Shown in pieces: positions 1 through 64,000 of a DNA stretch of 64,000 nucleotides. The translations under genes and the position numbers were made by a program. Below the pieces are notes generated by a model. That model was not told the DNA's origin, ran no database searches, and saw nothing but the letters and a program-made list of their open reading frames with translations. This DNA comes from Pseudomonadota bacterium (GTDB lineage: Bacteria; Pseudomonadota; Gammaproteobacteria; Steroidobacterales; Steroidobacteraceae): the NCBI GenBank assembly GCA_021792755.1, contig JAJYUA010000017.1, positions 1 to 64,000 of the forward strand, written 5' to 3'. The stretch's first letter is position 1, and each line of letters opens with the position of its first letter.

Positions 1-167
1 CTCGCCCGACCGCTTGGCCGGGCTGCCTGCAGGCGCCCGGCCGTCGGTCGGCTGCGGCACTGTGGACTACGAGGGCAACCGTGCCACTTCAAGCCGCATT
101 ACCCACTCGGAATTCGATAGAGCCGGAACACTCGGCGAAGGAGCGGCGCGGTCTGTTGAGCCCATCG

Positions 168-1007
168 TCACCGAGACGGCTGGAAAACCCTGCGCAGACC
201 CCGGGCGAGTATCGGGGGCAGGAGGTCGGCAGCCAATTTGCGCATTCGCTGACCCGGCGTGAGCCTGAAATCGGCCTCGCCCCTGGCGCGAAACAACGTC
301 GAATGTCCTCCCGTGATCTCTTCAGCCGGCCTGCCGTTGGTGTAGTAATACAACGCAAGCGATTTTCGAGTCATGCCTTCCGGGCATTGCAAAGGATCGG
401 GATGACCGTGATACGTGAAATCCGTCGTGCTGAAAATCATCACGCGATTGAACAACGGCAGCACCTTCGCTTCGGCCCCGGTCATCTGCCGATTCCAAAG
501 CTCCAGATGACCGCCGTACTCCTCACGCCAGTTCTTGTTGAGATACACCAGCATGTTCAGGCGCCGGTCCAGACCGTACTGCCGGTGCCTGTTGAAGTCC
601 GCATGCACCCCCAGCTTGCCTCCACGCACGATCTGATGCAGGCCACCGCCTTCGAAGCCGGGATCGGGAATGAGGTGCTCGATTCCGGTGACGGCGCTCA
701 AGAACTCCAGGAACGTCTTCGAGTTCAGGTGGTAAAGCAACAGCCGCGTCGCCGGCCCGAAGGCGGCCTCGGCCGTGGAAGCGAGCTTGATTTCCTCCCC
801 GTTGTCGAATTTCTGCCAGTCGATCTGCCCGGGCGCCGGAAACTCGCCAAGCACATCATCCACAACCGCCGGATCAAAGAAGTCGTCGATGACGAGATGC
901 GGAAACGGCGTTGCGGCCAGGTATGACGACCGTGCGGACTGTGCCAGCTCGTGCATGCGGGCCAGCGGCAGGAAATGTCCGATCGTCAGCTGCTTTGTTG
1001 AGAGCAT
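168..1007 (-). CDS. 2OG-Fe(II) oxygenase superfamily protein
   Basis: The 279-residue protein resembles prolyl-4-hydroxylase-type 2-oxoglutarate/Fe(II) dioxygenases. The iron-binding HxD pair is visible as His135-Asp137. A distal histidine lies at His200 or His202 in the stretch FTYHGHPDP, and Arg214 in MTRKSLALYYY is placed to bind 2-oxoglutarate, so the active site looks complete. No signal peptide is seen, so the enzyme is probably cytoplasmic. The substrate cannot be told; relatives hydroxylate peptides, small molecules or sugars. It is separated by about 315 bp from the GMC oxidoreductase on the same strand and lies at the edge of a polysaccharide/small-molecule region. The start is ATG at 1007. 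Confidence 0.8.
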   Translation of the reverse strand: MLSTKQLTIGHFLPLARMHELAQSARSSYLAATPFPHLVIDDFFDPAVVDDVLGEFPAPGQIDWQKFDNGEEIKLASTAEAAFGPATRLLLYHLNSKTFLEFLSAVTGIEHLIPDPGFEGGGLHQIVRGGKLGVHADFNRHRQYGLDRRLNMLVYLNKNWREEYGGHLELWNRQMTGAEAKVLPLFNRVMIFSTTDFTYHGHPDPLQCPEGMTRKSLALYYYTNGRPAEEITGGHSTLFRARGEADFRLTPGQRMRKLAADLLPPILARGLRRVFQPSR

Positions 1008-1321
1008 TGTTTTTCAGCGACAGATCAAGTTGCGCCCGGATATTGTCGCACAAATCGCGTTGCCGCTCGATGACGGTCACTGCAGGGCGGGAATGATTCT
1101 TGCCGTCGGGCGATGGCGCGCATGCCCCCTCCCCCCGGATGGCATTGAAATTTTAGCAGGTTCTTGCGCGACGACAAATCGTCTGCTTGACCTTATCTCG
1201 GCGTCCCGCGGATCTGTCGCGCGCAGGGGGTCGTCCGCACGGCGCGCCCGGGTCCGGCGGGTGTGACGGACGTCACGGTCCAGTCTGAATCGGTGCTGCT
1301 ACCGCCGTCGCCGGGGAACGC

Positions 1322-2866
1322 CTAATCGGCGACCGCCGCCGCAATCCTGGGCGCAACACGCAGCGCGTTCGCCGCGATGGTGAGGCTGGGGTTGATCGCG
1401 CCGCTGCGCGGCATGAACGAGGCGTCCACCACGAACAGATTGCGCAAGCCGTGCGCCTTGCAGTCGGGGTCGAGAACGCTGCTGCCGGGGTCGTCGCCAA
1501 ACCGGCAGGTTCCGCAAGGGTGCCCATAATTCATCGACAGCGCCGGCGAGAGGCGCGCCAGACGCCAGGGCCTGATCGCCGCGGCAAATTCATCGCGCAG
1601 CGCATCGGCGCGGCGGCGCAGATCATCGGTCATCGTGTAAGTGAAGCGCGCGCCGTCGGCCTGTTCCGGGTCGAGGGTGACTCTGTTATCGGGATTGGGA
1701 TCGTCTTCCGTCATCGCCGCGAACAGCCCGGCGTTGCCGAACAGTACCGCTCCCAGATGAGAGGGAACCTTCGCCAGCATCGAGAGCAGCCGCTCGCTGC
1801 GGACCCCACGGCTGCGCATGAGGCTCTTCAGATGCGCCGCTATGGCGCCTCGCCCGATTTCGATGCCCATGCTCTGCACAGAGCCGAGCCGCTCGCCCTC
1901 GAGAAGATAGAAATCCCTGATCGAGAGGGCCTTCTTCTGCTTGCCGTGCTGATCGTACCGGTGAGGCGCCCAGAGCGCGAGAAGGTCCGCGGTATGGAAC
2001 ATCAGATTGCGGCCGACCTGGTCGGAGCGGTTTGCCAGTCCGGTCGGCCAGGCTGGGCTCGCGGAGCGCAGCAGGATCAAGGGCGAGCGCAAGGCGCCCG
2101 CGCAGAGCACCACCACCCGGCCGCGAATGAAAGTCTCCTTTCCGTCGCAGATCGCTCGCACGCCCTGCACACTGCTCGCCCTCGCCTCCAGCGATTGAAC
2201 GTCGCAGTTCTGCAGCAGCCGGCAGTTCCCGCGACGCAGAGCATCCTCGAGGCACACTGACCATGCGTCGGACTTGCAATTTCTGGGGCAAACCCTGCCG
2301 ATGCATTCCTCGCATTCCTCGTCATAGCGTATTCCCACGTGCAGGACTTCGGGTCGCATGCCTTTGCGCCGCATGCTCTCCATGAGGGCCCGGTCCCATT
2401 CGCTCAGCCTGCGCATCGCCGCATCCGAGGCCATCTGCACGCGGTAGAGTACCTCCGCCGCCTCGTAGTACGGCAGGAACTGCTCGTACGAGACCGGCCA
2501 CGCCGGCAGAGTGCGGGCGGGCGTTGTGAGCGCCTGAAAATCCGTCGGCGCCATGCGCTCGAGAGCGGCGGCAAAATGGATGGACGATCCGCCAACGGCA
2601 CAGCCGATGGCCGCAAAGACGCTCGCGTAGGTACCGTCGCTCCTGCGCTCGCTCATCGGCAATGGCCACCAGCCGCGCTCGATCCGTGCCGCGGGCGCCG
2701 TGCTCTGCTCCCAGTCCCCGGCCGCCGTGACCCGCCTGCCCTTCTCAAGGACCACCACCTCCAGCCCCCTCAGGGCGAGCGCATGGGCCACGGTCGAGCC
2801 ACCGATTCCGCTGCCGATCACGATGACGTCCCAGGTCTTTGATCCGTCGATCAGATCGGCAGACAC
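1322..2866 (-). CDS. GMC family FAD-dependent oxidoreductase
   Basis: The 514-residue flavoprotein has an N-terminal Rossmann FAD-binding motif, GSGIGGSTVAHAL, about 18 residues in. The GMC C-terminal domain carries YGHPCGTCRFG and the closing FAD/substrate block FVVDASFMPRSGAINP. Family members oxidise alcohols, sugars or sterols, passing electrons to oxygen or another acceptor. No twin-arginine or other signal peptide is seen. The start is GTG at 2866. The upstream 785 bp separates it from a divergent lipoprotein gene. Its neighbours (2OG oxygenase, flavin monooxygenase, ATP-grasp enzyme) suggest small-molecule or glycan tailoring, but the substrate is unknown. Confidence 0.85.
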   Translation of the reverse strand: MSADLIDGSKTWDVIVIGSGIGGSTVAHALALRGLEVVVLEKGRRVTAAGDWEQSTAPAARIERGWWPLPMSERRSDGTYASVFAAIGCAVGGSSIHFAAALERMAPTDFQALTTPARTLPAWPVSYEQFLPYYEAAEVLYRVQMASDAAMRRLSEWDRALMESMRRKGMRPEVLHVGIRYDEECEECIGRVCPRNCKSDAWSVCLEDALRRGNCRLLQNCDVQSLEARASSVQGVRAICDGKETFIRGRVVVLCAGALRSPLILLRSASPAWPTGLANRSDQVGRNLMFHTADLLALWAPHRYDQHGKQKKALSIRDFYLLEGERLGSVQSMGIEIGRGAIAAHLKSLMRSRGVRSERLLSMLAKVPSHLGAVLFGNAGLFAAMTEDDPNPDNRVTLDPEQADGARFTYTMTDDLRRRADALRDEFAAAIRPWRLARLSPALSMNYGHPCGTCRFGDDPGSSVLDPDCKAHGLRNLFVVDASFMPRSGAINPSLTIAANALRVAPRIAAAVAD

Positions 2867-3435
2867 GGGGCACCGCCGCCGATACCGGCTACGGGAGGAG
2901 CGAGTTCACTGGGCAGTCGTGCCGGCATGGAAACGCGTCGCACGAGAATCCTCAATAATTTCAATGGAATTCTCTACATAGTTAAGAACGCCCGCAAGTG
3001 GCGGGCGGCCAAGAGCCCGGCAGCCGGCCGCGTACTTTAACGCCGATGCCCTCGACCCGCGGACGAACAGCCGATTCAGAAGCGCTGGTGGCGGAGCTCA
3101 TCGGCCGCGGCGCACGGCCGCCTGAGGCAACCGCACTCGCTCGCCTCGCCGTCCCCGGATCACCGGCGCCGGCCCGGACGACCGCCCATTCTTCGCCACC
3201 TCGGGAGCCCCGTTGCTCCCCGCCGCCACTCGGTGTCGATGCGTCGATCCTCCCCGCTTCCCCTCCCCTGTACCGGCCGCCCACGCCGCGGGCGTGATCA
3301 GGCTCACTCACAATCTGACAATATTCTGCCGGAAATCGTCGGAATCCGGCGACAAACATGTGTTGCAGCTGTCGCCTGTTGACGACCCGTTGTGGACTGT
3401 GAAGCAACGCGATATTTTGCGCGTTGTCTCTGTGC
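2867..3435. other. Intergenic region between divergent genes
   Basis: This is the upstream part of the 785-bp gap between the GMC oxidoreductase (minus strand) and the lipoprotein gene (plus strand). No credible gene was found; short open frames are proline/arginine-rich and lack family features. An A/T-rich stretch near 2950-2985 could hold the minus-strand promoter, but no clean hexamer pair is visible. The riboswitch starts just after this segment. Confidence 0.5.
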
Positions 3436-3441
3436 TATAAG
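3436..3441 (+). promoter_or_regulatory. Candidate -10 element of the riboswitch transcript
   Basis: TATAAG lies so that transcription would begin near 3448, only a few bases before the first conserved riboswitch bases. No convincing -35 hexamer is seen 16-18 bp upstream. The call rests on the -10 match and its placement. Confidence 0.4.
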
Positions 3442-3450
3442 AATCGCGCT

Positions 3451-3535
3451 GCACGAGGCAAACCCGCCGCGAGGCGGGGACGCAAAGCCTCCGGTCTCGA
3501 ATCCACGGCTCGAGATAGCGGGGTTGCCGATGAGC
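3451..3535 (+). ncRNA. Cyclic-di-GMP-I (GEMM-I) riboswitch
   Basis: The sequence carries the conserved GEMM-I core in order: GGCAAACC, then a P2 hairpin (CCCGCC / GGCGGG) capped by a GCGA tetraloop, which is the GNRA type this aptamer uses. It is followed by GGGACGCAAAGCCTCCGG, a P3 hairpin with TCTCGA / TCGAGA arms, and TAGCGGGGTTGCCGATG closing the fold. This matches the well-studied Vibrio cholerae Vc2 aptamer almost block for block. It lies 117 nt upstream of the lectin-like lipoprotein start at 3652. No obvious intrinsic terminator with a T-run follows, so the direction of switching and the level (translation or Rho) are not clear. Confidence 0.93.
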
Positions 3536-3651
3536 TTCCGGCGGCGACGTCGGACTTGTCGTCTACCGTTATCCGATGATCCGAGGGCGTTGAATCCGGG
3601 CCGATTGCACTCTGGGCTCAAGAGTTCGCGTTCACGATCGAGGGGAGACGG

Positions 3652-5769
3652 ATGTCGCGCAATCACCTGAAGACGAGCACATGTGTACTGTGCGCAGTCA
3701 TTTTCAGCGTAACGGCGGGCTGTGGGGGAAGCGGGCCCTCGATGATCCGCCCGTCCTCGTCCGCCACCTCCATAGCCGGCTCCTCCTCCACAGGCTCGTC
3801 CTCCACAGGCTCGTCCAGCGGCACTGCAGCGCCGTCGATCAGCGGCACACCCTCGACGAAAGCCCAGGTCGGCCTGCCGTATGCATTCACGCCTACGGTG
3901 CAGAATTCCTCAGGTCAATCGCTGAGCTTCAGCATCCAGAACAGGCCGGCCTGGGCGAGCTTCAGCAGCACGAACGGCACGCTTTCGGGAACACCGACGG
4001 CTTCGGATGTCGGCACCGACAGCAACATCCTCATCAGCGTGAGCAACTCGCAGAAATCGGCCGCACTGCCGTCGTTTGCCATTGCGGTGGCGGCTGCGCC
4101 CAACTGCACGAGTCATTCGAGCGCCGCACCGTCGGGCACACCCGCATCGCTGGTTTTCGGCTTTCCCAGCGGGTTTGCGGGCGCGCAAAGCAGTTTCACC
4201 ATCGGTCCAGATGCCGCCTCATTCAGCGGCTCCACCATTGAAGTCACCAACGGAGCGGTGGGCCAGCACGAGGCCGGCGCCGCCTGGTACAATACGAAGG
4301 TCAACATCCAGTCGTTTACCACCGACTTCACCTTCCGCATCACGCCCGGCGGATACGGCATGACCTTCGTCATCCAGAACGATCCGCGCGGCACCTCGGC
4401 ACACGCCGATGCCAATGGCATCGGGTATTTCACCTACACGTACAATAATCCGGACAACGCCATCGCCGACAGCATCGGGATCGCTTTCAATGGGACGCCA
4501 AACGGCAGCAACTACACCGTCGAGGCCAACCCAAGCTTGACGGGCCTTTATATTGACGGCGGGCAATTCATAGACAACGGGATCTCGCCCGTACTTGATC
4601 TGACTCCACAGGGCATAGACCTGCAGAGCGGTGATGTGATGGACGCGCACATCACCTACGATGGCGCCACGCTGACCATGGTGCTGACCGACACGAGTAC
4701 GGGAGCGCAGGCCCGATTCAGCTGGCCGGTCGACATTCCCGCGATCGTCGGCGGCGACACCGCTTATGTCGGCTTCGGCGCCGGCACCATCCCGGCGGTC
4801 GCTCAGACGATCAACTCCTGGAGCTGGTGGCAAGGCATCGACCCGACACTGCCGGCTCCGACCTTTTGCGCCGCCGCGGGCTCTTACACGAGCCCGCAGA
4901 CCGTCGCGATCAGCGGTCCCGTCGGCGCCGCACTCTACTACACGACGGACGGCAAGCCGCCCACCACCGCATCGACCCCCTATACCAGCCCGATCACGGT
5001 GAGCTCGACTGACTACGTGCAGGCGGTCGCGGTGGAGCCCGGTTATACCGACAGCCCGGTTGCCGGCGCGGACTACTCGATCGGAAGCTCCGGGACGCCG
5101 CCGGTGGACTTTCCGAACGGCTTTACGAACGCGGCCAATCTTTTCTCGACGGTAGGAACGGCAACGATCGATGGGCCGGATATCGAGCTGACCGACTCGG
5201 ACAGCGCCGAAGTATCGGAGGTCGGGGCCGCTTGGTATGTCGTGCCCGTGAACATTCAGAACTTCAGCGCATCGTTCACGATGCAATTTGCGCGCGCATC
5301 GGGCTACGGAATGGCATTCGTCATACAGAACCAGAACGCGCCGGGCACCGATACCAGCAGCACGCAGGTGAGCGGTGGCCCATACGACCTGGGATTGCCG
5401 ATCGGCGGCCTCGGCTACCAGAACACGCTGGCAAGCGTCGCGGTCAAGTTCGATTCGACCACGAGCCCGGGAAACACGACCGGGCTTTACACGGACGGCG
5501 CGCCGCCCACGGACACATCGCCGCAGGAGCCGATCACAGGCATAACGCTCAACAGCGGCGACCCGATCAATGTCACCTTGACCTACAATGGCACGACGCT
5601 GTCGATGTCGATGAAGGACACCGTCACGGGCGGCACGTACTCGACGAGCTGGCCGATCGACATTCCGGCGACAGTCGGCGGCGACACCGCGTACATCGGC
5701 TTCACCGGATCCACCAACTGGAACCAGGACACGATCTACAAGCTCTCCGCGCTGACGTTCCAGAATTGA
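3652..5769 (+). CDS. Secreted lipoprotein with two lectin-like domains
   Basis: The 705-residue protein starts with a lipoprotein signal peptide; the lipobox is TAGC with the lipidated Cys24. A Ser/Thr/Gly-rich linker (residues about 35-60) follows, then a putative Ig-like domain (about 60-148). A concanavalin/legume-lectin-like beta-sandwich spans about 166-398, a chitobiase/beta-hexosaminidase C-terminal-type domain about 403-477, and a second lectin-like beta-sandwich about 486-705. The two sandwiches are clear repeats of each other: both contain a GAAWY block, a GYGM-FVIQN block and a WP-DIPA-VGGDTAY-GF block. It is probably a cell-surface adhesin or glycan-binding protein. AGGGGAG upstream supports the ATG at 3652. 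The leader holds a cyclic-di-GMP riboswitch, which fits a biofilm role. Confidence 0.85.
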   Translation: MSRNHLKTSTCVLCAVIFSVTAGCGGSGPSMIRPSSSATSIAGSSSTGSSSTGSSSGTAAPSISGTPSTKAQVGLPYAFTPTVQNSSGQSLSFSIQNRPAWASFSSTNGTLSGTPTASDVGTDSNILISVSNSQKSAALPSFAIAVAAAPNCTSHSSAAPSGTPASLVFGFPSGFAGAQSSFTIGPDAASFSGSTIEVTNGAVGQHEAGAAWYNTKVNIQSFTTDFTFRITPGGYGMTFVIQNDPRGTSAHADANGIGYFTYTYNNPDNAIADSIGIAFNGTPNGSNYTVEANPSLTGLYIDGGQFIDNGISPVLDLTPQGIDLQSGDVMDAHITYDGATLTMVLTDTSTGAQARFSWPVDIPAIVGGDTAYVGFGAGTIPAVAQTINSWSWWQGIDPTLPAPTFCAAAGSYTSPQTVAISGPVGAALYYTTDGKPPTTASTPYTSPITVSSTDYVQAVAVEPGYTDSPVAGADYSIGSSGTPPVDFPNGFTNAANLFSTVGTATIDGPDIELTDSDSAEVSEVGAAWYVVPVNIQNFSASFTMQFARASGYGMAFVIQNQNAPGTDTSSTQVSGGPYDLGLPIGGLGYQNTLASVAVKFDSTTSPGNTTGLYTDGAPPTDTSPQEPITGITLNSGDPINVTLTYNGTTLSMSMKDTVTGGTYSTSWPIDIPATVGGDTAYIGFTGSTNWNQDTIYKLSALTFQN
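3778..3819 (+). repeat. 15-bp tandem repeat in the lipoprotein linker
   Basis: Two near-identical 15-bp units (3778-3792 and 3793-3807, one base different) and a partial third encode repeats of Gly-Ser-Ser-Ser-Thr. They lie in the flexible linker just after the lipidated cysteine, where unit number could vary without breaking a fold. Confidence 0.75.
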
Positions 5770-5802
5770 GGCGGTTGTTCGCAGCACTGCCGCAATCGCT
5801 CG

Positions 5803-7011
5803 CTACCTCGCCGCCCCGAGCGCGGCAAGGTGTCGCGTGAGGCGCCTGGCGGTGAATTGCGCGCCGAAGGCGAATCGGGCGAGGGGGCCGAAGCTGTTCG
5901 CCGAGGCGAGACCGACGAAATAGAGTCCCGGCACCGAGGACTCGAAATTCCGGCTCAATGCGGGCGCGCCGTCAACCGTGCGAATGGCGCTTCTCAGCCC
6001 CTGGTCCAGGAATGCGAGGCGCTCCGCCAGCGCTTTGTAGCCCGTTGCCGCCACTACGTGGTCGACGGCCATGGCCTGCGCTGCGGTACTCGCCCGGGCG
6101 AGGAGCAGTTCGGGCTTTCGCCCATGTGCCAGGCTCAGTCCCTTGATCGTGGCGCCCAGTTGAATCGGAATTTTCCCCTCCACCCGGTCTTTCATGAACC
6201 ACCCGGGGGCGGGTCCCAGGTGCCGCTGCACCACCCGCACGCGCAACCGGGCGGGCATGGCGTGAAAGAGCAGCGGAGCGTCCGTGCACAGCCGCGAGCG
6301 CCATCCGAGCCCGAGGCCGGAGCGGGGGACACACACGCGGCTCACGAGACTGCGCGGCTCGTGCGACGGCGCATGAAAGCCGATCGACGGGCGCCGCGCG
6401 ATCAGCCTGACGTCCACGTCCGCTTCATGCATCAGCGCGGCAAGATCGACGGCGGAAGCGCCGCCACCGATGATCGCGACCGTTTGGCCCTTGAAACGAG
6501 CCGCATCGCTGTGCATCGAGCTGTGGCTGACCAGCCCCGGGGGATATCCGCGCAGCACGGGCGGGACGTACGAGAAATGCGATATGCCGGCCGCGACGAT
6601 CAGGCGGCTCGCGCGCAGTGTTTCCCCGGCACCGGTGGTGAGGGCAAAGCCCCCGCGCAGCCGCTTGACCGCGGTCACATGCTGCCGCTCCAGCTGCGGG
6701 GCGTACCGGCGCTGAAACTCCAGGCCGTAGGCGACGAAGGTTTCCAATCGTACCGGCTCACCGACGTCCGCATACGCGATACCCTCTTCCCGGCAGTATC
6801 TGCCCAGCGTGAATTCATCATCGGGGTCGCAGATATTGGAGGCAAAGCCCTCTGACTTCAGCAGCATGCCTGCCGGCATCTGCTCCCGCCAGCTCTGCAT
6901 GGGCTGCCCGAAGATGCGAAAGGGAATACCGCGCCCTCTCAGGTGGGCGGCGATTGACAAACCGTAGGGACCTGCGCCGATGATGGCTATTGGCAGCTCA
7001 GTCGCGTGCAC
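5803..7011 (-). CDS. FAD-dependent NAD(P)-binding monooxygenase-like protein
   Basis: The protein (402 residues from the chosen start) has an N-terminal FAD-binding motif IIGAGPYGLS and a second dinucleotide motif IIGGGASAVDLAAL about 175 residues in. The C-terminal block PGLYFVGLASANSFGP is typical of flavin-containing or N-hydroxylating monooxygenases and related reductases. A segment like QPMQSWREQMPAGMLLKSEG is common in this group. The longer frame opens at TTG 7056; GTG 7011 is preferred because AGAGGG lies 8 nt upstream and the protein then begins close to the Rossmann strand. It follows the ATP-grasp gene on the same strand with a 90-nt gap, so the two are probably co-expressed. The substrate is unknown. 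Confidence 0.75.
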   Translation of the reverse strand: MHATELPIAIIGAGPYGLSIAAHLRGRGIPFRIFGQPMQSWREQMPAGMLLKSEGFASNICDPDDEFTLGRYCREEGIAYADVGEPVRLETFVAYGLEFQRRYAPQLERQHVTAVKRLRGGFALTTGAGETLRASRLIVAAGISHFSYVPPVLRGYPPGLVSHSSMHSDAARFKGQTVAIIGGGASAVDLAALMHEADVDVRLIARRPSIGFHAPSHEPRSLVSRVCVPRSGLGLGWRSRLCTDAPLLFHAMPARLRVRVVQRHLGPAPGWFMKDRVEGKIPIQLGATIKGLSLAHGRKPELLLARASTAAQAMAVDHVVAATGYKALAERLAFLDQGLRSAIRTVDGAPALSRNFESSVPGLYFVGLASANSFGPLARFAFGAQFTARRLTRHLAALGAAR

Positions 7012-7101
7012 TCGCTCTGCCCTCTTGTAATCGTCTCGAGCAATCGATCCAATCAACCGCAGCCGGCGGCGCTGCCCGGGGCCACAGACCTTCGGTGGCC
7101 G

Positions 7102-8418
7102 TCAGACTTTGCGCCAGCCCGGCCCGCTTCCGACAGGCGCGCCGTCGAGGGCCCTCGGGCGCTCCGAAGCCGACGCCAGCTGCATGAAAGCCTCGAGACT
7201 CGGCACGGGATCGCGCTTGCTTCCGCGCAGGCGATGATACAGCCGCGCGAGCAGCCGGCGCTCGGCCCAGGAGTCGCGCAGCAGCTCGCGGATGACGGCC
7301 GGCTCGGTCCAGGGGATATCGTGGTGGCAATTCGCAAGGTGCGGGCTGTCCGGATTCCATGCGAGCGCTTGCGGGAACAGGGCTATCATATCGGCGGTAA
7401 TCGGCGCATCACGCTGCGCGCCGCCGGAAGCGCCCAGCTTGGCACAGAGCATTCCGATGAGATCCCCCTGCCCGGGCAGGACCAAATGACCCAGTTGGGT
7501 GCAGCGGGGATTGAGCTCGATCAGATGCGCCCTGCCGGTGCCCGCCTCGATGACATAATCCAGGCCGAAGAAGCCTGAGAGCCCCAGCTCAGCGGCCAAG
7601 CTGACCGCTGCGCGGGTCATTTCCTCGTCCTTGCAGAGCTGGACGATGGTGCAGGCACCCGTCGAGCCCTGGGTGCACACCGCTCTTACGCTGACTGCGC
7701 CGAGAACCTCACCCCGCCAGCAGGCGACCATGACATTCGCCGGCTCACCCGGAACGAACGTCTGCAGCGAGACGGACCGACCCAGTCGCTGCGCACCTTG
7801 CCAGAACGCGAGCGGATCACCGTTGATCACGCGATGTTTCCAAGCCACACTGAAGGACTGGGCGCGGGTAAATCGTCGCCAGGTGGCCACCGCGTGCTCC
7901 GCCGAGCCCACGAATTCCACACCCCGCCCGCCCCAGGTACCGTCGAACTTCATGACTGCCGGGCCGGGGTCATTCTCGAACCACGAGCGGATCTGCGACG
8001 GCTCGCCGACGAGGCGGGTCTGCGGCACCCGCAAACCCAGCGATCGGGCGGTCTCCATGAGCTTGCTGCGGCTGCGTACGGTGGGGAAATGCCGCGAGGC
8101 GCCCAACGATGCCTCGATCAGGGCGCGCCAGCGCGGCGCCCGCTCATACAGGTCATGCAGCTGCCACACAGCCCGATCATCGCAGGGAAGGACAATCCGC
8201 GGGCGCACCTCTTCAATCGTGGCTGCAAGCTGTGCCGTGGTGTCGCGAGTCGCATACCGGTAGAGTCGCTGCAATCCGGAAACGTGAGTCAGCACGTGGC
8301 CCTGAGGGCAAAGTGCGAACACTTCACAGCCATGCGAGACGAGCCGCACCGCCACGCGCGCCGCAATCGGCCACGGCGTGGTTGCAACGACTAAGACAGC
8401 AACCGCTCGTTGCGACAC
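7102..8418 (-). CDS. ATP-grasp domain protein
   Basis: The 438-residue protein has the layout of an ATP-grasp carboxylate-amine ligase. An N-terminal PurK-like Rossmann region (VAVLVVATTPWP) is followed by a middle segment with PAVMKFDGTWGGRGVEFV, the lysine/glycine-rich ATP-binding loop. A later block, HLIELNPRCTQLGH, supplies the Glu/Asn metal-binding residues. Such enzymes join a carboxylate, through an acyl phosphate, to an amine or other nucleophile. The start is GTG at 8418. It precedes the flavin monooxygenase-like gene. The pair could build and oxidise an amide-type metabolite, or a glycan substituent, but neither substrate can be named. Confidence 0.8.
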   Translation of the reverse strand: MSQRAVAVLVVATTPWPIAARVAVRLVSHGCEVFALCPQGHVLTHVSGLQRLYRYATRDTTAQLAATIEEVRPRIVLPCDDRAVWQLHDLYERAPRWRALIEASLGASRHFPTVRSRSKLMETARSLGLRVPQTRLVGEPSQIRSWFENDPGPAVMKFDGTWGGRGVEFVGSAEHAVATWRRFTRAQSFSVAWKHRVINGDPLAFWQGAQRLGRSVSLQTFVPGEPANVMVACWRGEVLGAVSVRAVCTQGSTGACTIVQLCKDEEMTRAAVSLAAELGLSGFFGLDYVIEAGTGRAHLIELNPRCTQLGHLVLPGQGDLIGMLCAKLGASGGAQRDAPITADMIALFPQALAWNPDSPHLANCHHDIPWTEPAVIRELLRDSWAERRLLARLYHRLRGSKRDPVPSLEAFMQLASASERPRALDGAPVGSGPGWRKV

Positions 8419-8999
8419 AGACAGCTTACGGCGGTCCTATGCCGCGGGGCGTCCGGGCGGTATCGAGCGGGTCGCTACAAGACCCGGCGAGGCCTGCGCG
8501 AGCCCCGGGCACTCCCCCCCTTCCCCGCCCCGTGCGGGCGGTGCCGTGTGCAGCCTCGCCGCCACCGCCCGCCGATCCCCGCTCACCATGCCGGGCACCG
8601 ATCCGAATCGACGCCGGGGCGTGGGATTCACAGGACCGCAACTTGGAGATTCCGGTAATTTGAAGGTCATCACGGCGCTCGAAGACGGTCGGTTCAGCCC
8701 TGTGCCTGCAGTGCATTATACTGCGCGGCCGCCGCGGCGCGGACGCATAATCGGCAGGGGGGGCGCAATCGCGGCCGGTGTCCGCCCGCTGCGATTGGGG
8801 CAGCAAGGCGCCGGCAGGTCGTCCGCGGGGCGCCGGGCCTTGGAAGAGTGCCGCTTCATTGATAAAGTGAGACGCAGTCGCTATTCGGTTACCCGTGATC
8901 AACGAGCTGACCAGCGGGCGAGACGCCTCCCCGGGGGCGGCGCAACAGCCTCCCAGCCGGGCGGAGCGTCACGGCTCGGAAGCGGGGAGGGTTGAGTCC
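8419..8999. other. Intergenic region between divergent genes
   Basis: This gap separates the ATP-grasp gene (minus) from the first glycosyltransferase (plus). No credible gene was found. TATACT at 8717-8722 is a reasonable plus-strand -10 element, with TTCAGC 18 bp upstream as a weak -35. An open frame continues upstream of the glycosyltransferase start to 8895, but its residues do not look like part of the family. Confidence 0.45.
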
Positions 9000-9980
9000 G
9001 TGCCCGGCACTCTCGGGATCGTCGTCATTGGCAGAAATGAGGGCGAGCGCCTGAAGCGCTGCCTCGAGTCCGTCCATGGGCTGATGAGCTGGACCGTATA
9101 CGTCGATTCGGGGTCCGTCGACGAGTCCGTTGCAACGAGCCTTGCCCGCGGCGCGAGCGTGGTGGAGCTCGATCCGAAGATTCCGTTTACCGCCGCGCGG
9201 GCGAGGAATGCCGGCTTTCGCAAGCTGCTCGAGCTGCATCCGGACCTCGAATACGTCTTCTTTGTAGACGGAGATTGTGAGGTCGTTCCCGGCTGGTTGA
9301 CGGCTGCCATAGACTTCCTGGAGCGGCATCCACAAACCGCGGCGGTCTGGGGACGGCGGCGCGAGCGATATCCAGAGAGGTCCGTCTACAACCTCCTTTG
9401 CGATATGGAGTGGAGCTCGTTTCCCCTGGGAGAAACGACCGCGTGCGGCGGGGATGCGGTAATGCGCGTCGATGCCTTTCGCCAGGCGAACGGCTTCCAT
9501 CCGGGATTGATTTGCGGAGAGGAGCCCGAGCTGTGCGTCCGGCTGCGCAGAGCGGGCTGGCGGATCTGGCACATCGACTCGGAGATGACCCTGCACGATG
9601 CCGCTCTGTATCGATTCTCCCAGTGGTGGACGCGCATGACCCGCGGTGGGTACGCTTATGCTCAGGGCGCTCACCTGCACGGCAGGCCGCCCGAGCGGCA
9701 CTGGGTGCGCGAATCGCGGCGCACATGGCTCTGGGGCCTGTGCATACCGCTCATCGCTCTGTGCGGCGCTCTGCTGACCGGTCCCTGGGCCCTGTTGACC
9801 CTGCTCGTCTACCCCCTGCAGGTGATCCGGCTCGCCACGAAGAACGGACGGCCGACGGCGCGCCACTGGCTGCACGCCGGCGCCCTGGTCTTGAGCAAGT
9901 TCCCCGAAACGCTCGGCCAGATCAAATTCAATTGGGACCGGGTACGGGGAGTCGGATCGCTCATCATCGAATACAAGTAA
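9000..9980 (+). CDS. Glycosyltransferase family 2
   Basis: The GT-A fold transferase (326 residues from GTG 9000) begins LGIVVIGRNEGERLKRCL, the standard family-2 opening. It has the metal-binding FVDGDCEV, the acceptor-region block GGDAVMRVDAFRQANGF and a GEEPELCVRLRRAGW motif. Two hydrophobic stretches near residues 245-275 suggest C-terminal membrane association. GTG 9000 is chosen because GGGGAGGG lies just upstream; an ATG at 8895 in the same frame would add 35 unremarkable residues. It probably adds a sugar to the exopolysaccharide repeat unit made by this region. Confidence 0.85.
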   Translation: MPGTLGIVVIGRNEGERLKRCLESVHGLMSWTVYVDSGSVDESVATSLARGASVVELDPKIPFTAARARNAGFRKLLELHPDLEYVFFVDGDCEVVPGWLTAAIDFLERHPQTAAVWGRRRERYPERSVYNLLCDMEWSSFPLGETTACGGDAVMRVDAFRQANGFHPGLICGEEPELCVRLRRAGWRIWHIDSEMTLHDAALYRFSQWWTRMTRGGYAYAQGAHLHGRPPERHWVRESRRTWLWGLCIPLIALCGALLTGPWALLTLLVYPLQVIRLATKNGRPTARHWLHAGALVLSKFPETLGQIKFNWDRVRGVGSLIIEYK

Positions 9981-9988
9981 GATTTCCG

Positions 9989-10345
9989 TTGAAGATCGCC
10001 TCTCCCATCAACGACTACCCCAAAGTCAGTCACCGCTTCCTCGGCCGCCAAATCCAGGCATTGCAACGGCAGGGACCGGCGGTGAAACGTACGGCGCTGC
10101 GCGTATGGGATCAGCCGCCGCGCCGCCCACCTCGCGGACGCCTGCCGAATCCCCCCCGGCTGCGCGTTTGCGCCATCGAGCGAGTGCATGCTCACTTCGG
10201 CGCCAATTCGCCGCAAGCGGCCCTGCCCGTGCATGCCCATGGCGGAGCACCGCACAGCTTCACCGTGCACGGACCCGCAGAGTTCATGAGGCCGGCGGGT
10301 CTCATGGCGAAAATTCGCAAGGCCACCCCCCTCATTTATGTTTGA
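9989..10345 (+). pseudogene. Decayed family-4 glycosyltransferase remnant
   Basis: Translation from TTG 9989 gives an opening that aligns with the intact family-4 transferase at 16093: INDYPKVSHRFLGRQIQAL against MNTYPMTSTTFIRREIEAL. After a short linker the same frame continues with VHAHFGANSPQAALPVHA and FTVHGPAEF, which match VHFSTNASAIALL and FTAHGPDEF about 140-175 residues into the intact protein. About 85 residues between the two blocks and the whole C-terminal nucleotide-sugar-binding half are missing. The reading frame survives by chance or because of recent in-frame loss. It overlaps the next gene's start by 8 nt. Confidence 0.75.
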
Positions 10346-10841
10346 TAACATTCGCGGCGACCTCAAGGCCCATGGCGGCGATTGGGCGGCACAGGGCTTC
10401 TGGGCTCTTCTCATCTACCGCTTCGGGCGCTGGCGATACCGGGTCCGGCCTGCACCCCTGCGCAAGTGTCTTTCGCTTGTATACAGGCTTCTGTTCAAGC
10501 TCGTCCAGATCGTCACGGGAATCGAGCTGCCCTGCGAGGTCGAGATCGGGCGAAATTTCATCATCGATCACTTCGGAGGCATCGTGATCAGCGGCTACGC
10601 CAAGTTCGGCGACAACTGCCGCATTCGCAATGGCGTCGTCGTCGGTCTTCAGCGTGTAGACGATCCGGGAGCGCCGACTGTGGGAGATAACGTGGATATC
10701 GGCACCGGAGCGAAGCTCCTCGGGCACATCAGGATTGGCAACAACGTGCTGATCGGCGCAAACGCGGTCGTCATCACCAACGTACCCGATGGCTCGATCG
10801 CAGTAGGCGTACCCGCCGTGATCAAGCCGAGGCGGACCTGA
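10338..10841 (+). CDS. Serine acetyltransferase-like hexapeptide transferase
   Basis: The 167-residue protein has a helical N-terminus and a left-handed beta-helix built from hexapeptide repeats (for example IVISGYAKFGDNCRIRNGVV and VDIGTGAKLLGHIRIGNNVLIGANAVV). It ends with the GVPAVIK block typical of serine O-acetyltransferase-like enzymes. Its size fits the short variants found in polysaccharide clusters rather than the longer CysE of cysteine synthesis. It probably transfers an acetyl group from acetyl-CoA to a sugar or precursor of the surface glycan. It lies between glycosyltransferase genes, 13 nt ahead of the next. Confidence 0.82.
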   Translation: MFDNIRGDLKAHGGDWAAQGFWALLIYRFGRWRYRVRPAPLRKCLSLVYRLLFKLVQIVTGIELPCEVEIGRNFIIDHFGGIVISGYAKFGDNCRIRNGVVVGLQRVDDPGAPTVGDNVDIGTGAKLLGHIRIGNNVLIGANAVVITNVPDGSIAVGVPAVIKPRRT

Positions 10842-10854
10842 GGCTGGCGCGGCA

Positions 10855-12027
10855 ATGAGCGCCATCATCCTCGCCTTGCTGTGCGTGCTGTTGCTGATTC
10901 CGTGCATGGTCTTGCTCGTGGAGGTGGCGGCAGCGTGCCTGAGCGGCGATATCCCGCCGATGGCCGGCGCAAATCGACCACGACGCATCGCCGTCTTGAT
11001 CCCCGCGCATGACGAAGAGACCACGATTGCCGGCACCCTCAAATCGATCGCTGCGCAACTGGGACCCTGCGACCGCCTGTTGGTCGTGGCCGACAATTGC
11101 TCGGACCAGACGGAGAAGATCGCGCACGGCGAAGGCGCGGAAGTGATAGCGCGGCACAACAGGCAGCTTCGCGGCAAGGGATATGCCCTGGATTACGGAG
11201 TACGCCACCTCGAGAAGGACGCCCCCGATGTCCTCATCATCATCGACGCCGATTGCCTGGTGCAATCGGGATCCATCGCAATGCTCGCTGCCGCGGCCCA
11301 GGCCTCGGGGCGCCCGGTCCAATCCCTCTATCGGATGCGTGCGCCCGAAGGCGCCGCGCTGAGGATGCGCATTGCCGAGTTTGCATGGCTCATAAAGAAC
11401 CACGTGAGACCGCTCGGGCTTCGCCGCATGGGGTTCCCCTGTCAGCTCATGGGCACCGGCATGGCCTTCCCCTGGGCCTGCATCCGCACGGCGCCCCTGG
11501 CCACGGGCCACATCGTCGAGGACCTGAAACTCGGCCTTGAGCTCGCCCGGCGCGGCTGCCCGCCCCTGTTCTGCGCCCACGCCGCGGTCAGCAGCAGCTT
11601 CCCGACGTCGATCGACGCCGTTCGCAGCCAGCGCACGCGATGGGAACACGGACACTTGCGCTCAATCCTCGTCGAAGTGCCGAGATTGCTGCTCGAATCA
11701 ACCAGCCGCCACGACTTGGCCCTCGGTGCGATGGCTCTCGACCTTTGCGTACCGCCGCTCGCCCTGCTGGGTATGTTGATTGCGGGCAGTTGGACCGTGT
11801 CCGTGCCGCTCGCGATGCTCGCGCGCGAACCCCTGCCATTCTCGATCGCAACGGCGTCGATGCTATTCTTCGCCGCCGCCGTCATGCTGTCCTGGCAATG
11901 CTTCGGCCGCCGAACGATCTCGGGCAAAGACCTCGCCCTGGCGTCGATTTACGCCGTCTGCAAGATACCACTTTACCTGCGATTCCTTGTCAAGCCGCAA
12001 TCGAAATGGGTTCGCTCGAAACGCTAG
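10855..12027 (+). CDS. Membrane-bound glycosyltransferase family 2
   Basis: The 390-residue enzyme starts with one transmembrane segment (LALLCVLLLIPCMVLLVEVA). A GT-A domain follows with IAVLIPAHDEETTI, the metal-binding IDADC and the QxxRW-type motif SQRTRWEHG seen in processive family-2 enzymes. Two or three C-terminal membrane segments lie about residues 285-345. It is related to N-acetylglucosaminyl and other polysaccharide transferases that work at the inner membrane. It begins 13 nt after the acetyltransferase and ends 15 nt before the next glycosyltransferase, so the three form an operon. Confidence 0.85.
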   Translation: MSAIILALLCVLLLIPCMVLLVEVAAACLSGDIPPMAGANRPRRIAVLIPAHDEETTIAGTLKSIAAQLGPCDRLLVVADNCSDQTEKIAHGEGAEVIARHNRQLRGKGYALDYGVRHLEKDAPDVLIIIDADCLVQSGSIAMLAAAAQASGRPVQSLYRMRAPEGAALRMRIAEFAWLIKNHVRPLGLRRMGFPCQLMGTGMAFPWACIRTAPLATGHIVEDLKLGLELARRGCPPLFCAHAAVSSSFPTSIDAVRSQRTRWEHGHLRSILVEVPRLLLESTSRHDLALGAMALDLCVPPLALLGMLIAGSWTVSVPLAMLAREPLPFSIATASMLFFAAAVMLSWQCFGRRTISGKDLALASIYAVCKIPLYLRFLVKPQSKWVRSKR

Positions 12028-12042
12028 CCTCCGTCAAACTGC

Positions 12043-13044
12043 ATGCGCAACGTGAATGTCACGGTCATCATCGTCAGCTATCGATCGGCGCCGCTCACGA
12101 TCGAGAGCCTGCGATCGGTAGATGCGGACCGCTCGGCCGCGAGTATCGCCATCCGCCTGATCGTGGTTGATAACGCCTCCGGCGACTACCCGCATCTCTT
12201 GCAGGCCATCGAGGAGAACGGCTGGGGATCGTGGGTGACGCCGATCCTCGCGCCCACAAACGGTGGATTCGCGTATGGCAACAACCTCGGCATTCGCAAG
12301 GCGTTCGAGGACGATGCGCCCGATTACATCCATCTGCTCAATCCCGACGCCCAGGTGAGACCTGGCGCCATCCAGACGTTGGTGAGCTTCCTGGAAGCGC
12401 ACCCGACCGTGGGGATCGCCGGCAGCAGCTTCGAGAATCTCGACGGCAGCGACTGGCCTATCGCCTTTCGATTTCCGTCGATCGCGAGCGAGCTCTGCGG
12501 CGCCCTGCAGATTGGGGTCATATCGCGGCTGCTCGACAGATGGGAGGTGGCACGGCACATGAGCCGGGCGCAGCAGCCCGTGGACTGGATTTGCGGCGCC
12601 TCGATGATGATCCGATCGAGGGTGTTTGATGCGATCGGAGGGCTCGATGAAAACTACTTCCTGTACTTCGAGGAGACCGACTTCTGCCGCAGAGCCCTTG
12701 CCGCCGGCTTCCCCACCTGGTACGTGCCGGAGAGCCGCGTGATGCATATCATCGGCCACAGCACCGGAGTGACGGAGCGCACGAGCCGTCCCAGGCGCCT
12801 GCCGGCGTACTGGTTCGAATCCAGACGCCGGTACTTTGCCGTCGCCTTCGGGATCCGGCGCGCGATTCTCATTGATCTGCTCGTCGTTCTCGCCTACCCC
12901 GTCGGCTTGCTCAAACGTGTCGCGCTCGGTCGGGCCGCAACCGCTATTCCGCATTTCTTTCGTGATTTCCTCAGGCACAGCGTGCTGCGGCCCCGCAATC
13001 GCCTCGTTCCGGCCGTTCGCGGACTTTCTCCCCGAAACCCATAA
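12043..13044 (+). CDS. Glycosyltransferase family 2 (rhamnosyltransferase-like)
   Basis: The 333-residue protein begins NVTVIIVSYRSAPLTIESL. It has the nucleotide-sugar region VVDNASGD, the block LLNPDAQVRPGAI in place of a DxD motif, and the acceptor block ICGASMMIRSRVFDAIGGLDE followed by FEETDFCRRALAAG. These are hallmarks of the rhamnosyltransferase-like GT2 branch. It closes a plus-strand run of polysaccharide genes from 9000 to 13044. Donor and acceptor sugars cannot be assigned. Confidence 0.85.
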   Translation: MRNVNVTVIIVSYRSAPLTIESLRSVDADRSAASIAIRLIVVDNASGDYPHLLQAIEENGWGSWVTPILAPTNGGFAYGNNLGIRKAFEDDAPDYIHLLNPDAQVRPGAIQTLVSFLEAHPTVGIAGSSFENLDGSDWPIAFRFPSIASELCGALQIGVISRLLDRWEVARHMSRAQQPVDWICGASMMIRSRVFDAIGGLDENYFLYFEETDFCRRALAAGFPTWYVPESRVMHIIGHSTGVTERTSRPRRLPAYWFESRRRYFAVAFGIRRAILIDLLVVLAYPVGLLKRVALGRAATAIPHFFRDFLRHSVLRPRNRLVPAVRGLSPRNP

Positions 13045-13814
13045 GGGCATTGCACCGCAGCATTGCCGGCGAGCAGGCAGCTGCCGTCGGGACTCGCCGC
13101 CTCTCGGGTGAACACCCCTCGATGATGCATTCCGGTCCGGCCATGACCGCCGCCGAGGACACAGGGCGGAGAATCGAGAGAATGGGCCGTCGCCAAGCGT
13201 TTACCGGAATCCGCGCCACCGACGTGCGCTCGCCGGCGATTTGCCCACACAATCCTGACCTCTGCTAACGCCACACACAAGTATCGCAGCGCTGCGGGCA
13301 AAGCGGGGTCGGCGCCGACGCCTCCCGGTCGATGGCAACTGCCGTGCGGACATTGCGCAATTGCCGTGTCGTAGCAGCAGTGCATCGCCTCAGTCCGGGT
13401 GCCGTGCGCCGCCCCCCTTCGCCGGCTCTGCCGCCGCGCAAGAGCTCACACAACCCACCGGCCTTGCGCCCGGGCGCATCGCTCTGAAATGAGCTGCACC
13501 GTGAGCAGCACACGACCAGGGCAGCCGCCTCGGCAAGATCCGCCATCACCAAGGCGCAGAGGACTGCGCAAGCCGGCACCGGACGGGCATGGCGCTCGCG
13601 CCCGCTCAGCTGCGCCCCCGGGCTTTCATTGCCAAGACATCGATCGGCGTCTCACGGTCCGCTTCCCTCTGCCGCGGACTTCCCGGACTGCGGACCGTCG
13701 TGCTGATGTGGTAACATTTTGTGCAAGTACACAATATTGCTGAATTTCCCTGAAAGCCGACCGAGATCCTTACGCCGACCGTAACTCACCGCCCGCGCCG
13801 TCCGGCCGTGGGTG
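13045..13814. other. Long intergenic region
   Basis: No credible gene or RNA structure was found in this 770-bp stretch. Open frames on both strands lack family features. An inverted repeat, TTGTG-N6-CACAA, lies at 13719-13734 inside an A/T-rich patch about 95 bp before the next start and could be an operator. The stretch may be the remains of a lost gene in the polysaccharide region, but nothing recognisable is left. Confidence 0.4.
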
Positions 13815-14972
13815 ATGGCCGGCGGAGACAGTGACTTGCACGAAATTGCCATCGTCGGAACCGGATATGTCGCCGACCTCTACATGCGGTCGCTCCAGTC
13901 ATTTCCCGAAATCAGGGTTGCCGCGGCGTTCGACATCGACGCCGAGCGCCTGCGCGCATTCTGCACGTATTGGCGAGTGCCTGCTGCGAACAGCCTCGAT
14001 GAATTGCTGGATGCCCGCTATCGCGCAGTCAGTCTCATCTTGAACCTGACCAATCCGGAGTCTCATCATCAGGTCAGCATGCGCTGCCTTCAAGCCGGCA
14101 AACACGTCTATTCCGAAAAGCCACTCGCATTGGACATGGACGCCGCCTACGCTTTGCATGCGCTGGCGAAAAAGCAAGACCTCCTCTTGGCATCCGCGCC
14201 ATGCAGCCTGCTTGGCGAGACGGCCCAAACGCTCTGGCTGGCGCTACGCGAGAACAGGATCGGCAAACCCCATCTGGTCTACGCCGAACTCGACGACGGC
14301 TACGTTGCGCAAGCGCCATACCGCCACTGGCAAAGCGAATCCGGCGCCCCCTGGCCCTATCGCAATGAGTTCTCCATCGGCTGTACTCTGGAGCACGCCG
14401 GCTACTACCTCACCTGGCTGATCGCCATGTTCGGCCCGGTTCAAAAAGTCATCGCCGCCTCGGCCAACCTTCTGCAGGACAAAATTGGCGACGGCTCCCG
14501 CACCGCACCGGATTTTTCCTGTGCGACATTGTTTTTCGCGTCCAACGTCGTTGCAAGACTGACTTGCAGTATCATTGCCCCGCACAACCACAAAATTCTG
14601 GTCGTCGGCGAAAAGGGCTCGCTTGAAGTCGGCGAATGCTGGGACAACAACGCCGCAGTCCGGTTGCGACGGCGCTATGCGATCAGACGCAAGCTCGTCA
14701 ACAGCCCCATCGCCAAGCGCGTGCGTATTATCGGCCCGACTCAGCAGAAAGTGCGGCGCAGGGGCGCGGCAGCCATGAATTTCGCACTTGGTCCGGCCGA
14801 GTTGCTCGCAGCCTCGGCAGAGCACAGACAGCCCCGATTGAATTCACATTTGGCGCTCCACCTCAATGAAATCACACTGGCCATTCAGAATGCCGAGGAT
14901 ATCTCGGGCGTCAGCATCATGCAGACCGGTTGCCCGCCCATCGAGCCAATGCCATGGGCGCGGGCCGGCTGA
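13815..14972 (+). CDS. Gfo/Idh/MocA family oxidoreductase
   Basis: The protein (385 residues from ATG 13815; GTG 13812 is an alternative) opens with the NAD(P)-binding motif IAIVGTGYVADLY. It carries the family's YSEKPLALDM block, where the EKP lysine sits at the active site. Members oxidise or reduce sugars and sugar nucleotides, often making amino or deoxy sugars. The C-terminal alpha/beta domain carries conserved-looking histidine/tyrosine stretches (CTLEHAGYYLTWLI). It is followed 36 nt later by a second member of the family and then a glycosyltransferase, a common arrangement for making and adding a modified sugar. Confidence 0.83.
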   Translation: MAGGDSDLHEIAIVGTGYVADLYMRSLQSFPEIRVAAAFDIDAERLRAFCTYWRVPAANSLDELLDARYRAVSLILNLTNPESHHQVSMRCLQAGKHVYSEKPLALDMDAAYALHALAKKQDLLLASAPCSLLGETAQTLWLALRENRIGKPHLVYAELDDGYVAQAPYRHWQSESGAPWPYRNEFSIGCTLEHAGYYLTWLIAMFGPVQKVIAASANLLQDKIGDGSRTAPDFSCATLFFASNVVARLTCSIIAPHNHKILVVGEKGSLEVGECWDNNAAVRLRRRYAIRRKLVNSPIAKRVRIIGPTQQKVRRRGAAAMNFALGPAELLAASAEHRQPRLNSHLALHLNEITLAIQNAEDISGVSIMQTGCPPIEPMPWARAG

Positions 14973-15008
14973 AGAACAGCCGATCCGGCCAAGACAATCG
15001 CTCTGAAG

Positions 15009-16076
15009 ATGCTTCGATTCGGTCTAGTGGGCACCGGCCTGATGGCGGCGACGATCCTGCCCGCCTTTGATGACACTTCCGAGGTGGAAGTGGTCGCCGT
15101 CGCGTCACATTCCCGCCAAAGAAGCCGCCAATTCGCCCAAGCCTTCGGTATCGCCAATGCCCACGACAGCCTGCAGACGATGCTCGAGGACAAATCCATC
15201 GACGCAATCTACATTGCCAATCGGACGGTCGACCACGCACGAACATCCATCGCCGCGTTGACCGCGGGCAAGGCCGTCCTGTGCGAGAAGCCGTTCGCCG
15301 TCACCGCGCAAGAAGGAGAGAAGGTCCTGCTGGCGGCGCGTCAATCCCGCCGGCTATTCATGGAGGCGATCTGGACACACATGCTCCCGTCCCACCGGCG
15401 CTTTGTCGAGCTGGCGAGCGCGCCGGAGCTCGGCCAGCCGCTGCACTTGTATTGCGACTTCGGCTATCCCACCACCGCCGCCGCCCTTCCGCGCCTGTTC
15501 GCCGCGCAAGGGGGGGGCGCTCTGCTCGATCGGGGAGGCTACCTCATTTCCCTCGCCTTGAAGCTGCTCGGACCGGTGAGCAACGTCGATGCCGCGCTCT
15601 TGATGGGCGACGCAGGAGTGGACCTGCATGCCTCGCTACAGCTTCTTCACCAACGCGGAGGCCACTCCCAGCTGTCAATGTCGCTTGTGACGCTGATGTC
15701 CAACTGCGCTGTTGCCGCGTGCTCGGAAGGCACGCTGCGGCTGGCGGCACCATTGTTGGGCAGCGAAGCGATTGCGGTGAAAAGAGCGGCTCCGGCACCG
15801 ACGCATCCGGCGCCCGGCACGACGACGAGCCGCAGGCAACGGATGACGTTGCGCCTGCGAAGATCGAGGATGTTGCGCCGGCTGAGACTCGCCTTGTCGG
15901 CGAACAGGACGGAATATCACTCTTACGGCGCCAATCCCTATGCTCCCATGCTGCGACATTTTCGTGATCTAGTGCTGAGTGGCTCACTGGAAAGCGAGGT
16001 GTTGCCGCCGGCATTGTCGCTCGACACCATTCGTATCATCGACCTGGGGCGCGCCGCAGGCAAGAGGCTCGGTTGA
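15009..16076 (+). CDS. Gfo/Idh/MocA family oxidoreductase
   Basis: The 355-residue dehydrogenase-like protein begins LRFGLVGTGLMAATILPAF and has the LCEKPFAVTAQEGE active-site block and the FMEAIWTHMLPSHRRF stretch typical of the dihydrodiol dehydrogenase-like branch. It probably uses NAD(P) on a sugar or sugar nucleotide. It shares little detail with the upstream relative, so the two may catalyse successive steps. It ends 16 nt before the family-4 glycosyltransferase. Confidence 0.83.
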   Translation: MLRFGLVGTGLMAATILPAFDDTSEVEVVAVASHSRQRSRQFAQAFGIANAHDSLQTMLEDKSIDAIYIANRTVDHARTSIAALTAGKAVLCEKPFAVTAQEGEKVLLAARQSRRLFMEAIWTHMLPSHRRFVELASAPELGQPLHLYCDFGYPTTAAALPRLFAAQGGGALLDRGGYLISLALKLLGPVSNVDAALLMGDAGVDLHASLQLLHQRGGHSQLSMSLVTLMSNCAVAACSEGTLRLAAPLLGSEAIAVKRAAPAPTHPAPGTTTSRRQRMTLRLRRSRMLRRLRLALSANRTEYHSYGANPYAPMLRHFRDLVLSGSLESEVLPPALSLDTIRIIDLGRAAGKRLG

Positions 16077-16092
16077 TCCGCCGGAACTCATC

Positions 16093-17331
16093 ATGAGAAT
16101 AGGCTACCTGATGAACACCTACCCGATGACGAGCACGACCTTCATCCGCAGGGAGATCGAGGCGCTCGAGACATTGGGGCTTGAGGTCGTTCGTTATGCC
16201 GGCCGAAGATGGTCGGAGCAGCTCGTGGATCCCCTCGACATCGAGGAGGCGGGTCGCACCAACTATCTACTGACCGGCAACGCGACCGGGCTCTTTGCGG
16301 CTCTCGTCAAAGAGGTCCTGGTCAACCCGCTCGGATTGGCCCGCGGTATCGCGACCTGCATCAGGCTTGCCCGATGTGGCGGCGGCGCGATTGTCAAGAA
16401 TGCCGCGTACCTGATCCAGGCGGTATATCTGCGTCAACGGGCCAAGACCGATGGCATTCGACACCTGCATGTGCATTTTTCCACCAACGCATCGGCCATC
16501 GCATTGCTCAGTCGCATTTGCGGCGGCGTGGGTTACAGCTTCACCGCTCACGGCCCGGACGAATTCGTGGATGCGGGGCGCTGCGCCTTGGAGCTGAAGA
16601 TCAAGAACGCCGCTTTCGTCGTGGCCATTTCCAATTTTTGCAGGGCGCAGCTCATTTTGCTCACGAGCATGAAGCACTGGGAGAAGATCCGCGTCATCCG
16701 CTGCGGTTTGATGTTGGATGAATTTCGGCTCGACACGCACCCGGGCAGCGACAGCGCAACAATCGTGTGCGTCGGGCGGCTTTGCCCGCAGAAGGGGCAA
16801 CTGCTCATCCCGAGAGCGGTCGCAGCGCTCAAGGGGGAGTTTCCGGGGCTCAAGGTGATCCTGATCGGCGGCGGCGAAAGCCATCGCGAGATCGAGGCGG
16901 AGATCGCCAGATTCGCGGTTGAGGATTTCATCGAGTTAAGGGGCTGGAAGGCCAACGACGAAGTGCGCAACACCATCGGCGGCTGCCGAGCGCTGCTGCT
17001 GCCGAGCCTTGCGGAAGGTCTGCCAATCGTAATAATGGAGGCTCTCGCTCTGCAGCGGCCGGTCATCTCCACCTATATCGCCGGCATCCCCGAACTCCTC
17101 GACGAGCAGTGCGGTTGGATCATCCCCGCTGCGTCGCCGCAGGCGCTTGAGGCGGCGCTGCGCAGCGCATTGAGGGCGGATGCGGTCGTTCTCGAGCGGA
17201 TGGGCAGGGTGGGCCGGGCGCGCGTGGAAGCGATGCACGACCTCAGGGGCTCGGTGAGCTCGCTCTACGCCTGCCTTGTGCCGGCGGCAGAGATGGGAAT
17301 CACGCCATTGCGCCGGGCGCCTCAAGGATAG
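16093..17331 (+). CDS. Glycosyltransferase family 4
   Basis: The GT-B fold retaining transferase has 412 residues from ATG 16093. The N-terminal block is IGYLMNTYPMTSTTFIRREI, the mid block HVHFSTNASAIAL-FTAHGPDEF, and the donor-binding domain begins at IVCVGRLCPQKGQ. The E-x7-E motif is visible in AEGLPIVIMEA. An open frame runs back to 15979 inside the previous gene, but the ATG at 16093 matches the family start exactly. It ends the plus-strand sugar-modification run and is the intact counterpart of the remnant at 9989. It converges on the minus-strand hydrolase gene. Confidence 0.88.
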   Translation: MRIGYLMNTYPMTSTTFIRREIEALETLGLEVVRYAGRRWSEQLVDPLDIEEAGRTNYLLTGNATGLFAALVKEVLVNPLGLARGIATCIRLARCGGGAIVKNAAYLIQAVYLRQRAKTDGIRHLHVHFSTNASAIALLSRICGGVGYSFTAHGPDEFVDAGRCALELKIKNAAFVVAISNFCRAQLILLTSMKHWEKIRVIRCGLMLDEFRLDTHPGSDSATIVCVGRLCPQKGQLLIPRAVAALKGEFPGLKVILIGGGESHREIEAEIARFAVEDFIELRGWKANDEVRNTIGGCRALLLPSLAEGLPIVIMEALALQRPVISTYIAGIPELLDEQCGWIIPAASPQALEAALRSALRADAVVLERMGRVGRARVEAMHDLRGSVSSLYACLVPAAEMGITPLRRAPQG

Positions 17332-17448
17332 CCGGCAGGAAATCCGTCAGGTAGGCGGCCGGGCGGCGCCAATTTCCGCCGCGAGCGTCCTCGCGCGCAC
17401 GATCTTCTGCAGGTGCGCGCAGAATGCGCCGCGCTGATCGGTCCACGT

Positions 17449-19353
17449 CTATGAGCTCTGCTGCCGGGTAAGGACCACTTCAGGCGGTTGCGGCAGGCGA
17501 GGCGCGAACAACTCCTCGCTCAGAACGCTCTCCAGTACCTGCCTGGGACCGCTGCGGCTGAAGGTGTGATCGGCACTGTCTATGATGCGGATGCGGCAGC
17601 CCTCACCCAGTCGCTTGACCATCGATCCGGCCTCAATTTTCAGCAGCTCGATGCCGGGCTCGTCCCGCGCAAAGACGAACACCACGCGCACGCCGCGTGC
17701 AACGATGCCTTGCAGCTCTCGTGCGAGGTCGCGGCGAAGACCGATCCCGAGCGACCGGGCGCAGTCGCGCAGCCACGACTCGAGCGCGAGCAACGGTCGC
17801 TGGTAGTAGATCTTGACGATGCGCCAGACGTTCACCCGGCCCGTCAGAAATCTCCTCCATGCGGCCGCGGAGAAGATCCTCTCGCGGTAAATCACCGGGT
17901 TGCGAACGACCTCCGCCAGTTGCAACCCCTCGAGGCTCATGCCTTCCTCCCAGTAGTAGTTCTGTGGGTTGACCATGAGCAGACGATCGAGCGGCAGTCC
18001 CGCGGCCGCGGCGCGCAGCGCATGATAGGCCCCCGAGCAAAGGCCCCCGAGCGTGACCTCGCGGATCCGGTAGCGCGAGCGCATGAATTCGACCGCCGCG
18101 CGGATGTCCTCGAGCGCATCGGGTGGAAACACCTGATTGTCGGGCCGGCCCCGCCGGGCGTCGCTGTCGCCCAGGCCCGCCAGATCCAGTCGCAGCACGT
18201 AATAGCCGCTGCGCGCCCAACGCCGGGCCAGGGAGACGTACATGCGGCTTGCGCCGATGTGATAGTCCGCTCCGACGTTAAGAAGGATCACCGCGCGGCG
18301 GCGAGGCTCGTCCTGGCGCGGCTCGGTGACGATGCCGAAAAGGAGACTATCGGCATCCATGACCACCGGGCGCTCCCTGAGCAAGGCGCGCGGCGAGTCA
18401 TCGTGGCCCGGCAGCAGCAGCTGCCCCTCGGTCGAGGGGTCGCCGGCGACATCACCTGTTGCGAGGCCGCTCGTTCCCCTCGCGTCGGTACGGGACACGC
18501 AATGCCTCGAAAGCCACTCGCGCGTTGCCTGCAGCATTTCCCTCGCCGGTTTCGCGAACTGCGGCGCCGTCATCAGCATCTCGACAAACCCCGACAGCAC
18601 CCGATACTCGGTGGGCACGCCGCTCGCCCGTGCTGCCGCGGCCCAGTCGCGTGCCACGGGCAAGTCGCTGCGGTCGATCACCAGCAGGCTCGCGAGGCCT
18701 GCAAGGTCCGTCACCGATCCGTCGGTCCGCGGCAGGCTCGAGAGGGTCGCGTCCGAGAGAGGATAGCCATTCACCTCCATGGCACGCCGATTCGAGGCAG
18801 AGGATCGACTGCTCGGCTGGCGCGCCGACAAGGCAGCCTCGGCGGCGCAAGCCGCCAGTTCCAGGGTGCGGACCTCCCGCAAATAGCGGCGGCCGCTCAA
18901 CACGGGAGCGACGAGCGCCAGTGCGTGCGCCTCGCACTGTCTGGCCGCCCGGATCGCGAGCAGCGCCCCGAGCCTGAACCCCATCAGGCATACGCGGCTG
19001 ACGCCGGTGCGCCGGCGCAACTCCGCGACCGCGTGGGCAATGTCCTGCGTCCAGACCTCGATCTGATCGGCATTCGGGTCGATATCGTCCGAATCACCGG
19101 TGCCCAGATAATCGAAGCGAAGGGCCGGGATGCCCAGATCGGCGGTAGCCGCGGCGAAGGCGCGCAGGCTCCTGTGGCCGCACAATGCCTCGTAGCCGAA
19201 GGGCTTGCACAGAACAGCCCCCCACTGCGAGCAGGGGACCTGCGAGGACCGGTGCAGCCACCCGAACAAGCCGCGCTCTCCGGACCGAAAATAAAGTGGC
19301 ATCTGGGAGCCGGCGGCCGCGGCAACCGCCCCCTCGATGGCATTGGCGTTCAT
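17449..19353 (-). CDS. Tandem alpha/beta-hydrolase protein
   Basis: The protein (634 residues from ATG 19353) contains two alpha/beta-hydrolase domains. The first (about 18-290) resembles serine-aminopeptidase-like or exosortase-associated hydrolases. At its nucleophile elbow the sequence is GFRLGA with Arg127 where Ser or Cys is expected, so it is probably not an ordinary esterase. The second (about 335-625) has RLDLAGLGDSDARR and an elbow GGLCSGA where Cys may be the nucleophile, with a late Asp/His pair (FARDEPG, DSADHTFSR). ATG 19353 is preferred to the frame opening at 19494 because it avoids overlap with the upstream SnoaL-like gene. It may release or remodel a thioester- or lipid-linked intermediate. 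Confidence 0.72.
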   Translation of the reverse strand: MNANAIEGAVAAAAGSQMPLYFRSGERGLFGWLHRSSQVPCSQWGAVLCKPFGYEALCGHRSLRAFAAATADLGIPALRFDYLGTGDSDDIDPNADQIEVWTQDIAHAVAELRRRTGVSRVCLMGFRLGALLAIRAARQCEAHALALVAPVLSGRRYLREVRTLELAACAAEAALSARQPSSRSSASNRRAMEVNGYPLSDATLSSLPRTDGSVTDLAGLASLLVIDRSDLPVARDWAAAARASGVPTEYRVLSGFVEMLMTAPQFAKPAREMLQATREWLSRHCVSRTDARGTSGLATGDVAGDPSTEGQLLLPGHDDSPRALLRERPVVMDADSLLFGIVTEPRQDEPRRRAVILLNVGADYHIGASRMYVSLARRWARSGYYVLRLDLAGLGDSDARRGRPDNQVFPPDALEDIRAAVEFMRSRYRIREVTLGGLCSGAYHALRAAAAGLPLDRLLMVNPQNYYWEEGMSLEGLQLAEVVRNPVIYRERIFSAAAWRRFLTGRVNVWRIVKIYYQRPLLALESWLRDCARSLGIGLRRDLARELQGIVARGVRVVFVFARDEPGIELLKIEAGSMVKRLGEGCRIRIIDSADHTFSRSGPRQVLESVLSEELFAPRLPQPPEVVLTRQQSS

Positions 19354-19411
19354 TCTTTCGCAGATCTTAGCGGAGTCGCCGCCTGGCGACAGCACTGCTT
19401 TCCGTACCGCA

Positions 19412-19819
19412 TCAAGCCGGCACGAACACCTCCACGTACGAGACAATGTGTCCCTCGCGTTCCTCGATGAGATCGACCAGCTGAGTCGGGACACTCAGCC
19501 CCGTGATCCGCGAGTGAATGTCCGCCCGCCAGTGCACCGCTGCCTTCGACCCATCGATGACGATTGACACAATCTCGTAGTGCGCGAAGCGGAAGGCCTT
19601 GACGAGCACCGTCAGCCAGGACCGTATCTCGCCGCTCCCCCGTGCAGCGATGGCAATCGGCTTGCCGTCGCTGGAGCCGGAGATTTTGAACACCGCCTCG
19701 GCGCAGAACAGGTCGCAAAGCCGCTCAAGCCCCCCCGCCGCCCGGGCGGCGTAGAGCTCCCGCAGAACCCCTTCGAAGCGGGCCCGCTGCTCGGTCAGGA
19801 AATCGGGCGTTTGCACCAT
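19412..19819 (-). CDS. SnoaL-like / NTF2-fold protein
   Basis: The 135-residue protein has the length and pattern of the NTF2-like superfamily: a long N-terminal helix region (ARFEGVLRELYAARAAGGLERL), the strand-loop LFCAEAVFKISG and late strands KAAVHWRADIHSR and HIVSYVEVFVPA. SnoaL-like folds serve as isomerases, cyclases or hydrolases in natural-product pathways, or as ligand-binding proteins. Active residues cannot be assigned. It lies 10 nt after the esterase gene and 58 nt before the tandem hydrolase, in one minus-strand operon. Confidence 0.65.
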   Translation of the reverse strand: MVQTPDFLTEQRARFEGVLRELYAARAAGGLERLCDLFCAEAVFKISGSSDGKPIAIAARGSGEIRSWLTVLVKAFRFAHYEIVSIVIDGSKAAVHWRADIHSRITGLSVPTQLVDLIEEREGHIVSYVEVFVPA

Positions 19820-19829
19820 GGCAATGCTC

Positions 19830-20765
19830 TCAGTGCATCAGGGCCCGTATATCCGTGCCCATCGCGCCATAGGCCGTACGGGCCTGTGGGATCACCCCGC
19901 CGAGTCCGTAAAACAAGTGGACCATGCCGGGGTGGCAGCGGTGGCTCACCCTCACCCCTGCCCGTCCGAGACGCTCGGCATATCGCTCCCCTTCGTCTCG
20001 TAGCGGGTCGCACTCAGCCGTATGGATGCAGGTCGGCGGCAACCCCTCGAGGGTAGGAGCGCGAAGCGGAGAGACCCTGGGATCGGCCGGATCCGCGCAC
20101 GGGCCGAGGTAATGGGCGAGATCATGGGCGAGAGTCTCCCGATCGAGCAGATAGCCGGCCGCAAAAGCGCGCCGCGATTCGGTCTCGGCGGCGTAGTCGA
20201 GAATCGGACAAAGCAGGAACTGAAACGTGAGCTTGACAGAGCCTTCCGCCTGGATCGCCCGACAGGCGACCGCCGCCAGAGTGGCGCCGGCGGAATCGCC
20301 GCAGATGCCCAGTCTGCCCGGATCGATACCGAGCTCCACCGCATGAGCGGCCGTCCACCGCGTCGCCGCGCACGCATCCTCGAGCGCCGCCGGGAAGCGG
20401 GCCTCGGGGGCGAGCCGGTAGTCCACCGACACGAGACGGGCGCCGCTCGCGTTGGCGAGCGAGCGGCAGATGCCATCATGAGTGTCGAGGCTCCCGGCCA
20501 CCAGACCTCCGCCGTGAAAGTAGACGAGTCCCGGAAGAACGGAACGGTCAGCGTCGCGCGGCGTGTATATCCTCGTGCGAAGCGTTCCTCCGGGCCCGCC
20601 AATCTCCCGCTCCGCCACGCTCGCGACCCTCTCCGGCTCGCCTCCAAGGCTCAAGAGCTGCTCCAGAGATGCTCGGCGCTGTCCGATGTCGAGCGAGCCG
20701 ATGCTGCGCGGCGTCGCGGCGGCCAGCCTGTCGAGAAATCGCCTGACGTGCGCATCAAGGGGCAT
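19830..20765 (-). CDS. HSL-family alpha/beta-hydrolase (esterase)
   Basis: The esterase (311 residues from ATG 20765) has the oxyanion-hole HGGG motif (84-87), the nucleophile elbow GDSAG with Ser158, a late Asp in ECDPLRDEG and His in HPGMVHLFYGLG. This gives a complete triad of the hormone-sensitive-lipase family. It acts on small acyl esters or could offload a carrier-bound product. A longer frame reaches 21143 inside the neighbouring ligase gene, but the family begins at the ATG chosen here. It starts 14 nt after the amino acid:carrier-protein ligase gene ends. Confidence 0.85.
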   Translation of the reverse strand: MPLDAHVRRFLDRLAAATPRSIGSLDIGQRRASLEQLLSLGGEPERVASVAEREIGGPGGTLRTRIYTPRDADRSVLPGLVYFHGGGLVAGSLDTHDGICRSLANASGARLVSVDYRLAPEARFPAALEDACAATRWTAAHAVELGIDPGRLGICGDSAGATLAAVACRAIQAEGSVKLTFQFLLCPILDYAAETESRRAFAAGYLLDRETLAHDLAHYLGPCADPADPRVSPLRAPTLEGLPPTCIHTAECDPLRDEGERYAERLGRAGVRVSHRCHPGMVHLFYGLGGVIPQARTAYGAMGTDIRALMH

Positions 20766-20779
20766 CGCGGCGCGCCGCT

Positions 20780-21739
20780 CTACAGGCCGAGCGCGAGCTT
20801 GGTCGAGGTCGGCCAGCGCAATGGATCCAGGCCGTGGATGCAGAAGAGCGCCACCACGATCCGGTCCATCCCGAAGGCGACGCAGCCGGTATGCGCCGCC
20901 TCCCCGCGCGTATCGCGCAGATCCCAGGCGAGACCGAAATGATCGCGGTGATAGTTGAAGCTCATGCATGCGGTCGGGGTCGCGCCGCCGCGGTACGGCA
21001 CCAGCAGCTCGAACTTCAGCGACTGCTGTCGCTGGCTCACGGCCATCACCTGACCGACGCGTCCGAAGAACGGATCGCTCGCCACATCGATCTGACAGGG
21101 CAGCCCGAGCTCCTGCGCGAGAGCCCGGGCGCGGGCCATCCATTGATCGCGGAAGGTCTGAATCGCCTCGGGCGAGCCGATGCGCACGAACTCTCGCATG
21201 CGGAAGGACTGCAGCCGATCGAGCGAGCGCGAGGGCTCGTGCCGGAAGCAGTCCGCGGCGACGTCGAAGATCCAGCCGTCCTCGGGCAGCGGCCCCCGGG
21301 CGGCTGCAAGCGGGTAGAGCGGATAGCAGGCGGCCGGCGAGAGCACGAGGTCGGAAGCCGCGAGCGAGCCCGTCCAGTCCCCGCCCGACTCATGAGCGTC
21401 CGCCGCCGCCCGGATCTGCGCCTCGCTGCCGTGCAGCGCGCAGACGCAGCCGAGAAGGTTCGGAAAGCTCTTGAGGTATCCGGACCTCTCGAGCTGTGCG
21501 CGGCTCATGACGGGTGGAAAACGCAGCACCTCCGCGCGCGGATCGCACTCGCGCGTGAGCAGCTCATCGAGACGATGCAGCACGTCCTGGTAGAGCGCGC
21601 TGCGGGCATAGACACCGTCGACTCCGAGGAGTTGAAACAAGGCGCGTCGCACGGGCGCCTCGGGATCGTCCGCGCGGCTCGCTTCGCTTGGCGCCGCGGT
21701 CTGCGCCAGGGCGGCGGCCGACTTCGGTTCGGCAGACAT
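20780..21739 (-). CDS. Amino acid:[carrier protein] ligase (SerRS-like)
   Basis: The 319-residue protein is a class II aminoacyl-tRNA-synthetase-like enzyme without a tRNA-binding domain. Motif 2 is at CFRHEPSRSL (Arg166) and motif 3 at GMDRIVVALF (Arg293). Cys138, Glu183 and Cys286 are spaced 45 and 103 residues apart. That is the spacing I recall for the active-site zinc ligands of the characterised Bradyrhizobium homologue, which activates glycine or alanine and loads it on the phosphopantetheine arm of a small carrier protein. The likely partner is the carrier at 24114. It follows the acyl-CoA-dehydrogenase-like gene by 18 nt and precedes the esterase. Amino-acid specificity is inferred only from the family. 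Confidence 0.88.
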   Translation of the reverse strand: MSAEPKSAAALAQTAAPSEASRADDPEAPVRRALFQLLGVDGVYARSALYQDVLHRLDELLTRECDPRAEVLRFPPVMSRAQLERSGYLKSFPNLLGCVCALHGSEAQIRAAADAHESGGDWTGSLAASDLVLSPAACYPLYPLAAARGPLPEDGWIFDVAADCFRHEPSRSLDRLQSFRMREFVRIGSPEAIQTFRDQWMARARALAQELGLPCQIDVASDPFFGRVGQVMAVSQRQQSLKFELLVPYRGGATPTACMSFNYHRDHFGLAWDLRDTRGEAAHTGCVAFGMDRIVVALFCIHGLDPLRWPTSTKLALGL

Positions 21740-21757
21740 CGATCGACCCCCTCGGAC

Positions 21758-22963
21758 TCAATCGCTCACTCGGGCGGCAACCGGCACCACCAGGGACGTG
21801 CCGGCGATACTCGCGAGAATGCGGTCGTTGTTGATCATCAGAGGCGATGAGAGCACATCGCGCAGGTGCCGCTCGACGCTGAACTCGCCATCGCAGCGGT
21901 AGCCCGCCAGGCCGCAAACCCGCAGCGCGGTGAGCACCGTGGCCACGGCGAGCTCGGAGGCCTCGACCTTGGTGAGCGTGATCTGCGCCTGGAAGTCGAG
22001 CGCGCCGAGCGCGGCCGGATCATCCATGCGGCTCTCGTAGGCGCGCACCGAGTTGGCCAGCAGGCCGCGCAGGGTTGCCAGCGTCGACAGCGCCTTGGCG
22101 AGCTGCGCCGCCCCCGGTGGCAGCTGTCCGCCGCTCTTGCGCGAGGTCTGGCGCACGAAGGCCTGCGCGCGCGCCGTGGCGCCCGCGGCAATCCCCGCCC
22201 ACACCGCTCCCCAGAGGAGGTGGGCGAACGGCACCATGGTACGCGCGTGGATCGACTCGTACGGCTCCGGCAGGATCTGCTCGCGTGTGCCGCTCGCGCG
22301 CAGGGTGTACCCCTCGCTGCAGGTGCCTCGCATGCCGAGCGTGTTCCAGCCCTGAATCGGCGTGAGGTCGTAATCCTCCTTGAGAAAGGCGATCAGCACT
22401 TGATCGGAAGGCGCGGCATCGGCTGACCTGCGGGCGGTCGTCACGATCCCGTCGGCCGCTGCGCCGTAGGAAATCACGCTCGCCTGACGCTGCAGGCTGA
22501 TCCGCTCATCGCGGTATTCGACCGCAGCCTCGCTCGAGCGGACATTGCCCCCGCCCTGCCCCTCCGTCGTGGAGGAAGCGAGCAGCAGCTGCTCGCTAGA
22601 CAGGCGCCGCAGCAGCCTCTCGAGGGCGCCGCCCTGCGCGTGTCGCACCAGACAGGCCACCTTCACCTGGTGCATCGCGAAGATCATGCCGGTGGAGGAG
22701 CATGCCCGAGCCAGTCGGTAGCAGACATCGGACACTTCGCTCACCGAAGCCCCTTCGCCCCCGAGAGTGCGCGGCACGAGCATGCCGAGAAGCCGGTGCT
22801 CCTTGATGGCCGCGAACGCCTCCGCCGGAAACCGTGATGCGGCGTCGACCTCGGCCGCATGCTGGGCGGCGACGTCGGCGGCAGCCGCGGCCCTGTCGAG
22901 CAGGGTTGCCTCAACAATCCCGCAACACTGACCGGCGGCGGGCAAGGCGGATGAGTCGTTCAC
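21758..22963 (-). CDS. Acyl-CoA dehydrogenase-like flavoenzyme
   Basis: The protein (401 residues) has the acyl-CoA dehydrogenase layout. An N-terminal helical domain (FAAIKEHRLLGMLVPRTLGG) is followed by a beta domain with SSTTEGQGGG and GWNTLGMRGTCSEGY, and a C-terminal helical bundle with KVEASELAVATVLTALRVCG. FAD is the expected cofactor. Relatives in pyrrole and related pathways oxidise aminoacyl groups bound to carrier proteins, which fits its place directly before the amino acid:carrier-protein ligase. GTG 22963 is chosen because GGGGAG lies 8 nt upstream; the frame itself extends to 23062. It is first in the minus-strand operon running to 17449. Confidence 0.82.
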   Translation of the reverse strand: MNDSSALPAAGQCCGIVEATLLDRAAAAADVAAQHAAEVDAASRFPAEAFAAIKEHRLLGMLVPRTLGGEGASVSEVSDVCYRLARACSSTGMIFAMHQVKVACLVRHAQGGALERLLRRLSSEQLLLASSTTEGQGGGNVRSSEAAVEYRDERISLQRQASVISYGAAADGIVTTARRSADAAPSDQVLIAFLKEDYDLTPIQGWNTLGMRGTCSEGYTLRASGTREQILPEPYESIHARTMVPFAHLLWGAVWAGIAAGATARAQAFVRQTSRKSGGQLPPGAAQLAKALSTLATLRGLLANSVRAYESRMDDPAALGALDFQAQITLTKVEASELAVATVLTALRVCGLAGYRCDGEFSVERHLRDVLSSPLMINNDRILASIAGTSLVVPVAARVSD

Positions 22964-23121
22964 GTTAATGGCTCCCCATCCGGCGTGGCCGGACCCCGTG
23001 GGATGACATGCGCATTTCTTAAGTAGAGACTCCGCTCTAGGTTTTAGTTCTGTTCGGAGCATAGTATAGGCGCATCGCAGCCTGCCGGACCGGGATTGCC
23101 GTCACGGAGCTTCCACAGCCC
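22964..23121. promoter_or_regulatory. Divergent promoter region with an inverted repeat
   Basis: This 158-bp gap lies between the flavoenzyme operon (minus) and the MetA-like/carrier operon (plus), so both promoters must lie near it. It is A/T-richer than its flanks at 23015-23075. An inverted repeat, TAGAG-N6-CTCTA, lies at 23024-23039 and could bind a dimeric regulator of both units. Sequences such as TATACT (minus strand) and TATAGG (plus strand) near 23060-23070 are possible -10 elements; no good -35 was found. Confidence 0.35.
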
Positions 23122-24117
23122 ATGCCGCTCACGATCGAACACCGCGGCACACCCCGGCGCGCCACCGACAGCGCGATCGTGGTCGCGCTCGTGAACAATA
23201 TGCCCGATCCGGCCCTCGAGGCAACGGAAAGCCAGTTCTGCGGCCTGCTTGCCGCGGCGGCCGGCGCGCGCGAGGTGCGCCTGCGCCTGGTCTGCCTGAC
23301 CGAGGTGCTGCGGGAGCCCGAGACGCGCGCGCGCATGGCGGGACGCTACTTCACGCTCGAGAGGGCACTGGCCGACCCGCCGGATGCGCTGATCGTCACC
23401 GGCCTCGAGCCACGGGCGCCGGCCCTGGAGGATGAGCCGTATTGGAGCCGGATGTGCCAACTGCTCGAGTGGGCACAGCGGCATACCGCCTCGAGCATCT
23501 GGTCCTGCCTCGCGGCGCATCTGGCCGCGCAAGCTCTGCACGGGGTCCGCCGCCATCGCCTGCCCGAGAAGCGCTTCGGGGTCTTCGCCCACGCTCATCT
23601 GGCCGGACATCGATTGCTGCAGGACGTCGGGCACCCACTCCTGACACCCCACTCCCGCTGGAACGACCTGCCCATTGAGCCGCTGCGCGCCGCCGGATTC
23701 GAGATCCTCAGCGCCTCGCCCGAAAGCGGCGCGGACCTCTTCGTCCACGCCGGCCGCAGCCTGTTGGTAGGATTTCAGGGCCACCCGGAGTACGAGGAGA
23801 CGACGCTCCTCAAGGAATACCGCCGCGACGTCGGCCGCTTCCTGCGAGGGGAGCAGACTGTCTGGCCCGGATTGCCTCAGGCATACTTCGCACAGGACGC
23901 ATGGGTTCCCCTGACAGCCTTTCGGGAACGCGCAGAGCGGCGGCGGGATCCGGCTCTCATGGCGGAATTCCCGACCGAGGCGCTCGTGAAGGCGGTGCAC
24001 GCCCGCTGGCGCCCCGCGGCGATTGCGATCTACCGAAATTGGCTCGGCGTGCTGGCGGAAATGAGAGGCCGGCGCCGGGCGAGCATTTCCGTACCGGTAC
24101 GATGGTGTGGAGCATGA
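23122..24117 (+). CDS. MetA-like homoserine O-acyltransferase family protein
   Basis: The 331-residue protein belongs to the homoserine O-succinyltransferase (MetA/HTS) family, which has a class I glutamine-amidotransferase-like fold. The catalytic cysteine is Cys129 in SSIWSCLAAH, and His221/Glu223 lie in GFQGHPEYE. In classical MetA an early MPKK-type segment supplies a catalytic lysine; here the matching stretch reads NNMPDPALEATE, so that lysine is absent. The stop overlaps the first carrier-protein start (ATGA), implying coupled translation. The protein may transfer an acyl or aminoacyl group from the carrier rather than from CoA. An ordinary methionine role is less likely in this context but not excluded. 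Confidence 0.75.
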   Translation: MPLTIEHRGTPRRATDSAIVVALVNNMPDPALEATESQFCGLLAAAAGAREVRLRLVCLTEVLREPETRARMAGRYFTLERALADPPDALIVTGLEPRAPALEDEPYWSRMCQLLEWAQRHTASSIWSCLAAHLAAQALHGVRRHRLPEKRFGVFAHAHLAGHRLLQDVGHPLLTPHSRWNDLPIEPLRAAGFEILSASPESGADLFVHAGRSLLVGFQGHPEYEETTLLKEYRRDVGRFLRGEQTVWPGLPQAYFAQDAWVPLTAFRERAERRRDPALMAEFPTEALVKAVHARWRPAAIAIYRNWLGVLAEMRGRRRASISVPVRWCGA

Positions 24118-24401
24118 GTACCAGCGAAGCCGACGCAGATTGCACCGCACTCCGTACGCCCCGCGAGCGGCTGCTCGCCCTCGTGAGGCAGATCCTCGGC
24201 GCGCCCGCCGCGAGCCGGCCGCTGCCGATCGATGTGCGCCTCTCGGAGCTCGGCATCAGCTCGATCAAGATGGTGAGCCTGATGCTCGCCATCGAGGCGG
24301 AGTTCAACCTCACCATCCCTCAGCAAGCGATCACCCCGGAGAACTTCCAATCGATCGCCTCCATGGAGGCGATGCTCGAGAGCATCACTCGCCTCACCTA
24401 G
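24114..24401 (+). CDS. Acyl/aminoacyl carrier protein (first carrier)
   Basis: The 95-residue protein has the four-helix carrier-protein pattern. The phosphopantetheine site is Ser50 in LGISSIKMVSL, where the usual Asp before the serine is replaced by Ser49. The downstream helix MLAIEAEFNLTIPQQ and the final helix SIASMEAMLESI fit the fold. It is the obvious partner of the SerRS-like ligase at 20780. The start ATG 24114 overlaps the stop of the MetA-like gene by 4 nt; an in-frame ATG at 24102 is possible. It converges on the PLP decarboxylase gene. Confidence 0.85.
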   Translation: MSTSEADADCTALRTPRERLLALVRQILGAPAASRPLPIDVRLSELGISSIKMVSLMLAIEAEFNLTIPQQAITPENFQSIASMEAMLESITRLT

Positions 24402-24446
24402 GCACGAGCGCCGGTCGGCACGCGCTTGCGGCCCTGTGTGTTCTGT

Positions 24447-25874
24447 CTAACTGCCCGCGCCGCGCGCCGCTTCGAGCCCCGCTACGAGTTCCTCGACATC
24501 CTCGAGCGATGTCTCCCCGTGCGTCGCGCAGATGCGGACCACCTCCCGTCCGACGTACGTTGTGACCGCGACCCACGCTCGGCCAGAGGCGAGGACCCTG
24601 CGGGCGATCTCCCGGACGGGCGCCGAGCCCTGCGGCGGCACCACGCACAGCACGGCCAGCCTTGAGTCATTGGCGACCGACCAGCCGAGGACGATGAGTC
24701 TTTCCTTGATCCGCTCGATCACCGCCACCGCGCGCTCGAGGTGCGCGGCATAGCCGCTCCACCCGGCCGCGGCGAGCGACAGGAACAGCCTCAAGCCCAT
24801 GAAGCGCCGCGACCATTGCAGGGTGTTCAGGTACGGATCGATGCTCGAGGCGGTGGATGGCATGAAATCGGCGCCCACCTGGAAGGCATCGCTCAGGACT
24901 TTCGGATGCCGGGTGATCAACATGCCGCAGCCCATGGTCGTGGCGAGCCACTTGTGCGCATCGATCGTCACCGAGTCGGCGAGCTCGATGCCCGCGAGCT
25001 CCCCGCGCAGCCGCTCGGAGCACAGCGCCGCCCCGCCCCATGCGGCGTCGACGTGGTACCAGAGCGCATGCTCGCTTGCGATGTCCGCGCAGGCTGAGAG
25101 CGGATCGACCATGCCCGCCCCCGTGGTGCCGGCCGTTGCCGAGATCAGGATCGGGACCACGCCCCGCCGGCGATCCTGCAGCACCGCCTCGGCCAGCCCC
25201 TTCACATCCATGCGCCCCAGGCTGTCGGTGCCGATGAGCCGCAGCGCCTGCCTGCCGATGCCCGCCTGGTGCGCGATCTTGTGCCAGGCGGGCTGGCATT
25301 CCCGCGAGGTGTACATCGCGACGGGACCGGCGAAAGCGCGCACGCCTTCGGTGGCGAATCCCCGCTGCGCACGGGTGAGCGCGCACACGAGCGCCGTGTA
25401 GTTCGCCTCGGAGCCGCTCGTCGTGAAATGTCCGGCCGCCTGCGCGGGAAGCCCCGCGCGCTGCGCGAGCGCGCCGATGACATGCGCCTCGATCGCAACC
25501 GGCGCGGGCGAGGAGCCGGAGCTCGCCAGCTGCGGGTTGAAGCTGCCCGAGATGCGGTCGGCGCACTGGGACGGGAAGGTCGGCGCGGGATTGAACAGGC
25601 CGAAGTAGCGCGGATGCGTCATGTGCACCGTGCCGTGCTCCAGGCAGCCGATGGCCCAGTCGATCAGCTCCTCGATGGGCCGAGGCGCCGCGAAATCGAA
25701 AGCGGCGAGCTCCCGGCGCAGCTTGTCCTGGTCGATGTCCGGCGTCACCGGACCTCGCAGCAGCCGCTCGGCGGCATCCGCGAGGGCGCGGGTGAGATAA
25801 TCGTCGAGCCGCTCTCGAGCCTCCCGCCCGGGAAAGAGCGCCGGCGGGGGGGCGGTGAGCGCATCGCCGGCCAC
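24447..25874 (-). CDS. Group II PLP-dependent amino-acid decarboxylase
   Basis: The 475-residue protein belongs to the aromatic-amino-acid/glutamate decarboxylase group. The pyridoxal-phosphate lysine is Lys308 in TIDAHKWLAT, and the cofactor-binding Asp lies in HVDAAWGG (about 275-280). The N-terminal block MTHPRYFGLFNPAPTFPS is typical of the L-2,4-diaminobutyrate/aromatic decarboxylase branch. It removes CO2 from an amino acid to give an amine, or may act as an aldehyde synthase; the substrate is not clear. It is last in the minus-strand unit that begins with the second carrier and starts 9 nt after the MetY-like gene ends. Confidence 0.85.
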   Translation of the reverse strand: MAGDALTAPPPALFPGREARERLDDYLTRALADAAERLLRGPVTPDIDQDKLRRELAAFDFAAPRPIEELIDWAIGCLEHGTVHMTHPRYFGLFNPAPTFPSQCADRISGSFNPQLASSGSSPAPVAIEAHVIGALAQRAGLPAQAAGHFTTSGSEANYTALVCALTRAQRGFATEGVRAFAGPVAMYTSRECQPAWHKIAHQAGIGRQALRLIGTDSLGRMDVKGLAEAVLQDRRRGVVPILISATAGTTGAGMVDPLSACADIASEHALWYHVDAAWGGAALCSERLRGELAGIELADSVTIDAHKWLATTMGCGMLITRHPKVLSDAFQVGADFMPSTASSIDPYLNTLQWSRRFMGLRLFLSLAAAGWSGYAAHLERAVAVIERIKERLIVLGWSVANDSRLAVLCVVPPQGSAPVREIARRVLASGRAWVAVTTYVGREVVRICATHGETSLEDVEELVAGLEAARGAGS

Positions 25875-25883
25875 GGTCCGGCC

Positions 25884-27164
25884 TCAGCGTCCAACCGCGG
25901 CGTCGAGCGCCTGGTCGAGGTCTGCGAGGATGTCATCGATATGCTCGATACCGACGCTGAGTCTCAATGTCTCCGGCCCGATGCCGGCCAGGCGCTGCTC
26001 CTCGGCGGACATCTGCCGGTGCGTCGTGGAGGCCGGATGGCAGGCGAGCGACTTGGCGTCCCCGAGGTTCACCAGGCGCTTGAAGAGCTTGAGCGCGTCG
26101 TAGAAGCGCGTGCCGGCGTCAAATCCCCCGCGGATGGCGAAGGTGAGCAGCGAGCAGGTCCGGCCGCCGAGGTACTTCTGCACGAGAGGGAAGTAAGGGC
26201 TCTCGGGAAAGCCGGCGTAGCTCACCGAGGCGACCCGCGGGTCATCACGCAGGAACTCCGCCACACGACGAGCGTTCTCGACGTGGCGCCCCATCCTCAG
26301 CCCGACCGTCTCGATCCCCTGCAACAGCAGGAAGGCGCTGAGCGGCGAGAGCACCGAGCCCATGGTGCGCTGGAAGACGCTGCGCGTGCGGCCGAGGTAG
26401 GCGGTCGGTCCGTAATGCTCGCTGTAGACGAGGCCGTGGTAGGACTCATCGGGCTGCGTCAGCATCGGATAGCGCGCCGCATGGCGCTCCCAGGCAAACC
26501 GGCCGCTGTCGATGATCACCCCTCCCATCGTGGTGCCGTGGCCGCCCAGAAACTTCGTGAGCGAGTGGATCACGACGTCCGCGCCGTGATCGATCGGACG
26601 AACGAGGATCGGCGTCGGCACGGTGTTGTCCACGATCAGGGGCACTCCCGCGCGGTGCGCCACCTCGGCCAGCGCCTCGATGTCGCAGACGTTGCCGGCG
26701 GGATTGCCGACCATCTCGCAGAACACCGCCCGGGTGTCCGCGTCGATCAGCGCCGCGAGCGATTCGGGACGATCGTCCCGGGCGAAGCGCGTGCGGATGC
26801 CGAGCTTCGGCAGGATGTGGGCAAACAGCGTGTGCGTCGTTCCGTAGAGCTGCGGCACCGAGACGATGTTGCGGCCGGCCTCCGTCACCGTGAGCACGCT
26901 GTAGTGCAGCGCCGCCTGGCCGGAACTCACGCAGAGCGCATCCATCCCGCCCTCGAGCAGCGCCATGCGCTTCTCGAGCACCGCGACCGTGGGATTGGCG
27001 ATGCGCGTATAGCGGAAGCCGTCCACCTCCAGGTCGAAGAGCGCCGCGCCGTGCTCGGCGCTGTCGAAGGAGTACGCCACGGTCTGGTAGATCGGCACGG
27101 CCACCGACTTGGTAGCCGGGTCCGCATCGAAGCCCCCGTGCAGGGCGATGGTCTCGGGTCGCAT
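25884..27164 (-). CDS. O-acetylhomoserine sulfhydrylase-like PLP enzyme (MetY type)
   Basis: The 426-residue enzyme of the Cys/Met metabolism PLP family has its cofactor lysine at Lys204 in HSLTKFLGGHG. The opening ETIALHGG, the block YQTVAYSF and the late TTHRQM segment (where a serine is usual) point to O-acetylhomoserine (thiol)-lyase. It would replace the O-acyl group of an activated homoserine with a sulfur or other nucleophile. Together with the MetA-like protein at 23122 it suggests an activated-homoserine step inside this cluster. ATG 27164 is chosen because GAGGGAA precedes it by 2 nt; an ATG at 27191 would overlap the reductase gene. Confidence 0.85.
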   Translation of the reverse strand: MRPETIALHGGFDADPATKSVAVPIYQTVAYSFDSAEHGAALFDLEVDGFRYTRIANPTVAVLEKRMALLEGGMDALCVSSGQAALHYSVLTVTEAGRNIVSVPQLYGTTHTLFAHILPKLGIRTRFARDDRPESLAALIDADTRAVFCEMVGNPAGNVCDIEALAEVAHRAGVPLIVDNTVPTPILVRPIDHGADVVIHSLTKFLGGHGTTMGGVIIDSGRFAWERHAARYPMLTQPDESYHGLVYSEHYGPTAYLGRTRSVFQRTMGSVLSPLSAFLLLQGIETVGLRMGRHVENARRVAEFLRDDPRVASVSYAGFPESPYFPLVQKYLGGRTCSLLTFAIRGGFDAGTRFYDALKLFKRLVNLGDAKSLACHPASTTHRQMSAEEQRLAGIGPETLRLSVGIEHIDDILADLDQALDAAVGR

Positions 27165-27171
27165 GGTTCCC

Positions 27172-27894
27172 TCAGGCTGTGTTGCCGGCATCCACGGTCA
27201 GGGTGATGCCCGTGATGTTGTGCGCCGCCTCGCTCAACAGGTACTCGACCGCGCCCGCGACGTCGGCGGGCTCGGCCATGCGGCGCAGGGCGCTGCGGCG
27301 GGCGATCTGCTCGCGCCCGCTCTCGCCGAGCTCACGGGTCATCACCGTGTCCACGAAGCCCGGCGCGACGGCATTCACCGTGATACCGAGCGGACCGACC
27401 TCGCGCGCCAACGAGCGCGTGAAGCCCTCGAGCGAGGCCTTGGTGGCCGAGTAAGCGGACAAGGCTCTGAAGCCGTTCGCGGCCACGATGCTGGTGATGT
27501 TGACGATGCGCCCGGCGCCGGCGCTCATCATCGAGCGCACGACGTACTTGGTGAGGATGATCGGGGCCAGCGTGTTCAGGCGCACCAGCGACTCGATGTC
27601 CGGATCGCGCATCGTGGCGAGCAGCCCGCCGATGCCGAGACCGGCGTTGTTGACGAGCCCGTAGAGCGGGCCTGCTTGCCGGCGCAGCTCACGCACCAGC
27701 TCTTTGAGCTCGGCGGTGTTCGAGAGGTCGAAAGCCCGAAACACAAGCCGCTGCGGGTGCGCCGCAATCAGCGCCCGCAGCTCATCTGACTCGGACCGCG
27801 CGATCGCGATCACGCGATAGCCGCCGGCAGCGAGCCTCGAGGCGATGGCGAGCCCGAGGCCCCGGCTTGCGCCCGTGACCAGCACGTTACGCAT
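27172..27894 (-). CDS. Short-chain dehydrogenase/reductase (FabG-like)
   Basis: The 240-residue SDR has the cofactor motif TGASRGLG (7-14), the NNAG motif and the catalytic Ser135, Tyr148 and Lys152 (YSATK). The sequence is close to 3-oxoacyl-carrier-protein reductases, including the C-terminal block LSEAAHNITGITLTVDAG. It probably reduces a carrier-bound keto group using NAD(P)H. The ATG at 27894 lies inside the 3' end of the ligase gene (8-nt overlap). A frame running back to 28068 is antisense-like filler and was not used. Confidence 0.87.
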   Translation of the reverse strand: MRNVLVTGASRGLGLAIASRLAAGGYRVIAIARSESDELRALIAAHPQRLVFRAFDLSNTAELKELVRELRRQAGPLYGLVNNAGLGIGGLLATMRDPDIESLVRLNTLAPIILTKYVVRSMMSAGAGRIVNITSIVAANGFRALSAYSATKASLEGFTRSLAREVGPLGITVNAVAPGFVDTVMTRELGESGREQIARRSALRRMAEPADVAGAVEYLLSEAAHNITGITLTVDAGNTA

Positions 27895-29374
27895 TGCCCG
27901 GGCCTTCCTGAGCCTCGGCCCCGCTCTCGCGGGGCCTGAGGCCGCCACGCTTGCGCGTCTCCTCATGGATCGCCCCCGGCGATGGGCTCGAGCGCACCAG
28001 CTTGCCGGAGGCCGACACCTCGAGGGAGGGAACGATGCGGATGAGCGCAGGAACCTTGTGCGCGGCAAGCGAGGAGCGGCATGTCCCGAGGATCTCCTCG
28101 CGGATGCGCTGCTCGCAGATCGGTTCCCCGGCCCCGCCGGCCGGCGGCTTGGTGAGCACGACGTCCGCCGCCACGACCGAGCCGGTGATGGGGTTGCGCC
28201 GAGCCTTGACCAGGGACATGCGCACGGCCGGATGGGAGTTGATCACGGCCTCGACTTCCTCGGGATGAACCTTGAAGCCTCCGACGTTGATGACGCCGCC
28301 GCTGCGTCCCAGGAAGTAATAGCGCCCGCCACGCACCTCCAGCCGATCTCCCAGATCGACGAAGCCTTCGGCGTCCTTCAGGGCAGGAGCATCCTCGCCG
28401 AGATAGCCCGAGGCGTTCCCGGGGGACTTGATCCGCAACGTGCCGCGGCTCACGTCGATCTCGACCCCTTCATCCGACAACCCGACGAGCGAGGCCGGAA
28501 AGCCCGCCAGCCCGTCGCGCACCTCGAACCCCACCCCCGCCTCCGTGGAGGCGAATGCGTGGGCGACGACGGCATCCGGCAAGGCCTCGCGCAGCGCGTC
28601 GAGAATCCCCTGATCGGCGATCTCGCCGGACAAGCGGACATAGCGGGGCGAGAGGCGCCCGAGCGCCCCGCTCATCAACGCCTTCCGCCAATGCGAGGGG
28701 GTACCCGAGAGGTGGGTGACCCCTGCCGCGGCCGCCCGAGCGAGAAACGCCGCGGTCGGCTCACCGGGGCTCGAGAAGACCATGGAGCCGCCGCAAACGG
28801 CCCGCAGGAAGATCTGCAGGCCCCCATAGCGGCGGATGTCGTAGAAGGTGCTCCAGACAGGGGATGCGGCTACCTCCGCTTCAGGGCGCGCAAAGGCGCT
28901 CACGAGGCTCGCCAGGGTGTGCGCCACCAGCTTCGGCGCGCCCGTCGTGCCGGAGGTCAGCAGCACCCACTGCGTCTCGCACGTCGCTTGACGTGTCAAG
29001 CCGGCCCGCTGCGGCTCGGGAGTCGCCGGCACATGGAGCACGCAGCCGACACCGGCCGGTGGCTCCTCCCCTGTGTGCCCGCCGATCCAGGTATCCGCCT
29101 GCACAGTGCGGATCACGTGCGCGCGGTGCTGCGGCGCGAGGTCCGGCGAGCACAGCACCATCCGCCCCGCCACCCCGTCGAGCTCGATGAGAAGGACGGC
29201 CGCCGTCAGCTGATCGCGCACGCCCACCACCACCGATCGTCCACGCAGCGTCTCCAGGCGCCCGCTCAGGCACGATCGGCTCGAGAGCTCGGCGAGTGCA
29301 ACGGTCCGCGAAGCAGCGAGCAGCCCGCCGGCGGAGCGCGCCGCGACCTGGGCAAGCGATTCGCGCGCACTCAT
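27887..29374 (-). CDS. AMP-forming acyl/aminoacyl ligase
   Basis: The 495-residue protein is an ANL-superfamily adenylating enzyme. It has the ATP-binding P-loop LLTSGTTGAPK (138-148), the ASTEAG motif (about 275-280), GFVDLGDRLEV, the hinge region GRSGGVINVGGFKV (356-369) and the C-terminal catalytic Lys458 in SASGKLVR. It activates a carboxylic acid as the adenylate and transfers it to a thiol, most likely the phosphopantetheine of the carrier gene 5 nt upstream. The N-terminal 130 residues are shorter and more divergent than in acyl-CoA ligases, as is usual for stand-alone carrier-loading ligases. The substrate is unknown. Confidence 0.85.
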   Translation of the reverse strand: MSARESLAQVAARSAGGLLAASRTVALAELSSRSCLSGRLETLRGRSVVVGVRDQLTAAVLLIELDGVAGRMVLCSPDLAPQHRAHVIRTVQADTWIGGHTGEEPPAGVGCVLHVPATPEPQRAGLTRQATCETQWVLLTSGTTGAPKLVAHTLASLVSAFARPEAEVAASPVWSTFYDIRRYGGLQIFLRAVCGGSMVFSSPGEPTAAFLARAAAAGVTHLSGTPSHWRKALMSGALGRLSPRYVRLSGEIADQGILDALREALPDAVVAHAFASTEAGVGFEVRDGLAGFPASLVGLSDEGVEIDVSRGTLRIKSPGNASGYLGEDAPALKDAEGFVDLGDRLEVRGGRYYFLGRSGGVINVGGFKVHPEEVEAVINSHPAVRMSLVKARRNPITGSVVAADVVLTKPPAGGAGEPICEQRIREEILGTCRSSLAAHKVPALIRIVPSLEVSASGKLVRSSPSPGAIHEETRKRGGLRPRESGAEAQEGPGNA

Positions 29375-29379
29375 AAAGG

Positions 29380-29619
29380 TTATGTCGCAGACTTCTCGTA
29401 CATTCTGACGAAATCACCGAAGGTCACCGGGAAGGCGTCCGCCGTGTCGAATGGGTCGTAGCCCAGGACATCCTCGAGTCGCGCCGCGATGAGCGCGAAG
29501 CTCAGGGAATCGAGGCCGCTCTCGAGCAGCTTCAAGTCATCCGTGAGGGGGGCAAGCTGGCGCCGCTGCTCGCGGGCGACATCCTCAAACAGCGTCGCGA
29601 TGGTCGATCTCACCTGCAT
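29380..29619 (-). CDS. Acyl carrier protein (second carrier)
   Basis: The protein (79 residues from ATG 29619) has the classic phosphopantetheine motif LLESGLDSLSF with Ser38. It shares helix pattern with PCP/ACP domains but little sequence with the carrier at 24114. The start is set by AGAGGAAG 8 nt upstream; an ATG at 29658 in the same frame would add 13 residues. It is the first gene of the minus-strand unit with the AMP-forming ligase, the reductase and the two PLP enzymes, and is probably loaded by the ligase. Confidence 0.85.
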   Translation of the reverse strand: MQVRSTIATLFEDVAREQRRQLAPLTDDLKLLESGLDSLSFALIAARLEDVLGYDPFDTADAFPVTFGDFVRMYEKSAT

Positions 29620-29665
29620 GGTCCCGACTTCCTCTTGCGAAGCGTGCCCAAATGGCACTGACTAT

Positions 29666-29671
29666 GTTATA
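29666..29671 (-). promoter_or_regulatory. Candidate -10 element for the second-carrier operon
   Basis: Read on the minus strand the hexamer is TATAAC, in an A/T-rich patch 47 bp upstream of the carrier start at 29619. A short inverted repeat, GTGC-N5-GCAC (29676-29688), abuts it and could be an operator. No good -35 element is visible. Confidence 0.35.
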
Positions 29672-29853
29672 TGAAGTGCTCATCGCACGGTCTTCGACAA
29701 ACCCCACGTCTCGGCAGAGTGCCCGCAGAAAGAGGTCGATCGATCCCCCCCGGCGGGGCGTGGATTGCGCAGCAGCTGCCGTTGCCGCAGCGTCCCCCGG
29801 CGCCCGGCCGCTTGGATCGCCATTGCGGCCGTCAGGCTGCCTGCATGACGCCT

Positions 29854-30747
29854 CTACGGGCTGCGCCGGCCCTCGGGCGCAGCGCGCCGCCGCTCGGTTG
29901 CCCCATAGGTCGAGTAGCCGTAGTGGGTGTAATAGCCGTCCCCCCCCGTGAAATGCGCATCGTTGAGCACCAGGCCATACACCCGGGACTTCTCGAGCAG
30001 CGCGATGGCATCGAGCAGCGCCTGGCGGGGGGTCCTGCCGGCTCGCGCCACCATGAGGATCTGTGCCGGAATCTGCTTCAGCGCCCGCGCCTCGCTCGAG
30101 ACAAGGAGCGGCGCCGAGTCAAGCAGCACCATCCGCCGCGGATAGCGCCCGGTGAGCCGGGCGCAGATCTGCGCCATGCGTGTACTGGCAATCAGCTCCG
30201 CCGCCCCCTCGGCGGCCTTGCCGGCGGGCAACAGCTCGAGCCCAGGCACATTCGTCCCGACAACAAGCGATTCCACGTCGATCGTCTCGTCGCCGAGCGC
30301 ATCCATCAGTCCCGGCTCATCCTGCACACCGAAGGTGCGACTGAGATGGGCCTTCGGCACGTCGGCGTCGATCAGAAGCACGGAGACGTCGCGCTCGCGC
30401 GCGATGCTCAGCGCCAGATTCAGTGCGGTGAAGGTCTTCCCCTCCGCCGGCAAGGCGCTGGTGACCAGCATGAGACGGGCGTCGGCGTGGGCCCCTACCG
30501 CGAGGGCCTTCTGGATGAGCGGCCGCTTGATCTCGCGGTAACAGTCCGCGAACCGGGGCTCCTCGCCCGTTTCGGGCAGCTCACCCTGGGCGCGCAACTG
30601 ATCGATATCGATCTCGATGCGGCGGTGCCGCTCCGGCAGGCCCGCCACATCCGACTTGCGCGTATCGCTCAGCTCTTGCGGCCCGGTGCAGCCGCCGGCG
30701 CCGGTGGCCTGCCGCGCCTTGTCCAGGGCATTCTGGATGATGCTCAT
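29854..30747 (-). CDS. Polysaccharide tyrosine autokinase (exosortase-associated type)
   Basis: The 297-residue cytoplasmic BY-kinase of the CpsD/EpsG type has Walker A SALPAEGKTFTALN, Walker A' VLLIDADV and Walker B MVLLDSAPLL. Its tyrosine-rich C-terminus, GGDGYYTHYGYSTYG, is where autophosphorylation occurs in the family. The N-terminal IIQNALDKARQ helix is characteristic of the kinase linked to exosortase/PEP-CTERM systems. It partners the chain-length protein encoded just upstream; the two genes overlap by ATGA. It controls polymer length and export of the exopolysaccharide. Confidence 0.88.
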   Translation of the reverse strand: MSIIQNALDKARQATGAGGCTGPQELSDTRKSDVAGLPERHRRIEIDIDQLRAQGELPETGEEPRFADCYREIKRPLIQKALAVGAHADARLMLVTSALPAEGKTFTALNLALSIARERDVSVLLIDADVPKAHLSRTFGVQDEPGLMDALGDETIDVESLVVGTNVPGLELLPAGKAAEGAAELIASTRMAQICARLTGRYPRRMVLLDSAPLLVSSEARALKQIPAQILMVARAGRTPRQALLDAIALLEKSRVYGLVLNDAHFTGGDGYYTHYGYSTYGATERRRAAPEGRRSP

Positions 30748-32354
30748 GTGTGTACCGCCGGCGTGACGTGCGTACCGCCCAATCTGACCCCCATGTGACT
30801 CAGGATCACGACCGCAATGAACGCCGCGAGGAGACTGGCGAACGCGAACGCGAAGCGTCTCACCTCCCGGCGGGAGACGGCCGTGGTACGCGTTGGAAAC
30901 GCAGAGCCGACCACGGCGACCACCGGAATTCCGGTCAGCCGCTTCAGGGTGGCCGGGGAGTCGACGACCGGACGCAGCCGATTGAGCTGGTAACCCAGGG
31001 CGCCTCCGGCGCCGAGCGCCAGCATCAGGACGAAGGTCAGGAACTTACCGCGATGCGGCCAGACGGGCGCGTAGCTCGCCGCTGGCGGCTGCACGAGCTC
31101 GAAGCGCACGGCGCCGTCGTTGCCGGCCTTCTCGCCGAGCCGCGCCTTGTCATAGCTTGCGAGCAGGGCCGCATACTGTTTTTTGTTGATGGCGTAATCG
31201 CGGCTCAGCTGCGAGTACTGCGCCTCGAGCTTCGGGGTCTTGTCGAGCAGCCGCTGCAGCTCCTGCGCCTTGCGCTGGTGTTGGACGAGCTCCGTGCGCA
31301 GATCCGCGACGGTGACATCCACCTTGTCGAGGGCGAGCTCGGTGCTCTGGTAGACCGGGTTGGCGCTCGCGCCGCTCAGCGCCGCCGCGCTCGCATCCCC
31401 GCGCTTCAGGGCCGCGATCTCCTCGGCCCATCGGTGCTTGAGCGCCGCGAGCTCCTTGCGCGCGGCGATGACCCCCGGGTATTGATTGGTGTACTTGAGC
31501 AGCAGCCGATTGAGGCGCGTGCGCACCTGCTCGATCTGGGAAAGCGTGTTGCCGCCGGCCAGGACGACGCCGTTCGGTCCGACGACGGGCATCGCGTCGG
31601 CCGAGGAGATGGCGACGTTGCCATGCAGCTCACGCTCGAGCTCTTTTCGCTGGCTTTCGGCCACCACCAGCTTCGTTTTGAGGTTCTCGATCGCCCGGTT
31701 CTCGGCCACGAGCTGATCGAAGTAGCCGCCCTGCTCGGTCGGCAGCAGCCCGAAGTGCTCCGTCTTGAACGCCGCAAGGCGATCTTCGGCCGTCTGCAGG
31801 CGGTTCTCGTAGTCGGCGATCTGGGCCTTGAGGAACTGTTGTGCGTGCTCGGACCCCTTCTTGCTGCCGCCGAGCGTTTCGTTGATGAGAGTGCTCGTCA
31901 GCACTTGCACGAGCCGCAGGGCGCGGGCTCGATTGACGTCCTCGTAGCTGATCCCGTAAGTGGTGCCGCCCTGCTCGTCGTTGTCGACCGTGAGCTCGAT
32001 CCGATTCCTCAATGCATCGAGCAGCGCCTGCCGGCGCTCCGGACCGATGCCGCTCTTCGGCAGCGCGCCCACCCGTTCGGCGATCTGACTGAGCTGCGGG
32101 CCGGCAAGCAGCGCCTGGCGCACGTAGTTCAACTCCACGCTCACGTCCTGATTGGTCGCCAGACCCTGCAGGACCGGCTTGAGCGCCGTGCGGGTATCCA
32201 CCAGGACCTTCGCTTGGGCCTCGTAACGGTCCGGCAGGGAAAAGACGATGAGCCAACCGACGAGCGCGATCACGGCAGCCACCGCGAGCGCAAGCCAGCG
32301 GAAGCGCCACACGCCGCGCGCCTGCTCCAGAATCGGGTCGAGCCAGGGACTCAT
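30744..32354 (-). CDS. Polysaccharide chain-length determinant (Wzz-like)
   Basis: The 536-residue inner-membrane protein has an N-terminal transmembrane helix (LALAVAAVIALVGWLIVF). A long periplasmic region with coiled-coil stretches rich in E, K, Q and A follows (about 165-240 and 270-430), then C-terminal membrane segments around FLTFVLMLALGAGGALGY and FAFASLLAAFIAVVIL. The length and GNVAISSADAMP-type inserts fit the family found with exosortase systems. It works with the tyrosine autokinase to set polysaccharide length. The start at 32354 lies 6 nt after a possible 29-codon frame. Confidence 0.87.
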   Translation of the reverse strand: MSPWLDPILEQARGVWRFRWLALAVAAVIALVGWLIVFSLPDRYEAQAKVLVDTRTALKPVLQGLATNQDVSVELNYVRQALLAGPQLSQIAERVGALPKSGIGPERRQALLDALRNRIELTVDNDEQGGTTYGISYEDVNRARALRLVQVLTSTLINETLGGSKKGSEHAQQFLKAQIADYENRLQTAEDRLAAFKTEHFGLLPTEQGGYFDQLVAENRAIENLKTKLVVAESQRKELERELHGNVAISSADAMPVVGPNGVVLAGGNTLSQIEQVRTRLNRLLLKYTNQYPGVIAARKELAALKHRWAEEIAALKRGDASAAALSGASANPVYQSTELALDKVDVTVADLRTELVQHQRKAQELQRLLDKTPKLEAQYSQLSRDYAINKKQYAALLASYDKARLGEKAGNDGAVRFELVQPPAASYAPVWPHRGKFLTFVLMLALGAGGALGYQLNRLRPVVDSPATLKRLTGIPVVAVVGSAFPTRTTAVSRREVRRFAFAFASLLAAFIAVVILSHMGVRLGGTHVTPAVHT

Positions 32355-32360
32355 GGAAGC

Positions 32361-32450
32361 TCAGCGCCGGCTTTCCGGCGGCGCCGGCGCGGCGTCGGGC
32401 TCAACGGGCGGGTTGCGGGGCATGTCCTCATCAAAGCTCTTTGCGTTCAT
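32361..32450 (-). CDS. Possible 29-codon leader peptide
   Basis: An ATG at 32450 opens a short frame encoding MNAKSFDEDMPRNPP followed by a proline/alanine-rich tail. It stops 6 nt before the chain-length determinant start. Placement suggests a small coupled peptide or a remnant. No good ribosome-binding site is visible and no family is recognised. It may be chance. Confidence 0.25.
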   Translation of the reverse strand: MNAKSFDEDMPRNPPVEPDAAPAPPESRR

Positions 32451-32726
32451 GGCGGCGACGGCTTCTTGATTCTTGGCCGGTCCCGGGCTGGCACCGAGTC
32501 ATGATAGCGCCGAATTCGCCACGGTACAGCTTGCCGCGCCATTCGTCCGACGTTAAGTCCGGTCGTGGATCCGGCCACGCACGCCTTCGCCCTCGGCGAA
32601 GCCGGCGGCGGGCGGCGGCCGGGACGCTGCTCATTGCCGGCAATGACCCCCGCCGCAATCGAGCAGAGTGCCGACGTTTTTTACACTCCAACTCGCCGTT
32701 GCGGACAACCCACTGATTCTTAAGTA
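32451..32726. other. Divergent intergenic region upstream of WecG/TagA
   Basis: No gene was found. The segment should hold the promoter of the minus-strand chain-length/kinase unit. The A/T-rich 32677-32685, TTTTTTACA, recurs upstream of the other sigma-54 site in this window (42618-42626) and could be part of an activator site. Confidence 0.35.
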
Positions 32727-32742
32727 TGGCATGATACATGCT
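32727..32742 (+). promoter_or_regulatory. Candidate sigma-54 promoter
   Basis: TGGCATG-N4-ATGCT matches the sigma-54 consensus TGGCACG-N4-TTGCW at all but two informative positions, with GG and GC correctly spaced by 10. It predicts transcription from about 32753, which excludes an earlier in-frame ATG at 32738 and fits the ATG at 32828 of the WecG/TagA gene. Confidence 0.6.
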
Positions 32743-32827
32743 GTGCATTGTGCAAAGGTGCCTGAGCCCTGGGGTGTTGCGGGCAGCGGCGCTCAATCGT
32801 CCTGATGTGCGGCGTGCCCGGCTGTCG

Positions 32828-33682
32828 ATGCGGACAAATGAACTGACAGAATCGGCCGGCCGCGAGACGGCTCCGGCCCCTCATGAGGGATCCGATGTGA
32901 GCGCCCATGCCGCGGGCAAGGCAGCGTGCGTGCACCGGTTCGATGACTTCGGACTGGAAGACTTCCTGCCCGTGGCGGCCCGCTTCGGCGCGGACCGCTT
33001 CGGCTATGTGGTCACGCCCAACGTCGATCACCTGATCCGCTGTCACGAGGACGGCCATTTCCGCTCGCTTTGTGCGGCGGCGGACTTCACGCTGCTCGAC
33101 AGCCGCTTCGCGGCGAGGTTGCTGCGGCTGCTCAGAGGCTTGAGGCTGCCGGTGTGCACGGGCTCGGACCTCACGGCCGCTCTGTTCGCGCGCATCATCC
33201 GTCCCGTCGACCGGATCGTGCTGGTCGGCGGCAGCGGCGAGCAGGCCGAGCAGATCGCCTGCACCTACGGGTTGCGGGATGTTCGCCACCACAACCCTCC
33301 GATGGGCTTCATTCGTGACCCGCAGTCCGTACACGCCTGTCTCGCCTTCATCGAGCAGGCGAGCCCCTTTCGCTTCTGCTTTCTCGCGGTCGGCTCGCCC
33401 CAGCAGGAGCTGATCGCGGGACTGCTACGCCAGCGCGCAGCGGCCCGTGGCCTGGCGCTGTGCGTCGGCGCCTCTCTCGATTTCCTCACGGGCCACGAAC
33501 GGCGCGCCCCGCGCTGGCTGCAGCTTCTCTCGCTCGAGTGGCTGTACCGGCTGGCGCAGAACCCGCGGCGGCTGTGGATACGGTATCTGGTGCGCGGCCC
33601 GCGCATCTTCGGCTACCTGCGCCGGGCCGAGGTCGTCTTGCGCAAGTCCGCCCCGTCGTCGCCGGATCCGATGAGCCGGTAA
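32828..33682 (+). CDS. WecG/TagA/CpsF family glycosyltransferase
   Basis: The family-26 transferase (284 residues from ATG 32828) has the characteristic blocks TPNVDHLIRC, FTLLDSRFAARLLRLL, PMGFIRDP, LAVGSPQQELIA and CVGASLDFLTGHERRAPRW. It ends EWLYRLAQNPRRLWIRYL. Members transfer a hexosamine or aminomannuronate to a polyprenyl-linked sugar, usually the second step of repeat-unit assembly. The first 25 residues before the fold are variable. A candidate sigma-54 promoter lies upstream and the initiating transferase gene lies about 650 bp downstream. Confidence 0.88.
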   Translation: MRTNELTESAGRETAPAPHEGSDVSAHAAGKAACVHRFDDFGLEDFLPVAARFGADRFGYVVTPNVDHLIRCHEDGHFRSLCAAADFTLLDSRFAARLLRLLRGLRLPVCTGSDLTAALFARIIRPVDRIVLVGGSGEQAEQIACTYGLRDVRHHNPPMGFIRDPQSVHACLAFIEQASPFRFCFLAVGSPQQELIAGLLRQRAAARGLALCVGASLDFLTGHERRAPRWLQLLSLEWLYRLAQNPRRLWIRYLVRGPRIFGYLRRAEVVLRKSAPSSPDPMSR

Positions 33683-34328
33683 GCGGGGCCAATCGCGGCT
33701 GACCGGCCGCCGGCAGCCGCTCATCGCCCCCAACCCCTGCCCTGCTCGGGCCGAAGATCGGCTTGCCGAGCGAGGCTGAAGCGCAATCCGTCACGTTATG
33801 TCAACTAGGCTGTCATGCCCGCGACATCTGCAGGCTCGATGATCGCGCCGCCCGAAAGGGGATTTCTTCCGGTCTGTTGCAGAAGCCGCCGTGCCGCCAA
33901 ACCTCGATCCCGGGGGAGCTGGAAATTGTGCGCTGCGCCCCCGTCGCCAAGCCCCTGCTCGCGCCGCCAACAAATTTGTCTCCGGGCACCGACATCGCGC
34001 GCACAGTCTGTGTTATACTGAGTCTCAAGCGCAGATGAAGTGCAACTCGGGAACAGAAAAAACATCCCGCGGACGCTTCCTCAAGCGCCAAGCCATTGAA
34101 TCGGAAGCACCCGGACCGCCCGCTGCCCCGAAGCGGTGTGGGGTCCCAAGAAGGCCCGAAATTTGCGCCACGGGGTAGAAGAATGCCAACCAAGCTCCTC
34201 GATGCATCCAAGCGACGATTGCTCTTGACACAGGGAGCGTCGTAGGCGGCGCGCCAAGGCGCGCTCCGACTGTCGGGATAGAGCACGAACATTGCAGACG
34301 GCCTCGGGGCCGCGAAGCGAAAGGCGTC
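33683..34328. other. Intergenic region and long leader
   Basis: No credible gene was found in these 646 bp. An extended -10 element at 34011-34019 would leave a leader of about 300 nt before the polyprenyl glycosylphosphotransferase. The leader contains a strong hairpin (GGCGCGCC-AA-GGCGCGCT, about 34247-34264) but no riboswitch class is recognised. Confidence 0.45.
34011..34019 (+). promoter_or_regulatory. Extended -10 promoter element
   Basis: TGTTATACT is a TG-N-TATACT extended -10, one base from consensus. Transcription would begin near 34026. No matching -35 is needed for this promoter class and none is seen. The downstream gene starts at 34329. Confidence 0.45.
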
Positions 34329-35747
34329 ATGTCGACGGCTGTTGAGTCGCTTACACACCGGCGGGTCAGGCTCGGGAATGTCGAGCCGGCCCTGTTGGCC
34401 TTGCTCAAGCAAATCGAGCCGCTCATCGTCGTGCTCTCGCTCTTCGGCTGCGAGTTCCTCTACGGCAACCGCCTGACGCCCGACTTCGGCGCGCTCGCGC
34501 TGCTCGCCTTCATCGTCTCCAGCCAGATCTTCAACCGCCCCGGCGCATGCATGACGGCCTCCTTCGGCCAGTTGGATCTGCGCAAGAGCCACTCTCGGCT
34601 GCTCGTGCAGTGGGCCGCGGTGGTCGCCGTGCTGCTGCTCGCGGGCTTCGCGTTCAAGGTGACCGATCTCTTCTCGCGCAAGGTGTTTCTCACCTGGTTC
34701 GCGGTGACGCCCCTCGCCCTCTCGGCGGCGCGCGCGCTGCGGGAGAGGGCACGCCGGTGGGCCTCTCACGGCGCGGCGGCGCCCCGCCACATCATCATCG
34801 GCGTCAACGATGTCGGCGTCGAGCTCTCGCGCCGCCTGCCGCCGGCCGGCTTCCTCGGCTACTTCGACTTTCGCAGCGCCGATCGCATCTCACAGCTTCT
34901 CGATCGGGAAAAGCTCGTGGGACACTGCAAGGATGTGGCGACCTACGTGCGTCAACACGGCGTCAAGGTGGTCTACATCGCCCTGCCGCTCGCCAACGTG
35001 CCGCGCATTGGCGAGCTCATCAACACCCTGCGCGACACGACCGCCTCGGTCTATTTCGTGCCCGATGCATTCGCGTTCGACCTCATCCAGGGGCGGATCG
35101 TGGAGATCAACGGCATGCCGGCGCTCTCGGTATGCGAGACGCCGCTGCACGGCATGGAGGCGGTATTCAAGCGCTCGATGGACATCGTGCTCGCAGGGCT
35201 CGGGCTTGTATTGCTCTCGCCGTTCCTGCTGCTCATCGCGGCGGCCGTCAGGCTCACCTCCCGGGGGCCGGCGCTCTTTCGCCAGCGCCGCTACGGCCTC
35301 GATGGCGAGGAGATCCTCGTCTACAAGTTCCGCTCCATGCGCGTCTGCGAGGACGGCCCGGTGGTGACGCAGGCGCACAAGGGCGATCCGCGCATCACTC
35401 CGATCGGCGCGTTCCTGCGCAGGACCTCTCTCGATGAGCTGCCGCAGCTGATCAACGTGCTGCAGGGCAAGATGAGCCTCGTCGGCCCGCGCCCGCATGC
35501 CGTTGCGCACAACGAGCAATACCGCAAGCTCATCGACGGCTACATGATCCGCCACAAAGTGCGCCCGGGAATCACCGGTCTTGCGCAGGTGAACGGGCTG
35601 CGCGGAGAGACCCGGACGCTCGAGAAGATGTGCGAGCGCGTGCGCTACGATCTCGAGTACCTTAGAAACTGGTCGCCCTGGCTCGATATCAGGATCCTTT
35701 TCAAGACGATCGGCGTCGTGATCCGCGACCGAAACAACGCCTATTGA
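34329..35747 (+). CDS. Undecaprenyl-phosphate glycosylphosphotransferase
   Basis: The 472-residue membrane enzyme that starts the exopolysaccharide repeat unit has four N-terminal transmembrane segments (about 35-145) and a Rossmann-like CoA-binding-type domain ([18 protein letters not shown]). A fifth membrane segment ([19 protein letters not shown]) is followed by the bacterial sugar-transferase catalytic domain with [36 protein letters not shown] and [13 protein letters not shown]. It moves a sugar-1-phosphate, commonly glucose or galactose, from UDP-sugar to undecaprenyl phosphate. Confidence 0.92.
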
Positions 35748-35780
35748 CCCGTCTGCGCGGAGAAGTTGCGGCGCCACGCG

Positions 35781-35789
35781 TGTTATGAT
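35781..35789 (+). promoter_or_regulatory. Extended -10 promoter element
   Basis: TGTTATGAT (TG-N-TATGAT) lies 33 bp before the acyl-CoA synthetase start, placing transcription near 35796. Confidence 0.45.
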
Positions 35790-35821
35790 GTCCTCTTTGA
35801 CTCGTCTGCTCGACCTTCTCC

Positions 35822-37639
35822 ATGGAGCCTGACCCGCAATATGGCCTGAAGGCGTGGGTGCGGGCGCTCGAGCGCACCGCCCCCATCGAGCGCAATCCGG
35901 GCCGCACGCTGCCGGCCCTGATCGAAGAGCTGGCGGACCGGCGAGGGTCGGCGCCGGCGCTCATCGGGCGCGACGCATTCCTCACGTACCGCTCGCTCGC
36001 CGAGACCGCCAACCGCTACGCGCGCTGGGCCGTTGCGCAGGGTCTTCGGGCGGGCGATACGGTGTGCCTGCTGCTGCAGAACTGCCCCGACTACCTCGCC
36101 ATCTGGCTGGGGCTCACGCGCGCGGGACTCACCGTCTCACTCCTCAACACCCACCTGCAGGGGCATTCGCTCGCGCACTGCATCCGCATCGTCTCGCCCC
36201 GGGCGCTCATCGTCGGGGCGGCACTCGCGCAGGCCCTCGAGTCCGCCCGCCCCTGCATCGGCGCCGTGCCGTGCTGGATGCACGGGGCCGGCGAGGGGGC
36301 GCTGCCGCGGGTGGACCAGGCGATCGAGGCGCTGCCGGGGCAGCCGCTCGCGCCGCAGGAGTGCCCGCCGCCCACACTCGCGGACCGGGCGCTCTACATC
36401 TACACCTCGGGGACCACGGGCCTGCCGAAGGCCGCCGTGGTGAGTCATTACCGCGTGATGCAGTGGACGCATTGGTTCGCGGGGTTGATGGACATCGGCC
36501 CGAGTGACCGCATGTACGACTGTCTACCGATGTACCACAGCGTCGGCGGCATCGTGGCGGCCGGTGCGACGCTCGTGGGCGCAGGAGCCGTGGTGGTGCG
36601 GGAGCGCTTCTCCGCCAGCCGCTTCTGGCAGGATGTCCGCGAGGAGCGCTGCACGCTCTTTCAGTACATCGGGGAGCTTTGCCGCTATCTGCTCGCCCAG
36701 CCACCGACGGATCTCGAGCGCGGGCACCGGTTGCGTCTCGCCTGCGGCAACGGCCTGCGCGAGCCGGTCTGGAGCGCCTTCCGCAGCCGCTTTCGCATTG
36801 CGCAGATTCTCGAGTACTACGCGGCCACGGAGGGCAACTTTTCGCTGTACAACTGCGAGGGTCGGCCCGGCTCGATCGGGCGCATCCCGCCCTTCCTCTC
36901 GCACCGCTACCCGGTCGCCCTCGTGCGCTCGGACCCCGACACCGGGCTGCCCGTGCGCGATGCCGCGGGCCGGTGCGTGCGCTGCGCACCCGGGCAGACC
37001 GGGGAGGCGATTGGCCAGATCCTGGAGGATCGCCACCGTCCGGCCACGCGATTCGAGGGGTACGCCGACCCCGAGGCGACCCGCGCCAAAATCCTGCGCG
37101 ATGTATTTGCTGCAGGCGATGCCTGGTATCGCACGGGCGATCTCATGACGCGCGACGAGCAGGGTTTCTTCTACTTCGTCGACCGCATCGGCGACACGTT
37201 CCGCTGGAAGGGCGAGAACGTTTCCACGACGGAGGTGGCCTGCCTGCTCGCCACCTGCGGCGGCGTGCAGGAGGCCGCAGTCTACGGTGTCAGCGTGCCC
37301 AACGCGGAGGGACGCGCGGCAATGGCGGCCTTGGTGGTGGCAGACGGCTTCGACCTCGTGACGTTTCGCCGCGAGGCCGCCGAGCGGCTGCCCGAGTACG
37401 CACGCCCCCTGTTCCTGCGTCTCCTGCCGGCTCTCGAGATGACGGGCACCTTCAAGCTGAAGAAGCAGGAATTGATCGGCGAAGGATACGACCCCTCACG
37501 CACCCGCGACGCGCTTTACTTCGACGATGCCGGCGTGGGCGGCTACGTCAGGCTCGATGGGCCGCTCTTTGAGCGGCTGTGGCGCGCTGCCGCGGGCGGA
37601 CACCAAAGAGGCCCCGATGGGCGTCGAGCGGCTGGGTGA
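35822..37639 (+). CDS. Long-chain acyl-CoA synthetase (FadD6/FATP type)
   Basis: The 605-residue ANL-superfamily ligase has the P-loop YTSGTTGLPKAAVVSH, LPMYHSVGG, YYAATEGNFSLYN and the conserved DAWYRTGDLMTRDEQGFFYFVDRIGDTFRWKGENV block region of the very-long-chain acyl-CoA synthetase/fatty-acid-transport-protein branch. The C-terminal lysine lies in TGTFKLKKQELI. It couples fatty acid activation with ATP to CoA at the membrane. It stands alone after the polysaccharide region and has its own probable promoter. Confidence 0.9.
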   Translation: MEPDPQYGLKAWVRALERTAPIERNPGRTLPALIEELADRRGSAPALIGRDAFLTYRSLAETANRYARWAVAQGLRAGDTVCLLLQNCPDYLAIWLGLTRAGLTVSLLNTHLQGHSLAHCIRIVSPRALIVGAALAQALESARPCIGAVPCWMHGAGEGALPRVDQAIEALPGQPLAPQECPPPTLADRALYIYTSGTTGLPKAAVVSHYRVMQWTHWFAGLMDIGPSDRMYDCLPMYHSVGGIVAAGATLVGAGAVVVRERFSASRFWQDVREERCTLFQYIGELCRYLLAQPPTDLERGHRLRLACGNGLREPVWSAFRSRFRIAQILEYYAATEGNFSLYNCEGRPGSIGRIPPFLSHRYPVALVRSDPDTGLPVRDAAGRCVRCAPGQTGEAIGQILEDRHRPATRFEGYADPEATRAKILRDVFAAGDAWYRTGDLMTRDEQGFFYFVDRIGDTFRWKGENVSTTEVACLLATCGGVQEAAVYGVSVPNAEGRAAMAALVVADGFDLVTFRREAAERLPEYARPLFLRLLPALEMTGTFKLKKQELIGEGYDPSRTRDALYFDDAGVGGYVRLDGPLFERLWRAAAGGHQRGPDGRRAAG

Positions 37640-37787
37640 TCTGGGTGGTCGATACGGCCGGGGATCTGTGTGCGGCAGGCCCGAGCCGCTGAATGGGGAG
37701 CTCCAAGAACCGGCCCGTGCTGAATCGTGGGCCGGGCGCAGGCCGTCCCGCGACTGACCCGGCCCGGGCCGCAGCGGCGCGTGCTGC

Positions 37788-37793
37788 TACAAT
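37788..37793 (+). promoter_or_regulatory. Extended -10 promoter element
   Basis: TACAAT preceded by TG-N makes an extended -10. Transcription near 37800 supports the GTG start at 37831 for the small membrane protein over the ATG at 37792. Confidence 0.4.
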
Positions 37794-37830
37794 GGGCGCT
37801 TCGGCCTCCAGGCCCTCAGGCAGCCTCACC

Positions 37831-38043
37831 GTGAAAGCACCTTTGATCGCCGGACTGATTCTCATCGGCGGCGGGATCTTCCTCATCGCGCATCCCCCGC
37901 ATTACGCAAGCGAGCACCACGTACTGAAATTCGGCGGACTGACGGCGAGCGTGCGCCAGGAGCGCCCGCTGCCGCGCTGGGTGGGCGGCACGGTGCTCGG
38001 CGCCGGACTGGTGCTGCTCTCGGTGGCACTGCTGAAGCGCTAG
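37831..38043 (+). CDS. Small membrane protein
   Basis: The 70-residue protein has two transmembrane segments, PLIAGLILIGGGIFLIA and VGGTVLGAGLVLLSVALL, separated by a short polar loop (HYASEHHVLKFGGLTASV). It resembles small DUF3185-like membrane proteins, but the assignment is weak. GTG 37831 is chosen because an extended -10 sits just upstream; the open frame continues to 37693 with alanine/arginine-rich filler. It precedes the dienelactone hydrolase gene by 36 nt and may share its transcript. Confidence 0.55.
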   Translation: MKAPLIAGLILIGGGIFLIAHPPHYASEHHVLKFGGLTASVRQERPLPRWVGGTVLGAGLVLLSVALLKR

Positions 38044-38079
38044 AATCGCCCTCCGCTGCGCAAACCCGGAGAGAGCATC

Positions 38080-38796
38080 ATGGCGATACGCGAGCAGTTG
38101 GTCGAATACCGCGAGGGGCAGGCCCTCCTCGAGGGCTTCTTCTGTCACGACGACTCCCGGCCGGGGCCGCAGCCCGCGGTCCTCATCAGCCACGCCTGGG
38201 GCGGGCGCGATGAGTTCGTCGAGCGCAAGGCGCGCCGGCTCGCCTGGCACGGCTATGCGGCTTTCGCACTCGACATGTTCGGCAAGGGCAAGCGCGGCGC
38301 CACCAACGAGGAGTGCGCGGCCCTCATCAGCCCCTTCATGCAGGATCGCGCCCTGCTCGCCCGCCGCATCGGCGCGGCGCTCGAGACGCTGAAGGCACTG
38401 CCGCAGATCGACTCGCGGCGCATCGCCGCCATGGGCTTTTGCTTCGGCGGACTTTGCGTGCTCGACCTCGCGCGCGGTGGCGCCGACGTGCGCGGCGTCG
38501 CCGCCTTTCACGGCCTGCTCAAGCCGAGCGGTCTGCCCGCGAGCAAGATCGGCGCCAAGGTGCTGATCCTGCACGGCTACGCCGATCCGATGGCCCCGCC
38601 CGAGGACGTGCTCGCGATCGCGAAGGAGCTCACCGCCGCCGGCGCGGACTGGCAGCTGCACGCCTACGGCAACACCGTGCACGCCTTCACCCACCCCCAG
38701 GCCAACGACCGCGCGAACGGCCTGCAATACAACGAGGCGGCCGACCGGCGCTCCTGGCACTCGCTGATGCAGTTCCTGGAGGAAGTGCTGCGCTAG
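38080..38796 (+). CDS. Dienelactone hydrolase family protein
   Basis: The 238-residue alpha/beta-hydrolase has the Cys nucleophile of the dienelactone hydrolase family in GFCFGG (about residue 126), an acid residue in LHGYADPMAPP and the histidine in NTVHAFTHPQA. It hydrolyses lactones or esters; whether it serves aromatic degradation is unclear because no such genes are near. It ends directly against the convergent YheU-like gene, with no spacer. Confidence 0.87.
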   Translation: MAIREQLVEYREGQALLEGFFCHDDSRPGPQPAVLISHAWGGRDEFVERKARRLAWHGYAAFALDMFGKGKRGATNEECAALISPFMQDRALLARRIGAALETLKALPQIDSRRIAAMGFCFGGLCVLDLARGGADVRGVAAFHGLLKPSGLPASKIGAKVLILHGYADPMAPPEDVLAIAKELTAAGADWQLHAYGNTVHAFTHPQANDRANGLQYNEAADRRSWHSLMQFLEEVLR

Positions 38797-39039
38797 TCAG
38801 GTCGAGGCGGACCGGCCGGTGACGACCTCGATCGTCACCGTGCCGGTCTCAGGATCGAAAAGGATGCGCGCCACGCCCCGCTCGATCTGCGCGCACACCT
38901 GGGTGACTTTCTCCTCGAGCGAGCATTCCCGCTCGCCGTAGTCCGTGCCCTCGCGCAGCACGAATGACTCGACCACCCCGCGTAGCGCCTGCGCGGTGAG
39001 ATCCCGGTAAGGGATCTCCACCGGCGCGCCGGCGCTCAC
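38797..39039 (-). CDS. YheU family protein (UPF0270)
   Basis: The 80-residue protein has the block VEIPYRDLTAQALRGVVESF and the middle REGTDYGERECSLEEKV, which define the YheU/UPF0270 family of small gammaproteobacterial proteins of unknown role. The GTG at 39039 overlaps the stop of the upstream BAX-inhibitor-like gene (GTGA), implying coupled translation; a longer frame to 39123 would lie inside that gene. Confidence 0.85.
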   Translation of the reverse strand: MSAGAPVEIPYRDLTAQALRGVVESFVLREGTDYGERECSLEEKVTQVCAQIERGVARILFDPETGTVTIEVVTGRSAST

Positions 39040-39791
39040 CGCCGCTGGAGTTTCGACAGCAGCCGCAGCATCTCCAGGTACATCCACACCAGCGTCACCA
39101 TCAGTGCAAAGGCGCCGTACCACTCCATGTACTTCGGCGCTCCCCCGGCGGCGCCCCGCTCGATCATGTCGAAGTCGAGAGCCAGGTTGAAGGCGGCGAT
39201 CAGCACGACCAACACCGAGAACCCGATGCCGAGCGGCGAGGCTGAGTTGATGAACGGCACCACCACGTGGAAGAACCCGAGGATCCAGCTGGCGAGGTAC
39301 AGCAGGAAGATACCGCCCGTGGCGCCGATGACCATGGCGCGGAAGCGGTCGGTGACCCGGATCACACGGGCCCGGTACAGCACCAGCATCACCATCGTGA
39401 CCGCGAACGTCGCCCCGACCGCCTCGATGGCGATGCCCGGATAGCTCGCATTGAACTGGGCCGAGATCCCGCCGAGCACCAGACCCTCGAGCGCGGCATA
39501 GGGCACGGACAGATACGGGGCCGTGGTCGGCTTGAAGCTCACGATCAAGGCGAGCACCAGGCCGCCGATGAGGCCGAGCATCATCTCCCCGCCGACCGCC
39601 TGCAGATTGCCGGACGTGGCCTGCGACCAGGGCAGCAGCGCACAGGTCATCAGCACCACCAGCAGCAGGAAGCTCTTGTTGACGGCGCCCTGCACCGTCA
39701 TCGGCTCGTCGCCGAACCCTGCGCGTGAAACACGCGAAAAGGCATTGAACGCGGGGTTGCCGGATCGCCGGGACTGCGTAGGCAAAGGCAT
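39036..39791 (-). CDS. BAX inhibitor-1 / YccA-like membrane protein
   Basis: The 251-residue protein has seven predicted transmembrane helices, including FLLLVVLMTCALLPW, LGLIGGLVLALIVSF, ALEGLVLGGISAQF and GATGGIFLLYLASWILGFF. The late block FNLALDFDMIERGAAGGAPKYMEWYGAFAL is the signature of the BAX-inhibitor-1-like YccA/PF12811 group. Such proteins are thought to act as membrane calcium or stress-related modulators. It is co-translated with the YheU-like gene. Confidence 0.88.
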   Translation of the reverse strand: MPLPTQSRRSGNPAFNAFSRVSRAGFGDEPMTVQGAVNKSFLLLVVLMTCALLPWSQATSGNLQAVGGEMMLGLIGGLVLALIVSFKPTTAPYLSVPYAALEGLVLGGISAQFNASYPGIAIEAVGATFAVTMVMLVLYRARVIRVTDRFRAMVIGATGGIFLLYLASWILGFFHVVVPFINSASPLGIGFSVLVVLIAAFNLALDFDMIERGAAGGAPKYMEWYGAFALMVTLVWMYLEMLRLLSKLQRR

Positions 39792-39910
39792 CTGTGATCT
39801 CCAGTATCGAGTGAGGATATTCTAGATCATGCGCAATGGGGCCGCGAGAGCCAAAAGCAAGATCGGTGGGCCGGTCTCGACAGGCACATCAAGCACTTGC
39901 ATGTTCCTTC

Positions 39911-41374
39911 TCAGGCGCCGCTGAGATTCGGGTCGCGCCAACCGCGCTCGAACGGCAGCCGCCAGGCGTGCGGAGCGATGAGCTGGTGCATGGAATTCGG
40001 ACCCCAGGAGCCGGGAGCGTAAAGCCTGACCGGCGGCGGGGATTCCAGCAGCGGCGTCGAGACCTCCCACAGCCGCTCGATGCCCTCCGCCGTCGTGAAC
40101 AGCGTCCGATCGCCGCGCATGGCATCGAGAATCAACCGCTCGTAGGCCTCCAGCACCTCGCCGACGAGTCCGGTGTCGTGCATGGCGAATTGCAGGCTCA
40201 GCTTGTCGAGCCGCATGCCGGGCCCCGGACGCTTGCCGTAGAAGGAGAGGGACATCTTCGAGACATCCGCCAGGTCGAAGGTCAGATGGTCCGGTCCCTG
40301 CGCGCCGACCCCGGAGTCCGGCGGGAACATGCTCTTCGGCGGCTCGCGAAAGGCGATGGAAATGACGCGCTTGCCCTCGGCCAGGCGCTTGCCGGTACGC
40401 AGGTAGAACGGCACGCCGGCCCAGCGCCAGTTGTCGATGGTGCACTTGAGCGCGATGAAGGTCTCGGTGTCCGACTCCGGGCTCACCCCTTGCTCGCCGC
40501 GATAGCCGGTGAACTGCCCGCGCACGACATCGGCCGGCTTGATGGGCAGCATGCTGCGGAACACTTTGTTCTTCTCGTCGCCGATCGCAGTGGGCTCGAG
40601 TGCCGTCGGCGGCTCCATGGCCACGAACGCGAGCACCTGAAAGAGGTGCGTGACGACCATGTCGCGGAACGCGCCGATCGCATCGTAGAACGCGGTGCGC
40701 TTCTCGAGTCCCAGCGTCTCAGGTACGTCGATCTGAACGTGCTCGATGAAATTGCGGTTCCAGATGGGCTCGAACAGTCCGTTGGCGAAACGGAACGCCA
40801 GGATGTTCTGCGCCGGCTCCTTGCCGAGGAAGTGATCGATGCGAAAGATCTGCTCCTCGGAAAAGACCGCGTGGAGCTTGGCGTTGAGCGATTTGGCGCT
40901 GGCGAGATCGGTGCCGAAGGGCTTCTCCATGATGATGCGCGAGCGTGGCACCAGGTCCGCCTCCCCGAGCATGCGCACGCAGGACAGCGCCGCGCTCGGC
41001 GGCACGCTCAGGTAGTGCAGCCGCTCGCACTCGGCATCGAGTGCCTTCTCGGCCCGCTCCACCGCCGCCTTCAAGTCTGCGGCGCCGGCCCCGAGCGGCA
41101 CATAGTCCAGGGCCTCGGCAAACGCCGCCCGCTGCTCCCGGCTCGCCTTGCACGTGGAGAACTCCTCGATCGCCGCAACGGTCAGCTTGCGAAACGCGTG
41201 CGCATCGATGTCCTCGAGCGAGACACCCACGATGCGGCAGTGCGGGATAAAGCCCGCGGCGAACAGGTGAAACAGCCCCGGAAGGAGCTTGCGATGGGCC
41301 AGATCGCCCGTCGCCCCGATGAGGACCACCACTTGCGGGTTACGCGGACCGACTCCGGCAGGTATTTTGGCCAC
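39911..41374 (-). CDS. zwf: Glucose-6-phosphate 1-dehydrogenase
   Basis: The 487-residue enzyme of the oxidative pentose-phosphate/Entner-Doudoroff entry oxidises glucose-6-phosphate with NADP. The coenzyme motif is GATGDLAHRKLLP near the N-terminus. The substrate-binding motif RIDHFLGKE and the block FRFANGLFEPIWNRNFIEHVQI are intact. The start is GTG at 41374. No pgl, edd or eda gene is adjacent. The gap before the next gene downstream is 119 bp. Confidence 0.95.
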   Translation of the reverse strand: MAKIPAGVGPRNPQVVVLIGATGDLAHRKLLPGLFHLFAAGFIPHCRIVGVSLEDIDAHAFRKLTVAAIEEFSTCKASREQRAAFAEALDYVPLGAGAADLKAAVERAEKALDAECERLHYLSVPPSAALSCVRMLGEADLVPRSRIIMEKPFGTDLASAKSLNAKLHAVFSEEQIFRIDHFLGKEPAQNILAFRFANGLFEPIWNRNFIEHVQIDVPETLGLEKRTAFYDAIGAFRDMVVTHLFQVLAFVAMEPPTALEPTAIGDEKNKVFRSMLPIKPADVVRGQFTGYRGEQGVSPESDTETFIALKCTIDNWRWAGVPFYLRTGKRLAEGKRVISIAFREPPKSMFPPDSGVGAQGPDHLTFDLADVSKMSLSFYGKRPGPGMRLDKLSLQFAMHDTGLVGEVLEAYERLILDAMRGDRTLFTTAEGIERLWEVSTPLLESPPPVRLYAPGSWGPNSMHQLIAPHAWRLPFERGWRDPNLSGA

Positions 41375-41588
41375 TCGCCTATCCTATTCACTCATCGGAC
41401 GATTCGCGGGCCGGAAGAATAGCGAGCCCGTGAGATCGAATCCATCGATTCGGCCGTATCGCCGCAACATGGGTACCGCGAAAGACCGTGGCCGGAGAGG
41501 GGAGTTCCCCGTACGCTCACAGGCTCGATGCTCCTTCGTCAACCGGCCCGGGGCGAGCCGCGGCGCGATCCCGGGCCGGATGCGCCCC

Positions 41589-42110
41589 TCACGGCTTCAG
41601 CCGCAACTGCCCGAGGAAATCCCGCTTGGCAAGCGGCGCACCCTTCCAGCGCAGGATGTCGTATGCGGTCGTGGCGTGGAAGTAGAAATTCGGCAGCGAG
41701 AAGGACAGCAGGAAATCCTCGGCGGTGAACGCGAGCTTGCGCTGCCCGGCGATGAACAGCATGTCGCGCCCGAGCAGGCCGTCGATCTCGCCGGGCTCGA
41801 GCGCACGCAGCGCCTCGAGCGTGGAGGCGATGCGCTGCTCGAGCGCCGCGAACGAGTCCGGCGGCGGGGTGGTATCGGGCGAGAAAGCGCCCTTGCGAAC
41901 CCCCTCGATGGCCCCGATCGAATGCACCGCCGTCGATTTCACCTGGTAGGCGAACGGGAACATGTCCGCAGCGAGCCGCGCCTGCAGGATGTCCTCGGGG
42001 GCAATGCCTTTGTCGGCGCAGTAGCTCTGCGCGGTGCGCAGCAGCCCGGCGACGGCGCCGAGAGTCTGGCGGTAGGACGGCACCGTCGCGCCGTAGAGCG
42101 AAATGGCCAT
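41589..42110 (-). CDS. DUF1993 family protein
   Basis: The 173-residue protein of the DUF1993 family opens MAISLYGATVPSYRQTLGAV, has the central HSIGAIEGVRKGAF stretch and ends with FLLSFSLPNFYFHATTAYDIL. It is all-helical and may be related to DinB-like folds; function is unknown. ATG 42110 is chosen because GGGGA lies 7 nt upstream and the family begins there, although the frame extends to 42422. Confidence 0.85.
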   Translation of the reverse strand: MAISLYGATVPSYRQTLGAVAGLLRTAQSYCADKGIAPEDILQARLAADMFPFAYQVKSTAVHSIGAIEGVRKGAFSPDTTPPPDSFAALEQRIASTLEALRALEPGEIDGLLGRDMLFIAGQRKLAFTAEDFLLSFSLPNFYFHATTAYDILRWKGAPLAKRDFLGQLRLKP

Positions 42111-42689
42111 GGGAGTCCCCGAGTCGGTGGATGAGGCGGTGAATGATAAAGAATCGCGCCCTCCAATGGGCGCGCCGGCGCGAACACGCCGGGACAGGCG
42201 GTGCGGCACTTCGCGCATCGGTCCGCCTCGGGGAGCGAGATCGCCCTGCCCGAGGTCGCCATCCGCGTGCTGATGTCGCTGACCGTCGGCAGCGAGGCTG
42301 AGCGGCGCGAAGCGTTGCAGCCCCCGGGGGCCGACGCGCTGGCGCTGGGCTGCGGCTCGGCGGCGGCGACCTTTTTGCCGGCGGCTTTGACAAGCCCCGC
42401 CCGGCCCCCGAAATTTTGTCACTCGGCTGAAGCGTAAGACCGGGGGGACCGCCCTCGTTCTGCTCGGACACCCTGACCGCGCAGCGTCACACGGCCGAGA
42501 CCTTTCGGCTTCTCCTTCGCCGAGCCGCCCGGGCGACTGCTCGCAAGGCTCGACCAGTACCGTCGCAGTCGGCGGTCTTCCCGGAAGCGGCGCTGATCAC
42601 CGACAAAGCCGTCGATATTTTTTACATGACGAGCGCCTGGCTGGGATTTTATTTCTATAACCAATTGAAAATATTGAAGTATTGTAAAG
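42111..42689. other. Divergent intergenic region
   Basis: No credible gene was found between the DUF1993 gene (minus) and the PEP-CTERM gene (plus). The last 90 bases are markedly A/T-rich, with TTTTTTACA at 42618-42626, shared with the region upstream of 32727. This may be where a sigma-54 activator binds. Confidence 0.4.
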
Positions 42690-42705
42690 TGGCGCGGAAA
42701 TTGCC
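42690..42705 (+). promoter_or_regulatory. Candidate sigma-54 promoter of the PEP-CTERM gene
   Basis: TGGCGCG-N4-TTGCC differs from the consensus TGGCACG-N4-TTGCW at only two positions and has exact GG/GC spacing. It predicts transcription from about 42716, leaving a leader of about 58 nt before ATG 42774. Confidence 0.75.
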
Positions 42706-42773
42706 TCTTGTGGCCGGAATCCATTGCCGCCCGGCGCAGGCGCGGACTCGAACGACAACGAGGCAGAAAAGCC

Positions 42774-43511
42774 ATGAAGATCACGCTGATCGGATTCATC
42801 TCGGCGACCGCACTGGCATGGGCGATAGCGGCGACACCGGCGCTCGCGACCGTGCTGCCAGCGGGGGCGACGACCTGGGACTTCTACACCCTGCTGAACA
42901 GCCAGGGCTACAACGGCGAGAGCACCGGCAACACAGCGGATATCTTCAACCAGGGCGGTCAGTCGCTTTTCGTGGAGTCCGTGTCCCAGGCGGGCAGCGC
43001 CGCGTCGAACGGCAATTGCCTGGCCAACTGGTGTGGCAGCAGCCTCGACCTTTACGCCAAGAACGGCGGCACGCCCTCGGAGCAGGGCCTGGGTCTCTCC
43101 GGCGATCCGTATGGCAACGGCGGCGAGATCTATTACCCGAACGGCATTCTCGTGACCACGGAAGCAGATCCGGGTGACGTCTCCGGCTTCACCATGGGAT
43201 CGGTGCAGGGCACAGCCACCTCCGGTGAGAACTGGGCGGTGCTCGGCTTTAACTACACGACCGGCAACTGGGACACGCTCGGCAGCGGATCGGGTGGCGA
43301 TATCGTGAACTTCGACTCGAGCGCCCTCGCCCACTACAACCTGTTCATCATCTCCCAGCCGAGCCCCGACCTGGTCAACGGCTCGAACGACATCGTGCTG
43401 ATGTCCATGACCACCGTGCCGGAGCCGGGCACGCTCACTCTATTGGCTGTCGGACTTGCGGCGATGGGACTTGCGGTGAGCCGCCGCCGCAAGATCCGCG
43501 CTCAGACATAA
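42774..43511 (+). CDS. PEP-CTERM sorting domain protein
   Basis: The exported protein (245 residues) has a Sec signal peptide (residues 1 to about 25, ending TPALAT). The low-complexity Gly/Ser/Asn/Thr-rich body shows no recognised enzymatic domain. The C-terminal sorting signal is VPEPGTLTLLAVGLAAMGL followed by RRRK. Exosortase cleaves such tails and the protein is thought to go to the extracellular polysaccharide matrix. Two cysteines in NCLANWCGS could form a disulfide. It is a single gene between a sigma-54 promoter and a strong terminator. The exosortase gene itself is not in this window. Confidence 0.92.
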   Translation: MKITLIGFISATALAWAIAATPALATVLPAGATTWDFYTLLNSQGYNGESTGNTADIFNQGGQSLFVESVSQAGSAASNGNCLANWCGSSLDLYAKNGGTPSEQGLGLSGDPYGNGGEIYYPNGILVTTEADPGDVSGFTMGSVQGTATSGENWAVLGFNYTTGNWDTLGSGSGGDIVNFDSSALAHYNLFIISQPSPDLVNGSNDIVLMSMTTVPEPGTLTLLAVGLAAMGLAVSRRRKIRAQT

Positions 43512-43558
43512 CCATAAGCATCAAGCGCAAGAGAAGACCACCAATAAGCGCTCCTGAC

Positions 43559-43587
43559 GCCGGTAGCCTCACCGCTACCGGCTTTTT
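43559..43587 (+). terminator. Rho-independent terminator after the PEP-CTERM gene
   Basis: A perfect 9-bp stem, GCCGGTAGC / GCTACCGGC, with a 6-nt loop is followed by five Ts. It ends 48 nt after the stop and lies between convergent genes. Confidence 0.92.
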
Positions 43588-43609
43588 ATGGATCCCGGTT
43601 GATGCTCCC

Positions 43610-45106
43610 CTAGCGCGCGTCGGCCGCCGGGTCGCGGTGCGGGAAGTCGCTGCGCCAATGCGCGCCGCGGCTCTCCCGGCGCGAGAGCGCCGCCTGCACC
43701 ATTGCGATCGACAGATCGAGGCGCTGGCGCGCCGTCAGCGCCTCCGGCGCGAGGCTCTCGCGTAGCGCGGTGAGCTCGCGCAGCCCGCTCTGCAGCTCGC
43801 CCCCCTCGCGCAACGGCCCCATGCAGCGGCCCATGATGGCTCGCAGCCGCACGCCCCCGCCGTGCGGGTCGATCGAGGCGTCCCCGGGTGTCAGCGGCTT
43901 CGCGCGCGGCACGCGCCGCACGGGACTCGATCGGGCGAGCGACTCCCCGACGGTGCGCCCGCAGACGACCGCCTCCAGCAGGGAGTTGCTCGCCAGGCGG
44001 TTGGCCCCGTGCATGCCGGTGCTCGCCACCTCCCCGCAGGCCCACAGTCCCGGCAGATCGGTGCGGCCGAGCGCATCGACCACGATCCCGCCCATGTGAT
44101 AGTGCGCCGCCGCGGTGATCGGCAGCGGCTCACGCGCCGGGTCGAGGCCGTGCGAGCGGCACGTGTGAAGTGCCAGGGGAAACTCTCCGGCGTGCTCCGA
44201 CCCGAAGACCGCCGTGGCATCCAGCCACACCCCCTCGCCCTGCAGGCCCCGCTCCCAGACGGCCCGGGCCACCACGTCCCGCGGCGCGAGATCGCCCAGG
44301 GGATGGGCGCCCTTCATGAGCCGATTGCCGCGCGCATCGAGCAGAAACGCCCCCGCTCCGCGCAGCGCCTCGGTCAAGAGCGGCACGGGGTCTTCGGATG
44401 TCTTGAGGGCCGTCGGATGGAACTGGATGAACTCGAGGCCCGCCACGCGCGCCCCGCGGCTGAGCGCCATCGCGAGCCCGTCGCCGTTGGCATGATGGCC
44501 GTTGGTCGTGAACGGGAACAAACCGCCGAGCCCGCCCGTGGCGAGCACCGTCTCCCGCGCCCCGATCCGCACCGCCCCGCCCTCCCGATCGAATCCCAGC
44601 GCGCCGGCGATGCCGCCGTCCTGCCCCTCGAGGAGCGCCGCCACGCGCAGCCCCGAGAGCAGCTCGATGTGCTCGCAGCCGGCGACATGCGCCAGCAGCG
44701 CCGCGAGAATCGCGCTGCCGGTGCGATCGCCCTCGGCGTGCAGCACCCTGGCATGGCTGTGGCCGGCCTCCAGGTGCATCCTCCAGCCCGACTCGCCCCG
44801 ATCGAAGCGCACTCCCACGCGGGTGAGGAACCGCACCGCCTCGCCGGCGGCGCGGATGACCCGCAAGGCGGCGCGCCGATCGCTCGTGTGGCAGCCGGCC
44901 GTCAAGGTGTCCGCCCACTGCGAGCGCACCGAGTCGCCCGCCCCGAGCGGCGCGGCGATGCCGCCCTGAGCGAGCGCCGTGGAGCTCGCCGCGCGCGGAT
45001 CGTCGGCGCAGACCACCAGCACGCGCCGCGGCGCGGCGCTGATCGCCGCGCACAGGCCGGCCGCCCCCGCCCCGACCACCAACACGTCGGTGTCGATCGA
45101 GCTCAT
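43610..45106 (-). CDS. nadB: L-aspartate oxidase
   Basis: The 498-residue flavoenzyme of de novo NAD synthesis oxidises aspartate to iminoaspartate. The FAD motif VVGAGAAGLCAAISA is near the N-terminus. The succinate-dehydrogenase-family blocks TALAQGGIAAPLG, TGGLGGLFPFTTNG, HPTAL and AAHYHMGGIVVDALGRT are intact, as is GLWACGEVASTGMHGANRLASNS. It lies 19 nt after nadA on the same strand, giving a nadA-nadB operon whose products act in sequence. Confidence 0.95.
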   Translation of the reverse strand: MSSIDTDVLVVGAGAAGLCAAISAAPRRVLVVCADDPRAASSTALAQGGIAAPLGAGDSVRSQWADTLTAGCHTSDRRAALRVIRAAGEAVRFLTRVGVRFDRGESGWRMHLEAGHSHARVLHAEGDRTGSAILAALLAHVAGCEHIELLSGLRVAALLEGQDGGIAGALGFDREGGAVRIGARETVLATGGLGGLFPFTTNGHHANGDGLAMALSRGARVAGLEFIQFHPTALKTSEDPVPLLTEALRGAGAFLLDARGNRLMKGAHPLGDLAPRDVVARAVWERGLQGEGVWLDATAVFGSEHAGEFPLALHTCRSHGLDPAREPLPITAAAHYHMGGIVVDALGRTDLPGLWACGEVASTGMHGANRLASNSLLEAVVCGRTVGESLARSSPVRRVPRAKPLTPGDASIDPHGGGVRLRAIMGRCMGPLREGGELQSGLRELTALRESLAPEALTARQRLDLSIAMVQAALSRRESRGAHWRSDFPHRDPAADAR

Positions 45107-45125
45107 GGCAGCCGCGCTCGGACGC

Positions 45126-46109
45126 TCAATTCACCGACAACATGCGGGCGATCGGCCTGCGGGCACGCTCGGCGATGGCCGGATCGATGCGAATTTGCGT
45201 CTCGAGCCCCGCAAGCGCCTCGCAGAGCCGCTCGAGCGTGGTCGCCTTCATGTGCCGGCACAGATTGCACGGGCGCAGGAAGGTGATGTCCGGGCACTGC
45301 ACCGCCACGTTGTCCGCCATGGCGCACTCGGTGAGCAGCAGCGCCCGCTGCGGCCGCCGGCGCGTCAGGTAATCGGCCATCGCGGCCGTCGAGCCGACGA
45401 AATCCGCCTCCGCCTGCACCGCCGCCGGACACTCCGGATGCGCGAGCACCGTCGCGCCGGTGCTCACGCGAAAGCCGCGGATATCGGCCGCCGAGAAGCG
45501 GGTGTGCACCTCGCACTCCCCGCTCCAGGCGATCACCTCGAGATCGCTCGAGCGCGCCACGAACTCCGCGAGGTGCCGGTCCGGCAACACGATGACCCGC
45601 TCGCTGCCGAGCGACTGCGCGATCCGCACCGCGTTGCTCGATGTGCAGCAGATATCCGCCTCGGCCTTCACGGCCGCCGAGGTATTGACATAAGCGATGA
45701 CGGGCACATCGGGGCAGCTCTCGCGCACCCGCCGCACGTCCTCGGGCGTGATCGAATCGGCCAGCGAGCAGCCGGCCTCCTGCGCCGGCAGCAGCACGCG
45801 CTTCTCGGGGCACAGCAGCTTCACGGTCTCGGCCATGAAGCGCACGCCGCACACCACGATCGTGTCGGCCTCGCACTGGAGGGCGAACTGCGCCATGGCG
45901 AGCGAGTCGCCGGTGAAATCGGCCACCGCCGCGGTGATCAGCGGCACCTGATAGTTGTGCGCCAGCACCGCCGCGCCCCGGCTCGCCTTCAGATCGAGGA
46001 TCCGCGCGATGAGCGGCAGACCGAGCTCGATCTCCGCGGCGGGAACCACGTGCGAGAGCCGCGCCGCGAGCGTGCGGCCCCGGGGGTCGCTGTCAAACGC
46101 CGTCATCAT
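45126..46109 (-). CDS. nadA: Quinolinate synthase
   Basis: The [4Fe-4S] enzyme (327 residues) condenses iminoaspartate and dihydroxyacetone phosphate to quinolinate. Signature blocks are LAHNYQVPLI, DSLAMAQFA, VVCGVRFMAETVKLL, LPAQEAGCSLADSI, SGECEVHTRFS and RPCNLCRHMKATTLERL. Cysteines in the last three are the likely cluster ligands. The start is ATG 46109 (ATG 46106 directly follows); the frame extends to 46292 without family similarity. It is the first gene of nadA-nadB and diverges from the FNR-type regulator. Confidence 0.93.
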   Translation of the reverse strand: MMTAFDSDPRGRTLAARLSHVVPAAEIELGLPLIARILDLKASRGAAVLAHNYQVPLITAAVADFTGDSLAMAQFALQCEADTIVVCGVRFMAETVKLLCPEKRVLLPAQEAGCSLADSITPEDVRRVRESCPDVPVIAYVNTSAAVKAEADICCTSSNAVRIAQSLGSERVIVLPDRHLAEFVARSSDLEVIAWSGECEVHTRFSAADIRGFRVSTGATVLAHPECPAAVQAEADFVGSTAAMADYLTRRRPQRALLLTECAMADNVAVQCPDITFLRPCNLCRHMKATTLERLCEALAGLETQIRIDPAIAERARRPIARMLSVN

Positions 46110-46286
46110 GAGCACCGATCTTGCCCGAGCGAGGCGGGCTTGCGTAGCACGAAGGTTGACATTCCTCACCGCGAGGGGGGAAGGCGCCGGGAGGGCGCCG
46201 CCCCGCTGCCCGGGGGCAGGCAAGCCCCGCCACCTTCGGAAAACCCTGATACCGCCTGCCCCGCTCAGGCGGTAGCGTGCCGCCCG

Positions 46287-46991
46287 ATGCAAAGAAAACG
46301 CACTGTTCGAACCGTTTCCATCGCCGAAGTGGACTGCGCAGCCTGCCCTTCAGCCGGGCGCTGCTGGGGCGAGCTGCGGCTGCCGATCGAGGGCCTGCGC
46401 GGCCGCCGCGCGGCGGTGCTCGAGCGCGGGGAGCCGCTGTTGCGCCAGGGTGAGCGTACCGGCACGGTCTACATGGTGGTGAACGGCTGCCTGATCCTGC
46501 GCGAGAGCCTTACAAACGGCGCCCAGAGGGTCGCCGGCCTGAGCTTGCCCGGAGAGCTGCTCGGCATCGAAGGCTATGCGCGCGGCGAGCACCCCTGTAC
46601 GGCGCAGGCGGCCACCGAGGTGTCGGTGTGCCGGCTGAATCTGGCGGCGCCCGGCAGCGGCCAGGCGAGTGCCGCACTGCTCGAGCGGCTGCTGATGAAG
46701 TACGCGATGCAGCTCGAGCGCGTCGCACCCCCCTGGGCGGGCCTGTCGGCCGTCGAGCGAGTGGTGGCGTTCATCGAGAACTACGCCTCGCGTGCCCATG
46801 TGAGCCGGGCTCCCGACGGCCTGTTCAGCCTGCCGCTGACGCGCGCGGATATCGGCTCGTACCTCGGGCTCGCGCCCGAGACGGTGGTGCGTGCGCTCGG
46901 GCAGTTGAGCGGGGAGCGGCGCCTGTCGGTGCATGGGCGCACCATCCGCCTGAGCGAGCTGCAGCCGGCGAGCGTCTCGCCGGCCGCCTAG
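46287..46991 (+). CDS. FNR-type oxygen-sensing transcription regulator
   Basis: The 234-residue Crp/Fnr-family protein has an N-terminal cysteine cluster, DCAACPSAGRC, with C-x2-C-x5-C spacing identical to Escherichia coli FNR. A fourth cysteine, in EVSVCRLN, matches FNR Cys122, so a [4Fe-4S] oxygen-sensing cluster is expected. The cyclic-nucleotide-like barrel spans about 35-150. The C-terminal helix-turn-helix includes LTRADIGSYLGLAPETVVRALGQL, where Glu-x2-x2-Arg contacts an FNR-like site. It diverges from nadA. The protein is shorter than E. coli FNR at its N-terminus. Confidence 0.85.
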   Translation: MQRKRTVRTVSIAEVDCAACPSAGRCWGELRLPIEGLRGRRAAVLERGEPLLRQGERTGTVYMVVNGCLILRESLTNGAQRVAGLSLPGELLGIEGYARGEHPCTAQAATEVSVCRLNLAAPGSGQASAALLERLLMKYAMQLERVAPPWAGLSAVERVVAFIENYASRAHVSRAPDGLFSLPLTRADIGSYLGLAPETVVRALGQLSGERRLSVHGRTIRLSELQPASVSPAA

Positions 46992-47080
46992 CGCGCATCA
47001 TTCCCGCCGGGCGAGGCGCGTCCCGGCGGGCGCGCTCGCGCTGCGATCCGGCCCGGGCAGAAGCTTGCCGTGCGCCCGCG

Positions 47081-47086
47081 TATAAT
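47081..47086 (+). promoter_or_regulatory. Consensus -10 element upstream of kbl
   Basis: A perfect TATAAT ends 8 nt before the kbl start codon, so transcription would begin at or next to the ATG. No Shine-Dalgarno sequence is visible in the gap. Confidence 0.5.
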
Positions 47087-47094
47087 GCGCGCGC

Positions 47095-48282
47095 ATGATG
47101 CGAGATCTCATCGAGCGGCTGCGCTGCGAGCTCGGCGCGCTGAAGGACCAGGGTCTGTACAAGGGCGAGCGCGTGCTCTCAGGACCCCAGGGCAGCGTGG
47201 TGCACACCGGCGGGCGCGAGGTGGTGAACCTCTGCGCGAACAACTACCTGGGGCTCGCCAACCACCCGGCGGTGCTGGAGGCGGCGCGCGAGGCGCTCGA
47301 GCGCTTCGGCTTCGGCATGGCCTCGGTGCGCTTCATCTGCGGCACGCAGACCGTGCACAAGCGGCTCGAGCAGCGCTTGAGCGGCTTCCTCGGCACCGAG
47401 GACGCCATCCTCTACTCCTCCTGCTTCGATGCGAACGGCGGCCTGTTCGAGACGCTGCTCGATGAGCGCGACGCGGTGATCTCCGATGCGCTCAATCACG
47501 CCAGCATCATCGACGGCATCCGCCTGTGCAAGGCGCAACGCCACCGCTACGCCAACAACGACATGGCGGAGCTGGAAAAATGCCTGCGCGCCTCCGCCGG
47601 CGCCCGCACCCGCCTCATCGCCACCGACGGGGTGTTCTCGATGGACGGCATCCTCGCCAACCTGCCGGGCATCTGCGAGCTCGCCGACCGCTACGACGCG
47701 CTCGTCATGGTCGATGACTCGCACGCCACCGGCTTCATGGGGGCGGGCGGCCGCGGCACCCCGGAGCACTGCGGGCTCGCCTCGCGCATCGACATCCTCA
47801 CCGGCACGCTCGGCAAGGCGCTCGGCGGGGCGAGCGGCGGCTACATCGCCTCGCGGCGCGAGGTGATCGAGTGGCTGCGGCAGCGCTCGCGCCCCTACCT
47901 CTTCTCGAACAGCATCCCGCCGGTGGTGGCGGCCGTCGGGCTGCGCGTGCTCGAGCTGCTCGAGCACGGCCCGCCGCTGCGCGCGCAGCTGCACGAGAAT
48001 GCGCGGTATTTCCGCGCCGGCCTCACCCGCCTCGGCTTCACGCTCAAGCCCGGCGAGCACCCCATCATCCCGGTGATGATCGGCGATGCCGCGCTCGCCG
48101 CGCGCATGGCCGACCGGCTTCTCGAGCACGGCGTCTACGTCATCGGCTTCTCCTACCCGGTGGTGCCCGAGGGTCAGGCGCGCATCCGCACCCAGATGTC
48201 CGCCGCCCTCACCCGCGGGCAGCTCGACGGCGCCCTCGAGGCCTTCGCCCGGGTCGGCAAGGAACTCGGAGTCATCCCATGA
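47095..48282 (+). CDS. kbl: Glycine C-acetyltransferase (2-amino-3-ketobutyrate CoA ligase)
   Basis: The 395-residue PLP enzyme of threonine breakdown converts 2-amino-3-oxobutyrate and CoA to glycine and acetyl-CoA. The cofactor lysine is Lys241 in GTLGKALGG. Blocks [28 protein letters not shown] and [12 protein letters not shown] are typical of the alpha-oxoamine synthase family. The N-terminus aligns in length with the E. coli enzyme, supporting ATG 47095. It is followed 49 nt later by tdh, giving the usual kbl-tdh operon. Confidence 0.95.
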
Positions 48283-48314
48283 GCGTTGTCGCCGGCGTGC
48301 GCCGCGCGCCGCGC

Positions 48315-48335
48315 ATGAAAGGAGTCATCCCTTGA
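48315..48335 (+). CDS. Six-codon mini-frame overlapping the tdh start
   Basis: ATG 48315 opens the frame MKGVIP, whose TGA stop overlaps the TTG start of tdh (TTGA). The 11-bp string GGAGTCATCCC within it repeats the 3' end of kbl (around 48269-48279), which encodes the same GVIP ending. It looks like a small local duplication that now sits at the tdh start. Whether it is translated is unknown. Confidence 0.3.
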
Positions 48336-49363
48336 AAGCGCTGGTCAAGAAAGAATCCGCGCCCGGCATCTGGCTCGAGGACACCCCCGAGCCCACGATC
48401 GGGCCGAACGACGTGCTGATCGAGATCGCCAAGACCGCGATCTGCGGCACCGACATGCACATCTACAACTGGGACGCCTGGGCGCGCAAGACCATTCCCG
48501 TGCCCATGGCCGTGGGCCACGAGTACTGCGGCCGGGTGGTCGAGATCGGCTCCGAGGTCCGGGGGCTGAAACCCGGCGACCGTGTCTCGGGCGAGGGGCA
48601 CATCACCTGCGGGCACTGCCGCAACTGCCGCGCAGGGCGGCGGCACCTGTGCCGCAACACCGTCGGGGTGGGCGTGAACCGCCCGGGAGCGTTCGCCCAG
48701 TACCTCGCCATCCCCGCCGACAACGCCTTCAAGCTCCCGGACTCGATCAGCGATGACATCGCCTCGATCCTCGATCCGTTCGGCAACGCCACACACACCG
48801 CGCTCGCCTTCAACATGGTCGGCGAGGACGTACTGATCACCGGCGCCGGCCCCATCGGCGTCATGGCGGCCGGCATCGCCCGCTTCGTCGGGGCGCGCCA
48901 CGTCGTGATCACGGACGTCAACGACTACCGACTGGATCTCGCGAAGAAGATGGGCGCCACCCGCGCCGTCAACGTGCAGCGCCAGACCCTCGACCAGACG
49001 ATGCAGGACCTCGGCATGCAGGAAGGCTTCGACGTGGGCCTGGAGATGTCGGGCAACGCCGCCGCCTTCCGCGACCTGCTGCGCACCATGCACCACGGCG
49101 GCTCGGTGGCGCTGCTCGGCATCCCGCCGGAGGAGACCGCCATCGACTGGAATCAGGTGATCTTCAAGGGCCTCACCCTGAAGGGCATCTACGGCCGCGA
49201 GATGTTCGAGACCTGGTACAAAATGGCGAGCCTGCTGCAAAGCGGCCTGAGCCTCGAGCCGATCATCACCCACCACCTGCCGGTCGAGGAATACCGGCAG
49301 GCGTTCGAGATCATGGGCTCCGGCCGCTCCGGCAAGGTCATCCTCGACTGGCGGGGCCTGTAG
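48332..49363 (+). CDS. tdh: L-threonine 3-dehydrogenase
   Basis: The 343-residue zinc medium-chain dehydrogenase oxidises threonine to 2-amino-3-oxobutyrate, the substrate of the adjacent kbl product. Catalytic zinc ligands are in [12 protein letters not shown] and GHEYCG; the structural zinc cysteines lie in [15 protein letters not shown]. The NAD motif is [13 protein letters not shown]. The TTG at 48332 is preferred because AAAGGAG lies 7 nt upstream and the protein then begins [12 protein letters not shown] like the family. The frame continues upstream inside kbl without similarity. Confidence 0.93.
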
Positions 49364-49373
49364 CCGCTGTCTC

Positions 49374-50252
49374 ATGCGTCTCAGATACAGCTTCGTCATC
49401 GACGGGCATCCCCGCTTCCTCGCCCAAGGCAGGATATTCGTGCGCACGCTGCTCGCGGCCGGAGTGCCCCCGGGCGACATCGTGGCGCAGGTCACGGAGC
49501 GCAGCGGTCAGGCCGGCAAGCGCCTGGCCGCCCGCTTGCGGGTGCGGGCGCTCGATCTGCCCCTCGGGCCGGACAGGGCGTACTGCAACAAGATCAACCA
49601 GCTGTTCACCCTGGCCGACGATGACTTCGATGTGCTCGTCTGTTGTGACACGGACCTCGCCATTCTGCGCCCGCTCGATGAGGTGGCGCGGTCCGATGCC
49701 GTGCGCGCGAGGCGCGTCGATCTCGAGAACCCTCCCTTGTCCGTGCTCGAGGAGGCTCGGGCGCTGCTCGGCTTGCCCGAGAGGCCGGCGCTCATCGCCA
49801 CCGGGTGCGAGCCGCACGCCATGACCTACGCCCTCAATTGCAACGGCGGCATGCTGCTCATCCCGCGCCAGTTCGTCCGCCCGCTCGGTGAGCGCTGGCT
49901 CGGGTATGCCGAGACCCTGGTGGCGAACCGGCAGATCATGCAGCGCTGGGTGAACCATATCGACCAGGTGAGCTGGGCCTTCGCGATGCTGCGATTGCGG
50001 TTGCCCTTCGAGGAGCTGCCGGTGGAATACAACTTCCCGATCCGCCTCGCCGGAAAGGTGCCCGAGCAAAGCTACGGCCCGCCGGTCGTCTTGCACCATC
50101 ACAACGCCATCGGCAGGACTGGCCGGATCCGCAAGAGCGGCGTCGCGCTGGTGGATCGATCCATCAGCGAGGCGAACCGGCGCCTTCGGCCCCGGCTCGG
50201 CTGGAATTTCCGCCGTCTCGCCGCCCGCTTCCGCCCGACCGGCCCGCCGTGA
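49374..50252 (+). CDS. Glycosyltransferase-like protein of unknown specificity
   Basis: The 292-residue protein has a GT-A-like layout with the metal-binding VCCDTDLAIL motif, preceded by CNKINQLFTLADDDFDV, and a possible acceptor block YALNCNGGMLLIPR. A late histidine-rich HHHNAIG segment is reminiscent of family-8-like transferases, where histidine binds the metal. No exact family is recognised. It starts 11 nt after tdh, so it may be co-transcribed, though a role in threonine breakdown is not apparent. The C-terminal 35 residues are arginine-rich. Confidence 0.6.
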   Translation: MRLRYSFVIDGHPRFLAQGRIFVRTLLAAGVPPGDIVAQVTERSGQAGKRLAARLRVRALDLPLGPDRAYCNKINQLFTLADDDFDVLVCCDTDLAILRPLDEVARSDAVRARRVDLENPPLSVLEEARALLGLPERPALIATGCEPHAMTYALNCNGGMLLIPRQFVRPLGERWLGYAETLVANRQIMQRWVNHIDQVSWAFAMLRLRLPFEELPVEYNFPIRLAGKVPEQSYGPPVVLHHHNAIGRTGRIRKSGVALVDRSISEANRRLRPRLGWNFRRLAARFRPTGPP

Positions 50253-50273
50253 CTGCAGCCGACGGGCCGGTGC

Positions 50274-50305
50274 GCGGCGGCGCGCCCCTTCGGCCGCGCC
50301 GCCGC
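50274..50305. terminator. GC-rich hairpin between convergent genes
   Basis: A perfect 11-bp stem (GCGGCGGCGCG / CGCGCCGCCGC) with a 10-nt loop lies between the glycosyltransferase-like gene (plus) and sppA (minus). No T-tract follows on either strand, so it may stall transcription or protect 3' ends rather than act as a classic terminator. Confidence 0.45.
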
Positions 50306-50393
50306 AGCGACTGACACGCCGCCCGCGGCCCGCCGGTGGCGGGGCCCCGGCAGGCTGGGCTCGCGCGAGCGCCGCCGCGGCGCGAAGGGCTCG

Positions 50394-52274
50394 TCAGCGG
50401 TCGCTGCAGAAGCAGTACGCGTAGAGCTTCCCGTGCCCGCGCCCGCTGAAGCGCGCCAACTGCGCGAGCTGGCGCGCATACGGCCCGAGCCGGCCGGTCA
50501 GCGCCGAGAGGCCCGGAAACCTCAACTGCGAGGAAAACAGCCGCGGACCAAACAGCGAGGCGGCCGTGCTCACCGCGCGCGACTGCGCCCGCTGCACCAG
50601 CTCCTGCGTCCACGACACGCGCGGATGGATGAACTGCACGTAGTAGTGCTTCACCTTGGCGAGCCTCGCGGCCGCCCGCACCGCCTCCTCGAGCGTGCCC
50701 AGGTGATCGACCAGCCCGATGCGCCGCGCATCGGCGCCCGCCCAGACGCGGCCCTGGCCGATCGCATTGATGCGGGCCGCCGACTCATGGCGTCCCGCCG
50801 CGACCCGGGCCACGAACTGCCGGTAGCCCTGGTTGATCTGCGCCCGGATCAGATCGCGCGCCTCGCGGTTCAGGGGCTGATCCAGGGTGAACTGATTGGC
50901 GAGGGGCGTCGTGCCGACACCATCGCTCGTGATGCCGAGCTTTTTCAGCCCCTGGGTGAAGGTCGGGATGATGGCGAAGATGCCGATCGAGCCGGTGAGC
51001 GTCGCCGGGCTCGCCCAGATCTCATTGGCGGGCGCGGAGATGTAATAGCCGCCCGAGGCCGCGAGGTCCCCCATCGAGACCACGAGCGGCTTGCCCGCGG
51101 CGCGCAGCGCCTTGAGCTGCTGGTAGATCTGCTCCGCCGCGGTCACACTGCCGCCGGGACTGTCGACCCGCAGCACCACGGCCTTGATGTGCTTGTCGAG
51201 GCGCGCCTTGCGGATGAGACGCGACAGGGACTGCCCGCCGATGACCCCGGGCGGCTGCTCGCCGTCGAGGATCTCCCCGGAGGCCACGATCACCCCGATG
51301 CGCGGCTGGCCGTCGTCGCGGCGGAGCCTGTGCCGGGCGCGCACGACGGCTGCGTAGTCCTCGGCGGAGATGGCGTTGAACTCGCCCTTGGGACCGGCAC
51401 CGACGAGTGTGGTGAGCAGCCGCTCGACCTGCAGGCTGTCGGCCAGCCCCGTCACCAGGTGATCCTTGAGAGCGAGCTTCGCGGCGTCCCCGTCGACCGA
51501 CTTCAGCGCCTTCGGCAGGGAATCGACGTATTGCGCAATGGCATCGGCGGGCAGCCCGCGTGCGGCGGTCACTTCCCGCTGATACGTGGACCAGAGCGTA
51601 TCGAGATAGACCGTGCTCTGCAGCCGGTCCGCCTTCGACATGTCATCGCGCGTGAAGATCTCCACGGCGCTCTTGAACTTGCCGATCCGAAAGACATTGA
51701 CCTTCACGCCGAGCTTGCTCAGCAGTCCCTTGAAGTACAGCGGATAGTTGCCGAATCCGCGGATCATCACGTAGCCGGACGGGTCCAGATAGATCTGATT
51801 GGCCTGCGCGGCGAGGTAGTACTGGTCCTGATTGAACGCGCTGCCATAGGCGATCACGGGCTTGCCGCTCGCGCGAAACGTGCGGATGGCGCCGGCGAGC
51901 TCCTCGAGCTCCGGCAGCCCCGCGTTGTCCATCTCATCGAGATCGAGCACCAGCACGCGGATGCGGCTGTCGGTGGCGGCGGCCCGGATGGCAGCGGTGA
52001 GACTCCAGAGCAGCGTCTGCTGCCGTCCTTCGCCGCGGGCGTTCTCGATCGCCCGCTCGATCGCGTTGCCGCTCAGCTGCTCGACGAGTTGCCCCTGCGG
52101 GGCCACCACCAGCGCCGCACGCCCCGGCACGCTCGGCAGCGACTGGTGCAGCACCCCGATCAGGAACCCGAACAGCGCCAGCAGCAGCAGCAGGTGCAGG
52201 AACTTGCGCAGTCCCTCGAGGCCGCGCCAGATCCACTGGAGGATTGCTCTTACTCTGGCCATTGCTCTTCCCAT
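50394..52274 (-). CDS. sppA: Signal peptide peptidase SppA, 67K type
   Basis: The 626-residue membrane serine protease breaks down leftover signal peptides. An N-terminal transmembrane helix (LHLLLLLALFGFLIGVL, about 26-42) is followed by two peptidase S49 domains. The catalytic lysine is Lys201 in GKFKSAVEIF and the nucleophile Ser407 in MGDLAASGGYY, which correspond to the Lys/Ser dyad of the E. coli enzyme. It lies downstream of rplS with a 104-nt gap that contains a strong stem-loop. An in-frame ATG at 52262 is an alternative start. Confidence 0.94.
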   Translation of the reverse strand: MGRAMARVRAILQWIWRGLEGLRKFLHLLLLLALFGFLIGVLHQSLPSVPGRAALVVAPQGQLVEQLSGNAIERAIENARGEGRQQTLLWSLTAAIRAAATDSRIRVLVLDLDEMDNAGLPELEELAGAIRTFRASGKPVIAYGSAFNQDQYYLAAQANQIYLDPSGYVMIRGFGNYPLYFKGLLSKLGVKVNVFRIGKFKSAVEIFTRDDMSKADRLQSTVYLDTLWSTYQREVTAARGLPADAIAQYVDSLPKALKSVDGDAAKLALKDHLVTGLADSLQVERLLTTLVGAGPKGEFNAISAEDYAAVVRARHRLRRDDGQPRIGVIVASGEILDGEQPPGVIGGQSLSRLIRKARLDKHIKAVVLRVDSPGGSVTAAEQIYQQLKALRAAGKPLVVSMGDLAASGGYYISAPANEIWASPATLTGSIGIFAIIPTFTQGLKKLGITSDGVGTTPLANQFTLDQPLNREARDLIRAQINQGYRQFVARVAAGRHESAARINAIGQGRVWAGADARRIGLVDHLGTLEEAVRAAARLAKVKHYYVQFIHPRVSWTQELVQRAQSRAVSTAASLFGPRLFSSQLRFPGLSALTGRLGPYARQLAQLARFSGRGHGKLYAYCFCSDR

Positions 52275-52287
52275 GCGCTCGGCGCAG

Positions 52288-52310
52288 GCCCGAGGCGGCT
52301 TGCCTCGGGC
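52288..52310 (-). other. Stem-loop between rplS and sppA
   Basis: A perfect 9-bp stem, GCCCGAGGC / GCCTCGGGC, with a 5-nt loop lies 14 bp ahead of the sppA start. There is no T-tract, so it more likely lowers read-through or folds over the sppA initiation region than ends transcription outright. Confidence 0.5.
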
Positions 52311-52378
52311 GGGCCGCTCGGCGATGCGGCACGATGCGCCGATTGAGACTGCCGGTACATGCGCTTCCTGCGCCCGCC

Positions 52379-52723
52379 TCAGAGCTTCTCTTCGATTCTG
52401 GCCGCCTTGCCCATGCGCTCGCGCAGGTAGTAGAGCTTGGCGCGCCGCACGCTGCCGCGGCGCTTCACCTGGATGCCGCTGATCGAGGGACTGTGGGTCT
52501 GGAACACGCGCTCGACCCCCTCGCCGTGCGACATCTTGCGCACCGTGAACGAGGAGTTCAGGCCCCGGTTGCTGCGCGCGATCACCACGCCCTCGTAGGC
52601 CTGGATGCGCTCACGGTCGCCTTCGACGACCTTCACCTGCACGATCACGGTGTCGCCGGGCTTGAAGTCCGGCACTTCACGGGTCATGCGCTCTTTTTCG
52701 AGTTGTTGAATGATGTTGCTCAT
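52379..52723 (-). CDS. rplS: 50S ribosomal protein L19 (bL19)
   Basis: The 114-residue protein has the bL19 pattern: [41 protein letters not shown] and the basic [18 protein letters not shown] ending. It lies at the 30S/50S interface. The start overlaps the trmD stop (ATGA). It is the last gene of the rpsP-rimM-trmD-rplS operon. Confidence 0.97.
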
Positions 52724-53487
52724 GTGATTCTTCCTCGATCCGCGCCTGCGGCCGCCCCTGCGGCCAGAAACTCATTGAGTAAACGTTGCCCCTCGGGCGA
52801 CAGGGGCCGCTCGAGAAGCAGATCCGGCCGCCGCCGCCACGTGCGCGCGAGCGCCTCGCCCAACCGCCAGCGCGCGATGTCGGCGTGATTGCCCGACATC
52901 AGCACCGGCGGCACCGCATGGCCCTCGAACACTTCCGGCCGCGTGTACTGCGGCCACTCGAGCAGCCCCTCGGCAAAGGAGTCCTCGCCGCTCGAGCGCT
53001 CATCCCCGAGCACTCCCGGCAGCAGCCTCGCTACCGCATCGATCACGGCGAGCGCCGGCAGTTCCCCGCCGGAGAGCACGTAATCGCCGATCGAGAGCTG
53101 CCGATCGACGCCGAGCTCGATGATTCTCTCATCGAGTCCCTCGTAGCGTCCCGCCACCAGCACCATTCCCGGCAACCCGGCCAGCTCCCGCGCCCTCGCC
53201 TGGGTGAAGCGCTCGCCCTGCGCCGAGAGGCAGATCCGGGGACTGCCCTGCGGCAGCCTCGCCTGCGCGGCCCGAATCGCCGCGAGCACCGGTCCGGGCT
53301 TGAGCACCATGCCCGGACCGCCTCCGTAGGGCCGGTCATCGACCGTCCGGTGCGGATCACTCGTGTGATCCCGCGGATCCTCGGTGCCGACGGCGAGCCC
53401 GCCCCGGCTGAGGGCCCGGCCCACCACCCCGAAGCGCAACGCCGCGCCGATCATCTGCGGAAACAGCGTCACCACTTCGATCTTCAT
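52720..53487 (-). CDS. trmD: tRNA (guanine-N1-)-methyltransferase
   Basis: The 255-residue SPOUT-class enzyme methylates G37 of tRNAs using S-adenosylmethionine, preventing frameshifts. Typical blocks are [55 protein letters not shown] and [16 protein letters not shown]. The ATG at 53487 matches the family start; a frame running to 53538 adds 17 unrelated residues. It overlaps rplS by 4 nt. Confidence 0.97.
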
Positions 53488-53622
53488 GGCCTGTCCGTCC
53501 ATTGGCGGCAGCCCGCCTGCGGCGGTTGCACCGCGCACGCCCTCGCGCCTCGTGCGGCCCGGGGGCTCGAAGGCAATCCGAGCCCGCCCGGCTGCCGGCC
53601 GCAGGCGCTGAGGGGCACCCGT

Positions 53623-54132
53623 TTACCCGAGCTTCGCCGGCCAGTCCACCAGGATCCGGCCGGCATCGAGATCGACCTGCAGCAGGTGCGTCGGGTCCGC
53701 GAGCACCCAGTGCTGCGCCCCGTCCTGCTCGACCACCATCACCGCGCCCGCGGGCGCATCGACAAAATAACCGACCTTGCCGAGCGAGCAGCCCTCGAGG
53801 TTGCGCACTTCGAGCCCGATCAGGTCGGCGCGATAATATTCGCGCTCACCGGCAGGGGGCAGCGCCTCGCGCTCGACCTCGACCGAGACCCCGGTGAGAC
53901 TCGCCGCCGCATCGCGGTCCTCGATCCCCTCGAGCCGCACCACGAGGCCCCTGCCTTGCCGTCGACCCTCGAGCAGCCGGCGCGGCGGCAGGGACGCGCC
54001 GGTGCGGGACAGGTCCCATCTGGGGAACCCGAGCAGCGCCTCCGGCGGATCGGTGTAGGACGCCACATGCATCCACCCCTTGAGGCCGAAGGGCGCACCG
54101 ATGCGGCCGAGCCCGACCCGACCGGCGCTCAT
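53623..54132 (-). CDS. rimM: Ribosome maturation factor RimM
   Basis: The 169-residue protein has an N-terminal RimM domain (VGLGRIGAPFGLKGWMHVASYTD) and a C-terminal PRC-barrel (EYYRADLIGLEVRN and HWVLADPTHLLQVDLDAGRILVDWP). It helps 30S maturation near ribosomal protein uS19. It lies 16 nt after rpsP and 135 bp before trmD in the usual operon order. Confidence 0.95.
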   Translation of the reverse strand: MSAGRVGLGRIGAPFGLKGWMHVASYTDPPEALLGFPRWDLSRTGASLPPRRLLEGRRQGRGLVVRLEGIEDRDAAASLTGVSVEVEREALPPAGEREYYRADLIGLEVRNLEGCSLGKVGYFVDAPAGAVMVVEQDGAQHWVLADPTHLLQVDLDAGRILVDWPAKLG

Positions 54133-54148
54133 CGCCCCTGCGCAGCGC

Positions 54149-54403
54149 TCAGGCGCTCGCCTGCTTCCGGTAGGAGCTCACCAGCGAGCGCACGCGCTCG
54201 GAGGGCTGTGCCCCCTGGCCCACCCAGTAATCGATCCGCGGCAGATCAAGCTTGAGCTTGGCTTGCGCGCGCTTGGCGATGGGGTTGAAAAACCCGACGC
54301 TCTCCAGGCTGGATCCGCCTTGGCGCTTGCGGCTGTCGGTCACCACGACGTGATAAAAGGGCTGATTGCGCGCCCCGCGTCGGGTCAGGCGAATGGTTAC
54401 CAT
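54149..54403 (-). CDS. rpsP: 30S ribosomal protein S16 (bS16)
   Basis: The 84-residue protein begins MVTIRLTRRGARNQPFYHV and continues VVTDSRKRQGGSSLESVGFFNP, then RIDYWVGQGAQPSERV. This is a full match to bS16. The ATG at 54403 is the family start; the frame extends to 54481. It is the first gene of the ribosomal operon and lies 140 bp after ffh on the same strand, so read-through from ffh is possible. Confidence 0.97.
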   Translation of the reverse strand: MVTIRLTRRGARNQPFYHVVVTDSRKRQGGSSLESVGFFNPIAKRAQAKLKLDLPRIDYWVGQGAQPSERVRSLVSSYRKQASA

Positions 54404-54543
54404 AGCTGTTGTCGCTCTCTGTGCCGGTGCGGAGACGCCCCGCGGGCGTCCCTCAAAAAAGAGCGCGGATTCTACGGGCAAATCGCCCGATCGGAAAGGG
54501 GCGCGGGCTTAAAAGTTGCCCATCGCCTACCGTCAGGCAAGCC

Positions 54544-55902
54544 CTAGCCGGCCATCCCGGGCGGCAGCCCGCCCTTCAACGCCGCCAGAAGCTGGCGCAT
54601 CCGCCCGCCCTTCATCTGCTTCATCATCCGCTGCATCTGCAGAAACTGCTTCATCAGCCGGTTGACATCCTGCACCTGCACCCCGGCACCCCGGGCGATG
54701 CGCCGGCGTCTGGAGCCGTCGATGAGCCCCGGGGAGCGCCGCTCGCGTGGGGTCATGGAATTGATGATGGCGATCTGCCGGCGCAGATCCCGATCCCCCT
54801 GCTCGGCCGAGAGGGCGACCTTCTGCGTCGCGGCGCTCGGAAGCTTGTCCATGAGCGAGGCCAGGCCGCCCATCTTCTGGACCTGGATGAGCTGACTCTT
54901 GAGGTCCCCCAGGTCGAAGCCCTTGCCCTTGGCGACCTTGCGCGCCAGCCGCTCGGCCTCCTGCCGATCCACCTGGCGGTGGACCTGCTCGACCAGGCTC
55001 ACCACATCGCCCATGCCGAGGATGCGCGAGGCCATCCGCTGCGGATCGAACGGCGAGAGCGCCTCGGTCTTCTCGCCCGTGCCGAGGAACACGATGGGCT
55101 TGCCCGTGATCTGACGCACCGAGAGGGCCGCGCCCCCGCGCGCATCGCCGTCGGCCTTGGTGAGGATGATGCCGGTGAGCGAGAGTGCCGAGCCGAAGGC
55201 TCGCGCGGCATTCACCGCATCCTGGCCGGCCATGGCATCGACGACGAACAGCCGCTCGGCCGGATGGACCGCCTGGTCGATCTGACGCACCTCGTCCATG
55301 AGCGCCGCATCGACGTGCAGCCGGCCCGCGGTATCGACGATGAGCACATCGAAGACCCCGCGCCGGGCCTGCTCCAGTGCGTCGGCGGCAATGGCCGCCG
55401 GCGCCGCGGCCGCATCGGCGGGCAGGTACTGGGCGTGGATCTGCTCCGAGAGGCGCTCGAGCTGAAGCATGGCCGCGGGTCGCCGCACATCGGTGCTGAC
55501 CAGGGCCACCCGCTTGCGCTGGCTCTCGATCAGCCAGCGCGCGAGCTTCGCCGCGGTCGTGGTCTTGCCCGCCCCCTGCAGGCCCGCCAGCAGCACGACC
55601 ACCGGCGGCTGAGCCCGCAGCTGAAATGCCTCCTCCGTGCCGCCCATGAGGCCAACCAGCTCGCGGTGCAGGATGCCGATGAAGGCTTGCCCCGGGGTGA
55701 GGCTCTCGGCCACCTCCTGGCCGATGGCCTTGGCCTTGACGGCCTCGATGAAGCTCTTGACGACCGGCAGGGCGACGTCGGCCTCGAGCAAGGCCACCCG
55801 CACCTCCCGCAGCGCCTGGGTAATGTTGTCCTCGCTGATGCGCCCCCGGCCGCGCAGGGCATCGAGGGTGCGGGACAGGCGGGCGGTCAGGGTGTCGAAC
55901 AC
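54544..55902 (-). CDS. ffh: Signal recognition particle protein Ffh
   Basis: The 452-residue SRP GTPase has an N-domain helix bundle and a G domain with the P-loop GLQGAGKTTTAAKL, DTAGRLHVD, TKADGDARGG and GTGEKTEAL. The methionine-rich M domain ends RLMKQFLQMQRMMKQMKGG and binds signal peptides and 4.5S RNA. GTG 55902 is chosen because the family starts there (VFDTLTARLSRTLDALRG) with GAGG 6 nt upstream; the frame continues to 56265 without similarity. Confidence 0.96.
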   Translation of the reverse strand: MFDTLTARLSRTLDALRGRGRISEDNITQALREVRVALLEADVALPVVKSFIEAVKAKAIGQEVAESLTPGQAFIGILHRELVGLMGGTEEAFQLRAQPPVVVLLAGLQGAGKTTTAAKLARWLIESQRKRVALVSTDVRRPAAMLQLERLSEQIHAQYLPADAAAAPAAIAADALEQARRGVFDVLIVDTAGRLHVDAALMDEVRQIDQAVHPAERLFVVDAMAGQDAVNAARAFGSALSLTGIILTKADGDARGGAALSVRQITGKPIVFLGTGEKTEALSPFDPQRMASRILGMGDVVSLVEQVHRQVDRQEAERLARKVAKGKGFDLGDLKSQLIQVQKMGGLASLMDKLPSAATQKVALSAEQGDRDLRRQIAIINSMTPRERRSPGLIDGSRRRRIARGAGVQVQDVNRLMKQFLQMQRMMKQMKGGRMRQLLAALKGGLPPGMAG

Positions 55903-56252
55903 GGGAGCCTCGGCTTCATCCCCACGCAGTCGCGTCGGAGGCGGATTGCGCCCGGGACCGGGCGCCACGAGCGCAGTGTACTCGATGTACAGGAGCGAGG
56001 GGCAGCGACGTCCGGGGCGACATCGGCCCCGCGCCATCGGGGAAGGAAAACAGTCACTTATGGGTTGGCCCGCGCATCGCCCGCCGGGCGGTGCGCGCCT
56101 TGGCCGATTCGACACACGGGCCGCGCCCCGCCCCTTGCCTCGGGCGAGCGGCGCGAGCGCGCGGATTAATCCGAGCCGCCCGGTGACGAATCCGCTCGCG
56201 CCCCCCATTATACGGGCGGAAGTCTGCCGACAGACCGAGGAGGCCCCCGCTC
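55903..56252. other. Divergent intergenic region between ffh and corB-like gene
   Basis: No gene was found, and no 4.5S RNA motif (GGAAGCAGCC-type loop) was seen. TATACG near 56209-56214 may be the plus-strand -10. A short palindromic GTAC-N5-GTAC lies near 55977-55989 toward ffh. Confidence 0.4.
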
Positions 56253-57560
56253 GTGACCGCATCATCCACGCCGCTGCTGTTGCTGACGCTCCTGGGGCTG
56301 GTTCTGGTCATCGCGTTCTCCTCGGGCACCGAGGTGGCGATGCTCTCGGTGAACCGCTATCGCATCCGCCACCGGGCCGAGGCCGGCAACGGCACCGCGC
56401 GGCTGCTCGAGCGGCTGCTGCGCAAGCCCGGGGACTGGCTCGGCGCCAACCTCGTCATCGTCGCCGCCGCCAACGTGTTCGCCTCGGCCATCGCGACGCT
56501 GCTCGCCGAGCGCACCGGCTATCGCTACGCGGTGCCGGGCGCCGGCGTCCTGCTCACCCTGATCGTGATCGTCTTCGGGGAGCTCACGCCGAAGATCTTC
56601 GCCACCGCCCACCCCGAGGCCGCCGCGCTCGGCTCGGCGCGCATCTACCGGGTGCTGGTGTTTCTCGCCCGCCCGCTGCTCACGGTGACCAACGGCATGG
56701 CCTACGGGCTGCTGCGCGTGTCAGGGGCGGTCAGGCGCGCCCCGGCGGGCCAGCAGCTCAACACCGAGGAGCTGCGCGCGGTGGTGGCCGAGGCCGGCTC
56801 CCTGATCCCGGCACGGCACCGCCAGATGCTGCTCTCGATCCTCGATCTGGGGCAGATCACGGTCGATGACATCATGATCCCCCGCCAGGAGATCGCCGGC
56901 ATCGATGTGACGGAGAGCTGGGAGGATATCCTCGAGCAGCTGCGGCGCACCCCGCACACGCGGCTGCCGGTCTATGAGGGGGAGCTCGACAACCTGGTGG
57001 GCCTGTTGCACATGAAGCGCGTGGCGCACGAGCTCGTGCGCGGCTCGCTCTCGAAGGAGCGCCTGATCGAGCTCTCACGCGGCCGCCAGCCGTACTTCAT
57101 ACCCGAGGGCACCGCCCTCAACGTGCAGCTCGCGCACTTCCAGCGCAATCGGCGCCGCCTCGCCTTCGTCGTCAACGAGTACGGGGACATCGAGGGCCTG
57201 GTGACGCTCGAGGACATCCTCGAGGAGATCGTCGGGGAGTTCACCACCGATCCGGCGACCGTGCTGCACAAGGACATCTACGCCGAGAAGGCCGGGGTGT
57301 TCATCATCAACGCCAGCGCGACGCTGCGCGCGGTGAACCGGGCGCTGCAGTGGCGGCTGCCGACCGGGGGCCCGAAGACCCTCAACGGCCTGCTGCTCGA
57401 GCGCCTGGAGACCTTCCCGGCCCCCGGCACCGTGCTGAGCGTGGGGCCCTACCAGTTCGAAGTGCTGCAAGTGGCCGATAACGCCATCAGGACCGTGCGG
57501 GTGCGCTCCGTGGCGGGGGCGGCGCCGCCCCCGCCCGGGAAGGTGGAGGAGAGTCGCTGA
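56253..57560 (+). CDS. HlyC/CorC-family (CNNM/CorB-like) membrane protein
   Basis: The 435-residue protein has an N-terminal DUF21/CNNM transmembrane domain (about 5-140, including LTLLGLVLVIAFSSGTEVAML and LTLIVIVFGELTPKIFA). A CBS-domain pair (about 190-335, with VNEYGDIEGLVTLEDILEEIVGE) and a C-terminal CorC/HlyC domain follow. Members are linked to magnesium or cobalt efflux. The start is GTG at 56253. Its 3' end overlaps the convergent radA gene by 74 nt. Confidence 0.92.
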   Translation: MTASSTPLLLLTLLGLVLVIAFSSGTEVAMLSVNRYRIRHRAEAGNGTARLLERLLRKPGDWLGANLVIVAAANVFASAIATLLAERTGYRYAVPGAGVLLTLIVIVFGELTPKIFATAHPEAAALGSARIYRVLVFLARPLLTVTNGMAYGLLRVSGAVRRAPAGQQLNTEELRAVVAEAGSLIPARHRQMLLSILDLGQITVDDIMIPRQEIAGIDVTESWEDILEQLRRTPHTRLPVYEGELDNLVGLLHMKRVAHELVRGSLSKERLIELSRGRQPYFIPEGTALNVQLAHFQRNRRRLAFVVNEYGDIEGLVTLEDILEEIVGEFTTDPATVLHKDIYAEKAGVFIINASATLRAVNRALQWRLPTGGPKTLNGLLLERLETFPAPGTVLSVGPYQFEVLQVADNAIRTVRVRSVAGAAPPPPGKVEESR

Positions 57561-58905
57561 ACACCGCCGACAGCGCATCGATCACCCGCGAGACCGCGAT
57601 CACACCCATGCCCTCGATCGGCTGGCGCGGAGCATTCTCGCGGGGCACGACGGCGAGCCGAAAGCCCTGCTTGGCCGCCTCCTGCAGCCGCTCCTGCCCA
57701 TAGGCGACGGGCCGCACCTCGCCCGTGAGCCCGACCTCCCCGAAGGACACCAGCGAGTCCGGCACGGGCCGATCGCTCAGGCTCGATGCGAGCGCGATCA
57801 CGACCGGCAGATCCCAGCCGGTCTCCTCGATCCGCACTCCGCCCACGGCGTTGACGAAGACGTCGTGCTCCTGAAGCGAGACGGCGCCGTGACGGCTCAG
57901 CACGGCGAGCAGCATGGCGAGGCGGTTGGCATCGAGCCCCTGGGCGATGCGCCGGGGCGCCCCGAAGCGCATCCTGTCCACCAGCGCTTGCAGCTCGATC
58001 AGCAGCGGCCGGCCGCCCTCGCGCGTCACGGTGACGATGCTGCCGGCGGCGGGCTGAGCGGCGCGGGCAAGAAAGATGGCCGAGGGGTTGCGCACCTCTT
58101 TGAGCCCCGTGCCGGTCATGGCGAAGAAGGCGAGCTCGTTGACCGCGCCGAAGCGGTTCTTGGTCGCCCGCACGATCCGGAAGCGGCTGCCCGCCTCGCT
58201 CTCGAAGTACAGCACCGTGTCGACGAGGTGCTCGAGCACACGGGGACCGGCGATCGCCCCATCCTTGGTGACATGCCCGATCAGGATCACGGCGGTCCCG
58301 GTGGATTTGGCGAAGCGCACCAGCTGCGCGGTGCACTCGCGCAGCTGCGAGACCGCCCCGGCGCTCGCTTCCATCTCGCCCGAGCGCACCGTCTGGATCG
58401 AGTCGATCACCAGCAGCGCCGCCCTGCGCTCGGCGCACCGCGCGAGCACCGCCTGCAGGTGCGTCTCGGGGAGCATCTCGAGCGTGCTCGCCGCGAGCCC
58501 CAGGCGGCGCGCCCGCAGCGCCACCTGGGAAGCGGATTCCTCGCCGCTCGCGTAGAGCACCGAGCGCCCGGCGCCCGCCACCTGCGCGGCCACCTGCAGC
58601 AGCAGGGTCGACTTGCCGATCCCGGGGTCGCCGCCGAGCAGCGTCACCGAGCCCGGCACGATGCCCCCGCCCAACACCCGATCGAGCTCCTCCTGGCCGC
58701 TCGGGCAGCGGGCCGGCTCAGGCGCCGACTCCAGGCTGACAGGGGCGGCGGGCTCGAGGGCGCCCGCGGCCGGACTCGGCCTCGGTCTCGGCGCCTCGCG
58801 GCGCTCGAGGACATTCCACTGCCCGCACGCGGGGCATTGGCCCTGCCACTTCGGGGTATGCCCGCCGCAGGCGCTGCAGACGAAAACGGTGCTCGGGCGG
58901 GCCAT
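57487..58905 (-). CDS. radA: DNA repair protein RadA
   Basis: The 472-residue RecA-like helicase of recombination-intermediate processing has a four-cysteine zinc finger (Cys10, 13, 24 and 27: VCSACGGH and CPACGQW). The Walker A is GGDPGIGKST (91-100), the KNRFG motif is in ATKNRFGAVNEL, and a Lon-protease-like C-terminal domain follows. The last 25 residues are Pro/Ala-rich and read through the region shared with the convergent corB-like gene. Confidence 0.95.
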   Translation of the reverse strand: MARPSTVFVCSACGGHTPKWQGQCPACGQWNVLERREAPRPRPSPAAGALEPAAPVSLESAPEPARCPSGQEELDRVLGGGIVPGSVTLLGGDPGIGKSTLLLQVAAQVAGAGRSVLYASGEESASQVALRARRLGLAASTLEMLPETHLQAVLARCAERRAALLVIDSIQTVRSGEMEASAGAVSQLRECTAQLVRFAKSTGTAVILIGHVTKDGAIAGPRVLEHLVDTVLYFESEAGSRFRIVRATKNRFGAVNELAFFAMTGTGLKEVRNPSAIFLARAAQPAAGSIVTVTREGGRPLLIELQALVDRMRFGAPRRIAQGLDANRLAMLLAVLSRHGAVSLQEHDVFVNAVGGVRIEETGWDLPVVIALASSLSDRPVPDSLVSFGEVGLTGEVRPVAYGQERLQEAAKQGFRLAVVPRENAPRQPIEGMGVIAVSRVIDALSAVFSDSPPPSRAGAAPPPPRSAPARS

Positions 58906-59091
58906 GGATGCGCTTGGGCGGGTGAGCGTGGGGGTGCTAGCATCGGCTGCGGAAAACGCCCAGAGCCGCCTTTTGTGACCGGCTACTCGGACTCGACCGC
59001 GCGCAATGCTAGCTTATCGCGGATGGAACCGGGACTGGTGGCGATGCGCATTACAATAATCGATGGCCCGCGAAAACCCTGAGGACGCGGC

Positions 59092-59916
59092 ATGAGCCTG
59101 AAAAGCAAGCTGCGTGTCGTGGGACTCACCGACACCGGCAAGGTGCGCGAGCACAACGAAGACACGATCAGCGGGGATGCGGACACCGGACTGCTCGTGC
59201 TCGCCGACGGCATGGGCGGCTACAAGGCCGGCGAGGTGGCGAGCGGGCTCGCCGTGAAGACCATCGTCGGCCTGGTGCGCGAGCAGATGCAACTCGAGAA
59301 CATGGCTCGCGCGGACTCCGGCTCGGGCCTGTCCCGCGCGGGCATCATCCTGCGCGACGCCGTGCAGCGGGCCAACAAGATCATCTACCAGACCGCCCGC
59401 AGCCAGCCGCAGTGCGAGGGCATGGGCACGACGGTGGTGGCGGCGCTGTTCTTCGACAACAGGGTCACCATCGCCCACGTCGGCGACTCGCGCCTCTACA
59501 GGGTGCGCGGGGAGAGATTCGAGCGCATCACCATGGACCACTCCCTCCTGCAGGAGCTCGTGGACCGCGGCCTGTACTCGGCCGAAGAGGCCCAGCGCGC
59601 GGCGAACAAGAACTACGTCACCCGCGCGCTCGGCGTCGAGCCGAGCGTCGAGGTGGAGCTGCGCGAGATCCCCGTGCAAAAGGGCGAGGTCTACATGCTC
59701 TGCTCGGACGGGCTCTCCGACATGGTCGAGGACGAGGATATCCATTTAACGATAAGCACATTTGGTGCTAATCTTGACAACGTCGCGAGACAATTGATCC
59801 AGCTGGCCAACGATAACGGGGGCCGGGACAACATCTCCGTGGTGATGGCCCACGTGCTCGATGCCTTCCCGGCGCGAACCCGCATGCTCGAGAAGATACT
59901 CAACTGGTTCAACTGA
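59092..59916 (+). CDS. PP2C-family Ser/Thr phosphatase
   Basis: The 274-residue metal-dependent phosphatase has the PP2C motifs in order: GKVREHNEDTI, LADGMGGYKAGEVASG, GMGTTVVAALFF, HVGDSRLYRVRG, CSDGLSDMVEDED and GGRDNISVVMA. The aspartates for the two-metal centre are all present. It resembles bacterial Stp1/PrpC enzymes that reverse kinase action. The next gene encodes an FHA protein, and no Ser/Thr kinase gene lies in the window. Confidence 0.92.
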   Translation: MSLKSKLRVVGLTDTGKVREHNEDTISGDADTGLLVLADGMGGYKAGEVASGLAVKTIVGLVREQMQLENMARADSGSGLSRAGIILRDAVQRANKIIYQTARSQPQCEGMGTTVVAALFFDNRVTIAHVGDSRLYRVRGERFERITMDHSLLQELVDRGLYSAEEAQRAANKNYVTRALGVEPSVEVELREIPVQKGEVYMLCSDGLSDMVEDEDIHLTISTFGANLDNVARQLIQLANDNGGRDNISVVMAHVLDAFPARTRMLEKILNWFN

Positions 59917-59939
59917 TGCCGGGGGCGGGGAGAGAACAC

Positions 59940-60641
59940 ATGGCGAGGTTGATATTGAGCCTGGACGGCCAGGTGATGGCGGAATACAACATGAACAAGG
60001 AGCGTTACACCGTCGGGCGGCTGCCCGACAACGACATCCGCATCGACAACGCGGCGGTGAGCGGCCACCACTCCCTGATCATCAACATCCTCAATGACTC
60101 GTTCCTCGAGGACCTGAACAGCACCAACGGCACCTACGTCAACGGCAAGCTCATCAAGAAGCATGCCCTGCAGCACGGCGATGTGATCACGGTCGGGCAC
60201 CACCAGCTGCGCTTCATGGAAGATGACGAGCAGCAGGACGAGTTCGAGAAGACCATGGTGATCCAGCCCTCGGCCCGGCCGCTCGAGGCGCTGCGCGCGG
60301 CGACCGCGCCGCAGGCGGCCGAGACCGCCTCCCACCCCAAGGTCCACGCCCAGGCCGCCCCTGCGCCCAGGAGCGCGAAGCTGCAGGTGCTCTCCGGCGC
60401 CTTCGCCGGACGCGAGCTCGAGCTCACCAAGGCGCTCACGACGCTCGGGCGCCCCGGGGTGCAGGTGGCGGCGATCACCCGGCGCGCCGAGGGCTTCTTC
60501 ATCGTGCACGTCGACAGCGACAGGCCCGACCACTATCCGCTGCTCAACGGCTCCCCGATCGGCAGTCAGGCCGCTCCGCTGCGCGACAACGACGTGATCC
60601 AGCTCGCCGGCGTGAAGATGGGCTTTTTCTTCAACGGGTAG
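59940..60641 (+). CDS. FHA-domain protein
   Basis: The protein (233 residues from ATG 59940) has an N-terminal forkhead-associated domain, with the phosphothreonine-binding GRLPDNDIRIDN, SGHHSLI and LEDLNSTNGTYVNG motifs (about 25-80). A Pro/Ala-rich linker and a weaker FHA-like second domain (about 145-233, with TLGRPGVQVAAITRR) follow. It probably recognises phosphothreonine on a partner. ATG 59940 is chosen because GGGGAGAG lies 5 nt upstream; ATG 59916 overlaps the phosphatase stop and is an alternative. Confidence 0.88.
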   Translation: MARLILSLDGQVMAEYNMNKERYTVGRLPDNDIRIDNAAVSGHHSLIINILNDSFLEDLNSTNGTYVNGKLIKKHALQHGDVITVGHHQLRFMEDDEQQDEFEKTMVIQPSARPLEALRAATAPQAAETASHPKVHAQAAPAPRSAKLQVLSGAFAGRELELTKALTTLGRPGVQVAAITRRAEGFFIVHVDSDRPDHYPLLNGSPIGSQAAPLRDNDVIQLAGVKMGFFFNG

Positions 60642-60776
60642 GCTCGAAGCCGGCCGCGACGCCGCGGGCGAGCCCGCCCGGCTTTCCCAGCCGGCCGGCC
60701 ATGCGTGACCCGGAAAGGGGCGGTAACCCGGTGTGGGCGGGCGGCCCCTGCCGCTCACGAGGCGCTTCGGCCGCTC

Positions 60777-61850
60777 TCAGCGCAGCTCCAAGGGAACGCG
60801 CTGGCTCACCCCGCAAAGCAGCTCGTAGGCAACGGTGCCCGCCCACCGCGCCACCTCCTCCACCGCCAGCCCCTCTCCCCAGAGCACCACCGGCGTGCCG
60901 ACCGCGACCGGCCCGAGCTCGGTGACATCGACCGCGATCATGTCCATGGACACCCGCCCGCAAAGCGGCGCGCGCCGGCCGTCGACGAGCACCGGCGTGC
61001 CGTTCGGCAGCCCCCTCGGCAGCCCATCGCCGTAGCCGGCCGCCGCGATGGCGATGCGCGAGTCGCGCTCGGCCCGCCAGGCCCCTCCGTAGCCGACCGT
61101 CTCCCCGCGCGGCACGTGCCGGACCGCGATCACCGAGGTCGTGAGCGTCATCGCCGGCCGCAGATTGAGCGCCTCGGCCGGGCGGCTCGCAAACGGCGAG
61201 GCGCCGTAGAGCGCCAGCCCCGGCCGCACCCACTCGCCCCCGACCGGCGTCTCGCCGAACACACCGGCGGAGTTGGCGATGCTCGTGGCGCAGGCATGGC
61301 CCCGGGTGGCCTCGCGGAAGCGCTCGAGCTGCCGTCGAGTCATCTCGGGGGAGTCGTCGGCCCTGGCAAGGTGGGTCATCAGCCGCACCTCGAGCGGCGG
61401 CGGGCTCAGCCGCTCGAGCCGCCTCAGCGCCTCGGGGACCTCCCGCGCCCGAAAGCCGAGCCGGTTCATGCCGGTGTCGATCTTCAGCCAGAGGCGCAAG
61501 CGCTGCCCTGCGCCGTCGGCCTCGAGCAGGTGCACCTGCAGCGCATCGTGAACCACCAGCTCGAGCCCGTGCCGGGCCGCCTCGCGCAGCTGCTCGGCGG
61601 TGAACACCCCCTCGAGCAGCACCACGGGGCCGCTCACGCCGTGCTCGCGCAGCGTGATGCCTTCCTCGAGCCTCGCGACCGCGAAGCCATCGGCCCGAGC
61701 CAGCGCGAGGGCCGTCTGCACCAGGCCATGGCCGTAGGCGTTGGCCTTCACCACCGCCAGGATCCGCGCCCCGCCGGCCCGAGCGCGGATGGTCTCGAGA
61801 TTGTGCCGCAGCGCGCCGGTGTCGATCACCGCGCGGATGAGCCGGCTCAC
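60777..61850 (-). CDS. alr: Alanine racemase
   Basis: The 357-residue PLP enzyme makes D-alanine for peptidoglycan. The cofactor lysine is Lys35 in AVVKANAYGHGL. The second catalytic residue is a tyrosine in ETVGYGGAW, and blocks LKIDTGMNRLGF and RVSMDMIAVDVT are typical. The GTG at 61850 overlaps the dnaB stop (GTGA), so translation is coupled; an upstream frame within dnaB was not used. Confidence 0.95.
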   Translation of the reverse strand: MSRLIRAVIDTGALRHNLETIRARAGGARILAVVKANAYGHGLVQTALALARADGFAVARLEEGITLREHGVSGPVVLLEGVFTAEQLREAARHGLELVVHDALQVHLLEADGAGQRLRLWLKIDTGMNRLGFRAREVPEALRRLERLSPPPLEVRLMTHLARADDSPEMTRRQLERFREATRGHACATSIANSAGVFGETPVGGEWVRPGLALYGASPFASRPAEALNLRPAMTLTTSVIAVRHVPRGETVGYGGAWRAERDSRIAIAAAGYGDGLPRGLPNGTPVLVDGRRAPLCGRVSMDMIAVDVTELGPVAVGTPVVLWGEGLAVEEVARWAGTVAYELLCGVSQRVPLELR

Positions 61851-63250
61851 CTCAGCACGCCCTCGGCGTAGGCATCGGGCGCGTAGTTGGCGAAGCGCGT
61901 GTACTGGCCCTGGAAAGTGAGCAGGAACGTGCCGATCTCGCCGTTGCGGTGCTTGACCAGGTCGATCTCCGCGATGCCCTTCTTGGTGGTGTTCTTGTCG
62001 TAGACCTCCTCGCGGTAGATCAGCAGGATCATGTCGCTGTCCTGCTCGATCGCCCCCGATTCCCTCAGATCGGACATGACGGGTTTCTTGCTCTCGCGCT
62101 GCTCGACGGCGCGGTTCAGCTGCGAGAGCGCGATCACGGGGACGGAGAGCTCTTTGGCGAGCACCTTCAGGCCGCGGGATATCTCCCCGATCTCCGTGGC
62201 GCGATTCTCCTTCGTGCCCGGCACCTGCATCAGCTGCAGGTAGTCCACGACGATCAGACCGAGCCCGTGCTCGCGCTTGATCCGCCGTGCGCGGGCCCGC
62301 AATTCCGTCGGCGTGAGGGCCGGCGTCTCGTCGATGAAGATCTTCGCATCCTGCAACTGAGTGGTCGCGCCGGTGACCCGATCCCAATCCTGCGGCGAGA
62401 GCCTGCCGCTGCGAAGGCTCGAGAGAGGCACGCCCCCGACCGAGGAGATCATGCGTGTCAGCAACTGTTCCGAAGGCATCTCCATGCTGAAGATCGCCAC
62501 GGAGGCGCGCGTGGCCCCATGCAGCGCGGCGTACTCGGCCATATTGACCGCGAGCGTGGTCTTGCCCATGGAGGGGCGTCCTGCCACGACCAGAAGATCG
62601 CCGGGACGCAGCCCTCCGGTGATCTTGTCGAAGTCGGTAAAGCCGGTCGGCAAGCCGCGCAGCTTCTCCGGATGCGAACACAGATCGTCGAGCTCATCGA
62701 TCAGCCGCGGCAGCAGGCTCCTCACCGCCATCGCGCCCTGGCGGCCCCTGAAGCCCGCCTCGGCGATCTCGAACACCTTCTGCTCGGCCCGATCGACGAG
62801 CTCGCGGGCGCTCTCGCCCTCCTTGTTGAAGACGGCGGAGACGATCTCGGTGCCGGCCCGGATGAGCTGGCGCAGCAGCGAGCGCTCGCGGACGATGTCG
62901 GCGTAGGCGCGCACGTTCGCCGCGGTCGGCGTGTCGCGCGCGAGCGTGCCGAGATAGGCGAGGCCGCCGGCGCCGTCGAGCTTGTCGGTGCGCTCGAGCT
63001 GCTCGGCCACCGTCACCGCATCGCAGGGCCGGCCGCTGCCGGCGAGCACGCCGATGGCCGCGAAGATCAGGCGGTGGTCGGGGCGATAGAAGTCCGCCTC
63101 GTTGACGACATCGGCGACCTGGTCCCAGGCGTTCGCATCGAGCAGCAGCCCGCCGAGCACGGCCTGCTCGGCCTCGACCGAATGCGGAGGCGTCGGGGCA
63201 TCCCCGGCGGCCGAGCCGCCCTCGCGATGCGCCTTGGGGAAAGCGGCCAT
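61847..63250 (-). CDS. dnaB: Replicative DNA helicase DnaB
   Basis: The 467-residue hexameric replication helicase has an N-terminal domain with PHSVEAEQAVLGGLLLD, a linker region, and a RecA-like ATPase with Walker A GRPSMGKTTLAVN, VVDYLQLMQ and QLNRAVEQR-type motifs, plus DLRESGAIEQDSD. ATG 63250 matches the family start. It lies between rplI and alr as in many gammaproteobacteria. Confidence 0.97.
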   Translation of the reverse strand: MAAFPKAHREGGSAAGDAPTPPHSVEAEQAVLGGLLLDANAWDQVADVVNEADFYRPDHRLIFAAIGVLAGSGRPCDAVTVAEQLERTDKLDGAGGLAYLGTLARDTPTAANVRAYADIVRERSLLRQLIRAGTEIVSAVFNKEGESARELVDRAEQKVFEIAEAGFRGRQGAMAVRSLLPRLIDELDDLCSHPEKLRGLPTGFTDFDKITGGLRPGDLLVVAGRPSMGKTTLAVNMAEYAALHGATRASVAIFSMEMPSEQLLTRMISSVGGVPLSSLRSGRLSPQDWDRVTGATTQLQDAKIFIDETPALTPTELRARARRIKREHGLGLIVVDYLQLMQVPGTKENRATEIGEISRGLKVLAKELSVPVIALSQLNRAVEQRESKKPVMSDLRESGAIEQDSDMILLIYREEVYDKNTTKKGIAEIDLVKHRNGEIGTFLLTFQGQYTRFANYAPDAYAEGVLR

Positions 63251-63443
63251 GTCAATCGAGCGGCGGCGAGCCGCCTGCGGCGTGTTGCGCAGCCCGGTGC
63301 CCACCGCAGCGCGCGCGCCCTCCGGGAGCGCTCCCGGGCAGGCCGGCGGCGGGCACGCCCGGCGGCACTCGACAGGCGCGCGCACCGGAGGCGAATTGCG
63401 GCCCGCGCGACCGCTGGCCAGTCAAGGGCATGGGCTCGCGCGG

Positions 63444-63893
63444 CTACTCTTGCGCGACGATCGAAACGGCCACCGGCACATCGATGTCGGCGTGCAGATG
63501 CAGACTGACGGTGTGCTCGCCGACCATGCGCAGCGGCCCGTTGGGCAGGCGAACCTCGCTGCGCTCGACCTTCAAGCCGGCCTTGGTGCAGGCCTCGGCG
63601 ATGTCGCTGGTGCCGATCGAGCCGAACAGCTTGCCCTCGGTGCCGGCCTTGGCCGTGATGGTGAGCTTGAATTCCTTCATCGCCGCGGCGCGCTGCTCGG
63701 CCCCCTCGAGCTGCTCGCGCGCGGCCTTCTCGAGCTCGGCGCGAACGGCCTCGAAGCGCGCGACGTGCTCGGGTGTCGCGAGCGTCGCCTTGCCCTGCGG
63801 GAGCAGGAAGTTGCGCCCGAAGCCCGAGCGCACCTTCACCCGATCGCCGATGTTGCCGAGATTGGCCACCTTCTGCAGCAGAATGACTTCCAT
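63444..63893 (-). CDS. rplI: 50S ribosomal protein L9 (bL9)
   Basis: The 149-residue protein begins [19 protein letters not shown] and continues [16 protein letters not shown], the N-domain signature of bL9. A central helix and the C-terminal RNA-binding domain ([14 protein letters not shown]) follow. It lies 9 nt after rpsR and about 190 bp before dnaB on the same strand. Confidence 0.97.
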
Positions 63894-63902
63894 GGCAGTG
63901 CC

Positions 63903-64000
63903 TCAGTGCTGGTCGGTGTAGGGCAGCAGCGCCAGGTAGCGCGCGCGCTTGATCGCCACCGCGAGCTGGCGCTGGAAGAAGGACTTGGTGCCGGTGATGC
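63903..64000 (-). CDS. rpsR: 30S ribosomal protein S18 (bS18), partial
   Basis: The window edge cuts this gene; only the last 32 codons are present. They read [20 protein letters not shown] and then [11 protein letters not shown], the C-terminus of bS18. The N-terminal part lies beyond base 64000. It heads the rpsR-rplI unit. Confidence 0.95.

Follow-up and report, generated by a model that had tools for sequence, protein, structure and literature searches.

In the window analysed here, a 64,000-nt stretch of DNA, about 13 genes form a block whose product is probably a modified amino-acid compound not described before. Twelve of the genes lie at nt 17449–29619 in three transcription units, several of their starts having been picked by eye. 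The thirteenth, a FadD-like long-chain acyl-CoA synthetase gene (nt 35822–37639, plus strand; NF006134, 733 bits, cut-off 625), is a displaced member that sits inside the block in relatives and outside it in this genome. A preliminary description of the region had recognised the three units but had counted only ten genes, and the SnoaL-like and HSL/LipP1-like genes are now placed in the first unit. With these corrections to gene number and boundaries the original observation as a whole is confirmed: all the families it named were recovered with Pfam and curated profile models, and no condensation or ketosynthase family was found among the block proteins scanned with Pfam, as had been stated. 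The genes may make up a single biosynthetic module, composed of three exchangeable sub-modules (A, B and C), that produces a small compound derived from an amino acid, a reading for which we consider the chances evenly balanced. It draws on the enzyme families, on their co-occurrence, co-location and reshuffling, and on the conservation of catalytic residues in MetA, in the carriers and in the PLP enzymes.

Alpha-, beta- and gammaproteobacteria all have recurring subsets of the block around the ligase, with the genes in shuffled order. Among 80 loci, MetY was detected in 29, MetA in 28, the HSL-like hydrolase in 25, FadD in 24, the AMP-forming ligase in 21, ACP2 and the SDR in 19 each, the SnoaL-like protein in 18 and the decarboxylase in 15. 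Both MetA and MetY are present in 22 loci, of which 17 also carry FadD, 16 the AMP ligase, 15 ACP2 and 13 the SDR. The 49 loci that have six or more block matches show 30 gene-order strings, and the 29 that have nine or more show 19; in these counts one contig (L020 = L036) was entered twice and some strings differ only through contig ends. Of 37 genomes of the same genus, 14 (this one included) carry a close ligase, and precisely these 14 have MetA: 13/13 relatives with the ligase and 0/23 without it (Fisher p = 4e-10, uncorrected for kinship or incomplete genomes). In a sample of 398 Pseudomonadota, again including this genome, the 13 genomes with a ligase of at least 470 bits are the same 13 that have a MetA of at least 300 bits, both thresholds having been chosen after the scores were seen; the 12 other top-scoring genomes represent no more than two families, and six belong to a single genus; 16 genomes have a MetA of 282–299 bits without any ligase. 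Block-type MetA is held by 13 of 15 locus genomes. The distance correlations between block proteins (0.52–0.80) have no outside control and are not counted as independent proof.

The three transcription units, and the split or partial state of the block in many relatives, are what would be expected of unlinked genes that lie adjacent by chance in a rearranged genome. That explanation is extremely improbable, and was rejected, because MetA and the close ligase share genomes while the gene order around them is reshuffled, so that the set exceeds a chance neighbourhood. One genome has the triad of ligase, flavoenzyme and ACP1 on its own on one contig (L045) and groups MetA, MetY, FadD, HSL, ACP2, AMP ligase and SDR on another (L135). 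Contigs titled Rhodopseudomonas infernalis and Methylobacterium oxalidis are examples in which the whole block is present in compact form. Seven Bradyrhizobium-type genomes carry the triad in one place and a lone MetY–MetA pair in another, and the surroundings of that pair lack AMP ligase, ACP2, SDR and FadD. Scattering of the genes in relatives had been named in advance as grounds for doubting a block; it does occur in these Bradyrhizobium-type genomes, but the genes still co-occur per genome. MetA was not seen in five gammaproteobacterial copies (L037, L041, L042, L043 and L052), nor anywhere in the genome of locus L048, although most other block genes are present there. The earlier interpretation is thus upheld in part: the set is conserved as a block, a dedicated two-carrier gene set that recurs across relatives, but an exopolysaccharide setting is not general (see below).

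The constant element of these loci is the triad. The ligase gene (nt 20780–21739, minus strand) encodes a 319-aa protein that passes the amino acid--[ACP] ligase model NF005479 (442 bits, cut-off 357) and aligns end-to-end with Bll0957 of Bradyrhizobium, having a SerRS-like class II core without the tRNA-binding domain. Residues C138, E183 and C286 are invariant among 13 aligned sequences, and we take them by position to be zinc ligands. The protein shares 62% identity over 304 residues with Bll0957, the structure of which has been solved; it belongs to a known family and is no new enzyme type. Amino acid:carrier protein ligases, relatives of the tRNA synthetases, have been known since 2010, and loading of amino acids onto a carrier is known for a relative 62% identical to the window's ligase; Bll0957 and related ligases, together with the carriers they load, were reportedly described by Mocibob et al. 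in 2010 and 2013. The flavoenzyme gene (nt 21758–23062, minus strand) adjoins the ligase in 80/80 loci, and ACP1 (nt 24114–24401, plus strand, start picked by eye; PF00550), which retains the 4'-phosphopantetheine-site Ser in alignment, is near it in 74/80. Aminoacylation of this nearby-encoded carrier is the predicted activity of the ligase. Bll0957-type systems share the ligase family, the zinc-site residues, a nearby carrier and, in Bradyrhizobium loci, the same flavoenzyme neighbour, but the triad of the window is part of a larger gene set that also comprises MetA, MetY, another carrier, an AMP ligase, an SDR, FadD and a decarboxylase. Ligase loci of the DUF1839 type (Rhizobium, Azospirillum, Mycetohabitans, Methylobacterium) likewise place ACP, flavoenzyme and ligase next to one another, and those of Azospirillum and Methylobacterium also hold a fused hydrolase related to that of the window. 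Unlike the present block, they have DUF1839 and GH2 in place of MetA/MetY and sub-module C, and their ligases are about 50–54% identical.

The flavoenzyme has an acyl-CoA dehydrogenase fold according to both Pfam and a predicted model (pLDDT 80), the first 50 residues of which are unordered, so that the true start may lie downstream. Foldseek ranks 1–9 are DszC/TdsC (TM 0.71–0.75), of the flavin-dependent monooxygenase class with this fold to which nitrososynthase also belongs, followed by dehydrogenases (TM 0.65–0.71), whereas the best sequence matches are dehydrogenases. The C-terminal catalytic Glu of acyl-CoA dehydrogenases sits in a YEGT motif; this Glu is absent from the flavoenzyme, which by eye reads MI.NDRI at that place in 18 aligned sequences, and the alternative Glu site of the isovaleryl-CoA dehydrogenase type could not be placed with certainty in the alignment. 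On a plasmid of Priestia megaterium the triad lies alongside genes for alanine racemase, alanine permease and D-Ala-D-Ala ligase, a gene set that would suit an alanine-mimic product with self-protection and lends indirect support to the N–O-linked product discussed below. Plasmid regions of Burkholderia glumae and Acinetobacter were inspected and set aside. Plasmid searches returned only weak, ordinary-looking homologues of MetA, and general family members only for MetY.

The block-specific MetA-like homoserine acyltransferase (nt 23122–24117, plus strand) has the HTS fold by family and matches PF04204 (193 bits) and falls just below the cut-off of NF003776 (354 against 358 bits). C129, H221, E223 and R235 are invariant in 11 aligned sequences and correspond to the catalytic Cys, the His-Glu pair and the homoserine-binding Arg, respectively. 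At the acyl-specificity position, which we take to correspond to Gly/Glu111 of characterised enzymes, the same 11 sequences read R, K, I or L by eye. The MetY-like O-acetylhomoserine aminocarboxypropyltransferase (nt 25884–27191, minus strand; TIGR01326, 582 bits, cut-off 495) conserves the PLP-lysine motif SLTKF and is the most conserved member of the block (67–86% in the loci tabulated). The two enzymes could instead contribute to methionine synthesis by an auxiliary route from sulfur or methanethiol, operating with methylthioadenosine salvage, and the carrier genes would then belong to a separate neighbouring pathway. This alternative, which we regard as unlikely but credible, agrees with the standing of MetY as the most conserved member and its passing of a sulfhydrylase subfamily model, with the stand-alone MetY–MetA pair of the seven Bradyrhizobium-type genomes, and with the methylthioadenosine salvage genes MtnA and MtnP that flank the triad in 39/80 loci, all in or near Bradyrhizobium. 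The latter arrangement is left unexplained by the scheme of three sub-modules. Against the auxiliary route, separate MetX-like genes occur elsewhere in this genome and in 11/11 other genomes tested (12/12 in all), MetA tracks the ligase clade both in the genus and in the Pseudomonadota sample, MetA and MetY lie within the block in gamma- and alphaproteobacterial sequences of differing gene order, and the acyl-specificity position has the readings given above. The view that they are simply the ordinary methionine genes was rejected for this genome and is unlikely elsewhere, in keeping with the preliminary description; MetA is not a housekeeping methionine gene, because its occurrence in the genus matches exactly the genomes with a close ligase.

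The remaining genes lie on either side of these. On the minus strand, the group II PLP decarboxylase (nt 24447–25874; PF00282), found mostly in gammaproteobacterial loci, conserves the DAHKW motif. It is followed beyond MetY by the SDR, a short-chain dehydrogenase/ketoreductase by family match (nt 27172–27894, start by eye), by the divergent AMP-forming ligase that is the partner of ACP2 (nt 27887–29374; family models), in which W.TFYDIRRYGGLQ is conserved across 27 sequences, and by the carrier ACP2 itself (nt 29380–29619, start by eye; PP-binding match). At the other end, also on the minus strand, are a fused double alpha/beta hydrolase (nt 17449–19353, start by eye; the ORF runs from 19494), a SnoaL_2-like protein (nt 19412–19819; Pfam) and an HSL/LipP1-like alpha/beta hydrolase (nt 19830–20765, start by eye; family models) with conserved HGGG and GDSAG motifs. 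The fused protein has Arg at the expected nucleophile position of its N domain (GFRLG) and Cys at that of its C domain (GLCSG); R174 and C486 are invariant in an alignment of six. It is rare in block loci (2/80) and occurs also in ligase loci of another type (L113, L115). Alphaproteobacteria have a conserved block partner, u0, that matches no Pfam or NCBIfam model; its predicted structure is too poor for use (pLDDT 65), and a GNAT-like character is only a reading of the alignment by eye.

The block had been described as embedded between exopolysaccharide genes, and its neighbours in the window include an XrtA-type tyrosine kinase (nt 29854–30747, minus strand) and a chain-length determinant (nt 30744–32354, minus strand), neither a block member in most relatives, together with glycosyltransferases. 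The block might decorate the exopolysaccharide made by these neighbours and so play the part of the exosortase-A accessory set of ligase, decarboxylase, carrier and hydrolases, which we take to be the set TIGR03098–03101. Both have a hydrolase pair, an AMP ligase, a carrier and a PLP decarboxylase in an XrtA-type exopolysaccharide locus, and the fused hydrolase resembles XrtA hydrolases 2 (119 bits, cut-off 202.75) and 1 (122 bits, cut-off 168.45). These two scores and that of the ligase model are all sub-cut-off for the window proteins, however, and the window differs in its group II decarboxylase, its two carriers and the added amino acid:carrier ligase. Relatives of sub-module C (ACP–AMP ligase–SDR, 37–42% identity) occur in glycan loci of Qingshengfaniella and Azospirillum brasilense, and exosortase matches are present in 10/13 block-bearing relatives of the same genus compared with 9/23 others (Fisher p 0.04), but this genome itself has just one weak exosortase-family match (46 bits). 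The exopolysaccharide-type genes of the window (Wzz, Tyr kinase, WecG, WcaJ, GT4) gave tblastn matches in 5/16 same-genus loci, as against 3 of the 80 loci and 0 of the 52 that span at least 20 kb. In a scan of 20 hand-chosen neighbouring proteins, those of alpha- and betaproteobacteria were transporters, a methyltransferase, redox enzymes and similar, plus a single glycoside hydrolase (GH113, L099); two from gammaproteobacteria were signalling proteins. The exopolysaccharide setting is local, a role of the block solely in exopolysaccharide is weakened, and decoration of the polysaccharide appears rather improbable.

Under the module reading, the ligase of sub-module A would adenylate a small amino acid and load it onto ACP1, where the flavoenzyme may oxidise it, perhaps at nitrogen. 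In sub-module B the MetA-like enzyme would acylate homoserine and the MetY-like enzyme would exchange the acyl group for a nucleophile, giving a gamma-substituted aminobutyrate, which in the gammaproteobacterial form the decarboxylase may trim. Such acyl transfer to homoserine followed by replacement, suggested previously, fits the enzyme families. The oxidised aminoacyl-carrier could be joined to O-acylhomoserine by the MetY-like enzyme, while in sub-module C the AMP ligase, ACP2, ketoreductase and FadD would prepare an acyl group that ends on the product, and release or transfer might be effected by the hydrolases or, in alphaproteobacteria, by u0. The oxidation, the way in which A connects with B, the function of C and the identity of the product are all inferred. 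A more specific version, which we consider very unlikely, is that the flavoenzyme oxygenates the nitrogen of the amino acid on its carrier and that the N-hydroxy group so formed serves the MetY-like enzyme as nucleophile on MetA-made O-acylhomoserine, yielding an N–O-linked (canaline- or homocycloserine-like) amino acid. In the D-cycloserine route a MetX-like enzyme O-acylates a hydroxy-amino acid, and an N-hydroxy nucleophile displaces the acyl group through a sulfhydrylase-like PLP enzyme; the window differs in having homoserine and MetA/MetY-type enzymes. Such a product would be the one-carbon-longer counterpart of the D-cycloserine route, assembled on carrier proteins with neither condensation nor ketosynthase domains, and would give amino acid:carrier ligases their first biological role.

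No description of such a pathway was found among the open-licence papers searched, and PMC10817482 yielded no carrier-protein passages. Passages of a 2022 review (PMC9437257) still call the biological role of loading these carriers with amino acids unknown and give no pathway for the ligase family. Through the block the ligase gains a constant partner, the flavoenzyme, and in one clade it is further linked with a homoserine acyltransferase of its own and with a PLP enzyme for gamma-replacement. An orphan activity thereby acquires a definite list of genes, open to deletion and profiling in bacteria that can be cultured (Bradyrhizobium, Rhodopseudomonas, Methylobacterium), and the block offers a handle on the purpose of this long-puzzling ligase.

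The gene set at nt 17449–29619 of the window comprises 12 genes according to family models (gene starts picked by eye), arranged in three units; the preliminary description had the units right and counted ten genes. The first unit (minus strand, nt 23062 to 17449) encodes a flavoenzyme of acyl-CoA-dehydrogenase fold, the SerRS-like amino acid:carrier protein ligase, an HSL-like hydrolase, a SnoaL-like protein and a fused hydrolase. The second (plus strand, nt 23122 to 24401) carries a MetA-like gene and the carrier protein ACP1, and the third (minus strand, nt 29619 to 24447) a second carrier protein (ACP2), an AMP ligase, a ketoreductase (SDR), a MetY-like enzyme and a group II decarboxylase. 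A FadD-like gene lies 6 kb off the block. The flanks contain XrtA-type kinase and chain-length genes, WecG- and WcaJ-like genes and glycosyltransferases. Near these exopolysaccharide genes are a PEP-CTERM protein (nt 42708–43511) and a legume-lectin-domain protein (nt 3652–5769). Despite the former, the genome (3.76 Mb, 57 contigs, 96% complete) gave only one weak match (46 bits) to the exosortase family.

Among 60 genomes (this one and relatives), 15 had a ligase match, every one from the same genus. The protein is at least 66% identical in 14 of 37 same-genus genomes, the present one included; in the fifteenth, the sole copy is 44% identical and adjoins a flavoenzyme and a DUF1839 gene. One genome, G027, has both kinds; its second copy (44% identical, within nt 75000–94999 of that genome's contig C34) has one in-frame stop, and is neighboured by split genes resembling hydrolases 2 and 1, an ACP-like match and EPS-type genes. 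The flanks of the 16 ligase matches show the same gene set in altered order, often with the FadD-like gene inside it. MetA (PF04204) occurs in precisely the 14 genomes with the close ligase; seven genomes of other families in the same order have MetA without ligase, one match being below the family cut-off.

The main alternative is that the MetA- and MetY-like proteins serve sulfur metabolism. The genome has one PF04204 and several PF01053 genes, and its MetX-like genes lie elsewhere, the best (367 bits) on contig C2 and another adjoining a PF01053 gene on C34. All 11 further genomes tested also have a MetX match (458–493 bits; the curated cut-off of 500 was reached by no control genome either). 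In this genome the MetA/MetY-like genes of the block are thus not the housekeeping methionine genes, and such a role is unlikely in the others; this was the objection foreseen in the preliminary description.

A profile search of 398 Pseudomonadota, this genome included, found the ligase in 44 genomes and MetA in 119. With bit cut-offs taken from the score lists after the fact, the 13 genomes with ligase scores of at least 470 are the same 13 with MetA scores of at least 300, the 12 others coming from two families only. Fifteen genomes with ligase scores of 368–430 have a MetA match of at most 140 bits or none, and sixteen have MetA (282–299 bits) without ligase. Within one genus, three members have both genes, and two have a lower-scoring ligase and no MetA match.

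Beyond the genus, one genome per species was scanned and the best 80 of 584 confirmed stretches, many from Bradyrhizobium, were kept as loci. Since many contigs are short, the counts in these best 80 are lower bounds: flavoenzyme 80, ACP1 74, MetY 29, MetA 28, HSL 25, FadD 24, AMP ligase 21, ACP2 19, SDR 19, SnoaL 18, decarboxylase 15 and fused hydrolase 2. In the 52 loci of at least 20 kb, counting matches above 38% identity, the figures were MetY 21, FadD 18, MetA 17, AMP ligase 17, ACP2 15, SDR 14, HSL 9, decarboxylase 6, SnoaL 4 and fused hydrolase 0. When neighbouring genes were clustered without bias in 30 selected block loci, two more recurring alphaproteobacterial partners emerged, a protein here called u0 (15 loci) and a class IV aminotransferase (13); a tblastn search placed u0 in 53 of the best 80 loci and the aminotransferase in 17. 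The conserved u0 (e.g. L056, nt 10985–11860, about 290 aa) had no match in Pfam or NCBIfam, and may be GNAT-like, as judged only by eye from an alignment. The methylthioadenosine-salvage enzymes MtnA and MtnP are both present in 39 of the best 80 loci, and in L056, L079 and other Bradyrhizobium loci their genes immediately adjoin ACP1. Two loci with Proteobacterial-type ligases bear actinobacterial titles (L098, Frankia sp. RB7; L035, an Acidimicrobiaceae MAG), reflecting either mislabelled or contaminated records, or transfer.

A whole-genome search found the block-type MetA in 13 of 15 locus genomes, and not in those of L048 and L035. Seven Bradyrhizobium-type genomes have neither MetY nor MetA at the ligase locus and carry a MetY-MetA pair elsewhere; apart from a distant HSL-like match in two of them, the 20 kb around the pair held nothing else from the block. 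L045's genome keeps the rest of the block as one group on a different contig (L135), and L087's groups MetA, MetY and FadD (L136). The gene set recurs in reshuffled order, within the genus and in loci of other genera; in the seven split cases its genes lie apart but still share a genome.

The ligase, flavoenzyme and ACP1 also occur elsewhere with DUF1839, GH2 and a fused hydrolase. On a Priestia megaterium plasmid (NZ_CP085444.1, nt 96294–113313) they accompany AcpS, ATP-grasp, alanine racemase, alanine permease and D-Ala-D-Ala ligase genes as well as a ComX-like signalling set, an arrangement that suggests a gene cluster for making an alanine mimic and for self-protection. Relatives of a second group (ACP, AMP ligase and SDR) are found in glycan loci, as on plasmids of Qingshengfaniella and Azospirillum brasilense, in one of these with pseudaminate synthase, KAS III and a flagellin gene; this is possibly a sugar-acylation cassette. 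Because both groups are found in other contexts, they are exchangeable parts.

The ligase shares 62% identity over 304 residues with Bll0957, the Bradyrhizobium ligase of solved structure. Across 11 sequences MetA retains Cys129, His221, Glu223 and Arg235, and its acyl-specificity position reads R, K, I or L. The flavoenzyme lacks the C-terminal catalytic Glu of acyl-CoA dehydrogenases. Its model (pLDDT 80) has DszC/TdsC monooxygenases at Foldseek ranks 1–9, with dehydrogenases and nitrososynthases closely following, but a sequence comparison puts dehydrogenases first among relatives of solved structure; we therefore lean, tentatively, towards an oxygenase. In all six fused hydrolases aligned, Arg and Cys stand where the two nucleophiles would be expected; the protein may therefore carry out acyl transfer, or its N domain may act as a scaffold. 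For the AMP ligase, no close characterised relative was found among solved structures.

No description of such a module was found in the open-licence literature searched. Of the undescribed pathway embedded in exopolysaccharide genes that was originally proposed, the conserved module stands. The block is a real, conserved biosynthetic module centred on a known orphan enzyme family, and its tie to exopolysaccharide is local.
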